Shown one piece after another: positions 1-64,000 of a stretch of 64,000 bases of DNA. The DNA is from Periconia sp. R9002 (taxonomy: Eukaryota; Ascomycota; Dothideomycetes; Pleosporales; Periconiaceae): the NCBI GenBank assembly GCA_023627715.1, contig JAMAHW010000060.1, positions 1-64,000 on the forward strand, written 5' to 3'. Both the position numbers and the translations under genes were made by a program. Every line of letters begins with the position of its first letter. The stretch's first letter is position 1. The notes below the pieces were generated by a model. That model was not told the origin of the DNA. It ran no database searches and saw only the letters and a program-made list of their open reading frames with translations.

Positions 1-597
1 TTATAGTACTAAGTAATAGTTTAGTATAATAGAGGAAGCTTAGTTTTTATATAAAAGTAGTTTATTTTTTTAAAAACTCTTTTATATAAAATATATTTAG
101 GAAAACTATATAGTAAAGTAGAAAGAAGTTTCTAAGTAGAGCTAAAATAAAAGAGTATAGTATATAGCTAGATTAAATATAGTATAAATAATTATATATT
201 TAGAATTATTATTAAATATATTATAAGATTAATAATAGTATAGTAAAAGCTATAAAATTAGATAATATAGATATAATTATTATAATCCTAAAAATAGAGT
301 ACGCTTAGCCTATTAGTTATATACCTATAAAGAATAATTAAGGCTTAGATATTTTATAAGTAGACTAAGTAAACTAAAATTATATAACTACTTATTTATA
401 AGTACTAGAACTAAAGATTTCTTCTTATATATATTTTAGGTAAAATACTTTTATAGCGTTTTATATTTACTCTAAGTTATAACCTACTTCTTAGAAATAT
501 AACTTATTAATAACTATCTACTTTATTATCCTACTATCTATACTTCTACCCTAGTTATACGTAAAAATTAACCTAAGATCTCTAAAACTTTAATATT

Positions 598-1003
598 AAT
601 TTAGTTTATTATAGTAGCTTTAAAGCTATAATTGCTATAAATAGAATAGAAAAAAATATAATATATTTTTATTAACTATAAAGTAATAGCTCTAAGCCTT
701 AGTAATTACTAGAAAGGTAAAGAGATCTTCTAAGCTTTATATTTAGATATTAACGTATCTTCTTTTTCGTAATTAATTAGTAAAATTAGTTATAGTATTA
801 ATACTAGTTAAAGATCTTATAGTAATATTTTTAGCTAGGGACGTATATATAGTAACTATTAGTTATATAATTAAGGCTTAACCCCTTTACCCTTCTAGCA
901 ATTACTAGGGCTTAAAGCTATTACTCTAGATAGTTAATAAAGTATTCTTTCTATTCTATTTATAGTACTTACAGCTTTAAAGCTACTATAATAAACTAAA
1001 TTA
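598..1003. repeat. Inverted repeat inside the AT-rich block
   Basis: The left arm (about 598-727) reads as the reverse complement of the right arm (about 881-1003) with scattered transitions. Both arms share, for example, AGTAGCTTTAAAGCT and ATAAATAGAATAGAAA in the same order. The roughly 150-base spacer contains a minus-strand copy of the element also found at 1971-2108. It could be the end of a foldback element or two nested copies in opposite orientation; RIP has blurred the ends. Confidence 0.6.
748..886 (-). repeat. Dispersed RIP-mutated repeat, copy 1
   Basis: On the minus strand this stretch matches 1971-2108 almost base for base: TTAATTATATAACTAAT, then GCTAAAAATATTA, then ACTAGTATTAATAC, then CTAATTTTACTAATTAAT, in the same order. 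Its 55-base end also matches 8391-8445. Confidence 0.6.
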
Positions 1004-1970
1004 TATCTATACTATCTAATTTTATAGCTTTAAAGCTACTACACTATTATTAATCTTATATATACTAGTATTACGTTTAATAATAATTCTAAATATATAA
1101 TTATATACGCTATATCTAATCTAGCTATACCCTATACTCTTTTTACTTAACTATATTTAGAAACTTCTTTTTATTAATAAATAACTCCTTTCCTAAAGAT
1201 ATTCTTATCTTTAATTACCTTAAATATATACCTTACTCTTTAATAAATACTAGATTTACCTTTTTATTATACTAGTAAGTTATATAGTACTATAGTTTTA
1301 CACTAAGTTAGTATAGGTATATAAAGTCTTTCTATAGATTAATCTAAATTTAGTTTTACTTAACTACTATAAGTACTCTTTTATAAAGTTTTCTATTTTT
1401 TTTAAGAGTATATAGATTAATAGTGTTTAGTACTATATATATATATCTACTTCTAAGTAATTATAATAGGACGTTCTTATTATTATATATAACACCCCTC
1501 TATCTAGGTATAGTATACCTAAAAATCTAAGTAAAGTGTTCTTTTATAGTACTTTAATACTAATATTAATAGTAAATATATTAGTAAAAGCTTATATTCT
1601 TAGATCTATTATTAATTTATTTATTTATTTATTTATTTATACTTAGTTAATTATTAGATAGTTTATTTTTTTACTAGTAGTAGGCTATTAGTAGTAAGTA
1701 GAGGTCTTAATAGTAATAGGACCTAAAGAAGAATAGTAGAAAGCCTACACTTATATATTTAACTATTTAATTAATAAATAATATAGTAACCTAATGTAGT
1801 CTTTATAGTATTAATAACTACTTATACTAAGTTACTAGTTACTAAAGTATTATTAATCTAGTAATAGTTAGTAAAAAGTAGAAGTTATAAAAGTTAGATA
1901 GTAAAAGTTAAATAGTAAAAGCTAAATAGTAAATAAATTTATTAAAAAGACTTAAAATACTAACTCTTAA

Positions 1971-2108
1971 GCTTTAATTATATAACTAATAAGTTACTAT
2001 ATAAATATTTTTAGCTAAAAATATTATTATAAGATTATAACTTTAAAACTAGTATTAATACTATAACTAATTTTACTAATTAATAATAAAGAAGAAGACA
2101 CTTTAATA
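1971..2108 (+). repeat. Dispersed RIP-mutated repeat, copy 2, at the block edge
   Basis: Same element as 748-886, in the opposite orientation. Its last 55 bases (2054-2108) align without gaps to 8391-8445. In the first 23 positions all five differences are G-to-A or C-to-T in this copy. The copy ends where AT-rich DNA gives way to normal composition, so it may mark the terminus of the ancestral element. Confidence 0.65.
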
Positions 2109-2110
2109 AA

Positions 2111-2736
2111 AAAACACAAAAAAATTAGGAAATAAAAATAACCACCGTTAGGGGCTGAAAGATAGAAACGCCTTTTATTAAGTAAATCGCAGATCCTAGG
2201 GAAGTACAAGGCGCATTCAAACTAGTCATGTAAGCCGGCGGTACGGCGCGGTGCAGTAAGACTTTTAGGCCTACCAAAAATTATAGAGTACTGTGCGTTG
2301 GTGTTAAGCTTTCTATAAAAGGTTGCGGCACAGTTCAACACAGCCCTAAAACTCACGAGTGCGGCGCCGATTAGGCCAACAATCACAGGCATTAGGTAGC
2401 ATGTATTAATAGTACCAACAAAGCCGCTCGCGGTCTAAAATAAGGTTCTGGGACCTTAAGTCCGCATAATTGGCTACGATGCTGCTAGCTTGACCAATAA
2501 AGCCTCACAGGATAGGCATTAAGGTAATAGAGTCTGATTCGGAAATGTGTCTGTGTAGAGGTTGACTTGACATCCGAGACCGCATGCAGGAGTTACGTCA
2601 TAGCAACAGTGGCACAGCGAGGGTCATGTCCATATTCCCCGCCATTCTCAAGAGCGAAACTACCAGTCACCTTATGTCTCTTTCGTATGCGCCAACTTCG
2701 TAGTATTCACTAGACTCTACACTTACTCTTACGAAA
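2111..2736. other. No gene seen
   Basis: Composition returns to normal by about 2210. I see no supportable reading frame or RNA gene here. It may hold the promoter of the pseudogene at 2737. Confidence 0.5.
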
Positions 2737-3469
2737 ATGGCGCATGACGGCCCTACAGAAGTCAATTCGGCCTGGACCAATGGCTGCTTCGCGCTGTTTG
2801 TGCTCGCAGATGTGTCTTATAAAGTAAGGGACTTGGCTCAACATAAAAACGTACAATTTGACAAGTCTCTTAGGACATCAATCAAGTTATCTCAGAAGCC
2901 GCCGAACGATTAACTAACTACCTCTTCTGGCTCGCGGACGACTGGTCCAGCGCCCCTAAACGCGGACCGCCCGCAGAGTGGGGGAAAAAGCCTCCAATTC
3001 TAGCCGATTAGCATTCGCCGTTCCGGGGAAAGATAATTGAGGACGTCGTCGCGTTCATGAAGACTGTGCCAGCTGAGCGCAATATAGACTACCACCACTT
3101 CTGCGTCCTGGGCGAAGACTTCCAGAAACGCAAGCTAGTCACTATGTGGCGCATCGGAGATGTGGATCTTGTAGGCGATGAGCTGGACTCCCTACTAATT
3201 ACGGCTGCTGGTAAGCTTTTTTGAGTCCCGTCTACACTTCAGCATACTCGCGATTTGATTTCTTAGGCGCGACGGAGTTTCTGTTTGCATTGGAGTCTCA
3301 TGTTTAGGAGGAAACCAAGGATATCTATCCTGAGGGTTACCCCGTGGATAAGAACTTAGAATAGATTGCAATTCCAGAGCGGTGCCTCCAAGAGGCCTGG
3401 ATTAGAAACTTTCACTGCTTCTGCAGCCTCGTCGGCCGATTGAATCCGATCTCCTGTGTTCTACAGTGA
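2737..3469 (+). pseudogene. Unknown gene with three TAG stops, probably RIP-inactivated
   Basis: A coherent three-exon model can be read. Exon 1 is 2737-2823 (starts MAHDGPTEV), exon 2 is 2874-3210 and exon 3 is 3267-3469, with introns GTAAGG..TTAG and GTAAGC..TTAG. The phases fit, giving 208 codons. The frame is broken by three in-frame stops, all TAG (one in exon 2, two in exon 3). Each would be glutamine CAG before a CpA to TpA change, which is the RIP mutation. Apart from the stops the reading is clean. I do not recognise the family. It lies 630 bases from a RIP block, so leakage of RIP into flanking single-copy DNA is the simplest explanation. Confidence 0.6.
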
Positions 3470-3780
3470 TCCAACACACTAGCTGCATACAGCGATGCGC
3501 CAAGATGGCGCAGTTGTAGCAACTTTTACCTAGCATCCTTCAGAGCAAACACTAACAATTTGTTGCCCGACACGGACATCACAAGACTCCAAGGCAGTGA
3601 CTGGCGCAAGATGACGGAGCATCCAAAAACAACGGCTACTCTCTGCCTCGCCCGGATGAACATGTAGGTATTCCCACTTAGCCCTAACAGATATGACTGA
3701 ACCCCATAGACCCTGCGCAATTATTCCGAATCGCAGAACCCCCCTTTGCCATTTCCATGCCCTGTGCACACTAACCTCTA

Positions 3781-4800
3781 TCACGCCCGTAACTTACTCT
3801 TCTCAGCCACCAAACGTCCTAAAGAAGCCAGAGTTTCATCCCCTAAGATGACAAAAATCGGTACATCAGCTGCAAATTCCTGAGCAAACCAGCTTCGCAG
3901 ATCGATAGCTTGTAAAGAGTCCACCCCAAAGATCTGAATGGCCTCGTCTAGGTCTTTGGCATCCATGCGATCTCTCAGTCCAGGCGTCATGGCGACCAAG
4001 CGTTCCAGCAGCGCCTCGGCGACAATGACACCGGCATCGGAAGGTGATTCAGCGGAGACAAACTCCTGTCTCCTCTGGACTTCTAGCCCTGCGTTCTCGT
4101 TTGCTTGTTCGCTGGAAGCAGGGGTACCGCAGAAGACGTGTTGATAGAAAGGTAGCGATAGCAATGGGCTGTTGGCTTGTAGACCTGCGGCCCTGATCTC
4201 TGAAGCAGAGGCCAAACCAAGAACTACTTGTGCGTCGCGTGGGCCTGAAACGGGACATTGAGGGTTGCAGAAATGATCGAGCAGCGCGAGCAACTCTGAA
4301 GACGATACGCCTCGAAGGATTCCTGCCGATAGGACCCGATTGCGCAGTGCTTCGTTCGTGGCTAGGAAGCCGTGGTCCACCATCGCCCCCAAGTCTAGGG
4401 CTACTGCCCGCTCTCCAAGAGCATTGCGGTAATGTGCCAACGCGTCCATGTAGGTGTTTCCGGCTGCGTAGTTGGCTTGGCCGGCAGATCCTACTATACC
4501 GGCGATGGAGGAGAGCAGAACGAAGACATCAAGACCCTTAGGCAAGACAGTTGGAGATTCCAGGAGCGCCGAACCTTTGGGTTCGTACTTGTTGCCCAAT
4601 CTTCTGGGGACATGCTCGCAAAGGCGGTGTCCTGAATTTCATTGGCATCTTAAATTCTACTAGCCCAGACGACCCAGCGAACTCTTTAGGAATCAGATGA
4701 CAAACCTTCAACACCATTGTGGACTGGATGCAACCACCAATCGGCGGCATAGAGCTTCTGCATCTTTCTACAACGTCACGCAGTGCATTACTTAATGCAT
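3781..4800 (-). pseudogene. C-terminal fragment of a reducing polyketide synthase (KR-ACP)
   Basis: The main open part (4599-3781) carries the end of a ketoreductase domain (LSSIAGIVGSAGQANYAAGN, then a segment like DALAHYR) and an acyl-carrier domain with the phosphopantetheine-serine motif FGVDSLQAIDLR, followed by a normal stop. An upstream frame (about 4800-4700) reads LRDVVERC and PPIGGCIQSTMVLK, the preceding KR segment, so there is at least one frameshift between 4710 and 4560. KS, AT, DH, MT and ER domains are absent: upstream DNA runs straight into the P450 promoter. A functional megasynthase would need over 2000 more residues. It is divergent to the P450 at 5103, the usual arrangement in polyketide clusters. 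Confidence 0.85.
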
Positions 4801-4990
4801 GAAGATAAATTATGTGCTCAGCTGTGGGGCGAGGCTGAGACGGTGAGTTTATGGCGTAGCGATAATATGACTACGCCGCTGCGCTGCTGTATCGGTCTGT
4901 TGCCGCCCTGTGTAATAATCGCCTTATTTTTTATCCAAGCACCCGATCACTCTCTTTCATCCTCAACTTTACCCTCCGCAGCACTGCCCA

Positions 4991-5073
4991 TCTTTTCTCT
5001 TCTCTCTCTCTCTATCTCTCTCTCTCTATCTCTCTCTCTCTATCTCTCTCTCTCTATCTCTCTCTCTCTCTCT
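4991..5073. repeat. CT-rich microsatellite in the P450 leader
   Basis: Tandem TCTCTCTCTCTA-like units give about 80 bases of pure pyrimidine ending 29 bases before the ATG of the P450. Pyrimidine tracts are common in fungal promoters and leaders; this one is unusually long and regular. Confidence 0.9.
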
Positions 5074-5102
5074 GCGTAAGTTCCACGCGCAATCAAAAAA
5101 AA

Positions 5103-6860
5103 ATGGATCGACCACAGTTTGCAAGCGCCATTTCCACGGCTGTTGTTGTAGCTGTACTTTTGCTTTCTGCATACGCCTTTTCAAAGGCATTAGCCGCCCG
5201 TCGTATGATTTGGAATATTCAAAAAGCTGGACTTGTCAGTATATCAATTGAAGGGCCTTGAGGAACGGTAGAAACTGACATTGCGTATGTGAAGCCCATG
5301 CCCAAGCATAGCACGTTGACGGGCCACCTCCTGCTGTTGAAGAAACTCATGGATCGCTTACCTTTCGATTGTACTATCAACACTCCCCTAACCGAGGTCA
5401 GCCAACAGTTTCCGACCGGCATGGGCTATTTCGATCTTTGGCCATTCACTAAGCCACTCTTGTTTGTAAACAACACGGTAGCTGCCCTTCAGTGGCAGCA
5501 TGCTCTATTCGACAAACCAAGTGAAATCAGGGTTGCTTTTCACAGTCTCACCGGCGGAATGAACCTGTTCACGATGCCTCAACAGATTTGGAAGCCTTGG
5601 AGGGCAGTCTTCAACCCTGCCTTCAGCGGAGCGCAGATGCTGAATTTAGTTCCAACCATTGTGACTGAAGTGCAGGTTTTCCGCGATCTCCTACAACAAA
5701 GGGCTAGTAAAGATGAGCTATTCCAGCTTGAAGACCTTACCCTTCGACTGACTGTGGACGTAATTGCTGCAGCGGCGATGTAGGTTTCCACTGAGCCTTC
5801 GTTCCTGATGAAACATTAACTGGTCTGCAGCGAAACCCGATTGCACTATCAGGGCGGACATAATGACTTCGCTGAAGACTTGCGACACCAAATTGAGTGG
5901 GTCTCCTTCGGCAGCGAGCTCAATCCACTGCAAAGATACAATCCTTTTCGCCCTTTGATGCTATGGTACTACGGTCGGCGCATCGATCAATGGATTAACG
6001 CCGAGCTTGATCAACGATTCGCGGCATTGCGACAAGATGTCAAAGCAGACGGACAGCTAGGTGCTCAGAAAGCTAGGTCTATCATATCCCTTGTTTTGAT
6101 AAATGCCATCAAAGAGAAGGGAATGCATCACAGTCAAGCAATGGACGAAGAGTTGCGCAGTATTGCGTCTGCACAACTCCGCCTGTTTTTGTTCGCCGGC
6201 CATGACACCACAAGTAGCACCCTGATATATGGCTACCATCTTCTTGCCACTCACCCAGAAGCATTGGCTCAAGTTTGCAAAGAACTCAACACAACTCTGG
6301 GCGATGATACCACCAGAACTGCAGAAATTCTGCGAGAAAATCCGTCTCTCCTGAATCAATTGCCTTACACCCTAGCAGTCCTCAAAGAGACACTTCGCCT
6401 ATTCCCTCCAGCGTCTGGCTTTCGTGAAGGCAAAAAGGGTGTTGTCCTAACTGATGAAAACGGAACAGTCTTCCCGACTGAGGGCTGCTACGTTTGGGTC
6501 ATGCACTTGTCGCTTCATCGAGACCCAAGATATTGGAAGGAGCCCCACGCGTTTATCCCTGAGCGTTGGCTAGTCGAGCCAGGAGATCCCTTATACCCAA
6601 CCAAGGGAGCCTGGCGGCCGTTCGAATTCGGCCCCCAAAATTGCCTCGGCCAAAGCCTGGCAGTCATGGAGATGAAGGTGGTTTTGGCTATGACAATTCG
6701 TGAGTTTTCAATTTCCCCAGCGTATGATGAATGGGACAAGTCACATCATATCACTCGTATCCGGACTGTCTATGGGAATAGGGCCTATCAAGTGGAAGGT
6801 GGGGGAGGTGGAGCACATCCGTCTGATAGGTATCCTTGCAGAGTAAGGCTTAGCACGTAA
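5103..6860 (+). CDS. Cytochrome P450 monooxygenase (secondary-metabolism type)
   Basis: Three exons: 5103-5234, 5295-5779 and 5831-6860, 548 aa. The first intron (GTCAGT..ACTGAC..AAG) removes an in-frame TGA and joins QKAGL to PMPKHSTLTGHLL, as expected for this family; the second is 51 nt. An N-terminal hydrophobic anchor (about residues 10-30) places it in the ER membrane. Visible motifs are the I-helix AGHDTTSST, the ExxR helix KETLR, a PERW segment, and the haem loop FEFGPQNCLG with its cysteine. The conserved Arg two residues before that Cys is Gln here, which may weaken haem binding. The C-terminus (AYQVE, HPSDRYPCRV) is typical of the family. It is the only unbroken gene among relics of a polyketide cluster, so its substrate is unknown. 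Confidence 0.85.
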
Positions 6861-7287
6861 TAGGAAACACAATGAACGGTTTCAGGATATGAGTTTGCGT
6901 AGAATCTAGATGAGCATTTACTGGGGACTAGTCGGTTAGGTGACACTATCTGTAGCTTATTGGTCTCTGCTAATATAATTTTAGCAACCTTCGCAATCCG
7001 GCTACCCCATGTTCTACAGCACGTTCACCCTGACATTCCGCATGCATTATTTCGTGCAGATTTTGTTTGCCTAAATTATGAGTGCCCAGGCAGCGCCAAC
7101 CGAGCGGAAAGTTAGATTTTCTTATAGGTCTTGCCCCTAGTCTCGTCGTCTATCGAATGTGAAAGTACACCTCCTCCCATCCCAAGTGCATTGACTACAC
7201 CATCAGATGTCGAAATCCGAAACCGGCATCGTCAGTCATCAGCAAAACATGCTGCCGTTTATTAATAGACGCAATGCCCATTCACAT
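6861..7287. other. Intergenic, no gene seen
   Basis: 3' flank of the P450 and 5' flank of the ABC transporter relic. No convincing reading frame or RNA is visible. Confidence 0.5.
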
Positions 7288-7599
7288 ATGGAGGCTGGAA
7301 AAAATGATCTCGCTGATAACCCAAGTGAACGTTAAAATCAAGACTTAAAGGCCGAAGTGCAGTCCAATTTGGAATTCGTCGACATAACCGACACCGCCAA
7401 TCGGTTACGCGCCTGGGTCCTGCTTCTCGTGACGGTGTTCAGAAAAGCCTTGGCGTCTCATTCACTGATCTGGAAGTCTATGGATTTTCAGCCAAGAGTA
7501 ACTATCATCACACGGTTCTCGACTACACTCTAAAATTCGCAAAGTTCATTCCGTTTCGGCCAAAAAGCAGCATTTAAATGTCGACGTATTGCATGAAAT

Positions 7600-8390
7600 C
7601 GATAGCCTTATATACTAACTAAGTTAAACTATTTAGAGGGGTTCTACCTTAATATAAAAATAAGATCTAAAAGTAAGAACTAAAAAAAGTAGACTACTTT
7701 ATAAAACTAAAATTTTAAAGAAAAGTTAAAAGCGTTATATAAAACTAATAGTTATAGTTTTAAGTAACCTAAGAGGTCTATTTATATAGTAACGTTTATA
7801 ATAATATTATATAAAGCGTTTCTAAGTAAACTTAAAAAACTTTTTATATTCTAGATAAAAATGCTTAACTTTACTACTCTTTTAACTAAAAGAGAAAGTA
7901 GGTAATACTAATAGATAAACTATAGATAGCTTTATTATTTAGTATATAAGACGCTACCTAATACTTATATATATACACTCTTTTACTTAAATTAACTATT
8001 TTAAAATATTTTCTATATTACTTTATAGAATTATTTTTTAGCTACTTATCTATATTAGCGTTAACGCTAGCGCTAGTATTGCCTTTAGCTTTAGCCTCTA
8101 AACTAGATACTTTAATATTAATATCTATATTAAAATAAAAATACCTACTACTTAATAATAATTTATTATCCCTAAAATAGCTTAAGCTATTAAAGTATAG
8201 CTCCTAATATTTTCTACTTAAAAGATAATACTAAATAGAATAAAGAAACTAAAGATAAAAAAAAGAAGTAAAAGAAAGAGTAGTAGTATAATATAGTTTA
8301 CTTAGGTAGAAGCTAAGTAGGTTTATAGAGCACCCTAAAAAAGAGAAGAGAGAATAGTTTAGAAACCTAATTATTATTAATATAATTAAT
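7600..8390. repeat. Second AT-rich RIP block
   Basis: AT-rich and strongly TA-biased like 1-2110, with no open frame. It lies inside the ABC transporter relic and ends at the repeat motif 8391-8445, so it looks like an inserted and mutated element that replaced part of the transporter. Confidence 0.75.
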
Positions 8391-8445
8391 GTTGATACCG
8401 TGACTAATTTCACTAATTAATTGCGAAGAAGAAGGCACTTTAATA
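8391..8445 (+). repeat. Less-mutated copy of the repeat terminus
   Basis: Aligns without gaps over 55 bases to 2054-2108. Here the positions that are A or T in the other copy are still G or C (GTTGATACCGTGAC against ATTAATACTATAAC). This copy is therefore closer to the unmutated element. Confidence 0.7.
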
Positions 8446-8875
8446 CTGTTTCTACACTAAAGTGTTTCTATAAGTAATATTGCACCGTGTGACGGGCCTC
8501 ATATACAATAGTGAGATAATAGTACTTTGGGAGTTGACAGTGTTAGAGCGTTACGTTTTGCCCAGACATTACACATGCAGTCAGCCTTTGCCAGGCATCA
8601 CAAAACCTTTATGATACCTTCGACAAAGTCATAGTGTTGTATCACGGAGGGCAAATATTCTTCAGTCCTACAAAGAACGCTCAACAGTATTATGAAAACC
8701 TCGGTTTTCATTGCCCCCAATTTGTAACGACCATTTTGTGACGGCACTGACACATCCACCGGAAGCAAGAACGCTGGCTAAAGAGGGATTTAGGTCTAGA
8801 GTTCCTTGATGTGTAGAGGACTTTGATATATAAGAATCTAGCTATAAGCAAAAAGTTTATAAGAAAAGTACGTAG

Positions 8876-11800
8876 CTATTCTAGCCCATTTTCTAGTCGA
8901 TACTTTCTCCTCTCTCTACTTGCAAATGCCTGCAATTTCTCAAAAACACTGATCTTTCTCTTCTCCTTGATACCTGCCCCGTTAACAGATTTCATATCAT
9001 AATCGCAATGAATTGGAACACAGCATTGTGCGCACTTGAAACAAAGCACGAAATCCCGGCATATTGTACAATGTTGCCAGTCGCCGAATACACATGGTAA
9101 CGTGCATGCACTGCACATCGCGTAAACATCCTTCTGCAAGGCATTTCTTATATAATCCTCTATTGAGTATTCGTGTGAGTCATCGTGCTCTGGCAAGAGT
9201 ATTGCGTGCGCCAAAAATTGATTGTGCGCCTCGGCTACGTCCGCGGGGGTCCACTGATGGATGGACTCCTTTGCTATGCTGTTTTCGCCTTGTTGCTGAA
9301 GCAGTTCGATCACATCTGTGTCTCCCTGTCGTGAAGCCCAGTGGAGAGCTGTCCATCCATCGTGGTCTATTTGTTGGGGGGTTAGGCCATTGCTTTTGCC
9401 TGTCGCAACCACAAGTCTCATGGTATCAACCGAGGCGCTGATAGCAGCGAAATGAACAAGGCTACGGCCAAATAAATCACTGATGGCCGTATCCGCATAT
9501 TCTAGTAAGATGGTGAGGATGTGAGCATGACCTTGTGCGGCAGCGAGGTGGGAAGCCGTCCGACCTAGTGTATCCTGCTGGTTGACATCCACGCTTCCCC
9601 GAGACAACAGGAAGCGAACACAGTCTTCCTCTCCTTCCCTTGCTGCGGCATGCAAAGCAGTCGATCCTTGATCAGAGGGCAGAGCAAGGTTCGCCCCGGC
9701 AGTCTCAAACCACTGAAGGACCTGCACACATCCAGCTCCAGCAAGATTATTAAGTAGTGTTGGCCAACGCCGATCTGTGAAGTCAAATTGATATTGTTTT
9801 CTTTCTAGAAGCATCTCTAAAAAACCGCTGTCCTCTAGATTGACGGCTAAGGCGACTGCTTCCAGGTCTGGGGCGGCTCCAGCAGCTAATAAGTAGTTCA
9901 AACTAGCCATTTGTTTGCTCATGATGGCTCCATGTAGTGCTGATCCGACATCGCCGATGCGAAAGTTAATATCCAAGTTTTCCTTGAGCAGCTCAGTCAT
10001 TTTTGAGATGTCTCCTGCCGCGGAAGCCTGGACTAAAGCAATTTGGCGTAGAATCAGCACAATATTATTGTGCCCGTTCTCTTCAGCCCAATCTTCCGCA
10101 GTGCGTCCGAGATCGGCATCCCTAGAATCAAGATCGAGTTCTAAATCCTGTTCAAAAAGTAAGACCACGATGTCTTCGCGGTTGTTTTCAGCAGCAATGG
10201 AAATAGCGGTCCTACCGCGATGGTTCTTTGTGCTTGCTTTGTACTGCCGTTTGATCATGTGCTGGTAAACCATATGCGTACTTTGACTCCGTATAAGCTG
10301 AAAAAATTCATTGGTAGGAGTCGGGTCATCCCACGTGGTGGACTTGGTGTTATGGTCGATGAAATACCATCTACCGTCCTCGGTGCGCTCTACATCCCAT
10401 CCTGCAGGCAGCACACGTGTACTGTCCTCCTCGACAATGGCATTGATTAATGCAGAGACTATTTTTGCAATTCGTAGGTCTTCCTTATTCTGTACATATT
10501 TTTCTGGCCAATCACCCGTATATCTGAGCCTACGCTCCCTCATCTCGCGTGGCCATGGACTGATATGCCCAAAGTTTTCGTATACCGTATTCTCATAACT
10601 GGAGAATGCAGGATGTGAGTCCCCAAGCGAATTGACCGTGATCAACTCCGGCATATTGGCGGCGAGTGCTTCAAAGACTGGAACTCCTGTACCTGATACG
10701 GCACCACGCGATCGAAGAAGAACTGTAATCTTATTCAAAGATTGCCGCCAGGCTTGGAGCTCTCGCGCTCCTGCGTTGACTAAAAACTTTGGTTCTCTCT
10801 TTTTCCGCATCAAAGCAATATTCAAAGCTGTGAGCCCTGCTGACACTTCATTGGTGACTTCCGCGTTCACCTCAGCACCCGCATCCAGAAGCAGATGAAC
10901 AGCGTCAAGGTCGCCTCGAAAAACCGCCCAATGGAGAGGTCTAAATCCCGTTCTGGGATCAGCATACTCTAAGCATTCTGGGCCTGTAGTTATAGAGAGC
11001 ATGAGTTCAAGGAGCTGTCGATCGAAAGCTAAGTAATTTTTGCGCTGTTTGCCTGCGGTGAGGAACAAGGTTGACAATGCTGAGGTCCCATTCTTGGGGT
11101 TGATTATGTTCTGGACTCCTCCGAGCGCGGCGAGAAAGCGAAATGACTCTATTGGGACTTTGCTTCGTTCTGTAGCAACTGCCGCGCTTAATAGCTTTCC
11201 GAAACAGGTGAAACCTGACTCGGGGTGAGGACCCAGAATTTCTGCCATGCTTTCTGGAGGAATCAACAGGCTGGCTACTACCAAATTGCCATGCACCAAT
11301 GCAACGTCGAACGGCGTGGATCTATCGCTCTGCCGAAGACAAGGGTCTGCGCCATGATGCAATAGCAGCTTCACCCAAAAAGAATCTCTGTAGACTGCAG
11401 CAACATGCAAACCTGTACTTCCGTCATCATTCCGTACGTCTGGATCGCACCATCCTTTGTTGAGGATGTATTCTAGCATTGCCTTCTGTCTATGAAGGAT
11501 GCACACCTGTATGATCGTCAGGCCTTGTGCATCTCGTTGCTTTGCAATGAAAGCACGAGCGCTGAGTTCTTTCGCTTGTAATCCCTCCATCATAATTTTC
11601 ACGTCAACCACCCGACCTGCCATGATGGCTGTAGTAAGTGGAGCCGAGTCGTGAGCTGATTCCAGCGGGTCAAGTCCATGACGGAGGAAGATCTTTATTA
11701 CTGCCATTTGTCTTTCGATCAAAGAAGCTCCATGTAACCATCGTAGGTTCAATGATTGGTCGAAGTAGGAATACTGCAGAATACCAACGACTCTTACGTA

Positions 11801-14077
11801 GAGCTGAGTCATATCGACCCTGCGACCAAGAGTGTTAAGACAACTCAAAGCCGTTTCTAGCAGGGATGGCTCGCAGAAGTATGCAGACAAGTGTGCGAAC
11901 CATACCCATTCGTCATGCTCCAAGAACGTCTTCACCACACGATTCTGTATCGCAAACTCCGGTTCCCTCCACTTGGCACGTGGCCACATGAGCTTCCCTG
12001 CTGTATTGCTATCCCATCTTGACATGCTGTTCAGGAACGGTAATTGATTAGGCTGCAGGAACGGGCAAAGTGCGGCGAGGGGTGGCAACATGCAGGTGAA
12101 ACAGGCTCCATTCACTAACTTTGGAGGTTGCCAATTTGTGTTGTTGGGCCAAATCCGTAGCAAGATTGGCTCGTCACCATCATCATCTTCAACGGGTAAG
12201 AATGATCGGATCGCTTCGATGTCCACTGGATATTGAAGGGATAGGCAAATGTAGGATTCACGAAACCCCTTAAGTGTACTCAAGATTTGCCAAATACGAC
12301 GAGGAAGCTCGAGACTCGGGCAGCGGTCCACGGATGCTTCAAAAGGCGAATAAAGCGACATAGCCAGATCGTTACCAATTAACGCGGCGAAAGAAAGCCA
12401 AAGAAGCCCTTCTTGCTCGTCAAACGCTGTCCCAATGCCAGTCCAGTAGCAGAACGCAATGTCAAGCGCAGTCTCAGATAACTGTGAGTGCATCGGGTTC
12501 TCGAGATCCAAAGGATGTAGTGAATCATCGTAGCTGCGAAGTATTTGCTCCATCGCGGAAGGATCGCTTGGAAGCGGCCCTTCGAGATCATGTCCTTCCT
12601 TTGGCCAGTGTTCCTTGAGGGGTGAAATAGCCTGATGCAGCTTCTCGAAGAGCATCTCTTTAAGGCCATGATCCCAAGTGAGAAAAGTGTCAGTCGCTGT
12701 GAAAAACAGGCTTGTCGAGCGGTCGCAAGCAGGTCTCTCCTCACTCTTCAGCTCAACGGGTCCTTGAACCTCTCCGAAAGCTTTCGTCCCGGCCCGATGC
12801 AGAAAATCTAGAATGTCCTCCATACCAAGCCTAGCGCAAGGATCTTTACATAGCGATCGACGTGCAATAGAATAAGCGACCATAGCTTCGGGCTGCTCTT
12901 TCGTTAAGCGCAGAGCTAGGTTCAAAGGGCTTCCGTCATGTTCGTCTTCGAGAGCTTTAATCTCGCGGAAACTTGAAATCGAAGCTCTTTCCAGGTGCTG
13001 TATCAAGTCGTTCTCAGCTTGCTTGAGAATTTTGAGTCCTTCGATTCCGTTCGTATCTTTCATTTCTATTACTCTTTCGATAGTGCGCGTATGTTCGCGG
13101 TCGAAATTATCCCCCAGCGAAAGAAAATTGAGCAAAGAGAAGCCAGGGCAATGACATCTTTCGATCCATATTGAGACTATCAGAAGACCATAAGCGTATA
13201 CATCGCACTTTGACCAATCCGAGATTCCTTCACCCAGAAGCCATTCAGGTGCCATCCACGTCGGCGTTCCATGAGGTACTGCATCCCCCCGACGAGTAAC
13301 TTGTCCACTTCTAATGGCACCTGAAAAGTCAGTCAATTTACAGCAGATTTTATGCTCTAGGTGGCGTTGGACGAGAATATTGCTGGGCTTGAGGTCCCCA
13401 TGAACATACCCACAGGCATGAATGGCCTGCAGTCCTGCCGTGACGTCTACAGTGATTCGAATTCTCTCCATACTCGTTATAGTGTGTTTCCCAAAATCCA
13501 AGTCGGCCGAGGTAAGAAAATCGTCAAGGGTTCCAAATGCTGCGAGCTCGAGACCAAGGGTCGGAATTAGAGTGCTTGGCTCCCAGCCAATAAAGTATAG
13601 TTTGGCAATATTGGGATGACCGTCCAAAGTGCAAAGGATATCGACTTCCTTGCAGAACAGCCCGAGTGTACGTTCAGTCCGAGCTCTTTCTTCGCTCAGC
13701 TCAACGCGATGATAACGCTTGAGTGCAATAATTTGACCCGTTGAAAGTCCTTCCACAGCAGCGGCTGTGTCATTGTCGATTGGATATTGGCAGACCTCAC
13801 AAGAAAGCCCAGCCCCTAGAGTATGTGACAAAGATCGGATAGTTGTACTGTCCTCATCCAAACGCGAGGAGTCGGCGATATTGATTTGCGGAACGTCGGT
13901 AGACAGAATGTTCTTGATCATATCAATACTCACAAAATCCGCGACTATGAGATGTCTCTCTAAAGTCTCCAGGACCGGGTCCGAGCAGTCGTGTTGTAGC
14001 GATTCATCATCTCCTGGCTCGCCACTGGGTTCAGCCTGGTCCGCCCACAAAACTGGAGATGAAACGCGGAGATCCAT
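8876..14077 (-). CDS. Protein kinase with ankyrin repeats, WW domain and Cys-rich tail
   Basis: One uninterrupted 1733-codon frame. The N-terminal kinase domain spans about 85-430: VAIK-type lysine K120 in IALK, catalytic loop HGDLKPSN (H226, D228, N233), DFS in place of DFG (D250), and APE at 276-278. HRD is HGD, so this is a non-RD kinase. About 536-575 resembles a Sel1-like repeat. Ankyrin repeats fill much of 780-1130 and 1270-1630 (for example GSTALHAAAREGEEDCVRFL). A WW domain lies at about 1223-1256 (GWDVERTEDGRWYFIDH). The tail near 1649-1692 has many Cys/His pairs (CSACTLPC, CTICRDFVLC, CFKCAQC), suggesting a ZZ-like zinc fold. Kinase-ankyrin proteins of this build are common in fungal repertoires of signalling or self/non-self proteins. 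The partner is unknown. It is divergent to the HeLo gene. Confidence 0.9.
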   Translation of the reverse strand: MDLRVSSPVLWADQAEPSGEPGDDESLQHDCSDPVLETLERHLIVADFVSIDMIKNILSTDVPQINIADSSRLDEDSTTIRSLSHTLGAGLSCEVCQYPIDNDTAAAVEGLSTGQIIALKRYHRVELSEERARTERTLGLFCKEVDILCTLDGHPNIAKLYFIGWEPSTLIPTLGLELAAFGTLDDFLTSADLDFGKHTITSMERIRITVDVTAGLQAIHACGYVHGDLKPSNILVQRHLEHKICCKLTDFSGAIRSGQVTRRGDAVPHGTPTWMAPEWLLGEGISDWSKCDVYAYGLLIVSIWIERCHCPGFSLLNFLSLGDNFDREHTRTIERVIEMKDTNGIEGLKILKQAENDLIQHLERASISSFREIKALEDEHDGSPLNLALRLTKEQPEAMVAYSIARRSLCKDPCARLGMEDILDFLHRAGTKAFGEVQGPVELKSEERPACDRSTSLFFTATDTFLTWDHGLKEMLFEKLHQAISPLKEHWPKEGHDLEGPLPSDPSAMEQILRSYDDSLHPLDLENPMHSQLSETALDIAFCYWTGIGTAFDEQEGLLWLSFAALIGNDLAMSLYSPFEASVDRCPSLELPRRIWQILSTLKGFRESYICLSLQYPVDIEAIRSFLPVEDDDGDEPILLRIWPNNTNWQPPKLVNGACFTCMLPPLAALCPFLQPNQLPFLNSMSRWDSNTAGKLMWPRAKWREPEFAIQNRVVKTFLEHDEWVWFAHLSAYFCEPSLLETALSCLNTLGRRVDMTQLYVRVVGILQYSYFDQSLNLRWLHGASLIERQMAVIKIFLRHGLDPLESAHDSAPLTTAIMAGRVVDVKIMMEGLQAKELSARAFIAKQRDAQGLTIIQVCILHRQKAMLEYILNKGWCDPDVRNDDGSTGLHVAAVYRDSFWVKLLLHHGADPCLRQSDRSTPFDVALVHGNLVVASLLIPPESMAEILGPHPESGFTCFGKLLSAAVATERSKVPIESFRFLAALGGVQNIINPKNGTSALSTLFLTAGKQRKNYLAFDRQLLELMLSITTGPECLEYADPRTGFRPLHWAVFRGDLDAVHLLLDAGAEVNAEVTNEVSAGLTALNIALMRKKREPKFLVNAGARELQAWRQSLNKITVLLRSRGAVSGTGVPVFEALAANMPELITVNSLGDSHPAFSSYENTVYENFGHISPWPREMRERRLRYTGDWPEKYVQNKEDLRIAKIVSALINAIVEEDSTRVLPAGWDVERTEDGRWYFIDHNTKSTTWDDPTPTNEFFQLIRSQSTHMVYQHMIKRQYKASTKNHRGRTAISIAAENNREDIVVLLFEQDLELDLDSRDADLGRTAEDWAEENGHNNIVLILRQIALVQASAAGDISKMTELLKENLDINFRIGDVGSALHGAIMSKQMASLNYLLAAGAAPDLEAVALAVNLEDSGFLEMLLERKQYQFDFTDRRWPTLLNNLAGAGCVQVLQWFETAGANLALPSDQGSTALHAAAREGEEDCVRFLLSRGSVDVNQQDTLGRTASHLAAAQGHAHILTILLEYADTAISDLFGRSLVHFAAISASVDTMRLVVATGKSNGLTPQQIDHDGWTALHWASRQGDTDVIELLQQQGENSIAKESIHQWTPADVAEAHNQFLAHAILLPEHDDSHEYSIEDYIRNALQKDVYAMCSACTLPCVFGDWQHCTICRDFVLCFKCAQCCVPIHCDYDMKSVNGAGIKEKRKISVFEKLQAFASRERRKYRLENGLE

Positions 14078-14370
14078 TGTTTTTCAAAAGCTCGATATAA
14101 TATGACGGCCCTTCATGGTCTTTCGCATCGCCAAAGAAGTGTAGCAGATTATCAAGGTCACGCTGCCGCCTGAGGGGGGTGCCCGGCTCAGACAAGCCTG
14201 TTCACGCTGACTCGAGCTTTACCCGATGTAGCGCGGTCAATGCAGGTCGACGTATTCTATCGTATAGACGAAACCAATTATGCACGGACAGCACAGTCCG
14301 CTCCTCACAGCCTTGAATATCTCCTCCTGAATTCTCTCGCCTTTCGAGATTCACTTTCAAGACTTCTCAA
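14078..14370. promoter_or_regulatory. Shared promoter region of kinase-ankyrin and HeLo genes
   Basis: 293 bases separate the two start codons, which point away from each other, so both promoters must lie here or overlap the coding ends. I see no clear TATA box. Shared use suggests, but does not show, co-regulation. Confidence 0.6.
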
Positions 14371-16008
14371 ATGGCCGAGGCCGCCGGCATTGCGTTGAGT
14401 GCAGTAGCTCTCCTTGCTTCTCTTTCTACCGCAATTGATGGGTACTTGATTTTGGAACAGTCGTTCACCGCACAAGACGACGCTCGTTGGCTTTCACTTC
14501 GATATGGGTTTGAAAAGCAGCGCCTCGAGTGCTGGAGGCAAGAGGTCGAAAAATCGACGCATGAAGGCAACCATCGACTGGATACGTTGCCTCCAATTAT
14601 CGCACAGTTGATCAGTGCGACTCTGACTGAGATTTATATCACCCATAAGGAAATCGAGAAAATTGTTGCGAAACATCAGCCTCCGACCTATGTAACGTTG
14701 GCTAGTCCTGCCAGTATCTTGCGAAGGTTGCCTGTTGAGGTGGGAACGAGCCCCCGGAAGTCTGGCTCCAAAGAAAAATTCACTTGGGTGATTCGAGATA
14801 AGGACAAATTTACTGGGAAACTGGAGAAACTTGAAAAGGCCACGGACTACCTTTACCATATCCTTGGGCTTGATGCCTCAAGAGCGGCATCGCGTGCCCT
14901 GGCTGCGTATACCGTGGCCCCGATAGACCCGACCACGCATGCAGCGGAACTTGAATTCCTCCAGGGTCGTACGTCAGATGGAGTTTCGACATCTCCAAAG
15001 GATCGATTTATCGCGAGGTGTGCGCAGTTGAAGCTTTTCGACACAACAGAAACGACATGCAATGTGCCGAAGATCACATCTGATTCTTTGGACCTGGATT
15101 ACCCAGATGCAATGCGTTCCATGGCTTTTTACAAGCAGGGCCAGTCTGTTGGCCAGCGTGTATTGGTGGAGTGGAAAGTAATTTCCTCGGAGTTGTCCAT
15201 CGAACATAGAAAGATGGTACTCGAGAGGATAAGGTCCCTTGGCACTCTCCTATATATTCCAAAAGAAACCGACTTTCACGTTCCGACCTGTATTGGGATA
15301 TACTCCGATCCACAATGGCCTTTGAAATCAGGGTATGTGTACGCTGCACCACCTGTGGCCCCGTCGGATGCTCTTCTCTCGCCAGTCACGCTCAAAAACC
15401 TACTCGAAAGGGGGAAGAAGGAAGGGAATAAGGCACTGTTGGGAGAGCGATTCAGGCTGGCTCACAGTCTCGCCAGTTCCTTCGCTTTACTTCACTCTGC
15501 TGGCTGGCTTCACAAAGCGTTTCGAGCCGACAACATTGTCTTTTTCAGTAAATTTGACCCTGTTACGAACAAGATGCCCTTGGACACAATGCGTATTGTG
15601 GGTTTCGAACACGCACGTCCAGCTCTGCAAGATGAGCCTTCCATTGAGACTCCCCAAACCCTTACAGATGTGGACAGCATCCTTTACCAGCATCCCCAAG
15701 TGGGCGATGGATATCGAAAGGCCTTCGACATATATAGCCTCGGTGTTATCCTCTTCGAGATTGCCTTATGGCGACCAATGAGAGCCAAATTATCGCAGCA
15801 GCAGCTACAGATGAGTGCGAACGATTTGAAGAAGGCCCTCATCAAAGGCGCCGATGTGCTAGGAGGCGAGGTTGGCGCAGCTTATTGCGATGTTGTGAAA
15901 ACATGCCTAAGTGGAGATTTTGGTGTTGATGTAGAGCAGGAGGAGAATTTGTTACCGAGGGCCTTTTTGCTAAAAGTCGTTAATGTACTAGAGTCATGCC
16001 AGGCGTGA
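14371..16008 (+). CDS. HeLo domain-pseudokinase protein
   Basis: Single-exon gene of 545 aa. The N-terminal region (about 1-180) fits the HeLo (prion-inhibition and propagation) domain: a short hydrophobic start (GIALSAVALLASLSTAID), RYGFEKQRLECWRQE, and the later FTWVIRDKDKF plus helical segment. In HET-S-type proteins this domain forms membrane-perturbing assemblies in heterokaryon incompatibility. Residues about 260-540 have a kinase-like fold (ASSFALLHSAGWLHKAFRAD, DIYSLGVILFEIALW). The catalytic HRD aspartate context is changed (HKAFRADN) and DFG is replaced (VGFEHA), so it is probably a pseudokinase acting as sensor or scaffold. No C-terminal amyloid motif is recognised. Function in immunity is inference from family. 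Confidence 0.85.
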   Translation: MAEAAGIALSAVALLASLSTAIDGYLILEQSFTAQDDARWLSLRYGFEKQRLECWRQEVEKSTHEGNHRLDTLPPIIAQLISATLTEIYITHKEIEKIVAKHQPPTYVTLASPASILRRLPVEVGTSPRKSGSKEKFTWVIRDKDKFTGKLEKLEKATDYLYHILGLDASRAASRALAAYTVAPIDPTTHAAELEFLQGRTSDGVSTSPKDRFIARCAQLKLFDTTETTCNVPKITSDSLDLDYPDAMRSMAFYKQGQSVGQRVLVEWKVISSELSIEHRKMVLERIRSLGTLLYIPKETDFHVPTCIGIYSDPQWPLKSGYVYAAPPVAPSDALLSPVTLKNLLERGKKEGNKALLGERFRLAHSLASSFALLHSAGWLHKAFRADNIVFFSKFDPVTNKMPLDTMRIVGFEHARPALQDEPSIETPQTLTDVDSILYQHPQVGDGYRKAFDIYSLGVILFEIALWRPMRAKLSQQQLQMSANDLKKALIKGADVLGGEVGAAYCDVVKTCLSGDFGVDVEQEENLLPRAFLLKVVNVLESCQA

Positions 16009-16082
16009 CTCATACCGACGATCGCAGATATATTTTCTATGCAATACGAATTTTTAACGAGACTCCGAAGCTGATAAGCAAG
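15980..16082 (+). repeat. 3' end of HeLo gene, duplicated at 20143-20244
   Basis: The last codons and 3' flank of the HeLo gene (CCAGGCGTGACTCATACCGA, then GATATAT, CTATGCAATACG, AACGAGACTCCGAA and AGCAAG) recur in the same order and orientation 4.1 kb downstream. Confidence 0.8.
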
Positions 16083-16383
16083 TGTCTGTCCGTGCTTCTA
16101 CACTCCTGTTCACCGGAATATTTTACGAGGTTCTTGCAGGGATGTTCAGGCAACAGCTGCCGAATACAGTCACACGTATTGCTTTCTTTCTTCGATAATT
16201 AGCAGCCCTATGCTGGGAAGTTTGTCACATGGTCGCACCTCGCTTATTTTCCGATTTTTCCTGCCGGTGAGAGAGGCGATACAGCCACTGAGGTCAGCGC
16301 TCCTTAACGCCTAATCGAGGCCTTCATCACCACTCCACTGTTGTGTCCGCCTGCGTTGTCCTTCATAATTATTCTTGGGAGCA
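16083..16383. other. Intergenic, promoter of the AAA ATPase
   Basis: No reading frame of note. The next start codon is the ATG at 16384; an apparent in-frame extension to 16375 would begin with TTG and is not used. Confidence 0.6.
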
Positions 16384-19027
16384 ATGCAAGCAGAGCTTAT
16401 CAACAGCCGTTCCGCCTCGCCGGTCGATAGCAGTAGTGCTGTCGTAGACGTGAGCACGCGAGATGCTCCTCAATCACCGCCCAAACGACCCGAAACACTG
16501 TTGCCGCCTTGGTTTGTTCGGAACTTTGCTTTAACACATGAGCAGCTCAAAAACCAATCCATCCCCATCTCCGTTCGCCAGAATGCTCTTGATTCTCCCT
16601 CCTCGAGCCGCAGCCAGGCGGCCAGTGACGTTTTCGAAATAGATTCTCTCCTATATGGACAACTGCTGGATGTTCTGGCCCGTCCGCGAGACCCGACCAT
16701 CAAGCAAAAAGATGTGTTTAAACACAATTCTATGTACCTCCGCTTTCCGTCAAAGGAGGAAGATCCCGGGTGCTCTGCCTTTCTCCAAGCTGTTGTCGAA
16801 TACTTCGCTCGAGATATCGGAGCTGACTGGATATATTTCGACTACAGCATTGCCAAGGATCTCGCACAGTATCTAGAAGAAGTATCTGGCAATCGAAGCA
16901 TCATAGGTGGACGAGAGACGGCATCAGAGATTTACTTTCGAGAGTGCAGATGCGACGAGAAGGGTGATCGTTTGGAGAAACCAGGAGACTCAAATACGTC
17001 ATCGAATTCAACAGAAACCACAAAGAAGAGGGTAAGTGGAGCCTCGCTTCTTCATATTGAATTCATCTAAAGTACAGCACTTACATGCCAACAGTTTCCT
17101 TTCTCTCAGCTACTCCGTACGCCGCAAATGCAAAAGTATGGGTCCTGTGGAAGCGAATTATACATATCATCACCATTGATTGTTTACTTCCCAGATATCG
17201 GCCCTTGCGCGTCAAAAAGAACGTGCAGCTGTTGCATTGATACGATGTCTGATGATGAATATATTCTCAAAGCACTCAAACAGGCCATAGCCGAGGAGAC
17301 AAAAACTTGCAGGAACGTGCTGCTCGTAGCTGCAAACTACGATATTTCGACTCACTATGACTCCTCAACGTTGACTGCCACCGGCTCCGATCCAATGAAG
17401 AAGGCAATCTGCATTACTCCAGTGAGTTCGAAAAGCCAACGCAAGCTCATCAAGGATGTGAAACACATGCAGGAATACAATATCCACCTTCTTTTTGAAT
17501 GGGTCAAACAAGAAATCCGGCAGTCTTCAATGGAGCGTCTCAACGACCCTAACCTCGAGCCGACGCGAATGTGGACCAATCCCTCGAGGTCTGATAAGGG
17601 AGGGTTGTTTGGGACCATTGAACGCCTGAACCGTCATCCAATGGAAGATATGATAGTCGATATTGCTCAGACATTGGTCGAAATCGGAGATTTCGCACCA
17701 GATAGAATATTCCACGAGATCTTTTCTGAATCGGAGCTACTCCATCGACGGCAGCAACTGCTCGAGGAATGGGACGATTCCGAGGAGGAGAAAGAGTCGC
17801 AATGGATAAAATACTCCAAAGAAGTTCAGGACACCGTTGCCATGATCAAGAAAGGTGGTGAAGAAGTCGAATGGGAGCGGCAATTCCTCGACTGCGTTGT
17901 TCATCTCGGTATGCTAAATTTCATTATTGCCTGCAATTATTATAGGAACTTATCATTGCCACTTAGTTACATTGTCTCTTGGCATTCACTAACGTGGCTA
18001 TGTAGACGCTGTTGACTCCAATTGGGACGATATCGAGCTAGAGGTTGATATAAGAAACAGTATACTGCAGGTCGTTCAACAGTCTACTCAAAGCAAGCAG
18101 CATCAATACGGAATTCTTAAGCGAGGTCGTATCGGAGGTTCTTTATTGTACGGTTTGCCGGGTACGGGTAAAACGCACTTGGCACGGGTCCTGGCAGGCG
18201 AGCTGGACGCCTTCCTTATTGCAGTTTCACCAGCAGACATCGAAAGCAAATGGGTCGGTGAAACTGAGAAGGCGATTAAAGGGTTGTTCAACCTCGCACG
18301 TGCGCTGAAGCCGTCAATTATCTTCCTGGATGAGGCAGACTCATTGCTTCGCCAGCGTCAAGCGGACGATCGGAGCTGGGAGCGAGACCGCGTTAACCAA
18401 CTTCTAACAGAAATGGACGGGCTGGTGCAAGATAAGCATGCTCCATTCGTACTCCTAGCCTCTAACTTTCCAAGTGAACTCGATTCTGCGGTACTCCGGA
18501 GGGCACCGAGCCGGTACTACATGCGCCTTCCCTCTGCAGAAGCTCGGGAGCGCATGCTACGCCTGTTTCTGCGTGAAGAGAAGATAGAAGACGAGAGTAC
18601 ACTCCACCATATCGCTCTCAAAACTAAAGGCTACACGGGATCCGATCTCCATACGCTATGTATTCAAACTGCGCTTGCATGTGAAGTGAGTCCTGGTGGT
18701 TTGGACTCTTTAGGGCTACGGACTTTGCGGCCTTCGCATTTTGAAGTAGCTCTCAACATGACAGCAAAAACTGTGTCTATGGCCGATCTTGATCATATAC
18801 GCGCATTTGCAAAAGACTACGACCCTATAGCGTTGAAAAAGATACACCAGGACGGAGAAGAGCTGACCAACGAGTATAGCATGGATGACTCTGAAGCTCT
18901 GGATTTCATGGCCGGCCTCCAACAGCCAAAGCGCAACACAGACCCGATTGGCAAGAGAAAGTGGCAATTTCAACCAAAATTAGGCACCCAAAAATCCCAG
19001 GAACCACCCATATACCGACCCTTGTAA
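16384..19027 (+). CDS. AAA-type ATPase, fungal ATAD1/MSP1-like
   Basis: Three exons: 16384-17031, 17095-17908 and 18006-19027, 827 aa. The last intron is 97 nt with an ACTAAC branch site. The N-terminal 480 residues are a fungus-type region with a Ser/Pro-rich start and no motif I can name. The AAA domain begins near 505: Walker A GLPGTGKT (537-544), pore-loop-like KWVGETEKAIKGLF, Walker B IIFLDEAD (592-599), sensor-1 LASNFP, and arginine-finger segment RRAPSRYY. The C-terminal tail is polar (KRKWQFQPKL). Relatives extract misplaced membrane proteins, but the substrate here is unknown. The segment around 17150-17240 could hide another intron; I kept the open reading. It lies between the two copies of the HeLo 3' duplication. 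Confidence 0.85.
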
Positions 19028-19567
19028 AAGTGCTGTTTTCTGCACATCTTCTACAGAGGTGCTTTATTTATCTAAAGAGGTTATAAGAGTATGAAAAGGG
19101 TTTAGAACTGCCACGAAGCGTTCACGTTGCGTAGCTCAGATCTAGGTATTACCTCATTTTCCTTGTTGAAAGGTGTGAACACCAAACTTCCAGATTTATC
19201 ACCGTCCAGATCCAAAAAACCTCGTCTTTCTTTACTGTCAGTAATGAACCTTGAACGACCGGTCACTCCGGGTTGCTCTGAAATGATCCGGGAGACTTGG
19301 GTTTTCTCTTCATTTCTTCTCTGGTCATCATTTTGAGTTGAATGTCTTCTTGATGAGAATATTTCGGCCAATATATAGCAAATGGTTGAGAGTGTGATAT
19401 TGTGGTAACTTCTGAACTACTATCAACGGGGGAGGGCATTATATATGCCCTCCCTAGGGGAAGGACGCCAGGCAACAGCCGCACTAGCCAGGTGGCAACA
19501 GCTGGGTGGTTGTGAATCAGTGAAATATCTGATCACGTGACTGGATTCTACCAGCACAATATCCGAT
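19028..19567. other. No firm gene
   Basis: Short minus-strand frames overlap here (19484-19263 and 19371-19102). The second reads smoothly (for example GFLDLDGDKSGSLVFTP) but lacks a convincing start or splice to anything. It may be the tail of the decayed gene just upstream on the same strand. Confidence 0.4.
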
Positions 19568-20105
19568 TTACCACCAACCATTGAAATGTCTACCATTCTC
19601 ACTGCAATCTTGGTCATCGCTTGGCACAGCGCTCAAGATCTCTTTTAAAATAAAATCTGCATCATCACCATCTTTGTTCTCCTGAATTCTTTGCAAGTCT
19701 GCCACGAGCTTGCCTACCCAAAACCCATCCTTCTCCATCACCCGATCAATTATCCAACACTGGTGGTATCTTCCGTTCCCATCACCATCAAGAGAAAACA
19801 AGCGTTGCCGACTTTCGATGCCGAGTCCAGGCGGAAAATCATTTGCAATTTCTATTCCTCGGCCAGAACCTTAAGGGCCAAGACCGTGTGCTTTGAATTG
19901 AGCGCTTGACGTGGAATTTAAGATAGAGTCGGCAATTTGAATCTCACCACATGATTTTAGATCGGTTATGTTTTCAAATACAATCTGCGTTGTCGCTAAC
20001 CAGATTGTCTTGGGTGGTATTCTCTTAAGACTCTTAGTCACATTAATCCTTAGTTCGCGATTTTTGTTGAAGATTGTGGCATTTAATGAACCGATCCACC
20101 TTCAA
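19568..20105 (-). pseudogene. Decayed gene of unknown family
   Basis: The minus-strand frame stays open for about 170 codons except for one TAA near 19877. It reads SLNATIFNKNRELRINV, then TIWLATTQIVFENITD, then after the stop GIEIANDFPPGLGIESRQRL, DGDGNGRYHQCWIIDRV and a natural end HFNGWW. The length of the open frame on both sides of a single stop suggests a recently broken gene. No family is recognised and no start was found upstream. Confidence 0.45.
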
Positions 20106-20142
20106 CATATTTCCCCATATCCTGAGACCGGATTGTTTCAGC

Positions 20143-20244
20143 TTTAACGTACTGGAGGGTTGCCAGGCGTGACTCATACCGACGATTATAGATATATTTC
20201 TATGCAATACGTATCATAACGAGACTCCGAACCTGAGAAGCAAG
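20143..20244 (+). repeat. Second copy of the HeLo-gene 3' end
   Basis: Matches 15980-16082 closely, beginning inside the last codons (TTAACGTACTGGAG against TTAATGTACTAGAG) and continuing through CCAGGCGTGACTCATACCGA into the 3' flank. The body of the gene is not present upstream. It is a relic of a tandem duplication or an unequal exchange around the AAA ATPase. Confidence 0.8.
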
Positions 20245-20317
20245 GCAGGGCCGATGTTCTGATAAATTAGAGTACGGGGCACTTATTAGCTATTACCTCA
20301 TAATTAACACCTCCTTA

Positions 20318-22115
20318 TTAGACTCTTCGCCGCAATTTCATAGGTGCTTTACCCGCTGGATTGGATATACCACCGCCAAATCCCATCAGCGAAAAATCCT
20401 CCTCAAGCTCCAGCCCTTCTGACAAGATCTCGCAGTCAAACAACGTTACCATCAAGGCAACTGTTAGTAGAATATGTCGTTTCGCAAAATTCCTACCAGG
20501 GCAAATTCGTGGTCCGCCACCATAAGGAATCCAAGACCCCTCCAGATCTTTGGTGGAGAATTTTGGAGACGGCGACGATTCTTTCTCAGGGTATTCTAGA
20601 AATCTTCCAATCCAAAACTCGTGAATGGGATGGTTATCGTTCACGCCGGTTTTCCACGCCTTGGTGTCCATGTGCGCGACTGTAGTCGGAGTCATGGCGA
20701 TTTTGTGCTTTGGGATGATCCAATCATCAATATCCATGTCACTTCTATCCGGTACTCTGATGATGTAAAAGTGCATTCTCAAGCGTAAAGTCTCTGCGTA
20801 AACGGCTTGGAGAATGGGCAAGTGGAGTAGCTTATCAATGTCGAAGTGAACCCGCTCATCCGGGCCTTTAATCGCGAAAGGATCCAGCTCGGCCCTTACA
20901 AGTGCGAGCAAATCAGTGTCGCGAAAAACATTAAAGACACACCAGCAAGTAGTTGCAACAGAGTTTCTCGAGCTGCATAACAGTTAGAAGGGGTTCTCTA
21001 AGCTTTATACGTAAGCTTAATCACTTACGCCCATATTGCTCCCAGGTGATTGGATGCGACGGCAGTGTGATCGAAACCATCCATTGCCAAAAACATGTCG
21101 TATGACTTGCGAAAGAAGCTGCTGCCCCAGAATGAATCGTCGCCATTTTCATCTATGGCGGTAGGTTCGAAATTCTCCCTTGCGTGTTGCTGCCAAGTTC
21201 TAATGGCTTCTATCACCCTTTTCCGAGCTGCATACGCCCTGGGGGCAAGGATCTGAGGAATCCCCTGAAGATAAGTCTGCAAGTTACGGTCGAAACTCCA
21301 AAAATCGCGAGGCAAGTCTGGATTCAGTCTTAGCAGATGAGGCCCACAAAGAGCATTGAAAGTCGCAATTGTGACTTCTGTCCCGACTGTCTCCATAAGA
21401 TCGGCATAGGAGGTCCATTCATTCCCGAGGCGGTTACAAAGATCATACAACTGGTCCGTGGCGTATCTGGTATATCTTTGGTACAACGGCGATAGTCCTT
21501 TGCCTTCTAGAAACTGGGATATTGCTCGGTGCGTCAGATAATCGACGCGATTATGGGGTTCAACATTGCTGCTAGGAAGAGGCATATGAGAAGTACCAGT
21601 GTTGTCCATGTCGTATAGGTCCAAAGCCTTTTTTGGCAAACCAAACGCATATCCGAGGGCGAATTTGGTAAACGGGATAGAGGTGCACATAATAGAGTTT
21701 TTGAATAGTGACTTGATATGCTCTGGTCCTTTGATGACATAAAAATCGCCCATCAGAGTTTTGATTCGAGCTGGATGCGCACTCTGGAAAAAATGTCTAG
21801 ACCGGTCAGAAGGCCGATGGGATTACTTAGACACGTAAGATACCTTTCATCGAGCACGAAGGCTTTTGGCTTCCAGAGATAGGCAATGGGTAGGCTCCCT
21901 AGTAGGGGAAAGGCATAAGGGAAGGTGGGTGGGGCCGCCTTGATGCCGTCGCGCTTTGGGTAAGCCAGGAATGTTCTGCGGATATATATGAAGCGAAGCC
22001 ACAGTGAAACGATAAAGACTACGAGAATAAGCCCAGGCCTCGGGAGGTCTGACAGGCTCATGGCGACAGACCCAGCAATTTCATAGACGTCAAGATCGAG
22101 CATGGAAAGCGACAT
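20318..22115 (-). CDS. Cytochrome P450, CYP7/CYP8-clan-like
   Basis: Exons 22115-21844, 21796-21029 and 20972-20318, 564 aa. Intron 1 is 47 nt (GTATCT..CTGAC..CTAG) and intron 2 is 56 nt (GTAAGT..GCAG); phases close exactly. It starts MSLSMLDLDV; a second Met (MSLSDLPRPG) before the anchor helix is possible. The membrane anchor is LILVVFIVSLWLRFIYI. Motifs are an IKTLMGDFYVIKGPEHI segment typical of the clan, the ExxR helix ETLR, and the haem loop IPYGGGPRICPGR with its Cys. The I-helix lacks the usual AGxxT, as is normal in this clan. Fungal members oxidise terpenoid or sterol-like substrates; the substrate here is unknown. Confidence 0.88.
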
Positions 22116-22599
22116 TGGTGTAGTGCACCATGAGGGTGAGAGGTGTGGTGGCAATGCACGCAACCTTATGCTTGAGGGGAAATGCCCATGTTGTACAACC
22201 CGAGAGGGCAGGCATTGCACTGCCCTGCCAAGCGCTTTCGCCGCATCTCTGCAGTGAATCCAAACTGTGCTCGAATCAAACGTCGCTTATTCCTACAAAT
22301 TCGGAGGCTGCGTGGTAAGCACATCGGGATTCCAACCGTACTATAAATAGCTTGTTAAATTATTTATTATGAATAGTGCTCTACTCTATCATTCATATAT
22401 TCATCGGGAGGCGACGTGCATGCAGGACAAGCTATGGTGGGTGAAATTTTGGTACCGATCAGCTTACGCCTGTTGATGGCATTCGAAGCTCATTATTTAG
22501 TATGCCTCGCGGCCCATGAAAACCAGCTGGTGTTTTGGGGAAATTCAACAACTTTGTTGCTGCTGGACGTTGCACATTCCTGTGCAGTTCCTAGACGTC
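22116..22599. promoter_or_regulatory. Bidirectional promoter region, P450 and rhodopsin-domain gene
   Basis: 484 bases between divergent start codons. A TATAAATA-type element lies at about 22343. No other site is identified. Confidence 0.5.
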
Positions 22600-24002
22600 A
22601 TGCACGCTGAACTCGCTCTGCAAGTGCGCCAAGTCGCAACACACCCCCAGGAGGCTAAACGGCTGATTGAGTCGTCCAGCAATATCCATATGCGACCATT
22701 TCAGGTAGCCACACAAAACGCTGTTTTTTAACTAATATTTAGCTAATTTTGCATAGATTACCGTAGGGATATTAACAGGGCTTGCACTTTGTTGCTTCGT
22801 TTTGAGGATCCTTGTACGACTCAAATACCAAAGACGACTCCGCTTAGACGATTCATTCGTCATCATCGCTGCCGCCTGTCTATGCGCAGCGACTGGAATT
22901 TTATACCACATTTGCTATTTCCTCTACCTGCACTTGGCGGCCTTACATGTGCCAGAACTCCTCCCCTACCTCCTCTCGGAATTCAGTCAACTCCTCGACA
23001 AACAGAAAAAGGTTTATCCGTTTCTCGCAATGATATGGACAACCACATTTGCCGTCAAAGGGTGCTTCCTAACATTCATGCGTCCCCTCGTCTGGCACAT
23101 CTCGCGAGCAATGAACTGGTATTATTGGTTCGTTGTTGTATTTAGCATCTTGTCTTGGGCATACGTTGTCGCCGAACCGTTTATTATATGCCCATACTTT
23201 GGAATAGATGCAGGTTAGTGTTGGACTAAGCACTTGCATACCATGGCTGATTATCGTGATAGTGAAATGCTTCACTTCGACTGTCGCTGGCGAAAAGACG
23301 TTGGGACTTACCGCTTCGGTCACGGTCCTCGATATATTATCTGATATAATGAGTATGTATAGTGCTGCTGTTCAAAACACCTAGAAATCTGACATGAGAT
23401 TAGTCGTCAGCATACCAATAATTATTCTAAGGGGGTCCCAACTCAGCCGGTCCACCAAGTTCGGCTTGGCCGTCTTTCTTTGTTTGTCCATCTTCATGGC
23501 AATTTGCGCTTTAATTAGGATTATCGGCTTCCATTATAGAGGACTTGAAGATGACGTTTGGGAGCTCTTTTGGCAGCAGATTGAAGGAGCAATTGCTGTC
23601 ATGATGGCGTCAATAATAGCATTCCGGACCCTCTTTGTCAAACTAGACACAAACAGCGACGACGTAACAACACCCCGTAGTCCATTCGAGAGCTTCTACC
23701 ATCAGGTCTTGAGGCGATTCCGATCTCTAGCTCAAGCGAAGCCCGACGAGAAGCCAAGTTCAAGTTTTATGACCCCACATGCATCCTTTATCAAGCTTCC
23801 AAGAATGCCAGCCCCCACCTTTTCAAGTGTAAGATCGTTCATTCGCAGGAACAATCGAACTAATGTAAGCACTACTAGATCTGATACGCTGGATTCAACG
23901 ACCGACGTGTTAGTGGAGGACTATCATACGGTAATAAAAGGGCAAAAAGGTTCTTCCAGAGAGGCAACCTCCTCGCCTACAAGGTCACCAAGATATACTT
24001 GA
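22600..24002 (+). CDS. Integral membrane protein, fungal rhodopsin-domain family
   Basis: Four exons: 22600-22704, 22757-23213, 23263-23352 and 23404-24002, 416 aa. Introns are 49-52 nt, and the third closes only with the acceptor GATTAG at 23403. About seven membrane helices are visible: TVGILTGLALCCFVLRIL, DSFVIIAAACLC, WTTTFAVKGCF, WYYWFVVVFSILSWAYVV, VTVLDILSDIMIVSIPIIIL, FGLAVFLCLSIFMAICALIR, and AIAVMMASIIAFRTLF. The ICPYFGID..KCF segment and LDILSDIMIVSIP are the family signature. The cytosolic tail is Ser/Thr-rich. Relatives include PTH11-like receptors, but a CFEM domain is absent, so the ligand and role are unknown. The start at 22600 is preferred; an in-frame Met at 22516 is possible. 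Confidence 0.85.
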
Positions 24003-24384
24003 ATTGATTGTTATGGATGGGGAAGCCTACGCGCTTCTCGGACTATGTTCGTTCAAATTGTATTAAAAGACGTTTTGTGTTTCACGCAGCAGGTTATGTA
24101 CAATTTACACACTTTTGAAAAGTTAACATGAGTTTTTTTGAATAGCACAAACATCTTATCCAGTGATATTTTGGTCTTAAAGGTGGTCCGGCTTTTTCGG
24201 TTATTACTTTTGGATCTTGTTTTTGTTGAGGTAGAACCCCTCCGAAATGTTCAACCAAATATACTTTAATTATATTTAGAGTAGTTAACTATAATCTATA
24301 TCGTGCGGTATACCGAGCGGGAGGAGATCAAGCGAGGGACCTAGCGACTCCCCAAAAACAAAGCGATACTCGTGCCTACTTCCA

Positions 24385-24800
24385 CAGCTCCCAACGACAG
24401 GAGCGCTTGGAATAAAGGACCTCATGGCGAGCATCGAGTTGACACATTTTGGGCAGCGTTTCCCGGTGTTCCCTAACGATCCTTCTAGTGGATCCAGGAA
24501 GAAGCCTTTCGACAACGACACCGAGCGCAAGGGTCTCGAGTTTCAAAGCGATGCACTAGGACCTCAGAAAGTAAAATTCAGCCTCGACGGTATGAGTGGC
24601 TCCTGGATCCCATATGGTGGCGGGCCTCGTATTTGTCCTGGAAGGCACCTCTCAAAACGCCAGATCATGCTAATAATAGCTATGATGATAACTGCTTTCG
24701 AAGTCGAGTTCGACACAGAGCAAGATATTCCAATGCGAGAGGACGCCTACGGAACGTTTTAGATGAGAAGGCGATCACAGAGCGAAGTTGTAGTTTGATG
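24385..24800 (+). pseudogene. C-terminal cytochrome P450 fragment
   Basis: Reads GPHGEHRVDTFWA, shifts frame by one base, then FPVFPNDPSSGSRKKPF and a haem loop IPYGGGPRICPGRHLSK, then ends early at TAG after DAYGTF. The expected final MRRRS-like residues follow the stop. No N-terminal two thirds are present. It resembles the family of the P450 at 20318 and may be left from an earlier gene copy. Confidence 0.8.
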
Positions 24801-27457
24801 AGCAAGATTTTAAATGGAATGAGCAACTTTCAATACTCAGAGTATAGCAGATGGCATTGTGCAGGCACTGATTCCCCACGAAATCTACGTAATCGAACTG
24901 GACTGTTGTTGTATTGCAACCGAAATATTGCTGCTCGTGTCCCACCAGTTGCTTCACAGATCCAGGAGACTATTCATAACATTGTTCATCTACGGAGGAC
25001 TTGCTTCAAACGTCATGTCGGGCTCTGGCAAGATTATGCACCTGTCATCAATTTCTGTCATGAATCCATATTATGCTCAGATGCGTGCCGATTTGCGGAA
25101 TGAAGCTGTGCCGTACATTCGTGCCTTCCTAAGTGGTCAGCATAGTGTGACACTACACATTATTTTTAGTCTTATTAACAGGGGTGCTTGCTTCTCAATG
25201 TGGGGGCAAGCCTAGTGAAAGCAGAAGGCAACATCACGGCACAGCTTGCCCTTAATGTGTGCGCCCATTGACAGCTTTGACCTCGAAGGTCGCACATGTT
25301 AGAAGGGACACCAACAAGGAACCCATGTGGCAATCCAAGTGAGGGGTAAATTGTTCGCCTTTTTTCTTCGGTTGTCTCAGAATCCCCCAATTCCACGGCT
25401 CCTTGCCTTCAGGTGGAACAGGAGCAACAAACGCCATGATAAGCAGGGCATATCTCAAGGCTGATAGGTCGAAAGCAAGAATAATGCACCCGCAGTGAAT
25501 GCCGTGCCGTATAAGACTGCAGCCAGTAGGGCAGCAACGCATCCGATACCACGCAACATGGCCAACCACCCGATAGGTAATCTTATCTTGCCAGAAAGGG
25601 AACCCAACAATAGAAAGCGGGTAATAGCCGCTGTAGGACGTATTACGGGCTGAGGCGAGGCGCCATGCTCAACGGCCCGATAATATGGGGCATCCGCATC
25701 CAAACACGATTTTTAACGCCCACGGAGTGGTTGTTTGATCCCAGAACATGATGACATGACTAATGTGCAGCATTTAATTGTAGAGGTCGGATTGCAGGTG
25801 GTTGCCTGCCTCTATATTCGGTTGGGGCGCAGGCAAACCATGCGCTTGTAGGGTCGGTCTGCCTCAACGTTAGGTTAGCGAGCTGGCAATGAATTCACTG
25901 TCTTCTGTCTGCCTCGTCCTCCCTAAGAAACGTAGGAACTATGTTATACATCAAAATTCTAGAAATGGTCAAGGCTCGCTGATTTTACCATCGACATATC
26001 CATACCGCTATCAACCATTCATCTTCCGGATGGCGTACCTCTCTTTCCAGTCTCTTGGAACGCAATTGCGGAAAATCTTCACTATCCTATTAATTGGGGA
26101 CTTCCCATTTGCGCTAGCGTTCATTTTCCAATTCTTTGCCCTACCATATAATTATAAAGGAATCCGGAATGAACAGTTGTCAATGAAAGACCATAAAACG
26201 TTTAACATGTGGAATCATTCACCATACACTCTGATCCAGCCGGACGAGGCATATGATTGACTACAACATCGGCTCCTGGTCAAGTCAATAGTAAGTTTGG
26301 CAAAATCAATTCTCTAAATGCTAAAGTTCACATGCAAGAAGTGCACCGTATATCCTGTAGGTAGTGTAACAGTATTCCTCATAAGACACGGAAAAGTACG
26401 TCCCGGGTCCATATACGGTCACACAAAACACGACGGTAGTTTTAGGCTGTATGTATAGTAAGTGAAGTCCGAATCTGGGTGATGCTCTTTATGGAAGTTT
26501 TGACTGCGATACCAGCCCCAATAGCTGATGCACGCAAAAACCTTTGGGGATGGGGATATCTCACCTCACATACGAGATAAGGCTAAATGTTAAAAAGAAC
26601 AGATGCATTGTGATGAAAAGGACCGCTTACTTTGCCTCCACGGTGTATCACTCTTCTTGGTGAATAGATATACTTTACAGGCATATATCCACACTCTCTT
26701 TACGATGGTGCATTCTCAAGAGCACGTAAGATAGCGTTGGTCTCTAGTCTGTGATGGAGTTTCAAATATTGGTGCACGACATGTGCTGGGAGCGATTACA
26801 GGTAGGTTTTTCCAGGAGGTTCCATTTCGTCAACGGAATACTCATTCACCGTGGAGAGATGTGAAAGACGATGTGGGGCAACCTGAGCTTCTCGTGCTCA
26901 GAATCTAGCCATCTGCAAGCATTTGACCATTTGATGAACAGTTCCGATCTTTTCATATCGCAAGGCAAGATCGAAGGCGACTCCATCGCAGTCGTCGTTG
27001 TCGGGAGGTCAGTACGTATAAAACCAGTGATACATCCGCTTACTTACTCCTCTTCCTCTTCTACTTTGCTTATTCGTACCTTTTGATGTAGATACATCTT
27101 TAAAGGTAACTTATTTATAATCTGCTGCCTATGTGTGTGAAAGGATTGTATATGAGATTTCCTCGACAACCGGGCCAGCGACGAGATCTCTGACCGACTC
27201 GCCTTCTCGGGCGCAGAATTGGGTATTGATCTTCTATTAGTGACAGGAGGCACAGTCGCATCGTTAACCATCTACCTCATCAAAGGCGGTGACTTTACCG
27301 GGACTCTCGATTTAGGCCATTCACAGGATGACAAGGGTGCCTACTGCGATCGCCCTTGGGAGGTCCACGCACTGTGCCATCACAGTCACCTGAAGTGTGT
27401 TCTTTGGAATTGAACATCCTCAAGAACTGGAGAACAGACGAACAAAGATACAATGAG
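24801..27457. other. Gene-poor stretch
   Basis: Only weak frames: 24859-25215 and 25889-26260 on the plus strand lack domains and start context, and a frame-shifted minus-strand pair (25252-25703) is listed separately. Around 27180-27400 a plus-strand frame reads AELGIDLLLVTGG and SQDDKGAYC, which may be a piece of a decayed gene. No RNA gene was noticed. Confidence 0.4.
25252..25703 (-). pseudogene. Possible frame-shifted small membrane protein
   Basis: Two overlapping minus-strand frames join across a +1 shift near 25455-25480. The first begins MDADAPYYRAVEHG and has a hydrophobic helix (GCVAALLAAVLYGTAFTAG). The second continues with ALRYALLIMAFVAPVPPEG and a tail. No family is recognised; the frameshift argues against function unless the assembly is wrong. 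Confidence 0.3.
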
Positions 27458-28057
27458 ATGGAGTCTTTTGAGGCCAAAATCTATCGCTTCATGAATTCTG
27501 AGGGGACGTTAGTGGCATGCTGGGAACGCTCGCCTCTGAGAACGAGGAAAGAGTGGATGCATTCTGAGGCCACCGCCGTTTTCGCATCGACTCTTATGGA
27601 CATTCAGAAGAAAGACTGGAAGTCCGTGATGAAAAACCAGTTACGCGAATTTTGCCGAATTTCTGGCTTTAAAAGCAAAAAGCCAGCACCACTAGCAGAT
27701 GGTCAAGAGAAGCTCTTACAGGAGATATTGTGCTTGGAGGACCTGGCAGGCCAACAGACACAATCATTGAAAAGGATTGTGCTCGACAAAGGAACCCACC
27801 CTGCTATTGAATGTGCTGAGACATGGAAATTATCATGCTTGTACCACCCCGACATTTTTCTCCAATCGCTTCAAGACAGGCCTGAACTGTATTCTGCTAC
27901 CCGGATCGAAAAAGCCGCAGTCCTCACGACACTGGGTAAATATTCAATCTTGGAGGAGATTACGAAAAGCGAGGGTTTTTCACATAAAAGTCTTGAGTTT
28001 CTTTATGAATGCAAAAAAACAGGAGATCTCTGTCGTCGGTGTGAAAGACAACCGTAG
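27458..28057 (+). CDS. Hypothetical protein
   Basis: Open frame of 199 codons from the first ATG (MESFEAKIYRFMNSEG). The same frame is open further upstream to about 27330 but without an ATG, so an upstream exon may be missing; I could not find a splice that fits. The protein is charged and helical with no signal peptide, membrane segment or known motif. A C-terminal ECKKTGDLCRRCERQP has four Cys. Transcript evidence would decide whether this is a gene or a relic. Confidence 0.35.
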   Translation: MESFEAKIYRFMNSEGTLVACWERSPLRTRKEWMHSEATAVFASTLMDIQKKDWKSVMKNQLREFCRISGFKSKKPAPLADGQEKLLQEILCLEDLAGQQTQSLKRIVLDKGTHPAIECAETWKLSCLYHPDIFLQSLQDRPELYSATRIEKAAVLTTLGKYSILEEITKSEGFSHKSLEFLYECKKTGDLCRRCERQP

Positions 28058-28690
28058 CACGCCTTTCATCATGCGTGATCAGACTGGCTCTCGAACAACG
28101 GAGGTGGTGAACACTTTGTATGATCGTGTGAGGTCTTCCTCACTCGTTCCATGTCACATCTAATGTTCCCAGCTTGTCGACCAGGACGGACGTCATTGAA
28201 TCATGTGAGTGGGTTGACGACTTCGGACTGGGGGAATAATTCCATTATTACAACTCTAATATGTCTAGACTTATCGCGAACCATCGACCAAGACCGGGGC
28301 AGCTCACGCTACTTATATATGTCTTATGCAGTCGCTCCGCGCCTTGCATGAGCGGTTATATGCTTTGAATATCTAAATTCGCGCTCAACCTCCAAATAAC
28401 CCCGAGATCACATCCAAGATGATGCAAGTCAGCTAGATGCCACACCTGCTGTCCACTAAGCCCGCCTAACTAGGCATAGCTGCGGAGAAATTAAGGCTGG
28501 AACCGGGAATCATGAAAACTCATCGTTGTAACTCCGAAGATTATTTCCGTGATAGCTAAGCCCATTTAGTTAGAAGCAGCATCCTTAATCCTTTATCTCC
28601 GTTCTAGTTTTAGACAAGCTCAGTGCTGGTTCTTATTCTACATTAATCCCTTACAGCACACAAACTCGTTCTCACCCATCCATATCCGCT
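28058..28690. other. Intergenic, no gene seen
   Basis: Promoter side of the ABM-domain gene. No domain-bearing frame. Confidence 0.5.
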
Positions 28691-29239
28691 ATGTCTACAA
28701 AGAAACAACTTACCGTGTTCGTAACCTTCTACGTTGACCCCGCCAAGATTGAAGACTGGAAGGAAGCGCATAGACCAGTGTGGGCAAACTGCGCACAAGA
28801 GCCCGAATGCCTCCTCTTCGACGTTTTCCAAGACCCTTCTGTCCCTGGGAAAATGCGCCTGGTTGAAGTATGGAGCGAGGATCGTGACTGGTTCGAAAAG
28901 GTCTGTCTCACAAACATTGCTAGCCTCGGCGACCATCAGCACTGTTCTCCGCCTAAACCAGATTTCCGTGAGAGAGTGCAAATTTCTTACCTTCATTTTA
29001 GTTACATAGTAGAACGCAGCTGATGTCGCTTATAGAAACAACTAACAAAATCCTATTACAAGACACTCTGGGAAAAGTCACGTCCTACGTGGACCAAGGA
29101 AAGTAAGATTCTCCCTGAATAATCTCTGGACATGCAAGTACTTACAGCTAAACTAGTGGAGATTGAATATTTCGAGCGACTAGGAGAAGGATCCTCTTTC
29201 AGACATGCCTATTTTGATGGCGGTCGTAGCATGGATTGA
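28691..29239 (+). CDS. ABM-domain (antibiotic biosynthesis monooxygenase-like) protein
   Basis: Three exons: 28691-28900, 29036-29102 and 29148-29239, 122 aa. Introns are 135 and 45 nt, phases close, and splicing restores the expected SYYKTLWEKSRPTWTKE and the ending YFERLGEGSSFRHAYFDGG. It is a compact alpha/beta barrel of the dimeric ABM superfamily: TVFVTFYVDPAKIEDW, the PECLLFDVFQDP strand, and RLVEVWSEDRDWFEK. Members are quinone-forming monooxygenases, haem-degrading enzymes or small-molecule binding proteins, and these residues do not tell which. No signal peptide, so cytosolic. Neighbours are a permease and an amidase, giving a possible small catabolic group. Confidence 0.85.
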
Positions 29240-30018
29240 TCAACAGGGAGATCAGAAGCGCCCACCAGTTGACATACTCTCGAAATAGTCGTCTAGGCGA
29301 TTGAAGAACCCAAATCGCGAACGCAACAGCAAACTATCTCGTGTATGCCTACAAATCTCGAATTTTTCCGCCTTCACGATCCCCACCAGATTGTGTGCGA
29401 CCCTACGTGTATTTAGCGCGGAGAAATAATATTAAAATATATGCATCACGAATGAGCTTCATAATCCTTAACCCTTCAACCCCAGATGGAACCCTATTGC
29501 AAGAATCGCCATCCTGCTTGAACATAAAATCAATAGAATATATGCCCCGCAACCAGCGACGACACCAATGTTTCCGTATTTGTAGTTGTACACTCCTCTC
29601 TTCCTGAGGATGGGGCCCCAACGCCAAGGGAACGCTAAACTCGGGGAACAGGAGCGCCACAGCGGCTCAGCCCCGCCGCCAAAGACATGGCTCGCGCGTC
29701 CCAGCACTTGCCTGACTGGAAACGCCCCGCGAAACTTGAACAAACGGGATGTATAAGTAACCAAGTACCATGGCCTGACCGGAGGAATGTTACCACTCGT
29801 AACCAACCCTCAAGAAGGAGCATTTGCTGTATGCCGTCGCCTCGGCTGATGGCTAATCATTTTACAGGTCGTCTATGGAGGCGTCGCTTAGCGCAAAGAG
29901 CGGGGGCGTCTGGGACGGGACCTATAATAGCACTGCCATGCTGTCAGCGGACGAACGCCTCCTGGGTAGCTTTCCTCTTTGTCGAGTCTTATTGCTTTCT
30001 CACGCCTACCCATCCTTT
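29240..30018. other. Intergenic, permease promoter
   Basis: No convincing gene on either strand. Several overlapping short frames lack domains. The permease frame is open upstream of the chosen ATG to about 29875, so a longer leader is possible. Confidence 0.45.
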
Positions 30019-31857
30019 ATGTCTGGCAAGGGAACGTCGAAGAGCGGCGGCGCCGCCCGCCTTGATCTCACAAGTGTCGAGGATGCCAATACTAACATTG
30101 TGTATGAGAAGAATGGCAATGAGAATGATGAGCAGGACATGGACCGTATGGGTAAACTGCAAGAGCTGAGGGTGAGTGTCGCTTGTCGCGTACAACGCTG
30201 GACGTTGATGGCGTTGGTGTGCTGATCAGCCGATGAGCAGCGAAATTTTAAGTTCATGTCCATCTTTGGATACGCTGTCATCCTTGGAAGCACCTGGGAG
30301 TACGCCCTGGTGTGAGTTGAACTCCAGCCTTCATTTGCGCCACGTCGATCGTTATGCATTAACTCATGTTCCTATACCGCAGCATTATCGGCATATCGCT
30401 TAGCAATGGAGGGCCTGCTGGAGGTATCTGGATGTTCCTCGCTGTCTGCTTTGGCATGTTGTTTGTTATGCTCTCCATGGCGGAGATGGCATCCATGGCA
30501 CCCACATCGGGCGGCCAATACCACTGGGTTAGCGAATTGGCCCCCAGGAAACATCAAAAGTTTCTCAGCTACATTGTTGGTGTGTTTCCTTCTGGTCTGA
30601 AACCAACACTGCAAAGCTGATGGATACATTCAGGGTGGATGTGTGTTATCGGGTGGCAGGCGGCTATGGCCACTACAGCGTTTGCCACTACTCAACAGCT
30701 TCAAGGCCTGATTGCTTTGAACGTGCCATCTTATATCATCAAAGGATGGCATAGCACTCTCTGCAGCATCGCGATTACCACCTTCGCCATTATCTGGAAT
30801 ACCATCTTCGTCAGACAGCTTCCACTGATCGAGGGTCTTGGACTGACCCTCCATGTCTTCGGGTTCTTCTCCTTCGTCGTCGTACTGTGGGTTATGGGGC
30901 CACGTTCAGACCCTAAAACGGTATGGACTACCTTCCAGGATAACAGTGGATGGGGAAATGTAGGCCTTTCTACGCTTGTTGGTATCCTCGGTCCCATAGT
31001 AACGCTCATTGGCTCCGATTCTTCATGCCACCTGTCTGAGGAGTTGAGAGATGCGGCGTACGTCCTCCCTAGAGCTATGGTGGCCACCGCTATTGTAAAC
31101 TACTCTCTAGGGTTCGTCATGACAGTTACCGTCATGTCGACACTCGGCAGTGACGTGTCTGCGATTTTAGGCACAACGTATGGCCAACCATGGATCCAAG
31201 TCCTCCTCAACGCTACAGAGTCAAAAGTCGGAACATCGATCATGACGGCAGTCCTCTGGCTTCTACTACTTTTCTGCTCAATCAACCAGATTACGACCTC
31301 GTCTCGTCAGCTCTTCGCCTTTGCCCGTGATCAAGGCCTCCCCTTCTCAGAATTCCTTGCTCACGTACGTTGGGACCTTTCCTTTTCTGAACTCCTTGTT
31401 TGCAAAGTCATTGACATTTTTTCAGGTGCGTCCGGGCATGGACGTCCCCGTGAATGCAGTCCTGGTGACTCTTCTCTGCACAACACTTCTCTCTTTAATC
31501 ATCATTGGATCGACAATCGCTTTCAACGTCATCACTTCTCTCGGCCAGCTCGGCCTTGTGTCGTCCTATATTGTTGTCATCGGCTGTATTTTCGCAAAGC
31601 GACTGCGCGGGGAAGCTCTCCTTCCCTCACGATTCAATCTCGGTCGAGCTGGAATAGTCATCAATGCTTTGGCCTTATGCTTTCTATCGCTGGCGTTTGT
31701 ATTTCTTTTCTTCCCCGCAGCGCCGCACCCGACACCACAAAGCATGAACTGGAGCTGTCTCATGTATGGATTCATTTTGGCCTTTTCACTTGCTTACTAC
31801 TATGTCTGGGGGAGACACAATTATATGGGACCGGTGGAATATGTAAAGAATCGGTAG
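30019..31857 (+). CDS. GABA/choline-type amino-acid permease (APC superfamily)
   Basis: Five exons: 30019-30171, 30241-30311, 30383-30579, 30634-31364 and 31426-31857, 527 aa. Introns are 54-71 nt; all phases close and rejoin conserved text (QELR-RNFKFMS, YIVG-WMCVIGWQ, LAH-VRPGMDVPVNAV). The cytosolic N-terminus is followed by about 12 membrane helices. The FGYAVILGSTWE, SNGGPAGGIWMF and MAPTSGGQYHWVSELAP segments are diagnostic of the fungal amino-acid/choline transporter family. It imports small amines or amino acids at the plasma membrane; the exact substrate is not readable. It is convergent with the amidase, which could use the nitrogen supplied. Confidence 0.9.
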
Positions 31858-32203
31858 TGGGACGCCTATTTAGCCAAGTAGGTGCGCTGCGAATTGATGA
31901 CGCACAAGGTTCATCGAATTCTGTACGTTAACCCGACGGCCAAGTTGTTCCATCTCTGAATCAAACCGAAGGCGATAGTTGTGCAATCTTTTAATGGACA
32001 TGGAAGCTTTCAATTTTATATCGTTATTCCTGGACATTGCCACGAGACGTCGAGCACCTCGAGCAGCTCCCAGCAGTAGCTATCTATGTATGTATTTCTA
32101 AAAAAGCGGGTGACCCGTTGGAGTTTTCAAGTAGTCACCTTTGCCAACGAGCCAGATGATGGCTGGCAGGAGCCACTCCATCTTCCAATTTCTCAGCCAG
32201 CAT
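31858..32203. other. 3' space between convergent genes
   Basis: 346 bases between the permease and amidase stop codons, expected to hold both polyadenylation signals. No gene. Confidence 0.6.
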
Positions 32204-34205
32204 CTACTGCTCAGCCACTTTCCCAAGCACACTTTCGGAATGTTTATGCAATTCCTTATCAATCACTAGGCTAATCTCAATCAACTCCTCGTCATCAAAA
32301 GGTCTGGAAACCACTTGAATCGCCGTCGGCTGATTCGAAAATAGCATAGGGTCATCTGAAGCCATGCGTTAGTATTCCCATGATGCCTTTCTCTTTCTCG
32401 AAGACTTACACAGTTCATGATTTGCCTTGTCATACGGATTGGAAGTGACAGGTTTATAGGCCAGATTTGGTGGATCAATTTCCGGGCTAATCTTGTAATT
32501 CTGTAACGGCATAACAGTTGAGGGATAGTCGAGGAGGTTCCACAGACACGTGTATCCCCAGTAAATGTTGAAGTCGTGCGGGATTCCAGCTGATGGCGCA
32601 ACCGGGCATACCAATGCGTCCATTGGACGCCCGGTGGACGTCCTCTTTTTCGTGCTTTGCCATGTATCTGCAAACAAAACCTTGATTGCTCGCATCTTGA
32701 GATTCAACTAATGTATAAATGTGAGGTTCAGTTCTAAAACCCTGGGAATGCACACACCTTCATCACTTCTGAAGCTGAATGCTGCGTTGCTTTGTAGACC
32801 TTGAGAAGATGGGCGAATGCGGGGACAATAGGCTCGCCCGAAGTATGGATCAAGGATTTAGTGGCTTCGCATCCATCTTGGAATTGGATATCAAACTATC
32901 ATTAGTCAGCGACAATGGTTCCAATTAAGAAGTGGCACATGGTACATAGCATTTGACCACATCCCAGCAATCGAATGGAGGTTCAAAGTCAATCACTGCA
33001 GATTATTAGCGCATATCTTCGCCAGATAAAACATTGGAAGTCCGACCTTCGTGACCTGCCGCCAAGAGGGCTTTCCTGGTGTGTGCAATTGCTCTGAGAA
33101 TTGGTGGGTGAGGCATTACTACGCGATCCCACTTCATGGTTCCAATGCAAAGCTTTGGCGCCAAGGTCACCAATCTCCAAGGGACAGGTACTGCATTAGT
33201 ATCGTACCTAGCCTGCTCATTTGTGACTAGAACTCGAGTGAAGAGCTTTATGTCGTCCATCGAGTGGCAAATGGGGCCGGCCGAATCTCGAATGGCCATT
33301 TGCCCAGACATTGTACCCTCCCACAGGTTTTTCGGTACCCTCATAGCTGTTGGACGGATTCCATAGAGCCCATTGAAGGCTGCTGGAACACGGATAGAAC
33401 CCCCTGCATCTGTCGAGGGAGCAATAGGGCATCCTTTCATGGCGATCAATGCAGCGTCCCCTCCGGAGCTGCCTCCAGCTCCCAAGTGTCTATTGCGTGG
33501 ATTCAATGTGCGACCCCACAAATTGCTGACGGTCTCCAAAATCATTCCAGTCTGTGGCATCGTTGTTCTGCAAAAAATTACACCTCCTGCTTCGCGAATG
33601 ATACGAACAATATCGGAATCATGTTGTGAAGCTATGGGATCGGCTTTGTTGATGACGTACCCGCGCGTTGTAATGCGGTTCTTGACACTGTATGTATCCT
33701 TGATAACAAACAGTAGCATTAGTAATAAATAATGAAAAATCTGCGCTACTTGTGTACCTTTAGAGCAACTGGAACACCATGAAGAGGACCTAAGGGTTCA
33801 TCTCCCCGTTCAAGGATGTAATCGAGCCCTTTCGCGTTTTCAAGGGCTTCATCGTAGAACCAGTCAGTCAAACAAAAGACCTACGTCACTATCAACACGT
33901 TTCTGCATAGTCAGTAAGGCAGCAGATTTACATACCAGTTGATGCGCAATGGCGGCTCGTGCAGCGAAAGCTTCGAGCACCTCGGTGCCTTTGAACTTGC
34001 GTGATCTGATTCGCTTTGCAAGTTCTGTGACTGTAAGGTTGGTAATCGCAATTTGCTTTTGGGTCAACACTCCGCAGGCTACAGGCACATGAGTGACATC
34101 AGCCAAATCATCGTAGGAATCCGTATCAATTCGCCACTTTGCAGGTATAGATTCTAGCAGTGTGGTTTGTGCGACTGCACAAATGCTCTGCCAGTCCTCA
34201 GCCAT
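32204..34205 (-). CDS. Amidase (amidase-signature family, acetamidase-like)
   Basis: Seven exons: 34205-33936, 33880-33758, 33698-33047, 32995-32946, 32895-32758, 32695-32410 and 32355-32204, 556 aa. Introns are 50-62 nt and every phase closes. It starts MAEDWQSICAVAQ. The Ser-cisSer-Lys catalytic set is visible: K131 in HGVPVALK, the cis serine in GAGGSSGG (about 208), and the nucleophile S232 in DAGGSIRVPA. The C-terminal TGRPMDALVCPVAPSA segment and PTAIQVVSRPFDDEELIEI are typical of fungal acetamidases. It hydrolyses small amides to acid and ammonia in the cytosol. The ATG at 34205 was chosen by family resemblance; the frame is open upstream. Confidence 0.9.
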
Positions 34206-35044
34206 GCCTTTTTCCTCTTGTAGTAACTTTTTCCAACAGCCAACAGACAAATATCCGAATGCGTTTGAGTTGGAGAAGGAGCTGCCTTTATCAATTTCCC
34301 ACTGCGAAGGCCTTGTTTGTTTAATAGAGGGGCGGGATGCATGACCCACAGAAATCGAAATCACAGGCAGCTTCGGCGACGATCTCAGACACTACCTAGC
34401 CGTATTACTGCTGAACTTAAATTTATATGGATGCAAGTGTCAATGACAAGCTAAGCAAACCGTTTTTTTGGTTAGAATATATATCTCCTGCTTGTATACC
34501 ATTCAGTTGATATCCGATTTTAGCCGCAACGTCATTTCGAACGCGAGCGAACGAATCAGCACTACCGTAGGTGCTTAGGTTCTGGGGTGGGGCATTTTAT
34601 GACTTACGCTAGTTCGACTGCCCGTAGCAGATTCAGTTACCTTCAAAGATATTGGCTAAGGCTCGTCAGTGTCATCTGTTCCAATATAGTTTGCTGGTAG
34701 CACGGATATAACAAAAAAAGGTGCAAGTGGGCTTCGCTTTTATGCAAACGTATCCAGCCATCATGGCATCATAACTCTCCTGGGTGACGTATTTTAATTT
34801 ATAGTACGTGAGTACATAAAACAATATATGTGATGCTCTCCCATAGGTAACAAGATTGGCCGCGACAAAGTCGCCCGATGAGGATACAATTACGATAGAT
34901 TCTATTTTTATATAATACCCAATGAAGACAAATGGCATTATTCAATCTAATAAGTAGAACGAAAAACTGTTTCTTATAGAAATATAACACATATATGCTA
35001 TTCAACCATAAATAAATTACATCTACGGTAGCATCTCTACCGTT
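34206..35044. other. Intergenic, no gene seen
   Basis: Moderately AT-rich, with the amidase promoter at the left and the lactonohydrolase 3' flank at the right. Short frames only. Confidence 0.5.
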
Positions 35045-36348
35045 TTAACTCCTAGCTCCCTCCATTCCCTTTAACGCCCAATTCACCCTTGCAATACTTC
35101 CCACTCCAAACAACCACAGCTCATCCAATTGCTCCCCAGCAAACTGCACATTGTTCACAAGAAAATCCGTCTGTATCCTGACCAACAGCTCTCCCAACGA
35201 ACTCAAAACATCAACACCAAACCCCGACGCTCCAATCAAAAAGCCGTTCCCGGCAACATGGAATCCATCGTCTGCAAATTCCTCGGGATACCAAATCGGC
35301 CTCTTGTTGATGAGATATTTGCCCGCAGGAGAATCCACTGTGTCGAATGCAAAGACAGACTTGCCTGCAGTCTGGCCTATCGTGTACCGCGGAATTACAT
35401 TTGGATCTGCATCAGTGAAGTTTGTGATGCTCGTGTCGGTGATGTACAGCGTCTTTGCGTCGGGACTCATCCCAATGCCGTTGGGGATGCCAATACTTGC
35501 GTCGACGACGCTGACGGCTCCTGTGCTTGGCCTGAAGCGATACGTTTGTTGCTTGAGTACGGGCTGAAATTGAGTTATGTTAATCTTGCTCCCATAGTCT
35601 GGATCAGTGAAGAAGATATCGCCAGTGAGGTAGTCAATGACGAGGTCGTCAGGGCTGTTGAAACGCTGTCCGAAGTAATTGTTCAGGATAGGCTGTACAT
35701 TTTTGGTCAGTGGGTTGAGGGTGTAGATGCCAGGGGCTTGGATGATGCTCGATGTGCTGTTTATGGTTAAGTTGCCGCCGCCAACGGCCCAGTAGACAGT
35801 ACCGTTCAAGTAGCGACCGCCATTCACGCCATAAATGGGAGGTGAGGGCGTGAAAGGCAAGAGGGTAGGAGGGTTAGCGTTGAGATCGATGATCTGTTGG
35901 GGGATGACGTCTTGGGCGAGAGTGGAGAAGATGATGCTGTTGAGCTCGGGGACGTAGACGGGGGCCTTATACATATCAATTTGTGAATTGTGAAACAACA
36001 TAGATGCTTCGGGAGACTCACTTCGTGAACAGAATCGTCCACATTGAAAACCTTTTGTAGCGTTGGGCGGGGGCCGAGAATATCGTTACCTCGCTCCTGG
36101 TCGAACACAACGAAGATTGCGTCTCGAACTAAGTCAAATGATGGGTCGTTGACTGAAGTGTTGCTGAAGCGATCCGCGGGGTTGATTAATCCTGAAAGGG
36201 AGTCAGGCCTGGAGAAAGGGACTGGCATGACTGCTGCATAGTTGTTTATGCAAACGACATTGGAGGCATCCGGCAAGAAAGGACACGGCGATGCAAGTGA
36301 ATTTGCATTTATCGCAACAGTCGCGAGGTCTGATAGCAAAGACTGCAT
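35045..36348 (-). CDS. SMP-30/gluconolactonase-like (lactonohydrolase) protein
   Basis: Two exons: 36348-36022 and 35965-35045, 415 aa, with a 56-nt intron. Six-bladed propeller features are present: FNSPDDLVIDYLTGDIFFTD, GIPNGIGMSPDAKTLYITDT and ADDGFHVAGNGFLIGAS, which carry the Asn/Asp metal ligands of the SMP-30 fold. Fungal lactonohydrolases open sugar or other lactones. The N-terminus (MQSLLSDLATVAINANSLA) is only weakly hydrophobic, so secretion is uncertain, although several N-x-S/T sites and the family suggest an extracellular protein. A missed upstream exon is possible. Confidence 0.85.
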
Positions 36349-39300
36349 TACAAGGAGGTCTGGATATCAAATAGATTTGAATAGTTCAACTAAACGAAGG
36401 TCGACAGCCAGCAGCAACTTTTAAAGCACAGCAACGTACTTCTTTATACATAACCGAGACAACTCAATAGAATGCTGGAACAAACTATCGTTTGCCGTAT
36501 ACAGCCAGAGGACAAAGTGTGCTTATAGCCTATTTCATGTCACCTGCATACGCCCTACAGCTGATATCCAATAGTTATTGGAGCTGGATATCATATTGCA
36601 CATGCTTAACACTTAGCTCCTTACGAATTATTTTACAAATAGTGTAAAATTTATGCGGTCATAAGGAACGCTGTGCCGGGCTGTGTGGTAGCAGCCGATG
36701 AATATCGTCAGCAGTGATGCTGTGGCTTTCTTACGTGATCGTTGAACTCCATTATCTGGTCACTCGCTCGGAAGTCCGGCCAATAGACATGAAAAGAAAT
36801 AATAATGCACGCGTAAGTCACGACGCTGTCGTTACTCACGTGCTGAGGAGACGATGTAAAGCTAAAAATTCTGTCACGTGGCTTCCTAACTTCAGGGAAT
36901 CTGCTGGAAAATGCTCTGGGATGACGATACTATCTAAAGCCGAATAGGGAGAGGAGCATGACGCTTGGGTGAGCGCAAGCAGGTGGTCAGTGGCTCCCAT
37001 GACCGTCTTGGAAAGGAAAAGAAAAGAAAAAGACAGAAAAAACAAGGAAAAAACTCATTTGGCAAATCTTGTCCTTCTCCCTTGGAGATTCACTACACTA
37101 TTTCACTCAGATATATTGATGTATCTCCGTCTTTCTAAGGGTCGTATTTACTATCCATAGCTGCAGCACATACAGTCTTCACCCTCCGATACTTATCTGT
37201 GTCTTTCACTCTTCCAATCCCGATAATACGGATGTTCTCAATTTCTTAATGTTGAAAAAAGCATGTCTTTGATCGTACACATGCTACCTAGTGCTAGAGG
37301 ATGCAGCTGGGGCCCATTTCATTTCCGTGGTTGAAAATATCATAGAGGTCTTCACCCATGTTTAAGGTATCTTGAGCAGATAAATGCGGGAGCTCTACGT
37401 CGATACAAAATAGAACTCCTGAGAAAAAAAACTCGGAGTCCAGATCAATTGAATGGTTTCGTTTGCGTGTTAGTTCGTTAAGACAATATTGAGCGCCAGA
37501 GGTGACGTTGCGAAGGTAAAATTAGCATAATAGCTTGGTATATCGCACAAGATTGGTCTTTCAAGATTCCTAAGCGGTAGGATGGGGTCAAAACGGGCAA
37601 CCATAACAAAGGCCAGCACGCTAGGTAACCTCTGTATGTGTCATTGATCGCGTTTGATAATTAACTGAAGTAATTAATACATATCGCACATGTAGTGGGT
37701 AGAAGCCAAGACGTCAAACATCGTCAACAGCCGCAGAAAAGAAAATGGAACCGACATTTTACCAAAATAGATGTGAAGTTTCAATATCCATGTCACGTCC
37801 CAATCACACCCACCCAAGGTCTATCTCAGCCTTCTGCATTAATCGTTTTGTTGGTTCATCTTTGTGTCTCTTTCTTGAGGGCTCCAAGGGTCCCTGAATG
37901 CCCTGTATTTTGTTTCCCGTGCCAGAGAGTTCCCCAATTACCCCACACGCAATATTCAGCTTACGTTGATATATGGAGCCAGATTTTCAGGAATGCTCCT
38001 CGCAGTCCATGTCTACACTCATCTCAACTACATCGACCCGACAATACTTCACAATAGGGTTTTCAAATGTGACCATCGCGCCGTCGCGGTTTGACCATCT
38101 CAACCTCAATGTCCACCACCAAGATCGCGGGCGGCACCCTAGTTGATGTTACCCAGCAACAAAGTCATTCTTCAGAAGATGTTGTTTGTTCCGGTTGTAA
38201 AAAGTCTGTGGCGTAGTTCAATAGGATCACCGTGGCTCCTGCCTCTTTAAATCGGTCTTCGCCTACAAGCAGCTAGCCTAGGCTGCAATATACCCATCCT
38301 TGTAGCATGTCTCTACCAGCCTCCTTCTCCAAAGAGTACATCCCGATTGCCCACCTACTAACACTTACAGCATGGCCCAGCAGTCGTCTGCGCTGCCCTC
38401 AAAAACTCTGTCTTTTTCTTTTTAAGCGACTGAATTTTTTTGCAGAGGTTTCTGGTATTTGAGTGGGTAGGCTGGCAAGTGCTTTTCAAGGAAGGAGAAT
38501 TGATGAGATTAGATGCCTAAAAACCGTTTTAAGGGGTGGTTGTAAGTTAACGTGGCCGGTCTTGACAATAAGATGTGTACAATAAGAAAAAGCGTCCACA
38601 GTTTCTTAGAAGTACCTGGTCTCTCAAGTTACATTCGAGTGAATACCAGGTATGTTTCTTCTCCGTATGCGTTGATCATGGCACCTGGCTAGCTGGTTTT
38701 TAAGGACTTACCAAAATGGGTATTATTGATATATGCAATCCTAGATGAGTGGCCCAAAGGCCGTAGAGGTAGCAGTAGGACGCAATAGCATGGAACCTTC
38801 CAAACCAATGCATGCGCAAAGCGCTGATTTATAGGAAATTGATACAAACAAAAGTATCTAACCTAGGGTTCTCAACCTTTGAGAAGTCAAGTGCACGATG
38901 GCAGCACAACCGTCAAAGCTAAAAATAAAGATACAAAGTCTGACTAGTTAATTGGTTGGGCGCGTTTTTGCTTTCAAACGCTTACGATAGCTTCGACTGT
39001 ACATAGCTCCCACGCAGCTGGCCGATAAATCTCGCGGGGGGCCTAGTGCGGCGTACATGGTAATCACGGGTTTCAAATTCTCGGATAGGCTAGCTTGTTC
39101 TTTCAGCCCCAGTGCTGTCCTCAATCGAGAAGGAAAAGAACGACCACCTATGCGCGCAGGTGAGGCCTAGGGACCTGGAAAAAATGAACTGGAATCCAGT
39201 AAAAATTCTATTAACCTGCTTACACTGCTTCAGTGCCTGACACTCGTGTTACCAAACATGAGGGCGGCGAACGCATATCTTTGCAGGGCTCAAACGACGT

Positions 39301-39549
39301 GAGAAACAGCCCCAACGGTGCTGTGCCGCAACTAGCCAACTTTCATCGGGAGAATGATTGGGACTGGACGAATAGAAAAGCATCTCGTCGCGCCCCTTTT
39401 GCCGATGCTGTGCCAAATTATGCATGGAGTCTTTGTCCGTAGTCGGTACCTGTGGTGATGTATAATGTCAGCGCATCCCCGCCGATGTCAACAAACTTGC
39501 ATCCCCATTATCTCCACCTCTTCACGCGAACAGACGCCCCCGGAAAATC
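36349..39549. other. 3.2-kb gene-poor stretch
   Basis: No supportable gene of normal size on either strand. A purine-rich run lies at about 37011-37056. One tiny frame with a CxxC motif (38109-38216) is listed separately. An RNA gene or an unrecognised spliced gene cannot be excluded. Confidence 0.45.
38109..38216 (+). other. Tiny ORF with a CxxC pair
   Basis: 35 codons, starting MSTTKIAGG and ending VVCSGCKKSVA. The CSGC pair resembles the first knuckle of LIM-type zinc fingers, but nothing follows it in frame. It could be the first exon or a scrap of a LIM protein, or chance. Confidence 0.2.
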
Positions 39550-40986
39550 ATGACAACCACGCCGGGACCGTCTATTCGCGGTTTCCTATATCCTCGCTTT
39601 CGGGCTCGGCCAACTCCTACTCCTCCAGTTCATCCTTCCCTAGTGCAGAGAACGGACTCTAGTGAACCTTCATCAACGCCTATACAACTGCCCCCGCCTC
39701 TGGAAGTTCACTGCTCAATACCCTCGACGTTTACATTCGATGCACGTTGCCTCACCAACTTGGGCCATGAGTCAACAATCCGACCCTCTGACATTGATAT
39801 AATGTCAACAACAATGACATACGATGAAACAGTTTTGTATACCCGCTGGCTACCAATAGGTTCGACATTTTATGCCAATATGACAATAGCGGAACCCGAA
39901 TATGGGCGCTGTGTTCCAGAAACGAAGTCGTGCTCAATGGGCTATAGAGCGAACAAATGCCCAGATGGCTACACGGACGGTGAGGCTGTGAAACAGGGCA
40001 CCTCGACAACGTCCTATTGCTGCCCGAGGTCAGTAGACAATTAGATGTCAATTAGTAGCGTCTTACTGAAATAACGATGCAGTGTAAAAGCCTATTTAAT
40101 GCTAACACAGAGCACGTATGTGAATGGTGATTATCCTTCGGATGATCCAATAACTTCGCCAGTGTGTGGTAAGCTCCCCTACCAAAATCTTGTTTCCCAC
40201 TTGCCGAAGGAATGGACCAATTAATTTCTCATGCCCGTTCTAGTATATAAGTGGCACGGTGACACCAACTCTCTAGATCCAAATGCAACGATGAGTAGTG
40301 AGTCGGGAAATCGGTATTTGAATCTCGGGGCCATCGCTGTCAGCAACAATGGTTCGAGCTCCGAATCATCATCTGCCTCTACAAACACGCCACAAACTAT
40401 TTCTACTAGCCTCTCTAGTAGCCAAAATCACAATTCGACCGCCAATAATATTCAAGATCCTCCCACCTCCAGCAACAAGAGAGACGTCGCCGTGGGCGCC
40501 AGTGTCGGTGTGATTGGATTGGTTGCAGTGTGCGCCATAACAATGTTTTTCCTCATACGCCGGAGAAACCGCAAACGACGGTCCGACGATGCCATCGCTA
40601 ACGCCAACGCCAACGACGACATGTACACAAAGTCTGAACTCGATGGAACTTTCTCAAAGACCCAATTAGACGGAACGCCCGTAAAAATGCACGATGTTTT
40701 CCCACAGATGGATAGCACGCCTGTCTACGAGATGGCTGACATGATCGACCCTGCGCGGCCGGAGCTGGAAACTCGCGAATCCGCGGTGGAGATGTTGGGC
40801 GATACCGAAGGAGCTCGGAGCTTGAAGATGGAGGATATGGACACACAGCAACATAATCCGGAGTCGGAGGTGTTACAAAAGCCGGATACCGAAAGACCGG
40901 GCATATTGGAGACACAGGAGATAGATAGAGAGCGACATAATTCGGAGTCGGAGTTAATACAAGAGGCTAATAGACGGTGGAGTTGA
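39550..40986 (+). CDS. Single-pass membrane protein with Ser/Thr-rich ectodomain
   Basis: Three exons: 39550-40028, 40083-40168 and 40244-40986, 435 aa; introns 54 and 75 nt. A Pro/Ser/Thr-rich N-terminal part is followed by a Cys-bearing region (CSMGYRANKCPDGYTDGE, SYCCPR, TSPVC) seen in fungal cell-surface proteins, a Ser/Thr/Asn-rich stalk, and one helix (GASVGVIGLVAVCAITMFFL) followed by RRRNRKRR. The acidic cytosolic tail has a YTKSELDGTFSKTQLDGTP-type repeat. The build resembles Mid2/Wsc-type wall stress sensors. No signal peptide is visible at the chosen start, so a short upstream exon may be missing. Confidence 0.7.
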
Positions 40987-41159
40987 TAACTTACGCTCTG
41001 AAAATAGCACAGGTGGTGTTTATATAGAGTGTTTGCATACTACCAAACATCTACCGGCAAACTGTACTTGCGGTGTTGGTTGCTCTGAAGGATTTCGGGT
41101 GCGATGTCTGCAACTTCTCCGTCTTTCCCGATATCGTCACCTATGTGATTGGTTTTTAG
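40987..41159. other. Intergenic
   Basis: 3' flank of the surface-protein gene and tail of the NLR relic. Nothing else seen. Confidence 0.5.
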
Positions 41160-42264
41160 TCTTCACTTACAGCTCAGATCCAACGAGGCAGCTAGAACCA
41201 AGGTCGGCACATTACGTGGGAATTCCGGGCTCCAGTGGGGATGTCGATGTTGTGGGATGCTCCATACCTTGTTAGCGACATCAACAGCTACTTCATTCGA
41301 GAGGAAGCCCATCAGGTCACCCGATAGTGCATCGAAATCTCGATACTACCGCCTTCGGATCCCCAGTGATGTGCCGCATAATGCAACAAAGGGTACTGTT
41401 CCAAACGGGTAGATATAGCTTCATCTGTTATACATATGCCATTTAAGAAGTTGGGTAGTCTCAAATAAGTCAGACTGATTCTCGTAATTTTGAATTTTGC
41501 GCTCGGAAAATGACTTTGATGGGCTCGTTGGAAGTACTGCTGAGCAGTATAATGCGCAAGGCGAATCGACTTGGATTTCCATCGACAATGACTACACTTG
41601 CACAAACACTTGTGAATACACCAGCTTATTTTGACTTGAAAGAAATCTGACTGATCCAGACAAGGGTCTTCTCCGTCTCATTATCTCGCCTTTCGATCGT
41701 AAGGCACTCTCAACTTGCTTGTTGACCCCGACAAGCATCACATTTGATATCTTCGCCAGTGCACTGATAATGAGAATCAGATTAGATGACCCGCCATCCA
41801 CCAGATGCTTGATGTGAAGTTCGAACATACATAAGATCATTCTGCATGATCAGACTAAAGTGCGTCTTCAGCCTCTCTAACGCTGCGAGCATCTCAACAA
41901 TATCCTTCTTGTCAAACGGCCAAGTGAATGGCTGCGCCGCCTTCCTGAGCCCTTCATGCGGCGCAAGCTTACGCACGATGTCCTGCAATATCGCCTTGAA
42001 CAGGTTCAGAGGTCCATCGGACGCTACTGGTGACGAAATCGACGCCGGCCTCAGGGCTTCATCGCCTAAGTAGTTTGAGTTTTTAATACGGTCTCTAAGC
42101 ATCTCAAGGAGACACATAGTGTTCCTCAGCTCCTCGCGCAGCCGCATTCGGTCAGCTGTCCCATGCTTGACATCGTTGAGGTATTGAGTCGCAGTCGCTG
42201 ATAGTTGCAGCACCGTTACCAAGCTAGCAGCAGTACTGAGGGTGTCACTCATGGCTGTTTCCAT
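41160..42264 (-). pseudogene. NACHT-type NLR relic (N-terminal domain joined to post-NACHT part)
   Basis: 42264-41782 encodes the N-terminal domain of fungal NLR-like proteins: SLVTVLQLSATATQYLNDVK, RMRLREELRNTMCLLEMLRD and a second helical block up to LIMQNDL, after which the frame is lost. 41605-41312 then reads SIRLAHYTAQQYFQRAHQSH, ISLTYL and PLLHYAAHHWG, the segment that follows NACHT ATPase domains just before ankyrin repeats. A further shifted frame (about 41320-41165) continues with SPEFPRNVPTLVLAA. The NACHT ATPase and the ankyrin array are missing. The likely original start is the second Met (MSDTLSTAAS, 42252). It is a dead self/non-self or immunity gene. Confidence 0.75.
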
Positions 42265-42382
42265 TCATTATTATCAAACGTGTCTTCTTCGCAATTCATT
42301 GGTGTAATCAGTCACGGCATAAACACTGGTTTGGATATCAGGTAACGGTTACGAGAAGCTAAATCTTTGATACATCCTGATC

Positions 42383-44282
42383 TTAGCGTAGCAAATACCT
42401 TGTCCCTAACCCTCTATATCCTCCTTTCCCTCTTGTATTCGCCCCTCTCACCGTCTTACCCTGAAGCATACCCGCCTTAACGGTAAGACAATTCAATATC
42501 TCCGCTGCCTTGATATCTGCCTTGGCCACGACATCCCAATATATATCCATCAGTCGATCTTCGAACTCTGAGGCTGTGTTAGCCAAGTCCTCGTCCGCAT
42601 CCCTCAAGCACTCATCTCTCGCACACTCCAATTCCAGCACACCTTCCTCCTTCACAATTTCAAGATTCCTCGTAGCCTCGTCTTTGACATCATGCAAATT
42701 AACGTGGAACTCTTCGTCTGCCCATTCGCGGCGCAACCACCCCGCGTCGTGCGTGCGGTCGACAACGGCTTGCAGGTAGGATTTCATGTGCGGGAGCATG
42801 TGCGATACGAGGGTTCTGCCAAGAGGGTCCAGCGGCGAGCGGACAGGGGGCGGGGAAGCTGAGTTACGCTCGGAAGCATTGGAGGTGGTGGAGATAGAAG
42901 GGGATACAGCGGGGTGTGCGAAGACGCGGGTGACGAATGCTTCCAAAGCGTGAGGGAGTTGTTGTGATATAGCGTGACTGATGGCGGCATACTGCTCGGA
43001 CGAAAATTGCGGTTGTGGAGAGGCTTCGAGGCTGGGCTCGGCTGCGAGGGATTTGGGACTTGAATCGTCGATGGTCGTGGCGTCATCGACAGCTTTGCTT
43101 GATGCGTTGCTGGCATAGCAGGGCGGAGAAGTAGCAACCTCGGTAGGCGTACCAGGAGCGAAAGTGACGGCTGCTGCGTCGAGTATCACCCGTTTAGAGG
43201 GCGGTGTGGAAAGAGTTGGACTTATCTCTGTGGGGACTGGTAAGTAGTGAAGGAGAACAACGCACACTGACACAGGGCTTACCACGCCTTGATCGTTTGT
43301 TTGAAATCTCGGGGTACGCAGGGGGTTCGTCCGAGTGAGGTTGGAAATGTGTGAAATCTACTCTCTCAAAGCGCCTTCCAAGAGTTTCGAGAAGAGGATA
43401 GCCAGTCAGACCCTTTGCATCGTCGGTGAGCCGGCGGAGGCATGCGAGATAGTTCTTCTGCAACCAGCTAAGATCGATAATCATGTGCACTTTGTCGGCT
43501 TTGGCGATTTCGACCAGTTGCCGACACGGCGTGGGACGCGCTACGACAAGCCCTCGAGCTTCTCCACGACCGCACCAGACCGAACAAGCATATCTGAGAG
43601 TTAGTGACAGGACGTGTATCCTAGGGACACCGTCTCGGACAATCTTTTCCAGCCACGCAGGATCACATACACCTGCAGATGGGGTCAAGGTAGTAGTGCC
43701 AGAAACCAGGTTATCCGCATCGTACACAAGAACGAAATTTTGCTCTTCGTCGGAGCCAGGAACAGAGACATAGGTTGCAAATAACAAGGAAATGTCATTG
43801 TGAGTAGGAGAATGCCTGAAAGACAGGGAACCAAGAAGCCAAGGTTCGTCTATTTCTGAGGCATCTGCATAAGCTAATACGGGAACAGCATTCTTGAACG
43901 TCTTCTTTGTAGACATGACTCCACCCACGCGCAATCAATACAGCCAGAAGATCGCCGTAACTCACCGTGAAAACCCCTCACCGCAATGATGGCAAGGAAC
44001 CCAGCCCACCCGGGCTTTGTAGAAGAGCAGCCCTGACTCGTTCGTAGTAGCTCCTGTCCGCATGCGTCGCCAACCTCCCCGATGCACTGACACTATGTCA
44101 GGCAGAGTAACACCCCAATGAGCGGACTCAGAGGCCTTGTGAAGATTCGCAAGGATGGTGAACCGAGATTGACTATACGCAGGCAAGAGGGAGGTAGTCG
44201 GCGACGTCAAACGGGGAGTAGCCGGTGGAAGTATGTTGAGTGCGACGATCGTGGTGCGCGCGAGCTCCGGTATTGGTGTCAA
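42383..44282 (-). CDS. Conserved hypothetical protein
   Basis: Model of three exons: 44282-43982, 43918-43283 and 43227-42383, 593 aa. The second intron (GTAAGC..CACAG) is clear. The first (GTGAGG..GGAG, 63 nt) keeps the frame but uses an unusual choice; a stronger donor GTGAGT lies 17 nt downstream and gives no open frame. Conserved-looking text includes SRFTILANLHKASESAHWG, VGWVPCHHC, VLAYADASEIDEPWLLGSL, FVLVYDADNLVSGTTTL and HMIIDLSWLQKNY. The C-terminal half is low-complexity, then charged helices. I recall similar unnamed proteins from filamentous ascomycetes but no function. A CHHC pair could bind metal. Confidence 0.6.
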
Positions 44283-44455
44283 TGAAAACGAGGGCAGACG
44301 TAGTGATGAAGTCGACGGAGGTGGTGGTGGTGGTGATGAGAATGGTGGGAGTGCGATAGGCAGAGCACTTGAGAGGCTTGCATTGGAGCGGGATGAGTCA
44401 GCTTTGTCGGATTATTAATTCGCCGGGCCCGCGTCGCTACTTCCGCCCTAGGTAG
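44283..44455. other. Intergenic with a short GGT/GAT-rich run
   Basis: 173 bases between the hypothetical gene and the stop of the UstYa-family gene; (GGT)n-like run at about 44313-44346. Confidence 0.5.
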
Positions 44456-45449
44456 CTACAGGGGGGGTACAATAACAGCTCCCGGTGGCGGCTTGTTGGC
44501 GGCCTTGAAGAAGGCATCACTATCGACCCCATTTTCAATCGTCCATGCTCTCAATGCCTCAAAGTCGCGACATATTTTCTTGTTGTTGAAGTCGGGCTGC
44601 GGCATCCGATGGCCCTCCACCCAATTGAAAGTAACCATGTCAACACTGCCCGTACAACGCAGAGCTTGCGCGAGTACGTCAAGACAATGATTTATATGCG
44701 CTTCATGCAATTCTGACCCGGGGCTTGGCCCTTCTTTTGGCTCATGATAGTGCGAGTACGAAATCTCCCTGCGAAGCTTGTCCAGACAGTGCAGGTGGTG
44801 AAAGACGTCCATGCCAGCGATGTACGCGTCGTCTCCAAGGTTAAGTTCAGTCGGTGCTTTGACGGCCACGCTGGGATCTTTTCCAAGCGCGAGGACATCC
44901 GCGGAGGAAATTATTATGGGTGCGATACTGCTGCCAATTGATTCCCAAGCTGCGTCGGCTTCAGCGCCGGTGCGCTTGCGCCAGATTGAAGGGGGTTCTG
45001 TGTCCCAGAATGTGCCGTTCGTGACTCGAGGCACTTTGGGAATGATAAATCTGTCGAACACTGGAGCTGTAAATTTGAAAATTTTGTTAGTGGATTAAAA
45101 ACGTCGTCGGAATGAGATATACTTAATGAGGGTGGGTATATATACAGTAATGGGATGTGGCTCTCCAGTAGTCCTGATCGGACAGAGTCTTCGCTCTACC
45201 AGACGACGATAGAATGGTTATAGACACCAAAAACAAAACGACATTTAGGATCGTTCCGATGACGAGGGCTTTGGTGGATAATGGACCCCCCACAAAGTCT
45301 CTCCGGTAACTTCTAGTGCGGCCTTTCCATAAGAGAAACTTCTCCACATCTGCGTCTCCGCCTCCCGATGATTCTTCTAACGAGAAGCTGTGGATGTCGC
45401 GTACACTGTCCAAATCTTCCAAACTCGCCCGTATGCCTGAGGACTCCAT
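44456..45449 (-). CDS. UstYa-family (DUF3328) oxidase, RiPP cluster
   Basis: Two exons: 45449-45146 and 45066-44456, 304 aa; 79-nt intron (GTATAT..TTACAG). The start is the ATG of MESSGIRAS; the frame upstream begins only with TTG. A short cytosolic N-terminus is followed by one membrane helix (about 61-80, ALVIGTILNVVLFLVSITIL) and a lumenal domain with the two family motifs HHLHC (191-195) and HINHC (225-229), presumed copper-binding and catalytic. UstYa-type proteins form the macrocyclic ether or C-C crosslinks of ustiloxin, phomopsin and asperipin in the secretory pathway. It lies 0.6 kb downstream of the precursor gene on the same strand. Which crosslink it makes is not readable. Confidence 0.92.
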
Positions 45450-46042
45450 CTTCTTGGATGAATCTGGCAAGATTCACTGTGCAGTTTTCATCCGATGTGG
45501 TGCTCTAAAAAGTGTACCAACGGGGCCTGGGCTCTAGTATAAAAGATGGGGGTAGATAGTGCGAAATTCTTTGTAACTTCAACACTTAGGATGTCCACAT
45601 GCTAAGTCTCCCCACACAAGCACGCAGGCGTTCCGCTGGTGCCAAGGATGCGGCTAAGTTTAAGGCGTTCAAGCGCCAACCCGCCAAGATACCAGGAGCA
45701 TAGTCTTCACTTATACGGGTTGGTTGTCGACGCGTCGCTGTAGAACAAAAGAGGAAGGTGTTTGTTTCCGTAAGACCGCCAAATATGACCTTCGTTCATG
45801 ACGCAGATAAATACGAACGATGATAGTTTAGGTAAATTTCGATGCTTAGTCGATCCGTCGGCATGTCACCTCGGCAAACAGGCGCTTGATCTAATCATAT
45901 TGTTTTTACTCTGTCCAACAATCGTTCAATGGGCCACAACAGAGTTCAAATAACTCTTTACAACATATTTGTGAAAGGCACCAATGCCCATTTTTGCTAT
46001 GTACCAGATCTCAAATTTAAACAGCCTGACAGCTGTCATAAT
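45450..46042. promoter_or_regulatory. Space between UstYa-family gene and precursor gene
   Basis: 593 bases that must hold the promoter of the UstYa-family gene and the 3' end of the precursor transcript. No gene and no clear operator seen. Confidence 0.5.
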
Positions 46043-46535
46043 TTACTGTTTTTCGCGTTTGTCAATGTAGGTGATGTCGTACCAGGCAGCGTCTGCATCA
46101 GCCTCACGCTTTTTCTTCTCCTCCGCACGTTTGTCAATGTACGTAATGTCGTACCAAGCAGCATCAGCGTCGCGCTTCTTCTCTTCTGTCTCGCGCTTGG
46201 CCTTGTCGATGTAGGTGATATCATACCACACAGCATCTGCTTCGGCGTCACGCTTCTTCTCTTCTTCTGCACGTTTGTCGATGTACGTGATGTCGTACCA
46301 AGCAGCGTCGGCATCACGTTTCTTTTCCTCCGCCTCACGCTTGACCTTGTCAATGTAGGTGATGTCTAATCGAAAATCAGTATGCGAGGACACATAAACG
46401 TCAATTCACAGACCAAAGCTTACCATACCACTGAGCGTCCGTTTCGCGGCTCTGGACCTCCTTGGGTTGAGCGGGGGCCGCACTGGCAAAGCCGGCAGTG
46501 AGCCCGAGAAGGGCGGAAACAGTGGAGAAGCGCAT
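46043..46535 (-). CDS. Dikaritin-type RiPP precursor with five WYDITYID cores
   Basis: Two exons: 46535-46424 and 46365-46043, 144 aa; 58-nt intron (GTAAGC..ATTAG). A signal peptide (MRFSTVSALLGLTAGFASA) is followed by a short leader and five units. The core WYDITYID begins at residues 36, 60, 84, 108 and 132, an exact 24-residue period, and is identical in all five. After most cores comes KR, then an acidic/basic spacer (A-E-E-E-K-K or similar), KR again, and D-A-D-A-A or a variant before the next W. These are Kex2 sites, so processing should free peptides such as DADAAWYDITYID. This is the architecture of ustiloxin (UstA), phomopsin and asperipin precursors. The intron cuts the first core inside its Asp codon, so gene finders may miss the signal-peptide exon. 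Confidence 0.93.
46046..46300 (-). repeat. 72-bp tandem coding repeats of the RiPP precursor
   Basis: Units start at 46300, 46228, 46156 and 46084 (the last partial), each 72 bp; the first unit is split by the intron (its W codon is at 46430). Core codons are nearly invariant (GAYATCACSTACATTGAC-like), while spacers vary, as expected when selection acts on the peptide. Confidence 0.9.
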
Positions 46536-47008
46536 ATTGAACACGACGAGGTGGGTGTTATGAGGCAAGGACACAGTCAAAATCTGATGTCAAGTTTGGG
46601 AAAGGCTTGATATATACACATTTTCCCTTAGTGTTAGCCTTATCATATCAAATGTAAAGGGTTGGCGAGATGCCAAGCTCCCGCTGACGAAAGTCGTTAA
46701 CACCTCACCTTCCTGATACAACTGATTCCAACAGAGGCAAATGTTGTAAATAGCACTGGCGCCTCCTTCTTGGCCAAATGTATTGCTTGGGTTGTGGAGA
46801 CATCACTTCATTGATACTAGCCATCACATTACAAAGGCAGGTAAGGTAAAAATGCCATTCCGACCACGCGACATGCAAGGCGATATCCGGCATTTACCAA
46901 TGCTAGTGTGGCAAGTAAGACTTAGGAACTGACCGTGGACAACAGGTAGGAAGGAAGTCACTTCATCCCTTCGACTTTCGACGTCTGCTGTGATTCAACT
47001 CAAGTCCT
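46536..47008. promoter_or_regulatory. Divergent promoter of precursor and second UstYa-family gene
   Basis: 473 bases between the two start codons. Reading toward the precursor, TATATA at 46616-46611 lies 76 bases before its ATG and is a good TATA candidate. No clear TATA box is seen on the other side. The shared space fits joint control of precursor and modifying enzyme. Confidence 0.6.
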
Positions 47009-48032
47009 ATGTCGGAGCAAAAGTACACTCCGCTCCACGACGAAGAGAGCAGCGAAGAAAGCCCTTCGTACCAGCACCCCGATTTGACTTCCTGGAGCCA
47101 TGGCTGTAACAGAAAGCAGCTGGTCGTTAACATAATTCTCTTCTTTACTGGGATTGTTGTAGGCCTGCTGATCAACTATGCGAGCCCACAGCGCACTAGC
47201 GACCATCTTGCACAATACTCAATGGTGCCATGTAAGTTTGAGGCAACATGATATATTATTTTGAATAGAACTGACAGACGAACCAACAAGCACCGGCATT
47301 TAAAGCCATATCGTCTCAGCCCTTAACACTTACGCATCACGATATCGAAGGACACGATCACAAGAGCCCTTACCAAGGCTTTCCTACCCCAGAAAGGACT
47401 GAGAAGTGGATGGATCTCATGAACGGTACGCTCAAAATATCCCCACCACTGGAAGCCCGCATGCTAATCTCATTTCCAATCCAGGCTATTCAATACGTGT
47501 CCCATCGACATCACTAAATGCTCTGAATCTGGAAAGCATTCCACTAAATGACGACTCAGGCGACGTTTGGGTCTCCATGAACGTCTACCACCATTTGCAT
47601 TGTTTGGATTCAATCCGACATCAGGTAGCCGGTGTCGGCTGTAAAACCCCGCATGATCAGGCGTCCAACCGTACGGATGATTACGAGAACGACGGCGAGC
47701 AGTACTTTCCGCCTCATATCGATCACTGCATTGAAACATTACGCAAGAGGCTAATATGCCAACCTGATCTCGGTGTTAGAGCCATTGCTTGGAACCCGGA
47801 TAAGCCCGGCGTAGCTTTCGCCAACAATACCGTCGCATCGGCATGCGTAAACTTCGAGGCCGTTCAAGCTTGGACAAAGCAGCATTCGTTCACCGAGGAA
47901 GAGCGTTTGATCACGAGGCCCGATGGTGGGGAATCTTTCACTCTATGGACCCTTGCAGACTTGCTAACGTGGTTTTTTACAGGTAAGATCTATCGTGGTC
48001 CGCGAACACCACCTGCCAGATGTGGACAATAA
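47009..48032 (+). CDS. Second UstYa-family (DUF3328) oxidase, RiPP cluster
   Basis: Three exons: 47009-47231, 47291-47425 and 47485-48032, 301 aa; introns 59 nt each. A polar N-terminus (MSEQKYTPLHDEESSEE) is followed by one helix (about 38-57, LVVNIILFFTGIVVGLLIN) and a lumenal domain with HHLHC (155-159) and HIDHC (197-201). Between the motifs is a longer insert (about 37 residues) than in the first paralogue. Dikaritin clusters usually carry two or more UstYa-like genes that act on different crosslinks or steps. It is divergent from the precursor, so very likely part of the same pathway. The extreme C-terminus may use another intron after WFFTG; I kept the open reading. Confidence 0.9.
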
Positions 48033-48292
48033 ATCGTAACTTCGTAGGATCGCAATCGTAGTCCTAGCGCCGTTGGGGATAACTAAAAGACTTGGCAAAT
48101 GTTGGTGATGGGGGCCGTATTCGGCGAGGTTGAAAGATTATCGATTAATGTACAAACTTAGAACACAACACTACCGATCAACTCTTATTTGTAAAATTTC
48201 CATTCCGATGAAATATATCTGAGTAAACTTCTACATTCCAACTGAGTCAGTGTTAGTATTAGGTGATTGAGAGTTTCTATTGACTACATTCC
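48033..48292. other. Intergenic, promoter of the RTA1-like gene
   Basis: 260 bases, no gene or motif recognised. Confidence 0.5.
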
Positions 48293-49428
48293 ATGTCACC
48301 GCCCACTTTATCTTCGAGTAACAACTGCCCCGAATCTACAGTGACTCCAGACAGCAATGGATGGGTGCCATCTGGAACATGCGGTTACCTTTCTCGGCCA
48401 TACTACCCATCATTCATCGCAGCTGTCGTCTTTTCTGCGGCCGCAGCCATCGTTTTAGGATCGTTTGTACGACATACAGTCCGCCTGGCCCATTGTGTTC
48501 ATTTTCGCGGTGGTCCATCGGGAAAATGCACACCCTCACCTAGGCTAAAATTGATCTTCCCTTCGATTGGAGTTCTTCTTTCTTCATGTCTCCTCCTGGC
48601 CTATGTTCTACGTGCAATCGGCACAAGAAATCAGCAAGCGCCCGTGTTTGTTGCTCTTTCAGATACACTTATTCTAGTTTGTCCAATCTGTCAGTCCTCT
48701 CTGAAATCTGCTTGTGTAACTTCATCCTGACTACTTTCATGGTAGTGGTATTTGCATTTGACTATGCCATTCTCATTGGAATCGCGAAAACTGTAAACTT
48801 GACCGGGGAATGGGCTAGATTGAGGAGCAAATCCGTCCTACAGGCTCTTTCCGTGACAACTGCAATTCTTGCGGTGGAGCACCTTATTGCCAGTGTGCTC
48901 ATCGCTCCCAAGCATCGACCCAATGTCAACAGTGGAGCTTCTAGCACAGCCATGACTGGCATTCGACTCTACCTTCTCGGAATTGGGGTCCATGAGCTAG
49001 TTCTTATTTACACGCTCTCTCTCGCAGTCATCTTTCATCGTCAATCAATTGAGAAAATGGAAATTCCTGATGAGGATAGATTGGATAGCGGTAGGTTTAT
49101 ACCAGGCAAGTGGCTCCAGCCATCATCTGTTCTACTTTTCAGTCTATGCGCTATTTTGACGAGAGTCACTTATCGCCTGGTTGAGCTTTCGGGGCTGCTG
49201 GGGGGTCATTTCTTAGTGCTGGCGCACAACGAGGTATTCTTTTACACACTAGAGTGTTTACCTGTTCTATTGGCGCTTGGTGTATGGAGTTTTGTGGACA
49301 TGAAATCCTTTCTGATTCCACAAGGTTCCATAAGCAAATCTACGAATAGCTATAGCTACCATGAAATCAGCGACGAGATTACTGAAAATGATCCAATACG
49401 ACTGGTGGGAGCAGACAGAGAGGAATAA
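48293..49428 (+). CDS. RTA1-like multi-pass membrane protein
   Basis: Two exons: 48293-48689 and 48746-49428, 359 aa; 56-nt intron with a CTGAC branch site, joining LILVCPI to LVFAFDYAIL. About seven helices are visible: SFIAAVVFSAAAAIVLGSF, IFPSIGVLLSSCLLLAYVLR, the helix across the junction, SVLQALSVTTAILAVEHLIA, LYLLGIGVHELVLIYTLSL, SVLLFSLCAILTRVTYRLVE and FFYTLECLPVLLALGVWSF. The TRVTYRLVELSGLLGG..NEVFFYTLE stretch is the RTA1 signature. RTA1 relatives confer resistance to membrane-active or toxic compounds and are called lipid-translocating exporters. Its place beside the RiPP genes suggests export or self-protection, which is inference. Confidence 0.85.
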
Positions 49429-50411
49429 AGTGACTCGTCGTTTTCCTGCGGGGTTTGCAGCTCCTATTATAGCCGGACTGAACGCTTTTTCAATTTAGTT
49501 ATAACACGGGATATGACACGAATAAAATCTACCATCAGATACTCGAATCACACATCTAAGAATAACATATTACACATGTTTTGCAACATCCAATACAACT
49601 GACCCTAGGGGCAACAATGAGAAAGCACCGTATAGTACACTGTAGTCTGTCGATCGATTGCCTTTGAGGCCCTGGTGGCAACTGTCTACGAGAGTTCCAC
49701 GGCCGGGCAACTGTGGGGTCTCATGCAATTAGCCACCACAGATCAATCGACAGATCAGTTTTCTTACAGCAAAACTGTTATTTGAGTGAATAAAAACACA
49801 AGAAAGTATTCATCATTCCTCATTTTTCAGCCCGCTCAAGGCTGAGAAGTGTATAAGTTGACGGCATTCAAAAGCATTACGGGGTTTAGCTAAGTTCGGA
49901 ACAGGGTGTCAACCGCGCTTTCCGCTTTGAAGTACTATGAAACAGCGCTTTAACGGACCTTCTATATGCTGTGAACAGTCATTCTAGACTTTAATTTCTG
50001 TTAGCCAGCAGTCCCGAGGCTTGCCGGGGTCGATCCACTGGGTTAACTCGTCATTGCAATTCTCTGGCCCACTAGGCTTTATAGAATATGGCGTTTCTTT
50101 TTCTATCAAAAGGAGTAATAGATGAGTTAACACGCGACTTCTTAATCAATAGGATATAGTTTTTGTACTCCTTGTTTTCAGAGGCCAGCCATCTTATTGG
50201 TGCCTGGGGCTTTGTGGAGATAGCGAGAAGCGCTAAACCCCAATAGGACGTATGACTTGGCATTTAGAAAGCTCGTCAGATTCGACTGTGAGATGCAGCA
50301 AAGCTAAGTGCCTCAAGTGCTACTACTGCAGAAAAAGATTGAGGTGATCCGATAACGTCTCCCACATCAAAATATCGCCAAGGTTCGTTTCAGGTGAAGC
50401 CCGACCCTGTA
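49429..50411. other. Intergenic, contains a stem-loop candidate
   Basis: No gene. An imperfect inverted repeat lies at 49646-49754. The stretch 49845-49930 has a faintly rRNA-like look but does not match 5S rRNA as I know it. Confidence 0.45.
49646..49754. repeat. Imperfect inverted repeat
   Basis: TCTGTCG..ATTG and GTGGC in the left arm pair with GCCAC, CAAT and CGACAGA in the right arm, separated by about 50 bases. It could be a short foldback element or a transcript hairpin. Confidence 0.4.
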
Positions 50412-51130
50412 ATGGCAGCACACGCTCAGCAGAGGCCTATCTTGTCGCGAAGAACCGTCTCAACCATCGTCCATCTCACGGGGCTATGGTCTTTTGCCGC
50501 GTCCTTCTTTTGGCTGCCAAATATAACCAATCCTCTCCATGACGGATTCGGCGGCTCGTACCAATTTCTGACCATCATCGCTCTCACCATCTCCGCTGTG
50601 ACGTTCGGAATCGGCCTCCTTGCGGACATTTTCGCCAGCCGCAGACTCTTCACCCTAAAAAACATGATGTCTGCATACTCGACACCGTTGGACCTGTTCG
50701 TAAGCATTACGTACTGGGGCCTCCGCGCAGTCGATAAGAGGCTTGTAATACCTCCGGGACACGAAGTGCCATTCATTCCAGACGTTGGCTTGCATACCAT
50801 GCCGGCATTAATGTTGACACTTGATCTGTTGCTGCTAAGTCCTTCGCGAACAGCAGCTGCATCGGTTGGCGCCGTGTTCGTGCTCCTGTATTGGGCTTGG
50901 CTAGAATATTGTTTCTCATTTAACGGATGGTAGGTGTACCCCAGGGCTGAGTTTTACCGGAGCACGATGTTGACGCAATCTCTAGGTATCCTTATCCAAT
51001 GTTAGCTAAACTTTCTAGCTGCCAGAAGTTACTTATTTGTCTTATCACAGTATGCATATTAACAGCCATTGCTATAGCTTTGAAATGGGTGCACAGACAG
51101 GTTGTCAGAGCAAAAACAGTCCTTCTATGA
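50412..51130 (+). CDS. FAR-17a/AIG1-like membrane protein
   Basis: Two exons: 50412-50929 and 50986-51130, 220 aa; 56-nt intron, rejoining FNGW to YPYPMLAKL. The start is ATG 50412 (MAAHAQQRP), since the upstream frame begins with GTG. Six helices are visible. Family landmarks are FFWLPNITNPLHDGFGGSYQ, LFTLKNMMSAYSTPLDLFVS and DVGLHTMPALML; the Asn/Thr region and the His of LHTMP correspond to the Thr and His that human AIG1/ADTRP use to hydrolyse fatty acid esters of hydroxy fatty acids. It likely acts on lipid esters in the ER or plasma membrane. No sign that it belongs to the RiPP pathway beyond proximity. Confidence 0.82.
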
Positions 51131-52116
51131 TTTTGAATGAGATTTTGAATTTGATCCTCACAGAGTATCACTACCCTGGGTATCGACACAGGTGGAGGGG
51201 GGAACAGTCCTTCTATAGTTCTATAATCTTGCTACAGGCCAGACCTTCACTTTTTACCCCTGTTTGGATCGCCCTCATTCACTTCATGCAGAAAGGCGTA
51301 AGATTACAATGATGGTTCCACTTCTTATTTCGCTCATTCTGCAATTGGAATACGGGAAAGAAGATTTATGTTCTTCTGCAAGGTGTGCCTTGCTAGAACG
51401 AACTTCTCATATCTTATCTGGTTGATTTTCGCCCCCAGGTACCTATCTACTTCTTTAATTAAAGATGAATAAAGCATCCAAATGTCGTAACGAAGGATTC
51501 AAAAGATGAAGCGACTATTTCATGTTTTTGTTTCAATCTACTGGTGCATTATCCTTCAAACAAGAGAATTTAGTGTAAATGGCTGAGCACGGCTGGTGAT
51601 TGATAGTAGCGATATTTTAGTCACGATGCTTGTTGGACTTTGGCAGACGCAGAAATTACTGAAATCTGCGTTCACACCTTTTCCATTTAACTCTCCTGAA
51701 AGATCGAAAGTAGAAGATATCTTTTGTTGACGCCTGTTTTGGATTGATCAATGAGGCAGCTTTGGAGAGTAGAAGCTTTCAAAAGTTTAATAAGGAGAAG
51801 CGGTTGACTCAAATAAGCAGTCAATCGTGTACCGACGGGAAAGCACCCGAACGTACCGGACTTTTATGTATCTTTATGCTAAGAATACACTGGAGTTTTT
51901 CTATTACAGGGAAATTCTGGCACGCTATCGAGATGCCGTGCAGTCTAATGCATTACAAACCATCTCCATGGTCGAAGAATCCGCTTGAAAAACTCCTGGA
52001 AGTACAATGTGGCCAGCACATCCCTATCTTGGTCGGGCCCGTGTTGCATTACGGCTGCGGATAAAGAGCGGTCGATGCCAACTAGATAACGTCAGGTTGA
52101 ATGTGAGGGAGTAGCT
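51131..52116. other. Intergenic, no firm gene
   Basis: One plus-strand frame (51744-52064) has no recognisable domain. The 3' ends of two genes flank it. Confidence 0.45.
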
Positions 52117-53179
52117 TTAGGTCTTCAACTTACGGATTATAGCTTCAACGTAGTCAATTATGGCTGGAACCATTGTGATTAGAGCAAGCACCTGTCCAAA
52201 ACCCCAAGTGTTCTCCTCATCACCCCACAGTTTCCGGTATTCTATTCTGAGTGATTGGACAATGAAGATCTGGGATACCGCGAATGCAACCAAGCAGGCG
52301 AAGATGGCGATTTCGGTTATCATCCTCGTTCGTGCTCGCGAGATGGCAGAAGCAATTTTTTCTGCGGTCGTTTGGACTGTGTAGGAGAACACTTGGGGTT
52401 TTGGACAGGTGCTTTCTCTAAGCATATGGACCACCGCTACGCAAACCAAGAACAAGTAGCCAGTCAAAGTCGCTATACCAGTTGCATATGCCGTTTTCCT
52501 TGGCGCCCAATAACCCTTTTCAAAACACTGTGCCTCGCGTTCTAGGGGCAGAATAGATTCCGCTGCGTCTTTTTGGAGCAGAATTTGTATGCTACTCAGA
52601 CCAACGAAAAACACCAAATGAATCTCGAACCATATGAATCGGAGGGTTCTCCTTCTTGTGGACTCAAAGAAAAGAACCAAAGGGGCAACGAGTTGAATCC
52701 CCGACAGGGCTTGCAGGTGCACAGAAACACGTAGGTGATAGTTGGATAAGGCGCCTGTAGCATCTAGGAGCCCTGGCGCATTGATGATGAAGGCGACGTA
52801 AATTGCAACTGAGATGATTGGCTGCGTGTCGAAAACTATGAACAAAAGCCGACTCAGTGCGGACAACTGGTTTCGGACGTTATTTACCCCTGGTTTTGAG
52901 GAATCTTTGGATGTGGCAGCGGAATTGCTTCGGCCCCTTTTTGCGATGTTCGTCGAAAGGTAGCTCTTTTTTGTTTCGCCAAATCGTGTAATGGAGAACA
53001 CTAGCCCTGCAATGATGACCATACCAACTTGTATTGAAACTGCCAAAAAAGCCTTCTCCCGTTAGTTTGACGAAAGAGAGAGACTATGTGTTATAGGATT
53101 ATGGTTTACTGACCCCCAGCCCGGCTATATCGGGATTGGGTTGGAGCGACCTGCAGTATTCTTGTTTTCTCGACATCAT
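52117..53179 (-). CDS. Multi-pass membrane protein, fungal family of unknown function
   Basis: Two exons: 53179-53110 and 53039-52117, 330 aa; 70-nt intron (GTAAAC..GGCAG). It joins SLQPNPDIAGLGV to ISIQVGMVIIAG, the usual beginning of this family (short Cys-bearing N-terminus, then the first helix). About seven helices are visible. The C-terminal WGDEENTWGFGQVLALITM with a following acidic residue is the conserved signature I associate with fungal membrane proteins of unknown role. Codons 1 and 2 are both ATG. It points away from the FIG1-like gene at 53562 with 382 bases between start codons. Confidence 0.75.
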
Positions 53180-53561
53180 CAGAGATGTTGCCCGGTGGCA
53201 GTTAATGAACAAACACTAGGTCTACTAGAGATCGATTGGTGAGTAGCACGCGCCTCCGTGAAAAGGGGACTCAGGAAGGTCCCAACAATACTGTTGATCT
53301 TACAACAGTGGAAAAAAGTCAACGTGCTTTTCTAAGAGACGAGGAAGCTGTCAGCACTGCCACGGATGTACGAGAAGACCGAAGACCGAGGCGTGATTGG
53401 CTGATCAGCTGGTATCTATTATTAGATATTTTCCATGGCGGGGTACATCAAACTCGCAAACACCCCATACTTACCTTCACTTGGAAGTGACGACCAGACA
53501 GAGTGATCTTGGTAGGTTGGAGGTGTAGCGCGAAAGTCAAGACTAAAGTTGAAGACGCTCC
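53180..53561. promoter_or_regulatory. Shared upstream region of two divergent membrane-protein genes
   Basis: 382 bases, no recognised motif. A short plus-strand frame (53236-53490) has no domain. Confidence 0.4.
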
Positions 53562-54826
53562 ATGGAGAAGATCAAAACTCGAGTCCATCAATTCCTTCAT
53601 CAGGAAGCCAACATGAAGGAGATAATTCTGAAAAATCTGAAGGGATGGAGTTCACGGATTTGGCAACAATCTTTAATAAGTGACTGGATTGCGATTGCCC
53701 TTACTTTGGGCATCATTTTTTGCTGTAAGTGTCGTTCTCCAGTGCTACGTCCAAATTAAATTAGGCTGCGCTGACAGGAGAGAACCCGAAGCCATCGTTC
53801 TCGGGGGTTGCTCTCATAGCTCACCAATCATACGTTCGATATATCTCTTCCGCATTTATAAAGCTCCCATTGAAGTCCGTGTCGGCATGTTCTCTGTCTG
53901 CGCAAAATTGAACGGCGGGCCATGGTCCTGTGGAAAGCATGCCCAGGGGTTAGCAGCATCCCCCGTCAACGACCAAGAAGTGGTTCTCGCACTGCAATTT
54001 GCAAGTTCTTTACAGACGAGTTTGGCTTTCCCGTATACCATGTAGACCTCCCTGATCCTCCGTGAAAGAGTGCATGACTAATTCCTGAAGAATCATCGCT
54101 ATCATTTTTATCACTATCGCAGTCATCATCCTGTGTACATTTCCTCGCCGTTGGCACAAGGAGGTCAACGAAGAAACCGGTGGTTCGGTGGACATACTTC
54201 CCTTCCCGAGCAGGAGATCCATGATTGCGTCTTTCAACCTCATGTTTGTGGCGACACTATTCTTGATCGTTTCGATTCTGTGGCAGGTTACCGCATCCAA
54301 TGCGATTCAAGCAATCTCGTCAAATAGTGGCTTTGAGGGAAAATCGAGTCGTATTGCAAAAATACTGACTGGTTTACCAATCGCGATTTTTGGAATCTCG
54401 GCCTTCCTAATGCTGGCGTATCTGCTGGGACTCGATTCGATTAATTCACTTATATTCAACGATACATTCTCGGAGAGTAGCTCAGAGGAAGCTGAACAAG
54501 CAGGATCACGGAGTCAATCACGGGCAGCGTCCCAAGAAGGGTCTGAAGCGGATTCACAGGCAGAGTCACAGGCAGAGTCACAGGCGGGGTCACGGGCAGA
54601 ATCACGGGCAGAATCACGGGCGACAAATCCTTCTGTGACCACCGCGAGGCAAGCCTCATCACTGGCCAGCCAACGCAGTCGGTACTCCCCATACTATATT
54701 CCGGGGGAGGCCCAAGGTCTAGAATCGCTCGTTCCTGGTCTCAATATAGAGCTCGTCAGTCCGCAAAAGACTCCAGCAAGCAACAAGGCGACAGGACACA
54801 TTAGTCTGAAGAAACGCCCATGGTAG
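53562..54826 (+). CDS. FIG1-like (claudin-type) membrane protein
   Basis: Three exons: 53562-53724, 53792-54041 and 54091-54826, 382 aa. The first helix (WIAIALTLGIIFC) leads into LGGCSHSSPIIRSIYL and the extracellular VRVGMFSVCAKLNGGPWSCG, the Cys-bearing signature of FIG1/claudin-like proteins. Two more helices follow (AIIFITIAVIILC and FNLMFVATLFLIVSILWQVT), with the conserved LPFPSRR between them, and a fourth (IAIFGISAFLMLAYLLG). FIG1 proteins regulate calcium entry and membrane fusion during mating and hyphal fusion. The cytosolic tail holds a Ser/Ala/Glu/Gly/Arg repeat. The acceptor of intron 1 (CCCGAAG at 53791) is chosen by frame and is less certain. Confidence 0.8.
54553..54625 (+). 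repeat. 12-bp coding minisatellite
   Basis: Six tandem units of TCACAGGCAGAG and variants (TCACGGGCAGAA) encode S-Q/R-A-E/G repeats in the FIG1-like tail. Likely variable in copy number between strains. Confidence 0.85.
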
Positions 54827-57136
54827 TCTACAATATGACCGCATCGCAACCAACAACGATACGCAAACCCTTTATCGAAGCATCATAATCCTCTTAGCAA
54901 GACCGTGAATTTATTATCTGCTACAACATTGTTAGACATGCAAGTATGCTTGGCTGATGAAAATACTATTGCATCGTGACTGATCGATACTCCAAGCAGA
55001 TATTACACCAGGGATCACTGGGTGGATTGGGCAATGTCGTCTCGAGCGTAGGAGGTTACGGCCTTCTGGATATCACGTTATCAATTTTTTCATCGACAAC
55101 GGTAATTCGGCGAGATATTGTTTGGCACTTGATGGTTCAGCGCAATCGGTCGAGTCAACAGAGTCGAATGATATCTCTGTCTGTCAATTTTCAGGGTATT
55201 TTCCTTCGCCTTAATCTTTCGACTGCAAAGAAGCGCATTGTTGTGGAAACTTTCGACATGACGAACGGAGATCCACGGCGTTTCTAGGATGCGGCACCAT
55301 TTACCGCCAATGTTGCCGGATACTCCGTGCGCGGGCTCAATACTCATGGGGCTGGTGGGGTGCGAATACGGGGAGGTGCGAATACGGGGAGGTGCGTATG
55401 GCGTGTTCCACTTGGTGGCGAGCCGGAGCAAAAGTATTGCGAAACACGGGCTAGTCGCGCACTTTTGCTAATAAAGCAAAGGAGAGGCTTGGAAGTTGGA
55501 TGTAAGCCGACGTTAGCATGGAAGACGGTCATGGTACATTGTACACTCCAGTGACATCTAGAATGAGAAAAGAAATAGCCGGTGAACTCGCCAAGATCCC
55601 GTCCACAAGCCCGTCAGATCGGCGAGGGCGTCCTCGTGCAAGCCGATGGAGGGTCATTTTATTGGCGACTCGCCTAGACTGCTTACAATCAATATTTGAC
55701 TGCTTTGTATCAAGCCACCTCTAACTCGGCTAGTGGGAGCTCTAGTCGACGTTTAACCCTATGTCAACTTCACTTCCGGGCCCTAGGACTTTACCCTTCA
55801 TTTCTGGGTTTCTTTTCTCTGTTCATTGTTCGTGCTTTTCCATCTTTGGTAGCCATCTTTCTGCGGGGTATTGTACTGTCGACACCGGCCTACCAAGTTA
55901 GTGTTGCTCTAAACGGAAGTTGTTTAGCATTGTACCTTTTCCCGGGTGCATGGATCGCCGGCTACAAGTGTTGGTTTACGAGCTCTCAGCACAAGCTTCG
56001 ATGCGCTAACGCAACACTAGGTCGTTGCTTTGGGGGCCACATGTGACTTTTTAGCCTACTGCAAGCAGGCAACCGTTTCCGCGTACCCGGTATCACTGAA
56101 CTTCAATCTATTCTGTATAGCAAAACAAAATAGTTCATCTTACGCCAGCAACTCACCATGAACGGTCTTACTCAGCCACCATCTGAATCCCACCAGGGAA
56201 ACTGGCGATCAGTCACGAGAAATGTCCAACCGAGATGCAAGGTGTGAAATACGAGTGTTGGTTTTCCACGAGCGGTTAGATATCGCGCGGCTGAGGTAGA
56301 TTACGACCAATCAAGTACATTCTCCATTCCAGCCACCACCCCTCTCTTTCCTCTAAAAGTCCTATTTAAGTCCATCATTTCTATACACGGAAGCTCCGGA
56401 AGGAACAAAAGCTTCAAAAATAAGTTTCTTTTTACTCAATGCACTTTAGCTTAACCATGACCAACTAGTCTTCATACCATGGCCATGGATTCTCGTGGAT
56501 AAACCCGTAGATGCATGGTAGATGCATGGTAAGGCGAGCATAGGGAATTCTATGTAAGACTTACGTGAATTTCACCTTTATTAACCGGCACTTTATCCAT
56601 CAATGGCCGGTAAGTCTCGATCTTCCAAGCTGCAGCTGCAGGTTCCTCACAGCTGCCGTCCAGGCACCAGGCACCGGGGCGTTGGAGTAACGGGCCGCGA
56701 GAATGCCCGGCGACCGTGCATCTTGTCCCTCAACCTACAATTAACGCCACGTGAATCTGTTCTAGAAGGTGCATTTTCCCGGTAGCGAATTCGAGAGGCG
56801 ATTTCACCCTGCATGCTGACAACAACACGCATTGATGCTATTCTATCACACGCAGGATCTCGTTGCCCAGCTCGGATCGGTCCGCCATGGATGAGGACAA
56901 ACCTCTCACGCTCACATGATGATGAATTACGAATGCTGTGTAGTGGTAAGTGACTCTGTGCCCTGTTGTCATCTGTCATACCCACCCAACGTCGTGTAAG
57001 TAGTTCTCAAGCATGTATACTAATCTTACAAGGCGGTGTACACGGGTCAGCCAAGACTCGTCTATAAAATGCCCCTTTGACCGCGCATCAGTTGGTTCTT
57101 CATCCGCAGGTTTCGATCTTCACAGTGTTGCCTACC
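54827..57136. other. 2.3-kb stretch without a firm gene
   Basis: Short frames at 54976-55287 and 55696-56046 have no domain or clear start context. A 16-bp tandem repeat lies at 55356-55399 and a short direct repeat (TAGATGCATGG) near 56510. The last 150 bases must hold the promoter of the flavoprotein gene. Confidence 0.4.
55356..55399. repeat. Short tandem repeat, 16-bp unit
   Basis: GGGAGGTGCGAATACG and variants repeated about 2.6 times. Confidence 0.8.
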
Positions 57137-58728
57137 ATGCGCTTCAGCAATGTTCTTTCCGCTGGCTTGATTGCCTCCACGGCCGACGCTCTTGTTTTGC
57201 GAGCTACCATTGAGCAATGTCTCACAGATGCCAAGGTACCACTTGATACTAAGGGTTCCGCGGAGTGGAACGAGGACGTCGCTCCATTCAACATCCGGCT
57301 GCCCTACCTTCCCACCGCTATTGCTAGGCCTCAAAACACCCAGCACATCCAGGGCGCCGTTAATTGCGGTAGACAACTTGCGATCAAGGTCTCTGCTAAG
57401 TCTGGTGGCCACAGCTATGCAAGTTTCGGATTCGGTGGCGAAAATGGCCACCTGGTCATCGAGCTTGACCAGATGTACAATGTCACCTACGATGCAAGCG
57501 CAAACATTGCTACAGTTCAACCTGGCGCCAGGCTAGGTCACGTAGCAACCGTGTTGTATGAGCAGTATGGACGTGCCATTGCACATGGTACATGCCCTGG
57601 GTAAGCTACTACGTGAAACAATCATAGCATGCTCAGACAACTAACATTTTACAGTGTTGGCGTGTCTGGCCACTTCCTGCACGGAGGCTTTGGCTTCAGC
57701 TCCCACATGCACGGTCTAGCTCTCGATTTCGTTCAGAGCGTCGACGTCGTTCTAGCGGATGGTACCGTGAAAACGGCTTCTAGCACTTCCAATTCCGATT
57801 TGTTCTGGGGCATCAAAGGTGCCGGCTCCAATTTCGGCATCGTAGCTTCCTGGAAACTATCTACCTTCGCAGCGCCTGCAAGTCTCACCAAGTTTGGCGT
57901 TACCCTCGGCTGGAACAAAACCAATGCTGTTGCTGGCCTCCAAGCAGTTGAGAATTACGTCAAAAACGTTCAGCCCCGTGAAGTCAACTTCCGCATTGGC
58001 GACTACAACAAGGGCCAGCCTGGAATCGAAGGCCTCTACTATGGAACCCCGGCGCAGTGGCAAACAGCTTTCCAGCCTCTTCTTGACACACTACCGAAAG
58101 GTTACACTGTTCAGCCAACTCAGCAGCTCAACTGGATTCAGGCTGTCATCGCTTACTCTAACTACGATAACGTTGATTGGATTCACCCCAGCCCTGTAAG
58201 TACAATCCGCTTCTTCTAAATCTCCTCACATTCCATCTAACAGCAATGCAGCAAGAGAACTTTTATTCGAAGAGCTTAACTTTGAAGGGCCTGAACGGAA
58301 CTGCCGCTCAAGCGTTTGTCAACTACTACTTCGATGTGGCAAACAAAGTCACGGACCGTTTCTGGTTCTTCCAAATCGACGCACACGGTGGCAAAAACTC
58401 TCAGATCACCAAGGTAGCCCCGGACGCGACTGCGTACGCCCACCGCGACAAGCTTTACATTATCCAGTTCTATGATCGTTATGATAACGATCAGGTCTAC
58501 CCTAGTACTTCTTTCGGGTTCCTCGATGGCTGGGTCAATGCCGTTACCAAAACCCTGCCGAGCTCTGACTGGGGTGCTTACATCAACTACGCTGATGCGA
58601 GGCTGTCGCGTGATGTGGCTACGCAGCAATATTATGGATCTCACCTTCCCAAACTACAGAGTCTGAGGGCGAAGTATGACCCTAAGGAGCTGTTCTACTA
58701 TCCCCAAGCAGTCAAACCGACAGCATAA
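57137..58728 (+). CDS. Secreted FAD-linked oxidase (BBE/GOOX-like)
   Basis: Three exons: 57137-57600, 57655-58195 and 58252-58728, 493 aa; introns 54 and 56 nt. A signal peptide (MRFSNVLSAGLIASTADA) is present. The PCMH-type FAD domain shows SGGHSYASFGFGG, whose His is one covalent FAD site, and GTCPGVGVSGH, whose Cys is the second, so the flavin should be bicovalent. The C-terminal berberine-bridge segment KYDPKELFYYPQAV is present. Relatives oxidise oligosaccharides (glucooligosaccharide oxidase) or secondary metabolites. It lies 9 kb from the RiPP precursor with unrelated genes between, so sugar oxidation outside the cell is the safer guess. Confidence 0.9.
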
Positions 58729-59719
58729 TTGAGTCGCGATGCGTTTTCTCTCATAAAGTCGAGCGCCACTATATAAAGACCAATATCTTAATGAAATTAA
58801 TTTTTTTGAATACATAAGACGATCTCCACGTATGTTTGCATGATTAGGATCAAATCTAGACTTACGCAAGATAATGAAGTGATGCGCAAGCTTGTTCCAA
58901 AGTTGCTTAAACGCCGTACCTACATATCTGATCAATGAGATTGTGTAAATATCACGTGATAGGATTAATGATGTTTTGAGACAACACTGGAGCAAACTTT
59001 CAAAGACAATAATTCTGAAAAATTGTATAATAGATGAGCCTAGATAGTGTAATAAAGTAATACGATGCCTCCCAGGCGCGCCTATAAAAGGTTCTGACAC
59101 ATAAAAGGAAGCTTTACTGCGACTATACATGTATGTATCTAGGTAGACTTTTAGCTTCTTCTTCTATTACTACTACCATATAAGTCACACTAGGTCTAGA
59201 AGCAACGACGGCACAAGCGAAAACAGTATATAGAAGTTAGGGACAATACTCCGCAATGACCAATCCATATTTTATACTGGCTTCTGCCTGCTCCTAAGGT
59301 CGTTTTGGGTCTTGTTTGGGGGCTATCGGTTTGGCTTCTGTTGGTACCATCCTTCTCGAGTTGCATACCACAATGACGTCTTGCCCCTATTGGCTTTGAA
59401 GATGCAGGCTAAGCGAATAATACGATAGTTTTGAGCGTTAGCCTTCGTATTCACACAGATCCTTTCGATGCCATTCGTCCAATCATTTATACGCAATATC
59501 CGGCAATATGTATACGGATTCTAGTTCAGATTTTCCACCCACACAACTTGAAAACCGTCGATCGAATTGGGTCACGATAAACTTCGTGGCGGAAGGATTT
59601 CCTCACTCGGATATGCGTATGTAATAACCATGTTTTCGGATTCGTTTATATATAGCTCGAAAGTTATCTATCAGTACCAGTTGCGAAACCCCGGATTTTA
59701 CACATTGCCTTTCCTAGAA
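58729..59719. other. Intergenic, no gene seen
   Basis: About 1 kb, with AT-rich patches around 58780-59200. No domain-bearing frame. Confidence 0.5.
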
Positions 59720-61036
59720 ATGGCCAATCCACACCACCTTCCAATCCTTTCGTTAATTTTTGTTATTTATGCAGCTGGTAATGCATTTCCAAGATTCTGG
59801 GCTGGATATCTCCCCTCGCATCAATAGTGTCGTGAAAGCTTTTGTACTAACTTTGATAGCGAATGTTTTCACGACGTCACTACCTCCCGATCAGGCTTGC
59901 CTTCAATCTTGGTCTCTATATTCTTCTATCTCTGCGAGTCTAGGATCTCAGTCATACACAACAACCCTCACAACTACTGAAATTTGGTCCACCTTCCCAG
60001 CTGTCCAAACTTCGACGTTCTGCGACAACATCCCTCGTCTACTCGCCCGTCAGTACAGCGACTATGTCACCGAATGGTACCCAACAACGACATTTACTAC
60101 ATGGTCGAGCATGACCAGCCCAACGCCGACTTGCACGGTCAACGAAAGCGAGTGCGCAAAACTTCAGTCGATCTGGAACATGACGCATACCACAGAAACC
60201 GCAATCTCGGACTTTCCAGTCCCATGCACGACATACAGGTCTTGCAATTCTGATCCCGTCGGACCGTGCAGCATTGCAGGGGACAACATGAAGATTTATT
60301 ACTGGCCAACACGGGCAATGGAGCCTCTTTGCCCTCCAAATAACACGATTTTGTCAACTAGTCGTCCAACGCCCGAACCACCAACATCCAGCCCACCTTT
60401 GATGAAGGTGATCGACGGTCTCACAGCTATCTCACCTTCAATCTACATATCCATTCCCACCTTATCGGGGCGGTTTCGTGGGCAACCAACATATCTGTTT
60501 ACTGGCTGCGGCTCTCAACTCACATCCCTCACGTTATCGATTCAACCGTCGCCGATCTCTACGCTAACTAGACAGACACGCGCCAAAAGACCAACATACG
60601 AAAACCCGAGTTCTTTTGCCCTAAGCACGTTGAACTGGCCGGTCACAACGACTAGCAGCTGCTCGGTACAGACGATATGTGATTGGGATGACACCATTAG
60701 CATCTGCAGAGACGTGTTAACTACGAAGTGTACGACACCGACGGTGGATCCGTTTAATTATAACCCGGTGTTATCGTTGCCAACGGAGCTGGTAAACTTG
60801 GCTGCGAAGAAGGATCCTGGTTACCAGAGTTGTGTGGTATGTCCTGAGGATACGCTGTAAAAGAAGTACTGAATAAAGACGTTTAGGTTCATCCTGCAGC
60901 TGCTGCGGGGGCGACTTGGATCCCCATTACAACGCTTCCGGGTGATCCAAGGTATACGAAAGGATGGTCAGCTACCTCGACGATACCACCATCTACACTT
61001 ACAGCAACTGCTACGCCTGAAATTATTTCCGCTTGA
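59720..61036 (+). CDS. Secreted Thr/Ser-rich protein of unknown function
   Basis: Three exons: 59720-59777, 59860-60836 and 60887-61036, 394 aa; introns 82 and 50 nt. Exon 1 encodes a signal peptide (MANPHHLPILSLIFVIYAA) that a single-frame reading misses. The mature part is rich in Thr, Ser and Pro with several Cys (CLQSW, SFCDN-like, CTTYRSC, CGSQL, CDWDDTISIC, CVVHP) and N-x-T sites, like fungal wall or effector-type proteins. Exon 3 adds a Thr/Pro-rich tail. No transmembrane helix or GPI-type end is clear. I do not recognise a domain. Confidence 0.7.
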
Positions 61037-62119
61037 GGCCGTCGAAAAATGTGCCAAAACCCCAAAGCTATGTTACATGGCGTTGATGGAATAAGGTACA
61101 AAATTGCGTGTTTGCTTGGCTACAGCCTCAGAGTTGAAACGCTGGTAATTTTGAGACGACCAATGAAGCCCGATGACTGGGAACATTATTTATGTGACCA
61201 TCGCATTGCCGCAATGTCCTCAGCAGTCAAGGCCACCTTCCCAGCTAAATGTTCTCCACAGGTTTTCTGGAACATTCATTTCTACTAGCAGCGATCGTTT
61301 GTTCTCACCAGAGTGCTCAATATGTTTCCTTAATTCCGTGATTTTCCGTACTTTTCATCTGTCAAAAAAGCTTGGGTGGTCTTCCAAGTGGACGCGCGCC
61401 GGAACTCCCATAGTATCTCTTACTACTTATCTCGCAATTGCAGCCTGTCTCTTCAATATGTATCTTTTGGGGCTTGGCTGCTACAATGCAGTGTTTGGAC
61501 TAAGCAAAGGAAATCATGTCATATCTTTATATCAGAACATGATCCTATCCATAATAACTTAATCCCCTAGCAAACAGATCGCATCCGCATATTTTCACTG
61601 GTCGTCTATTAGCCACGGTCCATCCACCCTTCTCCTGCTTGCTCAAATACCTCCTCACGGGATTAATCTCATTCAAGTACTATTACGTCGCACTCTCCTG
61701 CGCTCTAAATATAGCTTTCTATTAGGAGGCCTAGCTTGAGTAAAGACCCTCCCGCTTATCCATGTAATCCCTCTACCATCGGGGCATTGTAATCGTCATA
61801 CCCTTGCTCAGCTTAGAAGCGTTGGTTGTGTTGAAAACAGATTGGATGCTTAGATCTGCAGCCTCTCGAGATGCTTTTAGTATCACACTCGGTTATCATG
61901 CGGGCAACCTGCTCTACATTTTGTGCAAGATTGGTCTACACCTTGGTCGTTTCTCTCAGCATCATCCATGAGTAACAAGCTTGCAAGGATTGGAATAATC
62001 GTCGGTGTCCAAGTCACTGGTGGCCTGCTCCACATGCATATAAAGAGTTCGAGCGACGAACCCACCTTGGCACCCTGGCCGTTGACATGACTGTCCGGTT
62101 CTTATCCACTGAACCGTAA
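61037..62119. other. No intact gene; possible transporter debris
   Basis: A plus-strand frame near 61980-62090 (ARIGIIVGVQVTGGLL) may belong to the MFS relic that follows. Otherwise only short frames. Confidence 0.4.
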
Positions 62120-62405
62120 CTATCCTATTCACGGCCAAGATAGGGTTTGGGCACCTTGGCACAGCCATTTACGCCATGAGCTATGCCCTGGACGTGTTTG
62201 GGGTTCACACGGTGGCAGCCATTGGTGGCACTTCAGCTATGCGAAACTCTGCAGCATATTTATTGCCGTTCACTGGGCCAGCGCTTGCGGGGATTGTGGG
62301 GTATGACTGGGATGCAGTGCTCTGTGCCTTACTGGACTGATCGATGTCTTCTTTGGACTAACGTTGATTTGTTTTGAAGAAAGGTTTAGAACCCTAGATC
62401 GATAG
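62120..62405 (+). pseudogene. C-terminal remnant of an MFS transporter
   Basis: Reads ILFTAKIGFGHLGTAIYAMS, then YALDVFGVHTVAAIGGTS, the last helices of a drug/polyol-type MFS protein. A one-base shift near 62330 follows, then GLIDVFFGLTLICFEERF and a natural stop. The N-terminal ten helices are absent. Confidence 0.7.
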
Positions 62406-62739
62406 GTAGCCGAGGCGTAACAGTTGGATACGTCAATAGCTTCATACTTTATCTGTTTGTGCTTTTCTCCTCTAGGTTTGTAATAACAATTAAGTAGTTC
62501 CTGGATTTGCATTATTATTTTACGTCAATTTTTTCTTTTCTTCGATGCCGAAAAACAAACAAAATGATCACGAAAATTAAAGTAAGAAAAAAATTGGTGG
62601 ATATAATTAAAAATAAAAAACAATAATAATAGAAAAACACAAGCGTCACGTCACAGAGCGTAACAGACCCAAACGGCCGAGACTCTCGGGGGCTTAATGG
62701 CCACTTGATTGTCTCTGCATAGCGTAATATTTCTTATTC
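62406..62739. other. Intergenic, AT-rich
   Basis: A-rich run at about 62560-62640. No gene. Confidence 0.5.
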
Positions 62740-63565
62740 CTACATCAACTTCTCAATGTGAGCTCTGACAGGTGTTTCTAGTCTTTCTTGCCAAATCTGC
62801 TTTGCTTCTGCCGTTGTTACTTGATTCCCTCGGCGTGGTCGCCACATGGCCATATATTCAAGGGGCAACTTTGTCCGTTCCAATTCCCGCCACGCCTCGG
62901 TCCTCTGGAGATCGTCATGATCCATTTTCACACGGACGTAAGCAACGTCAATGAACCCAAATTGCCGGTACATCCGTCTACCCGGAGCAGATGCCTCGAC
63001 GAAACCCTCAATATCACGCTCATTCATTTTCTGGAGACCCCATTCCATAAGTTTACTTCCTACGCCCTGCCGTTGCTTTTCAGGCAAGACGCACATCAGT
63101 GAGATGCCTGCACTGCGCTATGAATCCACGTGTCTAGATAGTTCTATATAGTGCAAATTACTTACCTGCATGCGGTCGGCCCATCCATGCTTTTCTCTGG
63201 CCAAAACACTGACTTGCGACCTCGCTAGCGAAGTCTCTGCCCGTGCCTTCGGGCCAAAAGGTCGCATTCACTCTCGCGCGTGGATCAGGGAAAGGATTAT
63301 CCGTGTAGATACGCCACTGGCACCCGCCGAGTATCCGTTCTCCTTCGACGACATATATCCAATGGCTGCTAGGGTCCATCTCGTGCCCCTTCCAGAGGCG
63401 ATTCTTCGACTCCGCGATAGCTCGTTCTCGATCCTGCGTTTCAGTCCCAAATGTAGGGAAGAAAATGGCATGTGAAGATTCAATGCCGTCCATTGCAGCC
63501 CATAGGACATCAACAATGCCGTCGAGCTGCCATTTTTGTTCGACTTCCTTGACTTCGTATTGCAT
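62740..63565 (-). CDS. GNAT-family N-acetyltransferase
   Basis: Two exons: 63565-63166 and 63107-62740, 255 aa; 58-nt intron (GTAAGT..GTGCAG). The ATG at 63565 (MQYEVKEVEQKW) is used because the upstream frame starts with TTG. Acetyl-CoA site motif A is SLMCVLPEKQRQGVGSKLME (Q/RxxGxG/A loop), with the following VEASAPGRRMYRQFGF typical of motif B. The N-terminal half matches fungal GNATs that act on small molecules or peptides; no substrate can be named. Cytosolic. Confidence 0.87.
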
Positions 63566-64000
63566 GGTGGAGAAAGCTTGTACCAAGGAGAATACGTACT
63601 TGTTGCACGTGTTTGCAACTCAGCAGCAGTCCGATTGAAATACCTGCTTATTTGGGTTTGCCTTGCTGTGCCACATGGACCGATTGTGGACCATGTCGTT
63701 TGCCGAGAGATATTATGTAGATGCGGAGGTGGCACGGTCGCTTAATAACCCCGATTGTGCGATGCTGACCACTTCTGGACGCATAAACTATCCCGTTCGC
63801 CCCGCTTTGACAGCGGTGCATTAATATCATGATGCCGCCCCTTCTAGGGAGCAGAAATGCTTCCATCGCCAGGTAATGAGATAAGCATGCAGGGATTTTC
63901 TCAACTGGCTCTGACTCCGAAATAAATAAAATTGAATTTGCATATTCTGTGTGGAACCTAGCACATAAGAGCGATGCACATTTGGGTTTGTCGATCAAAT
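63566..64000. other. Upstream region of the acetyltransferase gene
   Basis: No convincing gene. One minus-strand frame (63998-63648) lacks any domain. Confidence 0.45.

Follow-up and report, generated by a model that had tools for sequence, protein, structure and literature searches.

Genes at the locus

The stretch analyzed here, which we call the window, is 64,000 nucleotides of Periconia sp. R9002. An earlier note had placed a candidate dikaritin-type RiPP cluster at 44456-49428, and these limits run exactly from the stop of a UstYa-family gene, UstYa-A, to the stop of an RTA1-like gene. Between them lie a repeat precursor gene and a second UstYa-family gene, UstYa-B.

The precursor gene (46043-46535, minus strand; exons 46535-46424 and 46365-46043) encodes 144 amino acids, with five identical WYDITYID cores, as the note had claimed, starting at residues 36, 60, 84, 108 and 132, a fixed 24-residue period. 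Its 58-nt phase-1 intron (46366-46423, minus strand; GTAAGC...GATTAG) interrupts core 1, between its Tyr and its Asp. The cores had also been described as bracketed by Kex2 sites. This holds on the C-terminal side, where a dibasic site follows every core (KR directly in three of five, KVKR or KAKR in two), and upstream of cores 2-5, each of which has KR and then acidic residues and alanines (valine once) before it; it does not hold upstream of core 1, which is preceded by the leader and no KR site. The N-terminus resembles a signal peptide by eye, with an ASA end followed by AP, and was unflagged in a 19-residue hydropathy scan (1.6). The precursor also scores above the Pfam cut-off for DUF2671 (26.6 versus 23.2 bits) over a 20-residue stretch, residues 48-67, with no single stretch passing alone; we attribute this to the spacer, which is rich in Glu and Lys.

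The cores differ from one another at five bases, all of them synonymous and one a transversion, whereas 11 of the 16 spacer residues vary. The array is not due to chance, because the cores are invariant and the spacers variable, relatives are found in named fungi, and the tandem-repeat score is 421. A chance or non-coding repeat as the source of the array was considered and is ruled out by these relatives and the synonymous-only variation of the cores. We note that the plus strand is also open across the repeat (45929-46369); since the minus-strand frame has relatives and an intron that completes core 1, we take the plus-strand frame to be a shadow of the array.

The precursor gene does lie between two UstYa-family genes, both of which score far above the Pfam UstYa cut-off and carry the motifs reported in the note. 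UstYa-A (44456-45449, minus strand; exons 45449-45146 and 45066-44456) is 304 residues long, contains HHLHC and HINHC, and matches Pfam UstYa at 1.8e-51. The hydropathy scan places a strong hydrophobic helix at residues 62-80 and a marginal segment at 145-163 (1.61). UstYa-B (47009-48032, plus strand; exons 47009-47231, 47291-47425, 47485-47925 and 47983-48032) is 282 residues long, contains HHLHC and HIDHC, and has a single hydrophobic helix at residues 37-55. Its Pfam UstYa match of 8.4e-35 was scored on a 301-residue three-exon model that includes intron 3. We prefer four exons, because the 19 residues encoded by the intron at 47926-47982 are missing in all eight aligned relatives of the B group, five of them close.

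In both HxxHC motifs the two His and the Cys are invariant across 37 aligned sequences. The luminal part of UstYa-A was modeled with a mean pLDDT of 88.8 and has each HxxHC motif on a helix, as in the published description of the copper enzyme CctR (PMC12435403). Among solved structures there was no sequence match at E 1; of the 50 matches by fold at E 10, none reached 0.001, and we took them as noise.

The RTA1-type membrane protein named in the note is present at 48293-49428 on the plus strand. It is a multi-helix protein of approximately 359 residues with one intron near 48690-48745. Two splice models were scored against Pfam RTA1, and the better one matches at 1.3e-14. It is tied to the cluster by position alone, and is possibly an exporter or a bystander. 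Further out, the window contains an amino acid permease at 30621-31928, at least 12 kb from the locus. Elsewhere in the genome, two further loci have precursor repeats fused to an (HxxHC)2 domain, one of them across a likely intron; no Pfam UstYa match was found on P0082 or P0084, and a profile comparison of the fused domain with UstYa gave a probability of 4 percent. P0083, the repeat part of a fused locus, scores above the cut-off for DUF6348.

Relatives of the precursor and their linkage

Ten of 2748 candidates are relatives of the precursor at E ≤0.1, nine of them at 1e-3. Three-copy matches at L014, L031 and the plus strand of L012 were judged by eye not to be precursor-like. Core units were extracted from the relatives with a pattern that leaves position 1 free, requires Asp at position 3 and Tyr at position 6, and allows Y/F at 2, I/V/L at 4, S/T at 5, I/V at 7 and D/G at 8; it yielded 21 units, none from P0009 or P0010, and would miss other variants. 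The YXIX pattern of ustiloxin and phomopsin (type G-10 of Umemura) is present as YDIT in all five cores of the window. In the relatives, three of the 21 units have Phe at position 2 in place of Tyr, and eight have Val or Leu at position 4 in place of Ile. The core type is common to Periconia (Pleosporales) and Bisporella (Helotiales). In four relatives (P0002, P0004, P0007 and P0009) a core is interrupted at the position of the core 1 intron by a read-through that looks like an intron.

Precursor and UstYa-A relatives occur on contigs of equal size in two cases (77,022, and 821,261 in Bisporella), and precursor and UstYa-B relatives in one (Periconia macrospinosa, 53,507). This suggests, from equal contig sizes only, that the precursor is linked to a UstYa orthologue in three of the ten relatives, which is three of the four on contigs longer than 50 kb. 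The Kalmusia relative, on a 1.5-Mb contig, has no UstYa match on a contig of equal size. With the 301-residue UstYa-B model as query, UstYa-A and UstYa-B relatives share contig sizes in Bimuria (625,023) and Periconia digitata (3,687,698). UstYa-A relatives extend to Colletotrichum, Aspergillus and others. The precursor search nevertheless gave no relative from Colletotrichum, Aspergillus, Bimuria or Periconia digitata, where the precursors may be different, unannotated or absent.

Comparison with known systems

By gene content, the locus is nearest to the asperipin-2a cluster. The cores of epichloecyclin and victorin differ from WYDITYID. The asperipin-2a cluster of Aspergillus flavus, cited as an example of a cluster that has the signature gene only, is described as having a repeat precursor with Kex2 sites, a UstYa protein and a core tyrosine, as here (PMC7329392, PMC12048977). 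It differs in having one UstYa rather than two and a different core; no reductase domain was seen at the present locus in the 39 of 61 ORFs scanned, some in part.

The ustiloxin and phomopsin clusters share with the locus at least two UstYa proteins, a Y-x-I core and a Kex2 precursor, but their cyclization is described as needing a tyrosinase (PMC7329392). None of the 32 tyrosinase matches in the genome lies on the 249,995-base contig that carries the locus, which therefore falls outside the strict ustiloxin/phomopsin definition, and the tyrosinase of the strict five-gene dikaritin criterion (Ding, as quoted in PMC12048977) likewise has no match on this contig. No methyltransferase scored above cut-off in the scanned ORFs (39 of the 61 of at least 130 residues, some in part), the match on UstYa-B reaching 14.4 bits against a cut-off of 21.2. 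The five-gene criterion asks for this enzyme too, and for a transporter or peptidase, for which the adjoining RTA1-type protein and the distant amino acid permease are the possible candidates. The present locus also differs in its octapeptide core with two tyrosines and its 24-residue repeat. Of the broad dikaritin definition (KEP precursor plus DUF3328), the locus has the repeated cores with dibasic sites and the adjoining UstYa proteins with two HxxHC motifs; its signal peptide is a candidate by eye, and a cross-linked cyclic product of the UstYa proteins is a prediction.

Epichloecyclin (gigA) and victorin are also ascomycete multicore systems whose precursors are thought to be cut by Kex2, although the residues cross-linked are different as described (PMC9233826). 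The Kex2-processed repeat proteins with DUF3328 genes of Umemura 2020 (PMC7329392) are of the same general kind as the present locus. WYDITYID is unnamed in the text sections consulted from that paper, and may be listed in its motif figure or supplements. Type G-8 of the same work, which includes Paraphaeosphaeria and Periconia, was set aside: its di-histidine motif, as given in the text, is absent from WYDITYID. The note had not recognized the core as that of ustiloxin, phomopsin or asperipin. In our literature search, no paper on the subject was among the text matches to the core. WYDITYID and three pieces of it gave no paper in a search that covered main texts and not supplements; of four shorter core strings, the first occurred once in each of five papers, none on the subject by title and listing.

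Proposed pathway and alternative explanations

The proposal of a dikaritin-type cluster gains support from the Kex2-type repeat precursor, from two UstYa proteins that each have the full pair of HxxHC motifs, and from the apparent linkage in some relatives. We consider it likely that the locus is a minimal cluster of this type, from which we infer the action of the enzymes on the precursor, the order of steps, the cross-link sites and the product. Its product is very probably a small cyclic peptide whose general kind is already known, presumably closed by cross-linking. The precursor would enter the secretory pathway, where the two membrane-anchored and probably copper-dependent UstYa oxidases, working in the lumen, would join side chains of the repeated cores through tyrosine, at one or two places. 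Tyr2 may be linked to Ile4, the two being spaced as in the Y-x-I of ustiloxin and phomopsin, and a link at Tyr6 may be added to this or replace it; the Tyr2-Ile4 link is not strictly kept in the relatives, given the substitutions at positions 2 and 4. After cross-linking, Kex2 would cleave at the dibasic sites, a carboxypeptidase would trim KR, and a Ste13-type aminopeptidase would take off XA dipeptides, leaving a peptide with WYDITYID at its end. Export may be assisted by RTA1.

Three other explanations were weighed against this pathway. The precursor could give a linear secreted signal peptide, processed by Kex2 and a Ste13-type enzyme as for alpha-pheromone, with the adjoining UstYa genes not acting on it. 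KR followed by XA dipeptides ahead of a Trp-initial peptide resembles the layout described for alpha-pheromone precursors (PMC7329392). However, two UstYa genes flank the precursor, with apparent linkage in some relatives; mating-factor and pheromone genes are described as having no DUF3328 neighbors, with three exceptions (Umemura 2020, PMC7329392); and WYDITYID does not carry the C-terminal PYG[L/M]P[I/V]G motif given for Pleosporales alpha-pheromone (PMC6339444). We regard a linear peptide as improbable. Neither of two patterns designed to find the pheromone C-terminus of Pleosporales matched anywhere in the genome, a result that is uninformative on where the pheromone lies and counts neither for nor against. 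Still less probable is that the UstYa pair tailors another product, a polyketide or non-ribosomal peptide, with the repeat gene an accidental neighbor. UstYa proteins are described in non-RiPP pathways and clusters (PMC12048977), the genome has 61 UstYa exon matches, and a FAD/berberine-bridge-type oxidase lies at 57068-58725. Against this, no synthase domain was matched in the ORFs scanned from 39466 to the right end of the window, the polyketide-type domains at 3784-4638 are approximately 40 kb from the locus, and precursor and UstYa genes are on equal-sized contigs in three relatives.

The third explanation concerns function and shares the chemistry of the cluster proposed here, with which it is compatible: the product may be a cyclic developmental hormone like Neurospora POI2 rather than a secreted weapon. 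Sexual development is reported to depend on POI2, which is related to the precursors of ustiloxin and phomopsin (PMC7329392), the core type is kept across Periconia and Bisporella, and a partial Fig1-type membrane domain lies near the cluster at 54089-54826. POI2 is however of the YXIX type, and the Fig1 match is partial and connected to the cluster by distance alone. We hold this role to be possible but doubtful.

Returning to the dikaritin-type cluster, its kind is not new, since Umemura 2020 (PMC7329392) had already counted 1758 precursor genes with DUF3328 genes alongside. What may be new is a core for which no description was found in the paper texts searched. According to a 2022 review, only five dikaritins had been reported (PMC10512285). 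It is conceivable, although we think it rather unlikely, that the locus represents a conserved, tyrosinase-free cyclic-peptide family common to Pleosporales and Helotiales. A pair of UstYa proteins would there make a bicyclic octapeptide via Tyr2 and Tyr6, possibly with Trp1, the ring lying outside those five. On this reading the in-core phase-1 intron would let the array gain, lose or skip units in frame. The locus is compact, its core is invariant, it has two oxidases and no nearby tyrosinase, and several fungi have relatives. It therefore offers a tractable setting in which to ask what UstYa pairs do alone, and how a core that contains two tyrosines is cross-linked.

Gene content and class of the locus

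Contig C60, which carries the window, belongs to a 42.9-Mb genome of 267 contigs. Four genes lie within 44456-49428. The precursor gene is at the centre of the locus, on the minus strand, and consists of two exons (46535-46424 and 46365-46043) encoding 144 amino acids. To its left is UstYa-A (44456-45449; two exons, 304 aa; Pfam UstYa, 1.8e-51), and to its right, on the strand opposite to the precursor, is UstYa-B (47009-48032; Pfam UstYa, 8.4e-35, scored on an earlier 301-aa model), beyond which lies an RTA1-like membrane protein (Pfam RTA1, 1.3e-14). In the alignment, 19 residues of the 301-aa model are absent from all eight B-group relatives, which shows that this stretch is an intron; a four-exon gene encoding 282 amino acids is therefore the better model for UstYa-B.

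The earlier note had proposed a dikaritin-type cluster. In the broad sense of a repeat precursor with DUF3328 proteins this stands at the level of sequence features, apart from the signal peptide of the precursor, which is a putative one judged by eye. It does not stand in the strict sense of five genes including a tyrosinase, a definition quoted in PMC12048977, as none of the 32 tyrosinase matches in the genome is on C60. The scan took in 39 of the 61 ORFs that are at least 130 aa long, a few of these in part, and no methyltransferase scored above cut-off there. The locus is therefore filed as dikaritin-type in the broad sense, and the nearest known system in gene content is asperipin-2a.

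The note had not recognised the core as that of a ustiloxin, phomopsin or asperipin pathway. WYDITYID and three pieces of it gave no hit in the main texts searched, though the core may stand in supplementary tables, and the main-text matches to four shorter strings came from five papers, off-subject as judged from titles and the listing. All the precursor relatives named by their sources are labelled hypothetical protein. Catalogues of such loci already exist, as in PMC7329392. The locus thus adds to a kind already catalogued, and its core may be new.

Two other regions of the window were observed. Membrane pieces at 53680-54826, SUR7-like (below cut-off) and Fig1-like (above cut-off), are perhaps a single mating-related membrane gene. 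At 8876-16008, an open frame of 1735 aa with kinase, ankyrin and WW domains adjoins a HeLo-domain protein, a setting which we take to recall fungal incompatibility genes.

The precursor repeat and its relatives

The five identical WYDITYID cores noticed at first reading are indeed present, spaced by exactly 24 residues. Five bases vary among them, every one synonymous. Taking the synonymous fraction as 22/144 single changes, the rough probability of wholly synonymous variation is 8e-5, or 2e-3 counting transitions only (the five sites include one transversion). Variation in the four spacers affects 31 of the 48 bases and 11 of the 16 residues.

Of 2748 candidates, ten matched the precursor with an E value of 0.1 or lower, and nine of these still pass at 1e-3; the source fungus is named for three of the ten (Periconia macrospinosa, Kalmusia and Bisporella). 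The genome that carries the window holds three weaker matches, on C11 (2.7e-4), C136 (0.058) and C14 (0.32). A pattern search found 21 units in eight of the ten relatives. The pattern left position 1 alone free, fixed positions 3 and 6 as Asp and Tyr, and limited positions 2, 4, 5, 7 and 8 to the letters counted here, and the counts describe the units so caught; other variants could escape. Position 1 is Trp in 8, Phe in 7 and another residue in 6; position 2 is Tyr in 18 and Phe in 3 (all three from Bisporella, a Helotiales genus); position 4 is Ile in 13, Val in 5 and Leu in 3; position 5 is Thr in 11 and Ser in 10; position 7 is Ile in 18 and Val in 3; and position 8 is Asp in 20 and Gly in one. 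The family consensus is roughly aromatic-[YF]-D-[IVL]-[ST]-Y-[IV]-D.

A phase-1 intron at 46366-46423 splits the first core of the precursor. An apparent intron is read through at the same place in a core in the protein records of four relatives (P0002, P0004, P0007 and P0009); by eye, P0002 and P0004 have it in the second unit, P0007 has it in the first, and in P0009 several units are affected. Judged from these protein records, relatives appear to carry the in-core intron in other copies of the array.

Apparent linkage with UstYa genes and proposed processing

Linkage in other fungi was assessed by a proxy for gene order, namely equal size of the longest contigs for two proteins, the protein search itself carrying no genomic context. 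By this measure the precursor is paired with UstYa-A at 77,022 (P0005, P0018) and 821,261 (P0008, P0021; Bisporella) and with UstYa-B at 53,507 (P0001, P0061; Periconia macrospinosa), while the two UstYa proteins are paired at 625,023 (P0017, P0062; Bimuria) and 3,687,698 (P0013, P0063; Periconia digitata). An apparent UstYa partner is thus found for three of the ten precursor relatives, or three of the four on contigs >50 kb; the Kalmusia relative has none by this comparison. UstYa-A relatives also occur in Colletotrichum, Aspergillus and others, the closest named ones including Paraphaeosphaeria and Bimuria, both Didymosphaeriaceae (Pleosporales), which makes the window likely to come from a member of the Pleosporales. 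The search of 2748 candidates listed no precursor relative from Colletotrichum, Aspergillus and these others, nor from Bimuria or Periconia digitata, which counts against strict co-inheritance. One UstYa-A relative, P0050 (Colletotrichum scovillei, 439 aa), additionally bears Pfam PF08883, whether as a true fusion or through an annotation error, and several are labelled DOPA-dioxygenase by their source records.

All 37 aligned sequences keep the two His and the Cys in each of the two HxxHC motifs. The luminal part of UstYa-A has a predicted fold of mean pLDDT 88.8, with the motifs on one helix each (residues 86-101 and 118-137); no solved structure matched, either by sequence at E 1 or by fold at 0.001. 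According to PMC12435403, the family member CctR is a membrane enzyme that depends on copper; its two HxxHC motifs together make up a binuclear copper site, and its C-terminal domain faces the organelle lumen. Both UstYa proteins of the window show a single strong hydrophobic helix, within the N-terminal third, fitting the CctR topology; a marginal segment at 145-163 is flagged in UstYa-A as well.

We infer both the order of processing and the cross-link sites. The precursor would be secreted, cross-linked by the UstYa proteins in the lumen and cleaved by Kex2, after which a carboxypeptidase would trim off KR and an aminopeptidase the XA dipeptides. The Y-D-I-T of the core fits the YXIX pattern that Umemura, in the discussion of PMC7329392, tied to Tyr-Ile cyclisation; this reading is weakened because Phe, Val and Leu variants occur in the relatives. 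The other Tyr of the core is a further candidate cross-link site.

Other repeat precursors in the genome

Among 20 UstYa regions taken without regard to precursors, two contain a repeat precursor beside an HxxHC gene, both on the minus strand: L016:2793-3002 (G000:C75), with YPESY-type cores, and L020:3490-4164 (G000:C100), with NIYPGVKYPGD-type cores. A further region, L034 (G000:C64:199000-204000), is more like a ustiloxin locus, with some 0.5 kb between a UstYa match and a tyrosinase match; apart from two open frames with four dibasic sites, the 5 kb read showed no conspicuous repeat precursor.

Two more repeat precursors, likewise at UstYa genes but found through their resemblance to that of the window and so outside this count, have a different arrangement. 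At L012:880-1872 (G000:C136, minus strand), WYxDSA-core repeats between KR sites are fused, in a single frame, to a domain bearing a pair of HxxHC motifs; L011:1363-2612 (G000:C11, plus strand) has the same arrangement and WYxDSA cores, across one likely intron. The two fusions are 50% identical over 240 residues, and the Pfam scan called UstYa on neither fused domain. No fused repeat and enzyme precursor in fungi was evident in the titles and abstracts among the matches listed (12 of 32 and 10 of 35 papers). The C136 and C11 fusions are possible self-modifying fungal RiPP precursors; if each is an enzyme that modifies the repeats it carries, the pair would be a fungal counterpart of the fused BURP precursors of plants.
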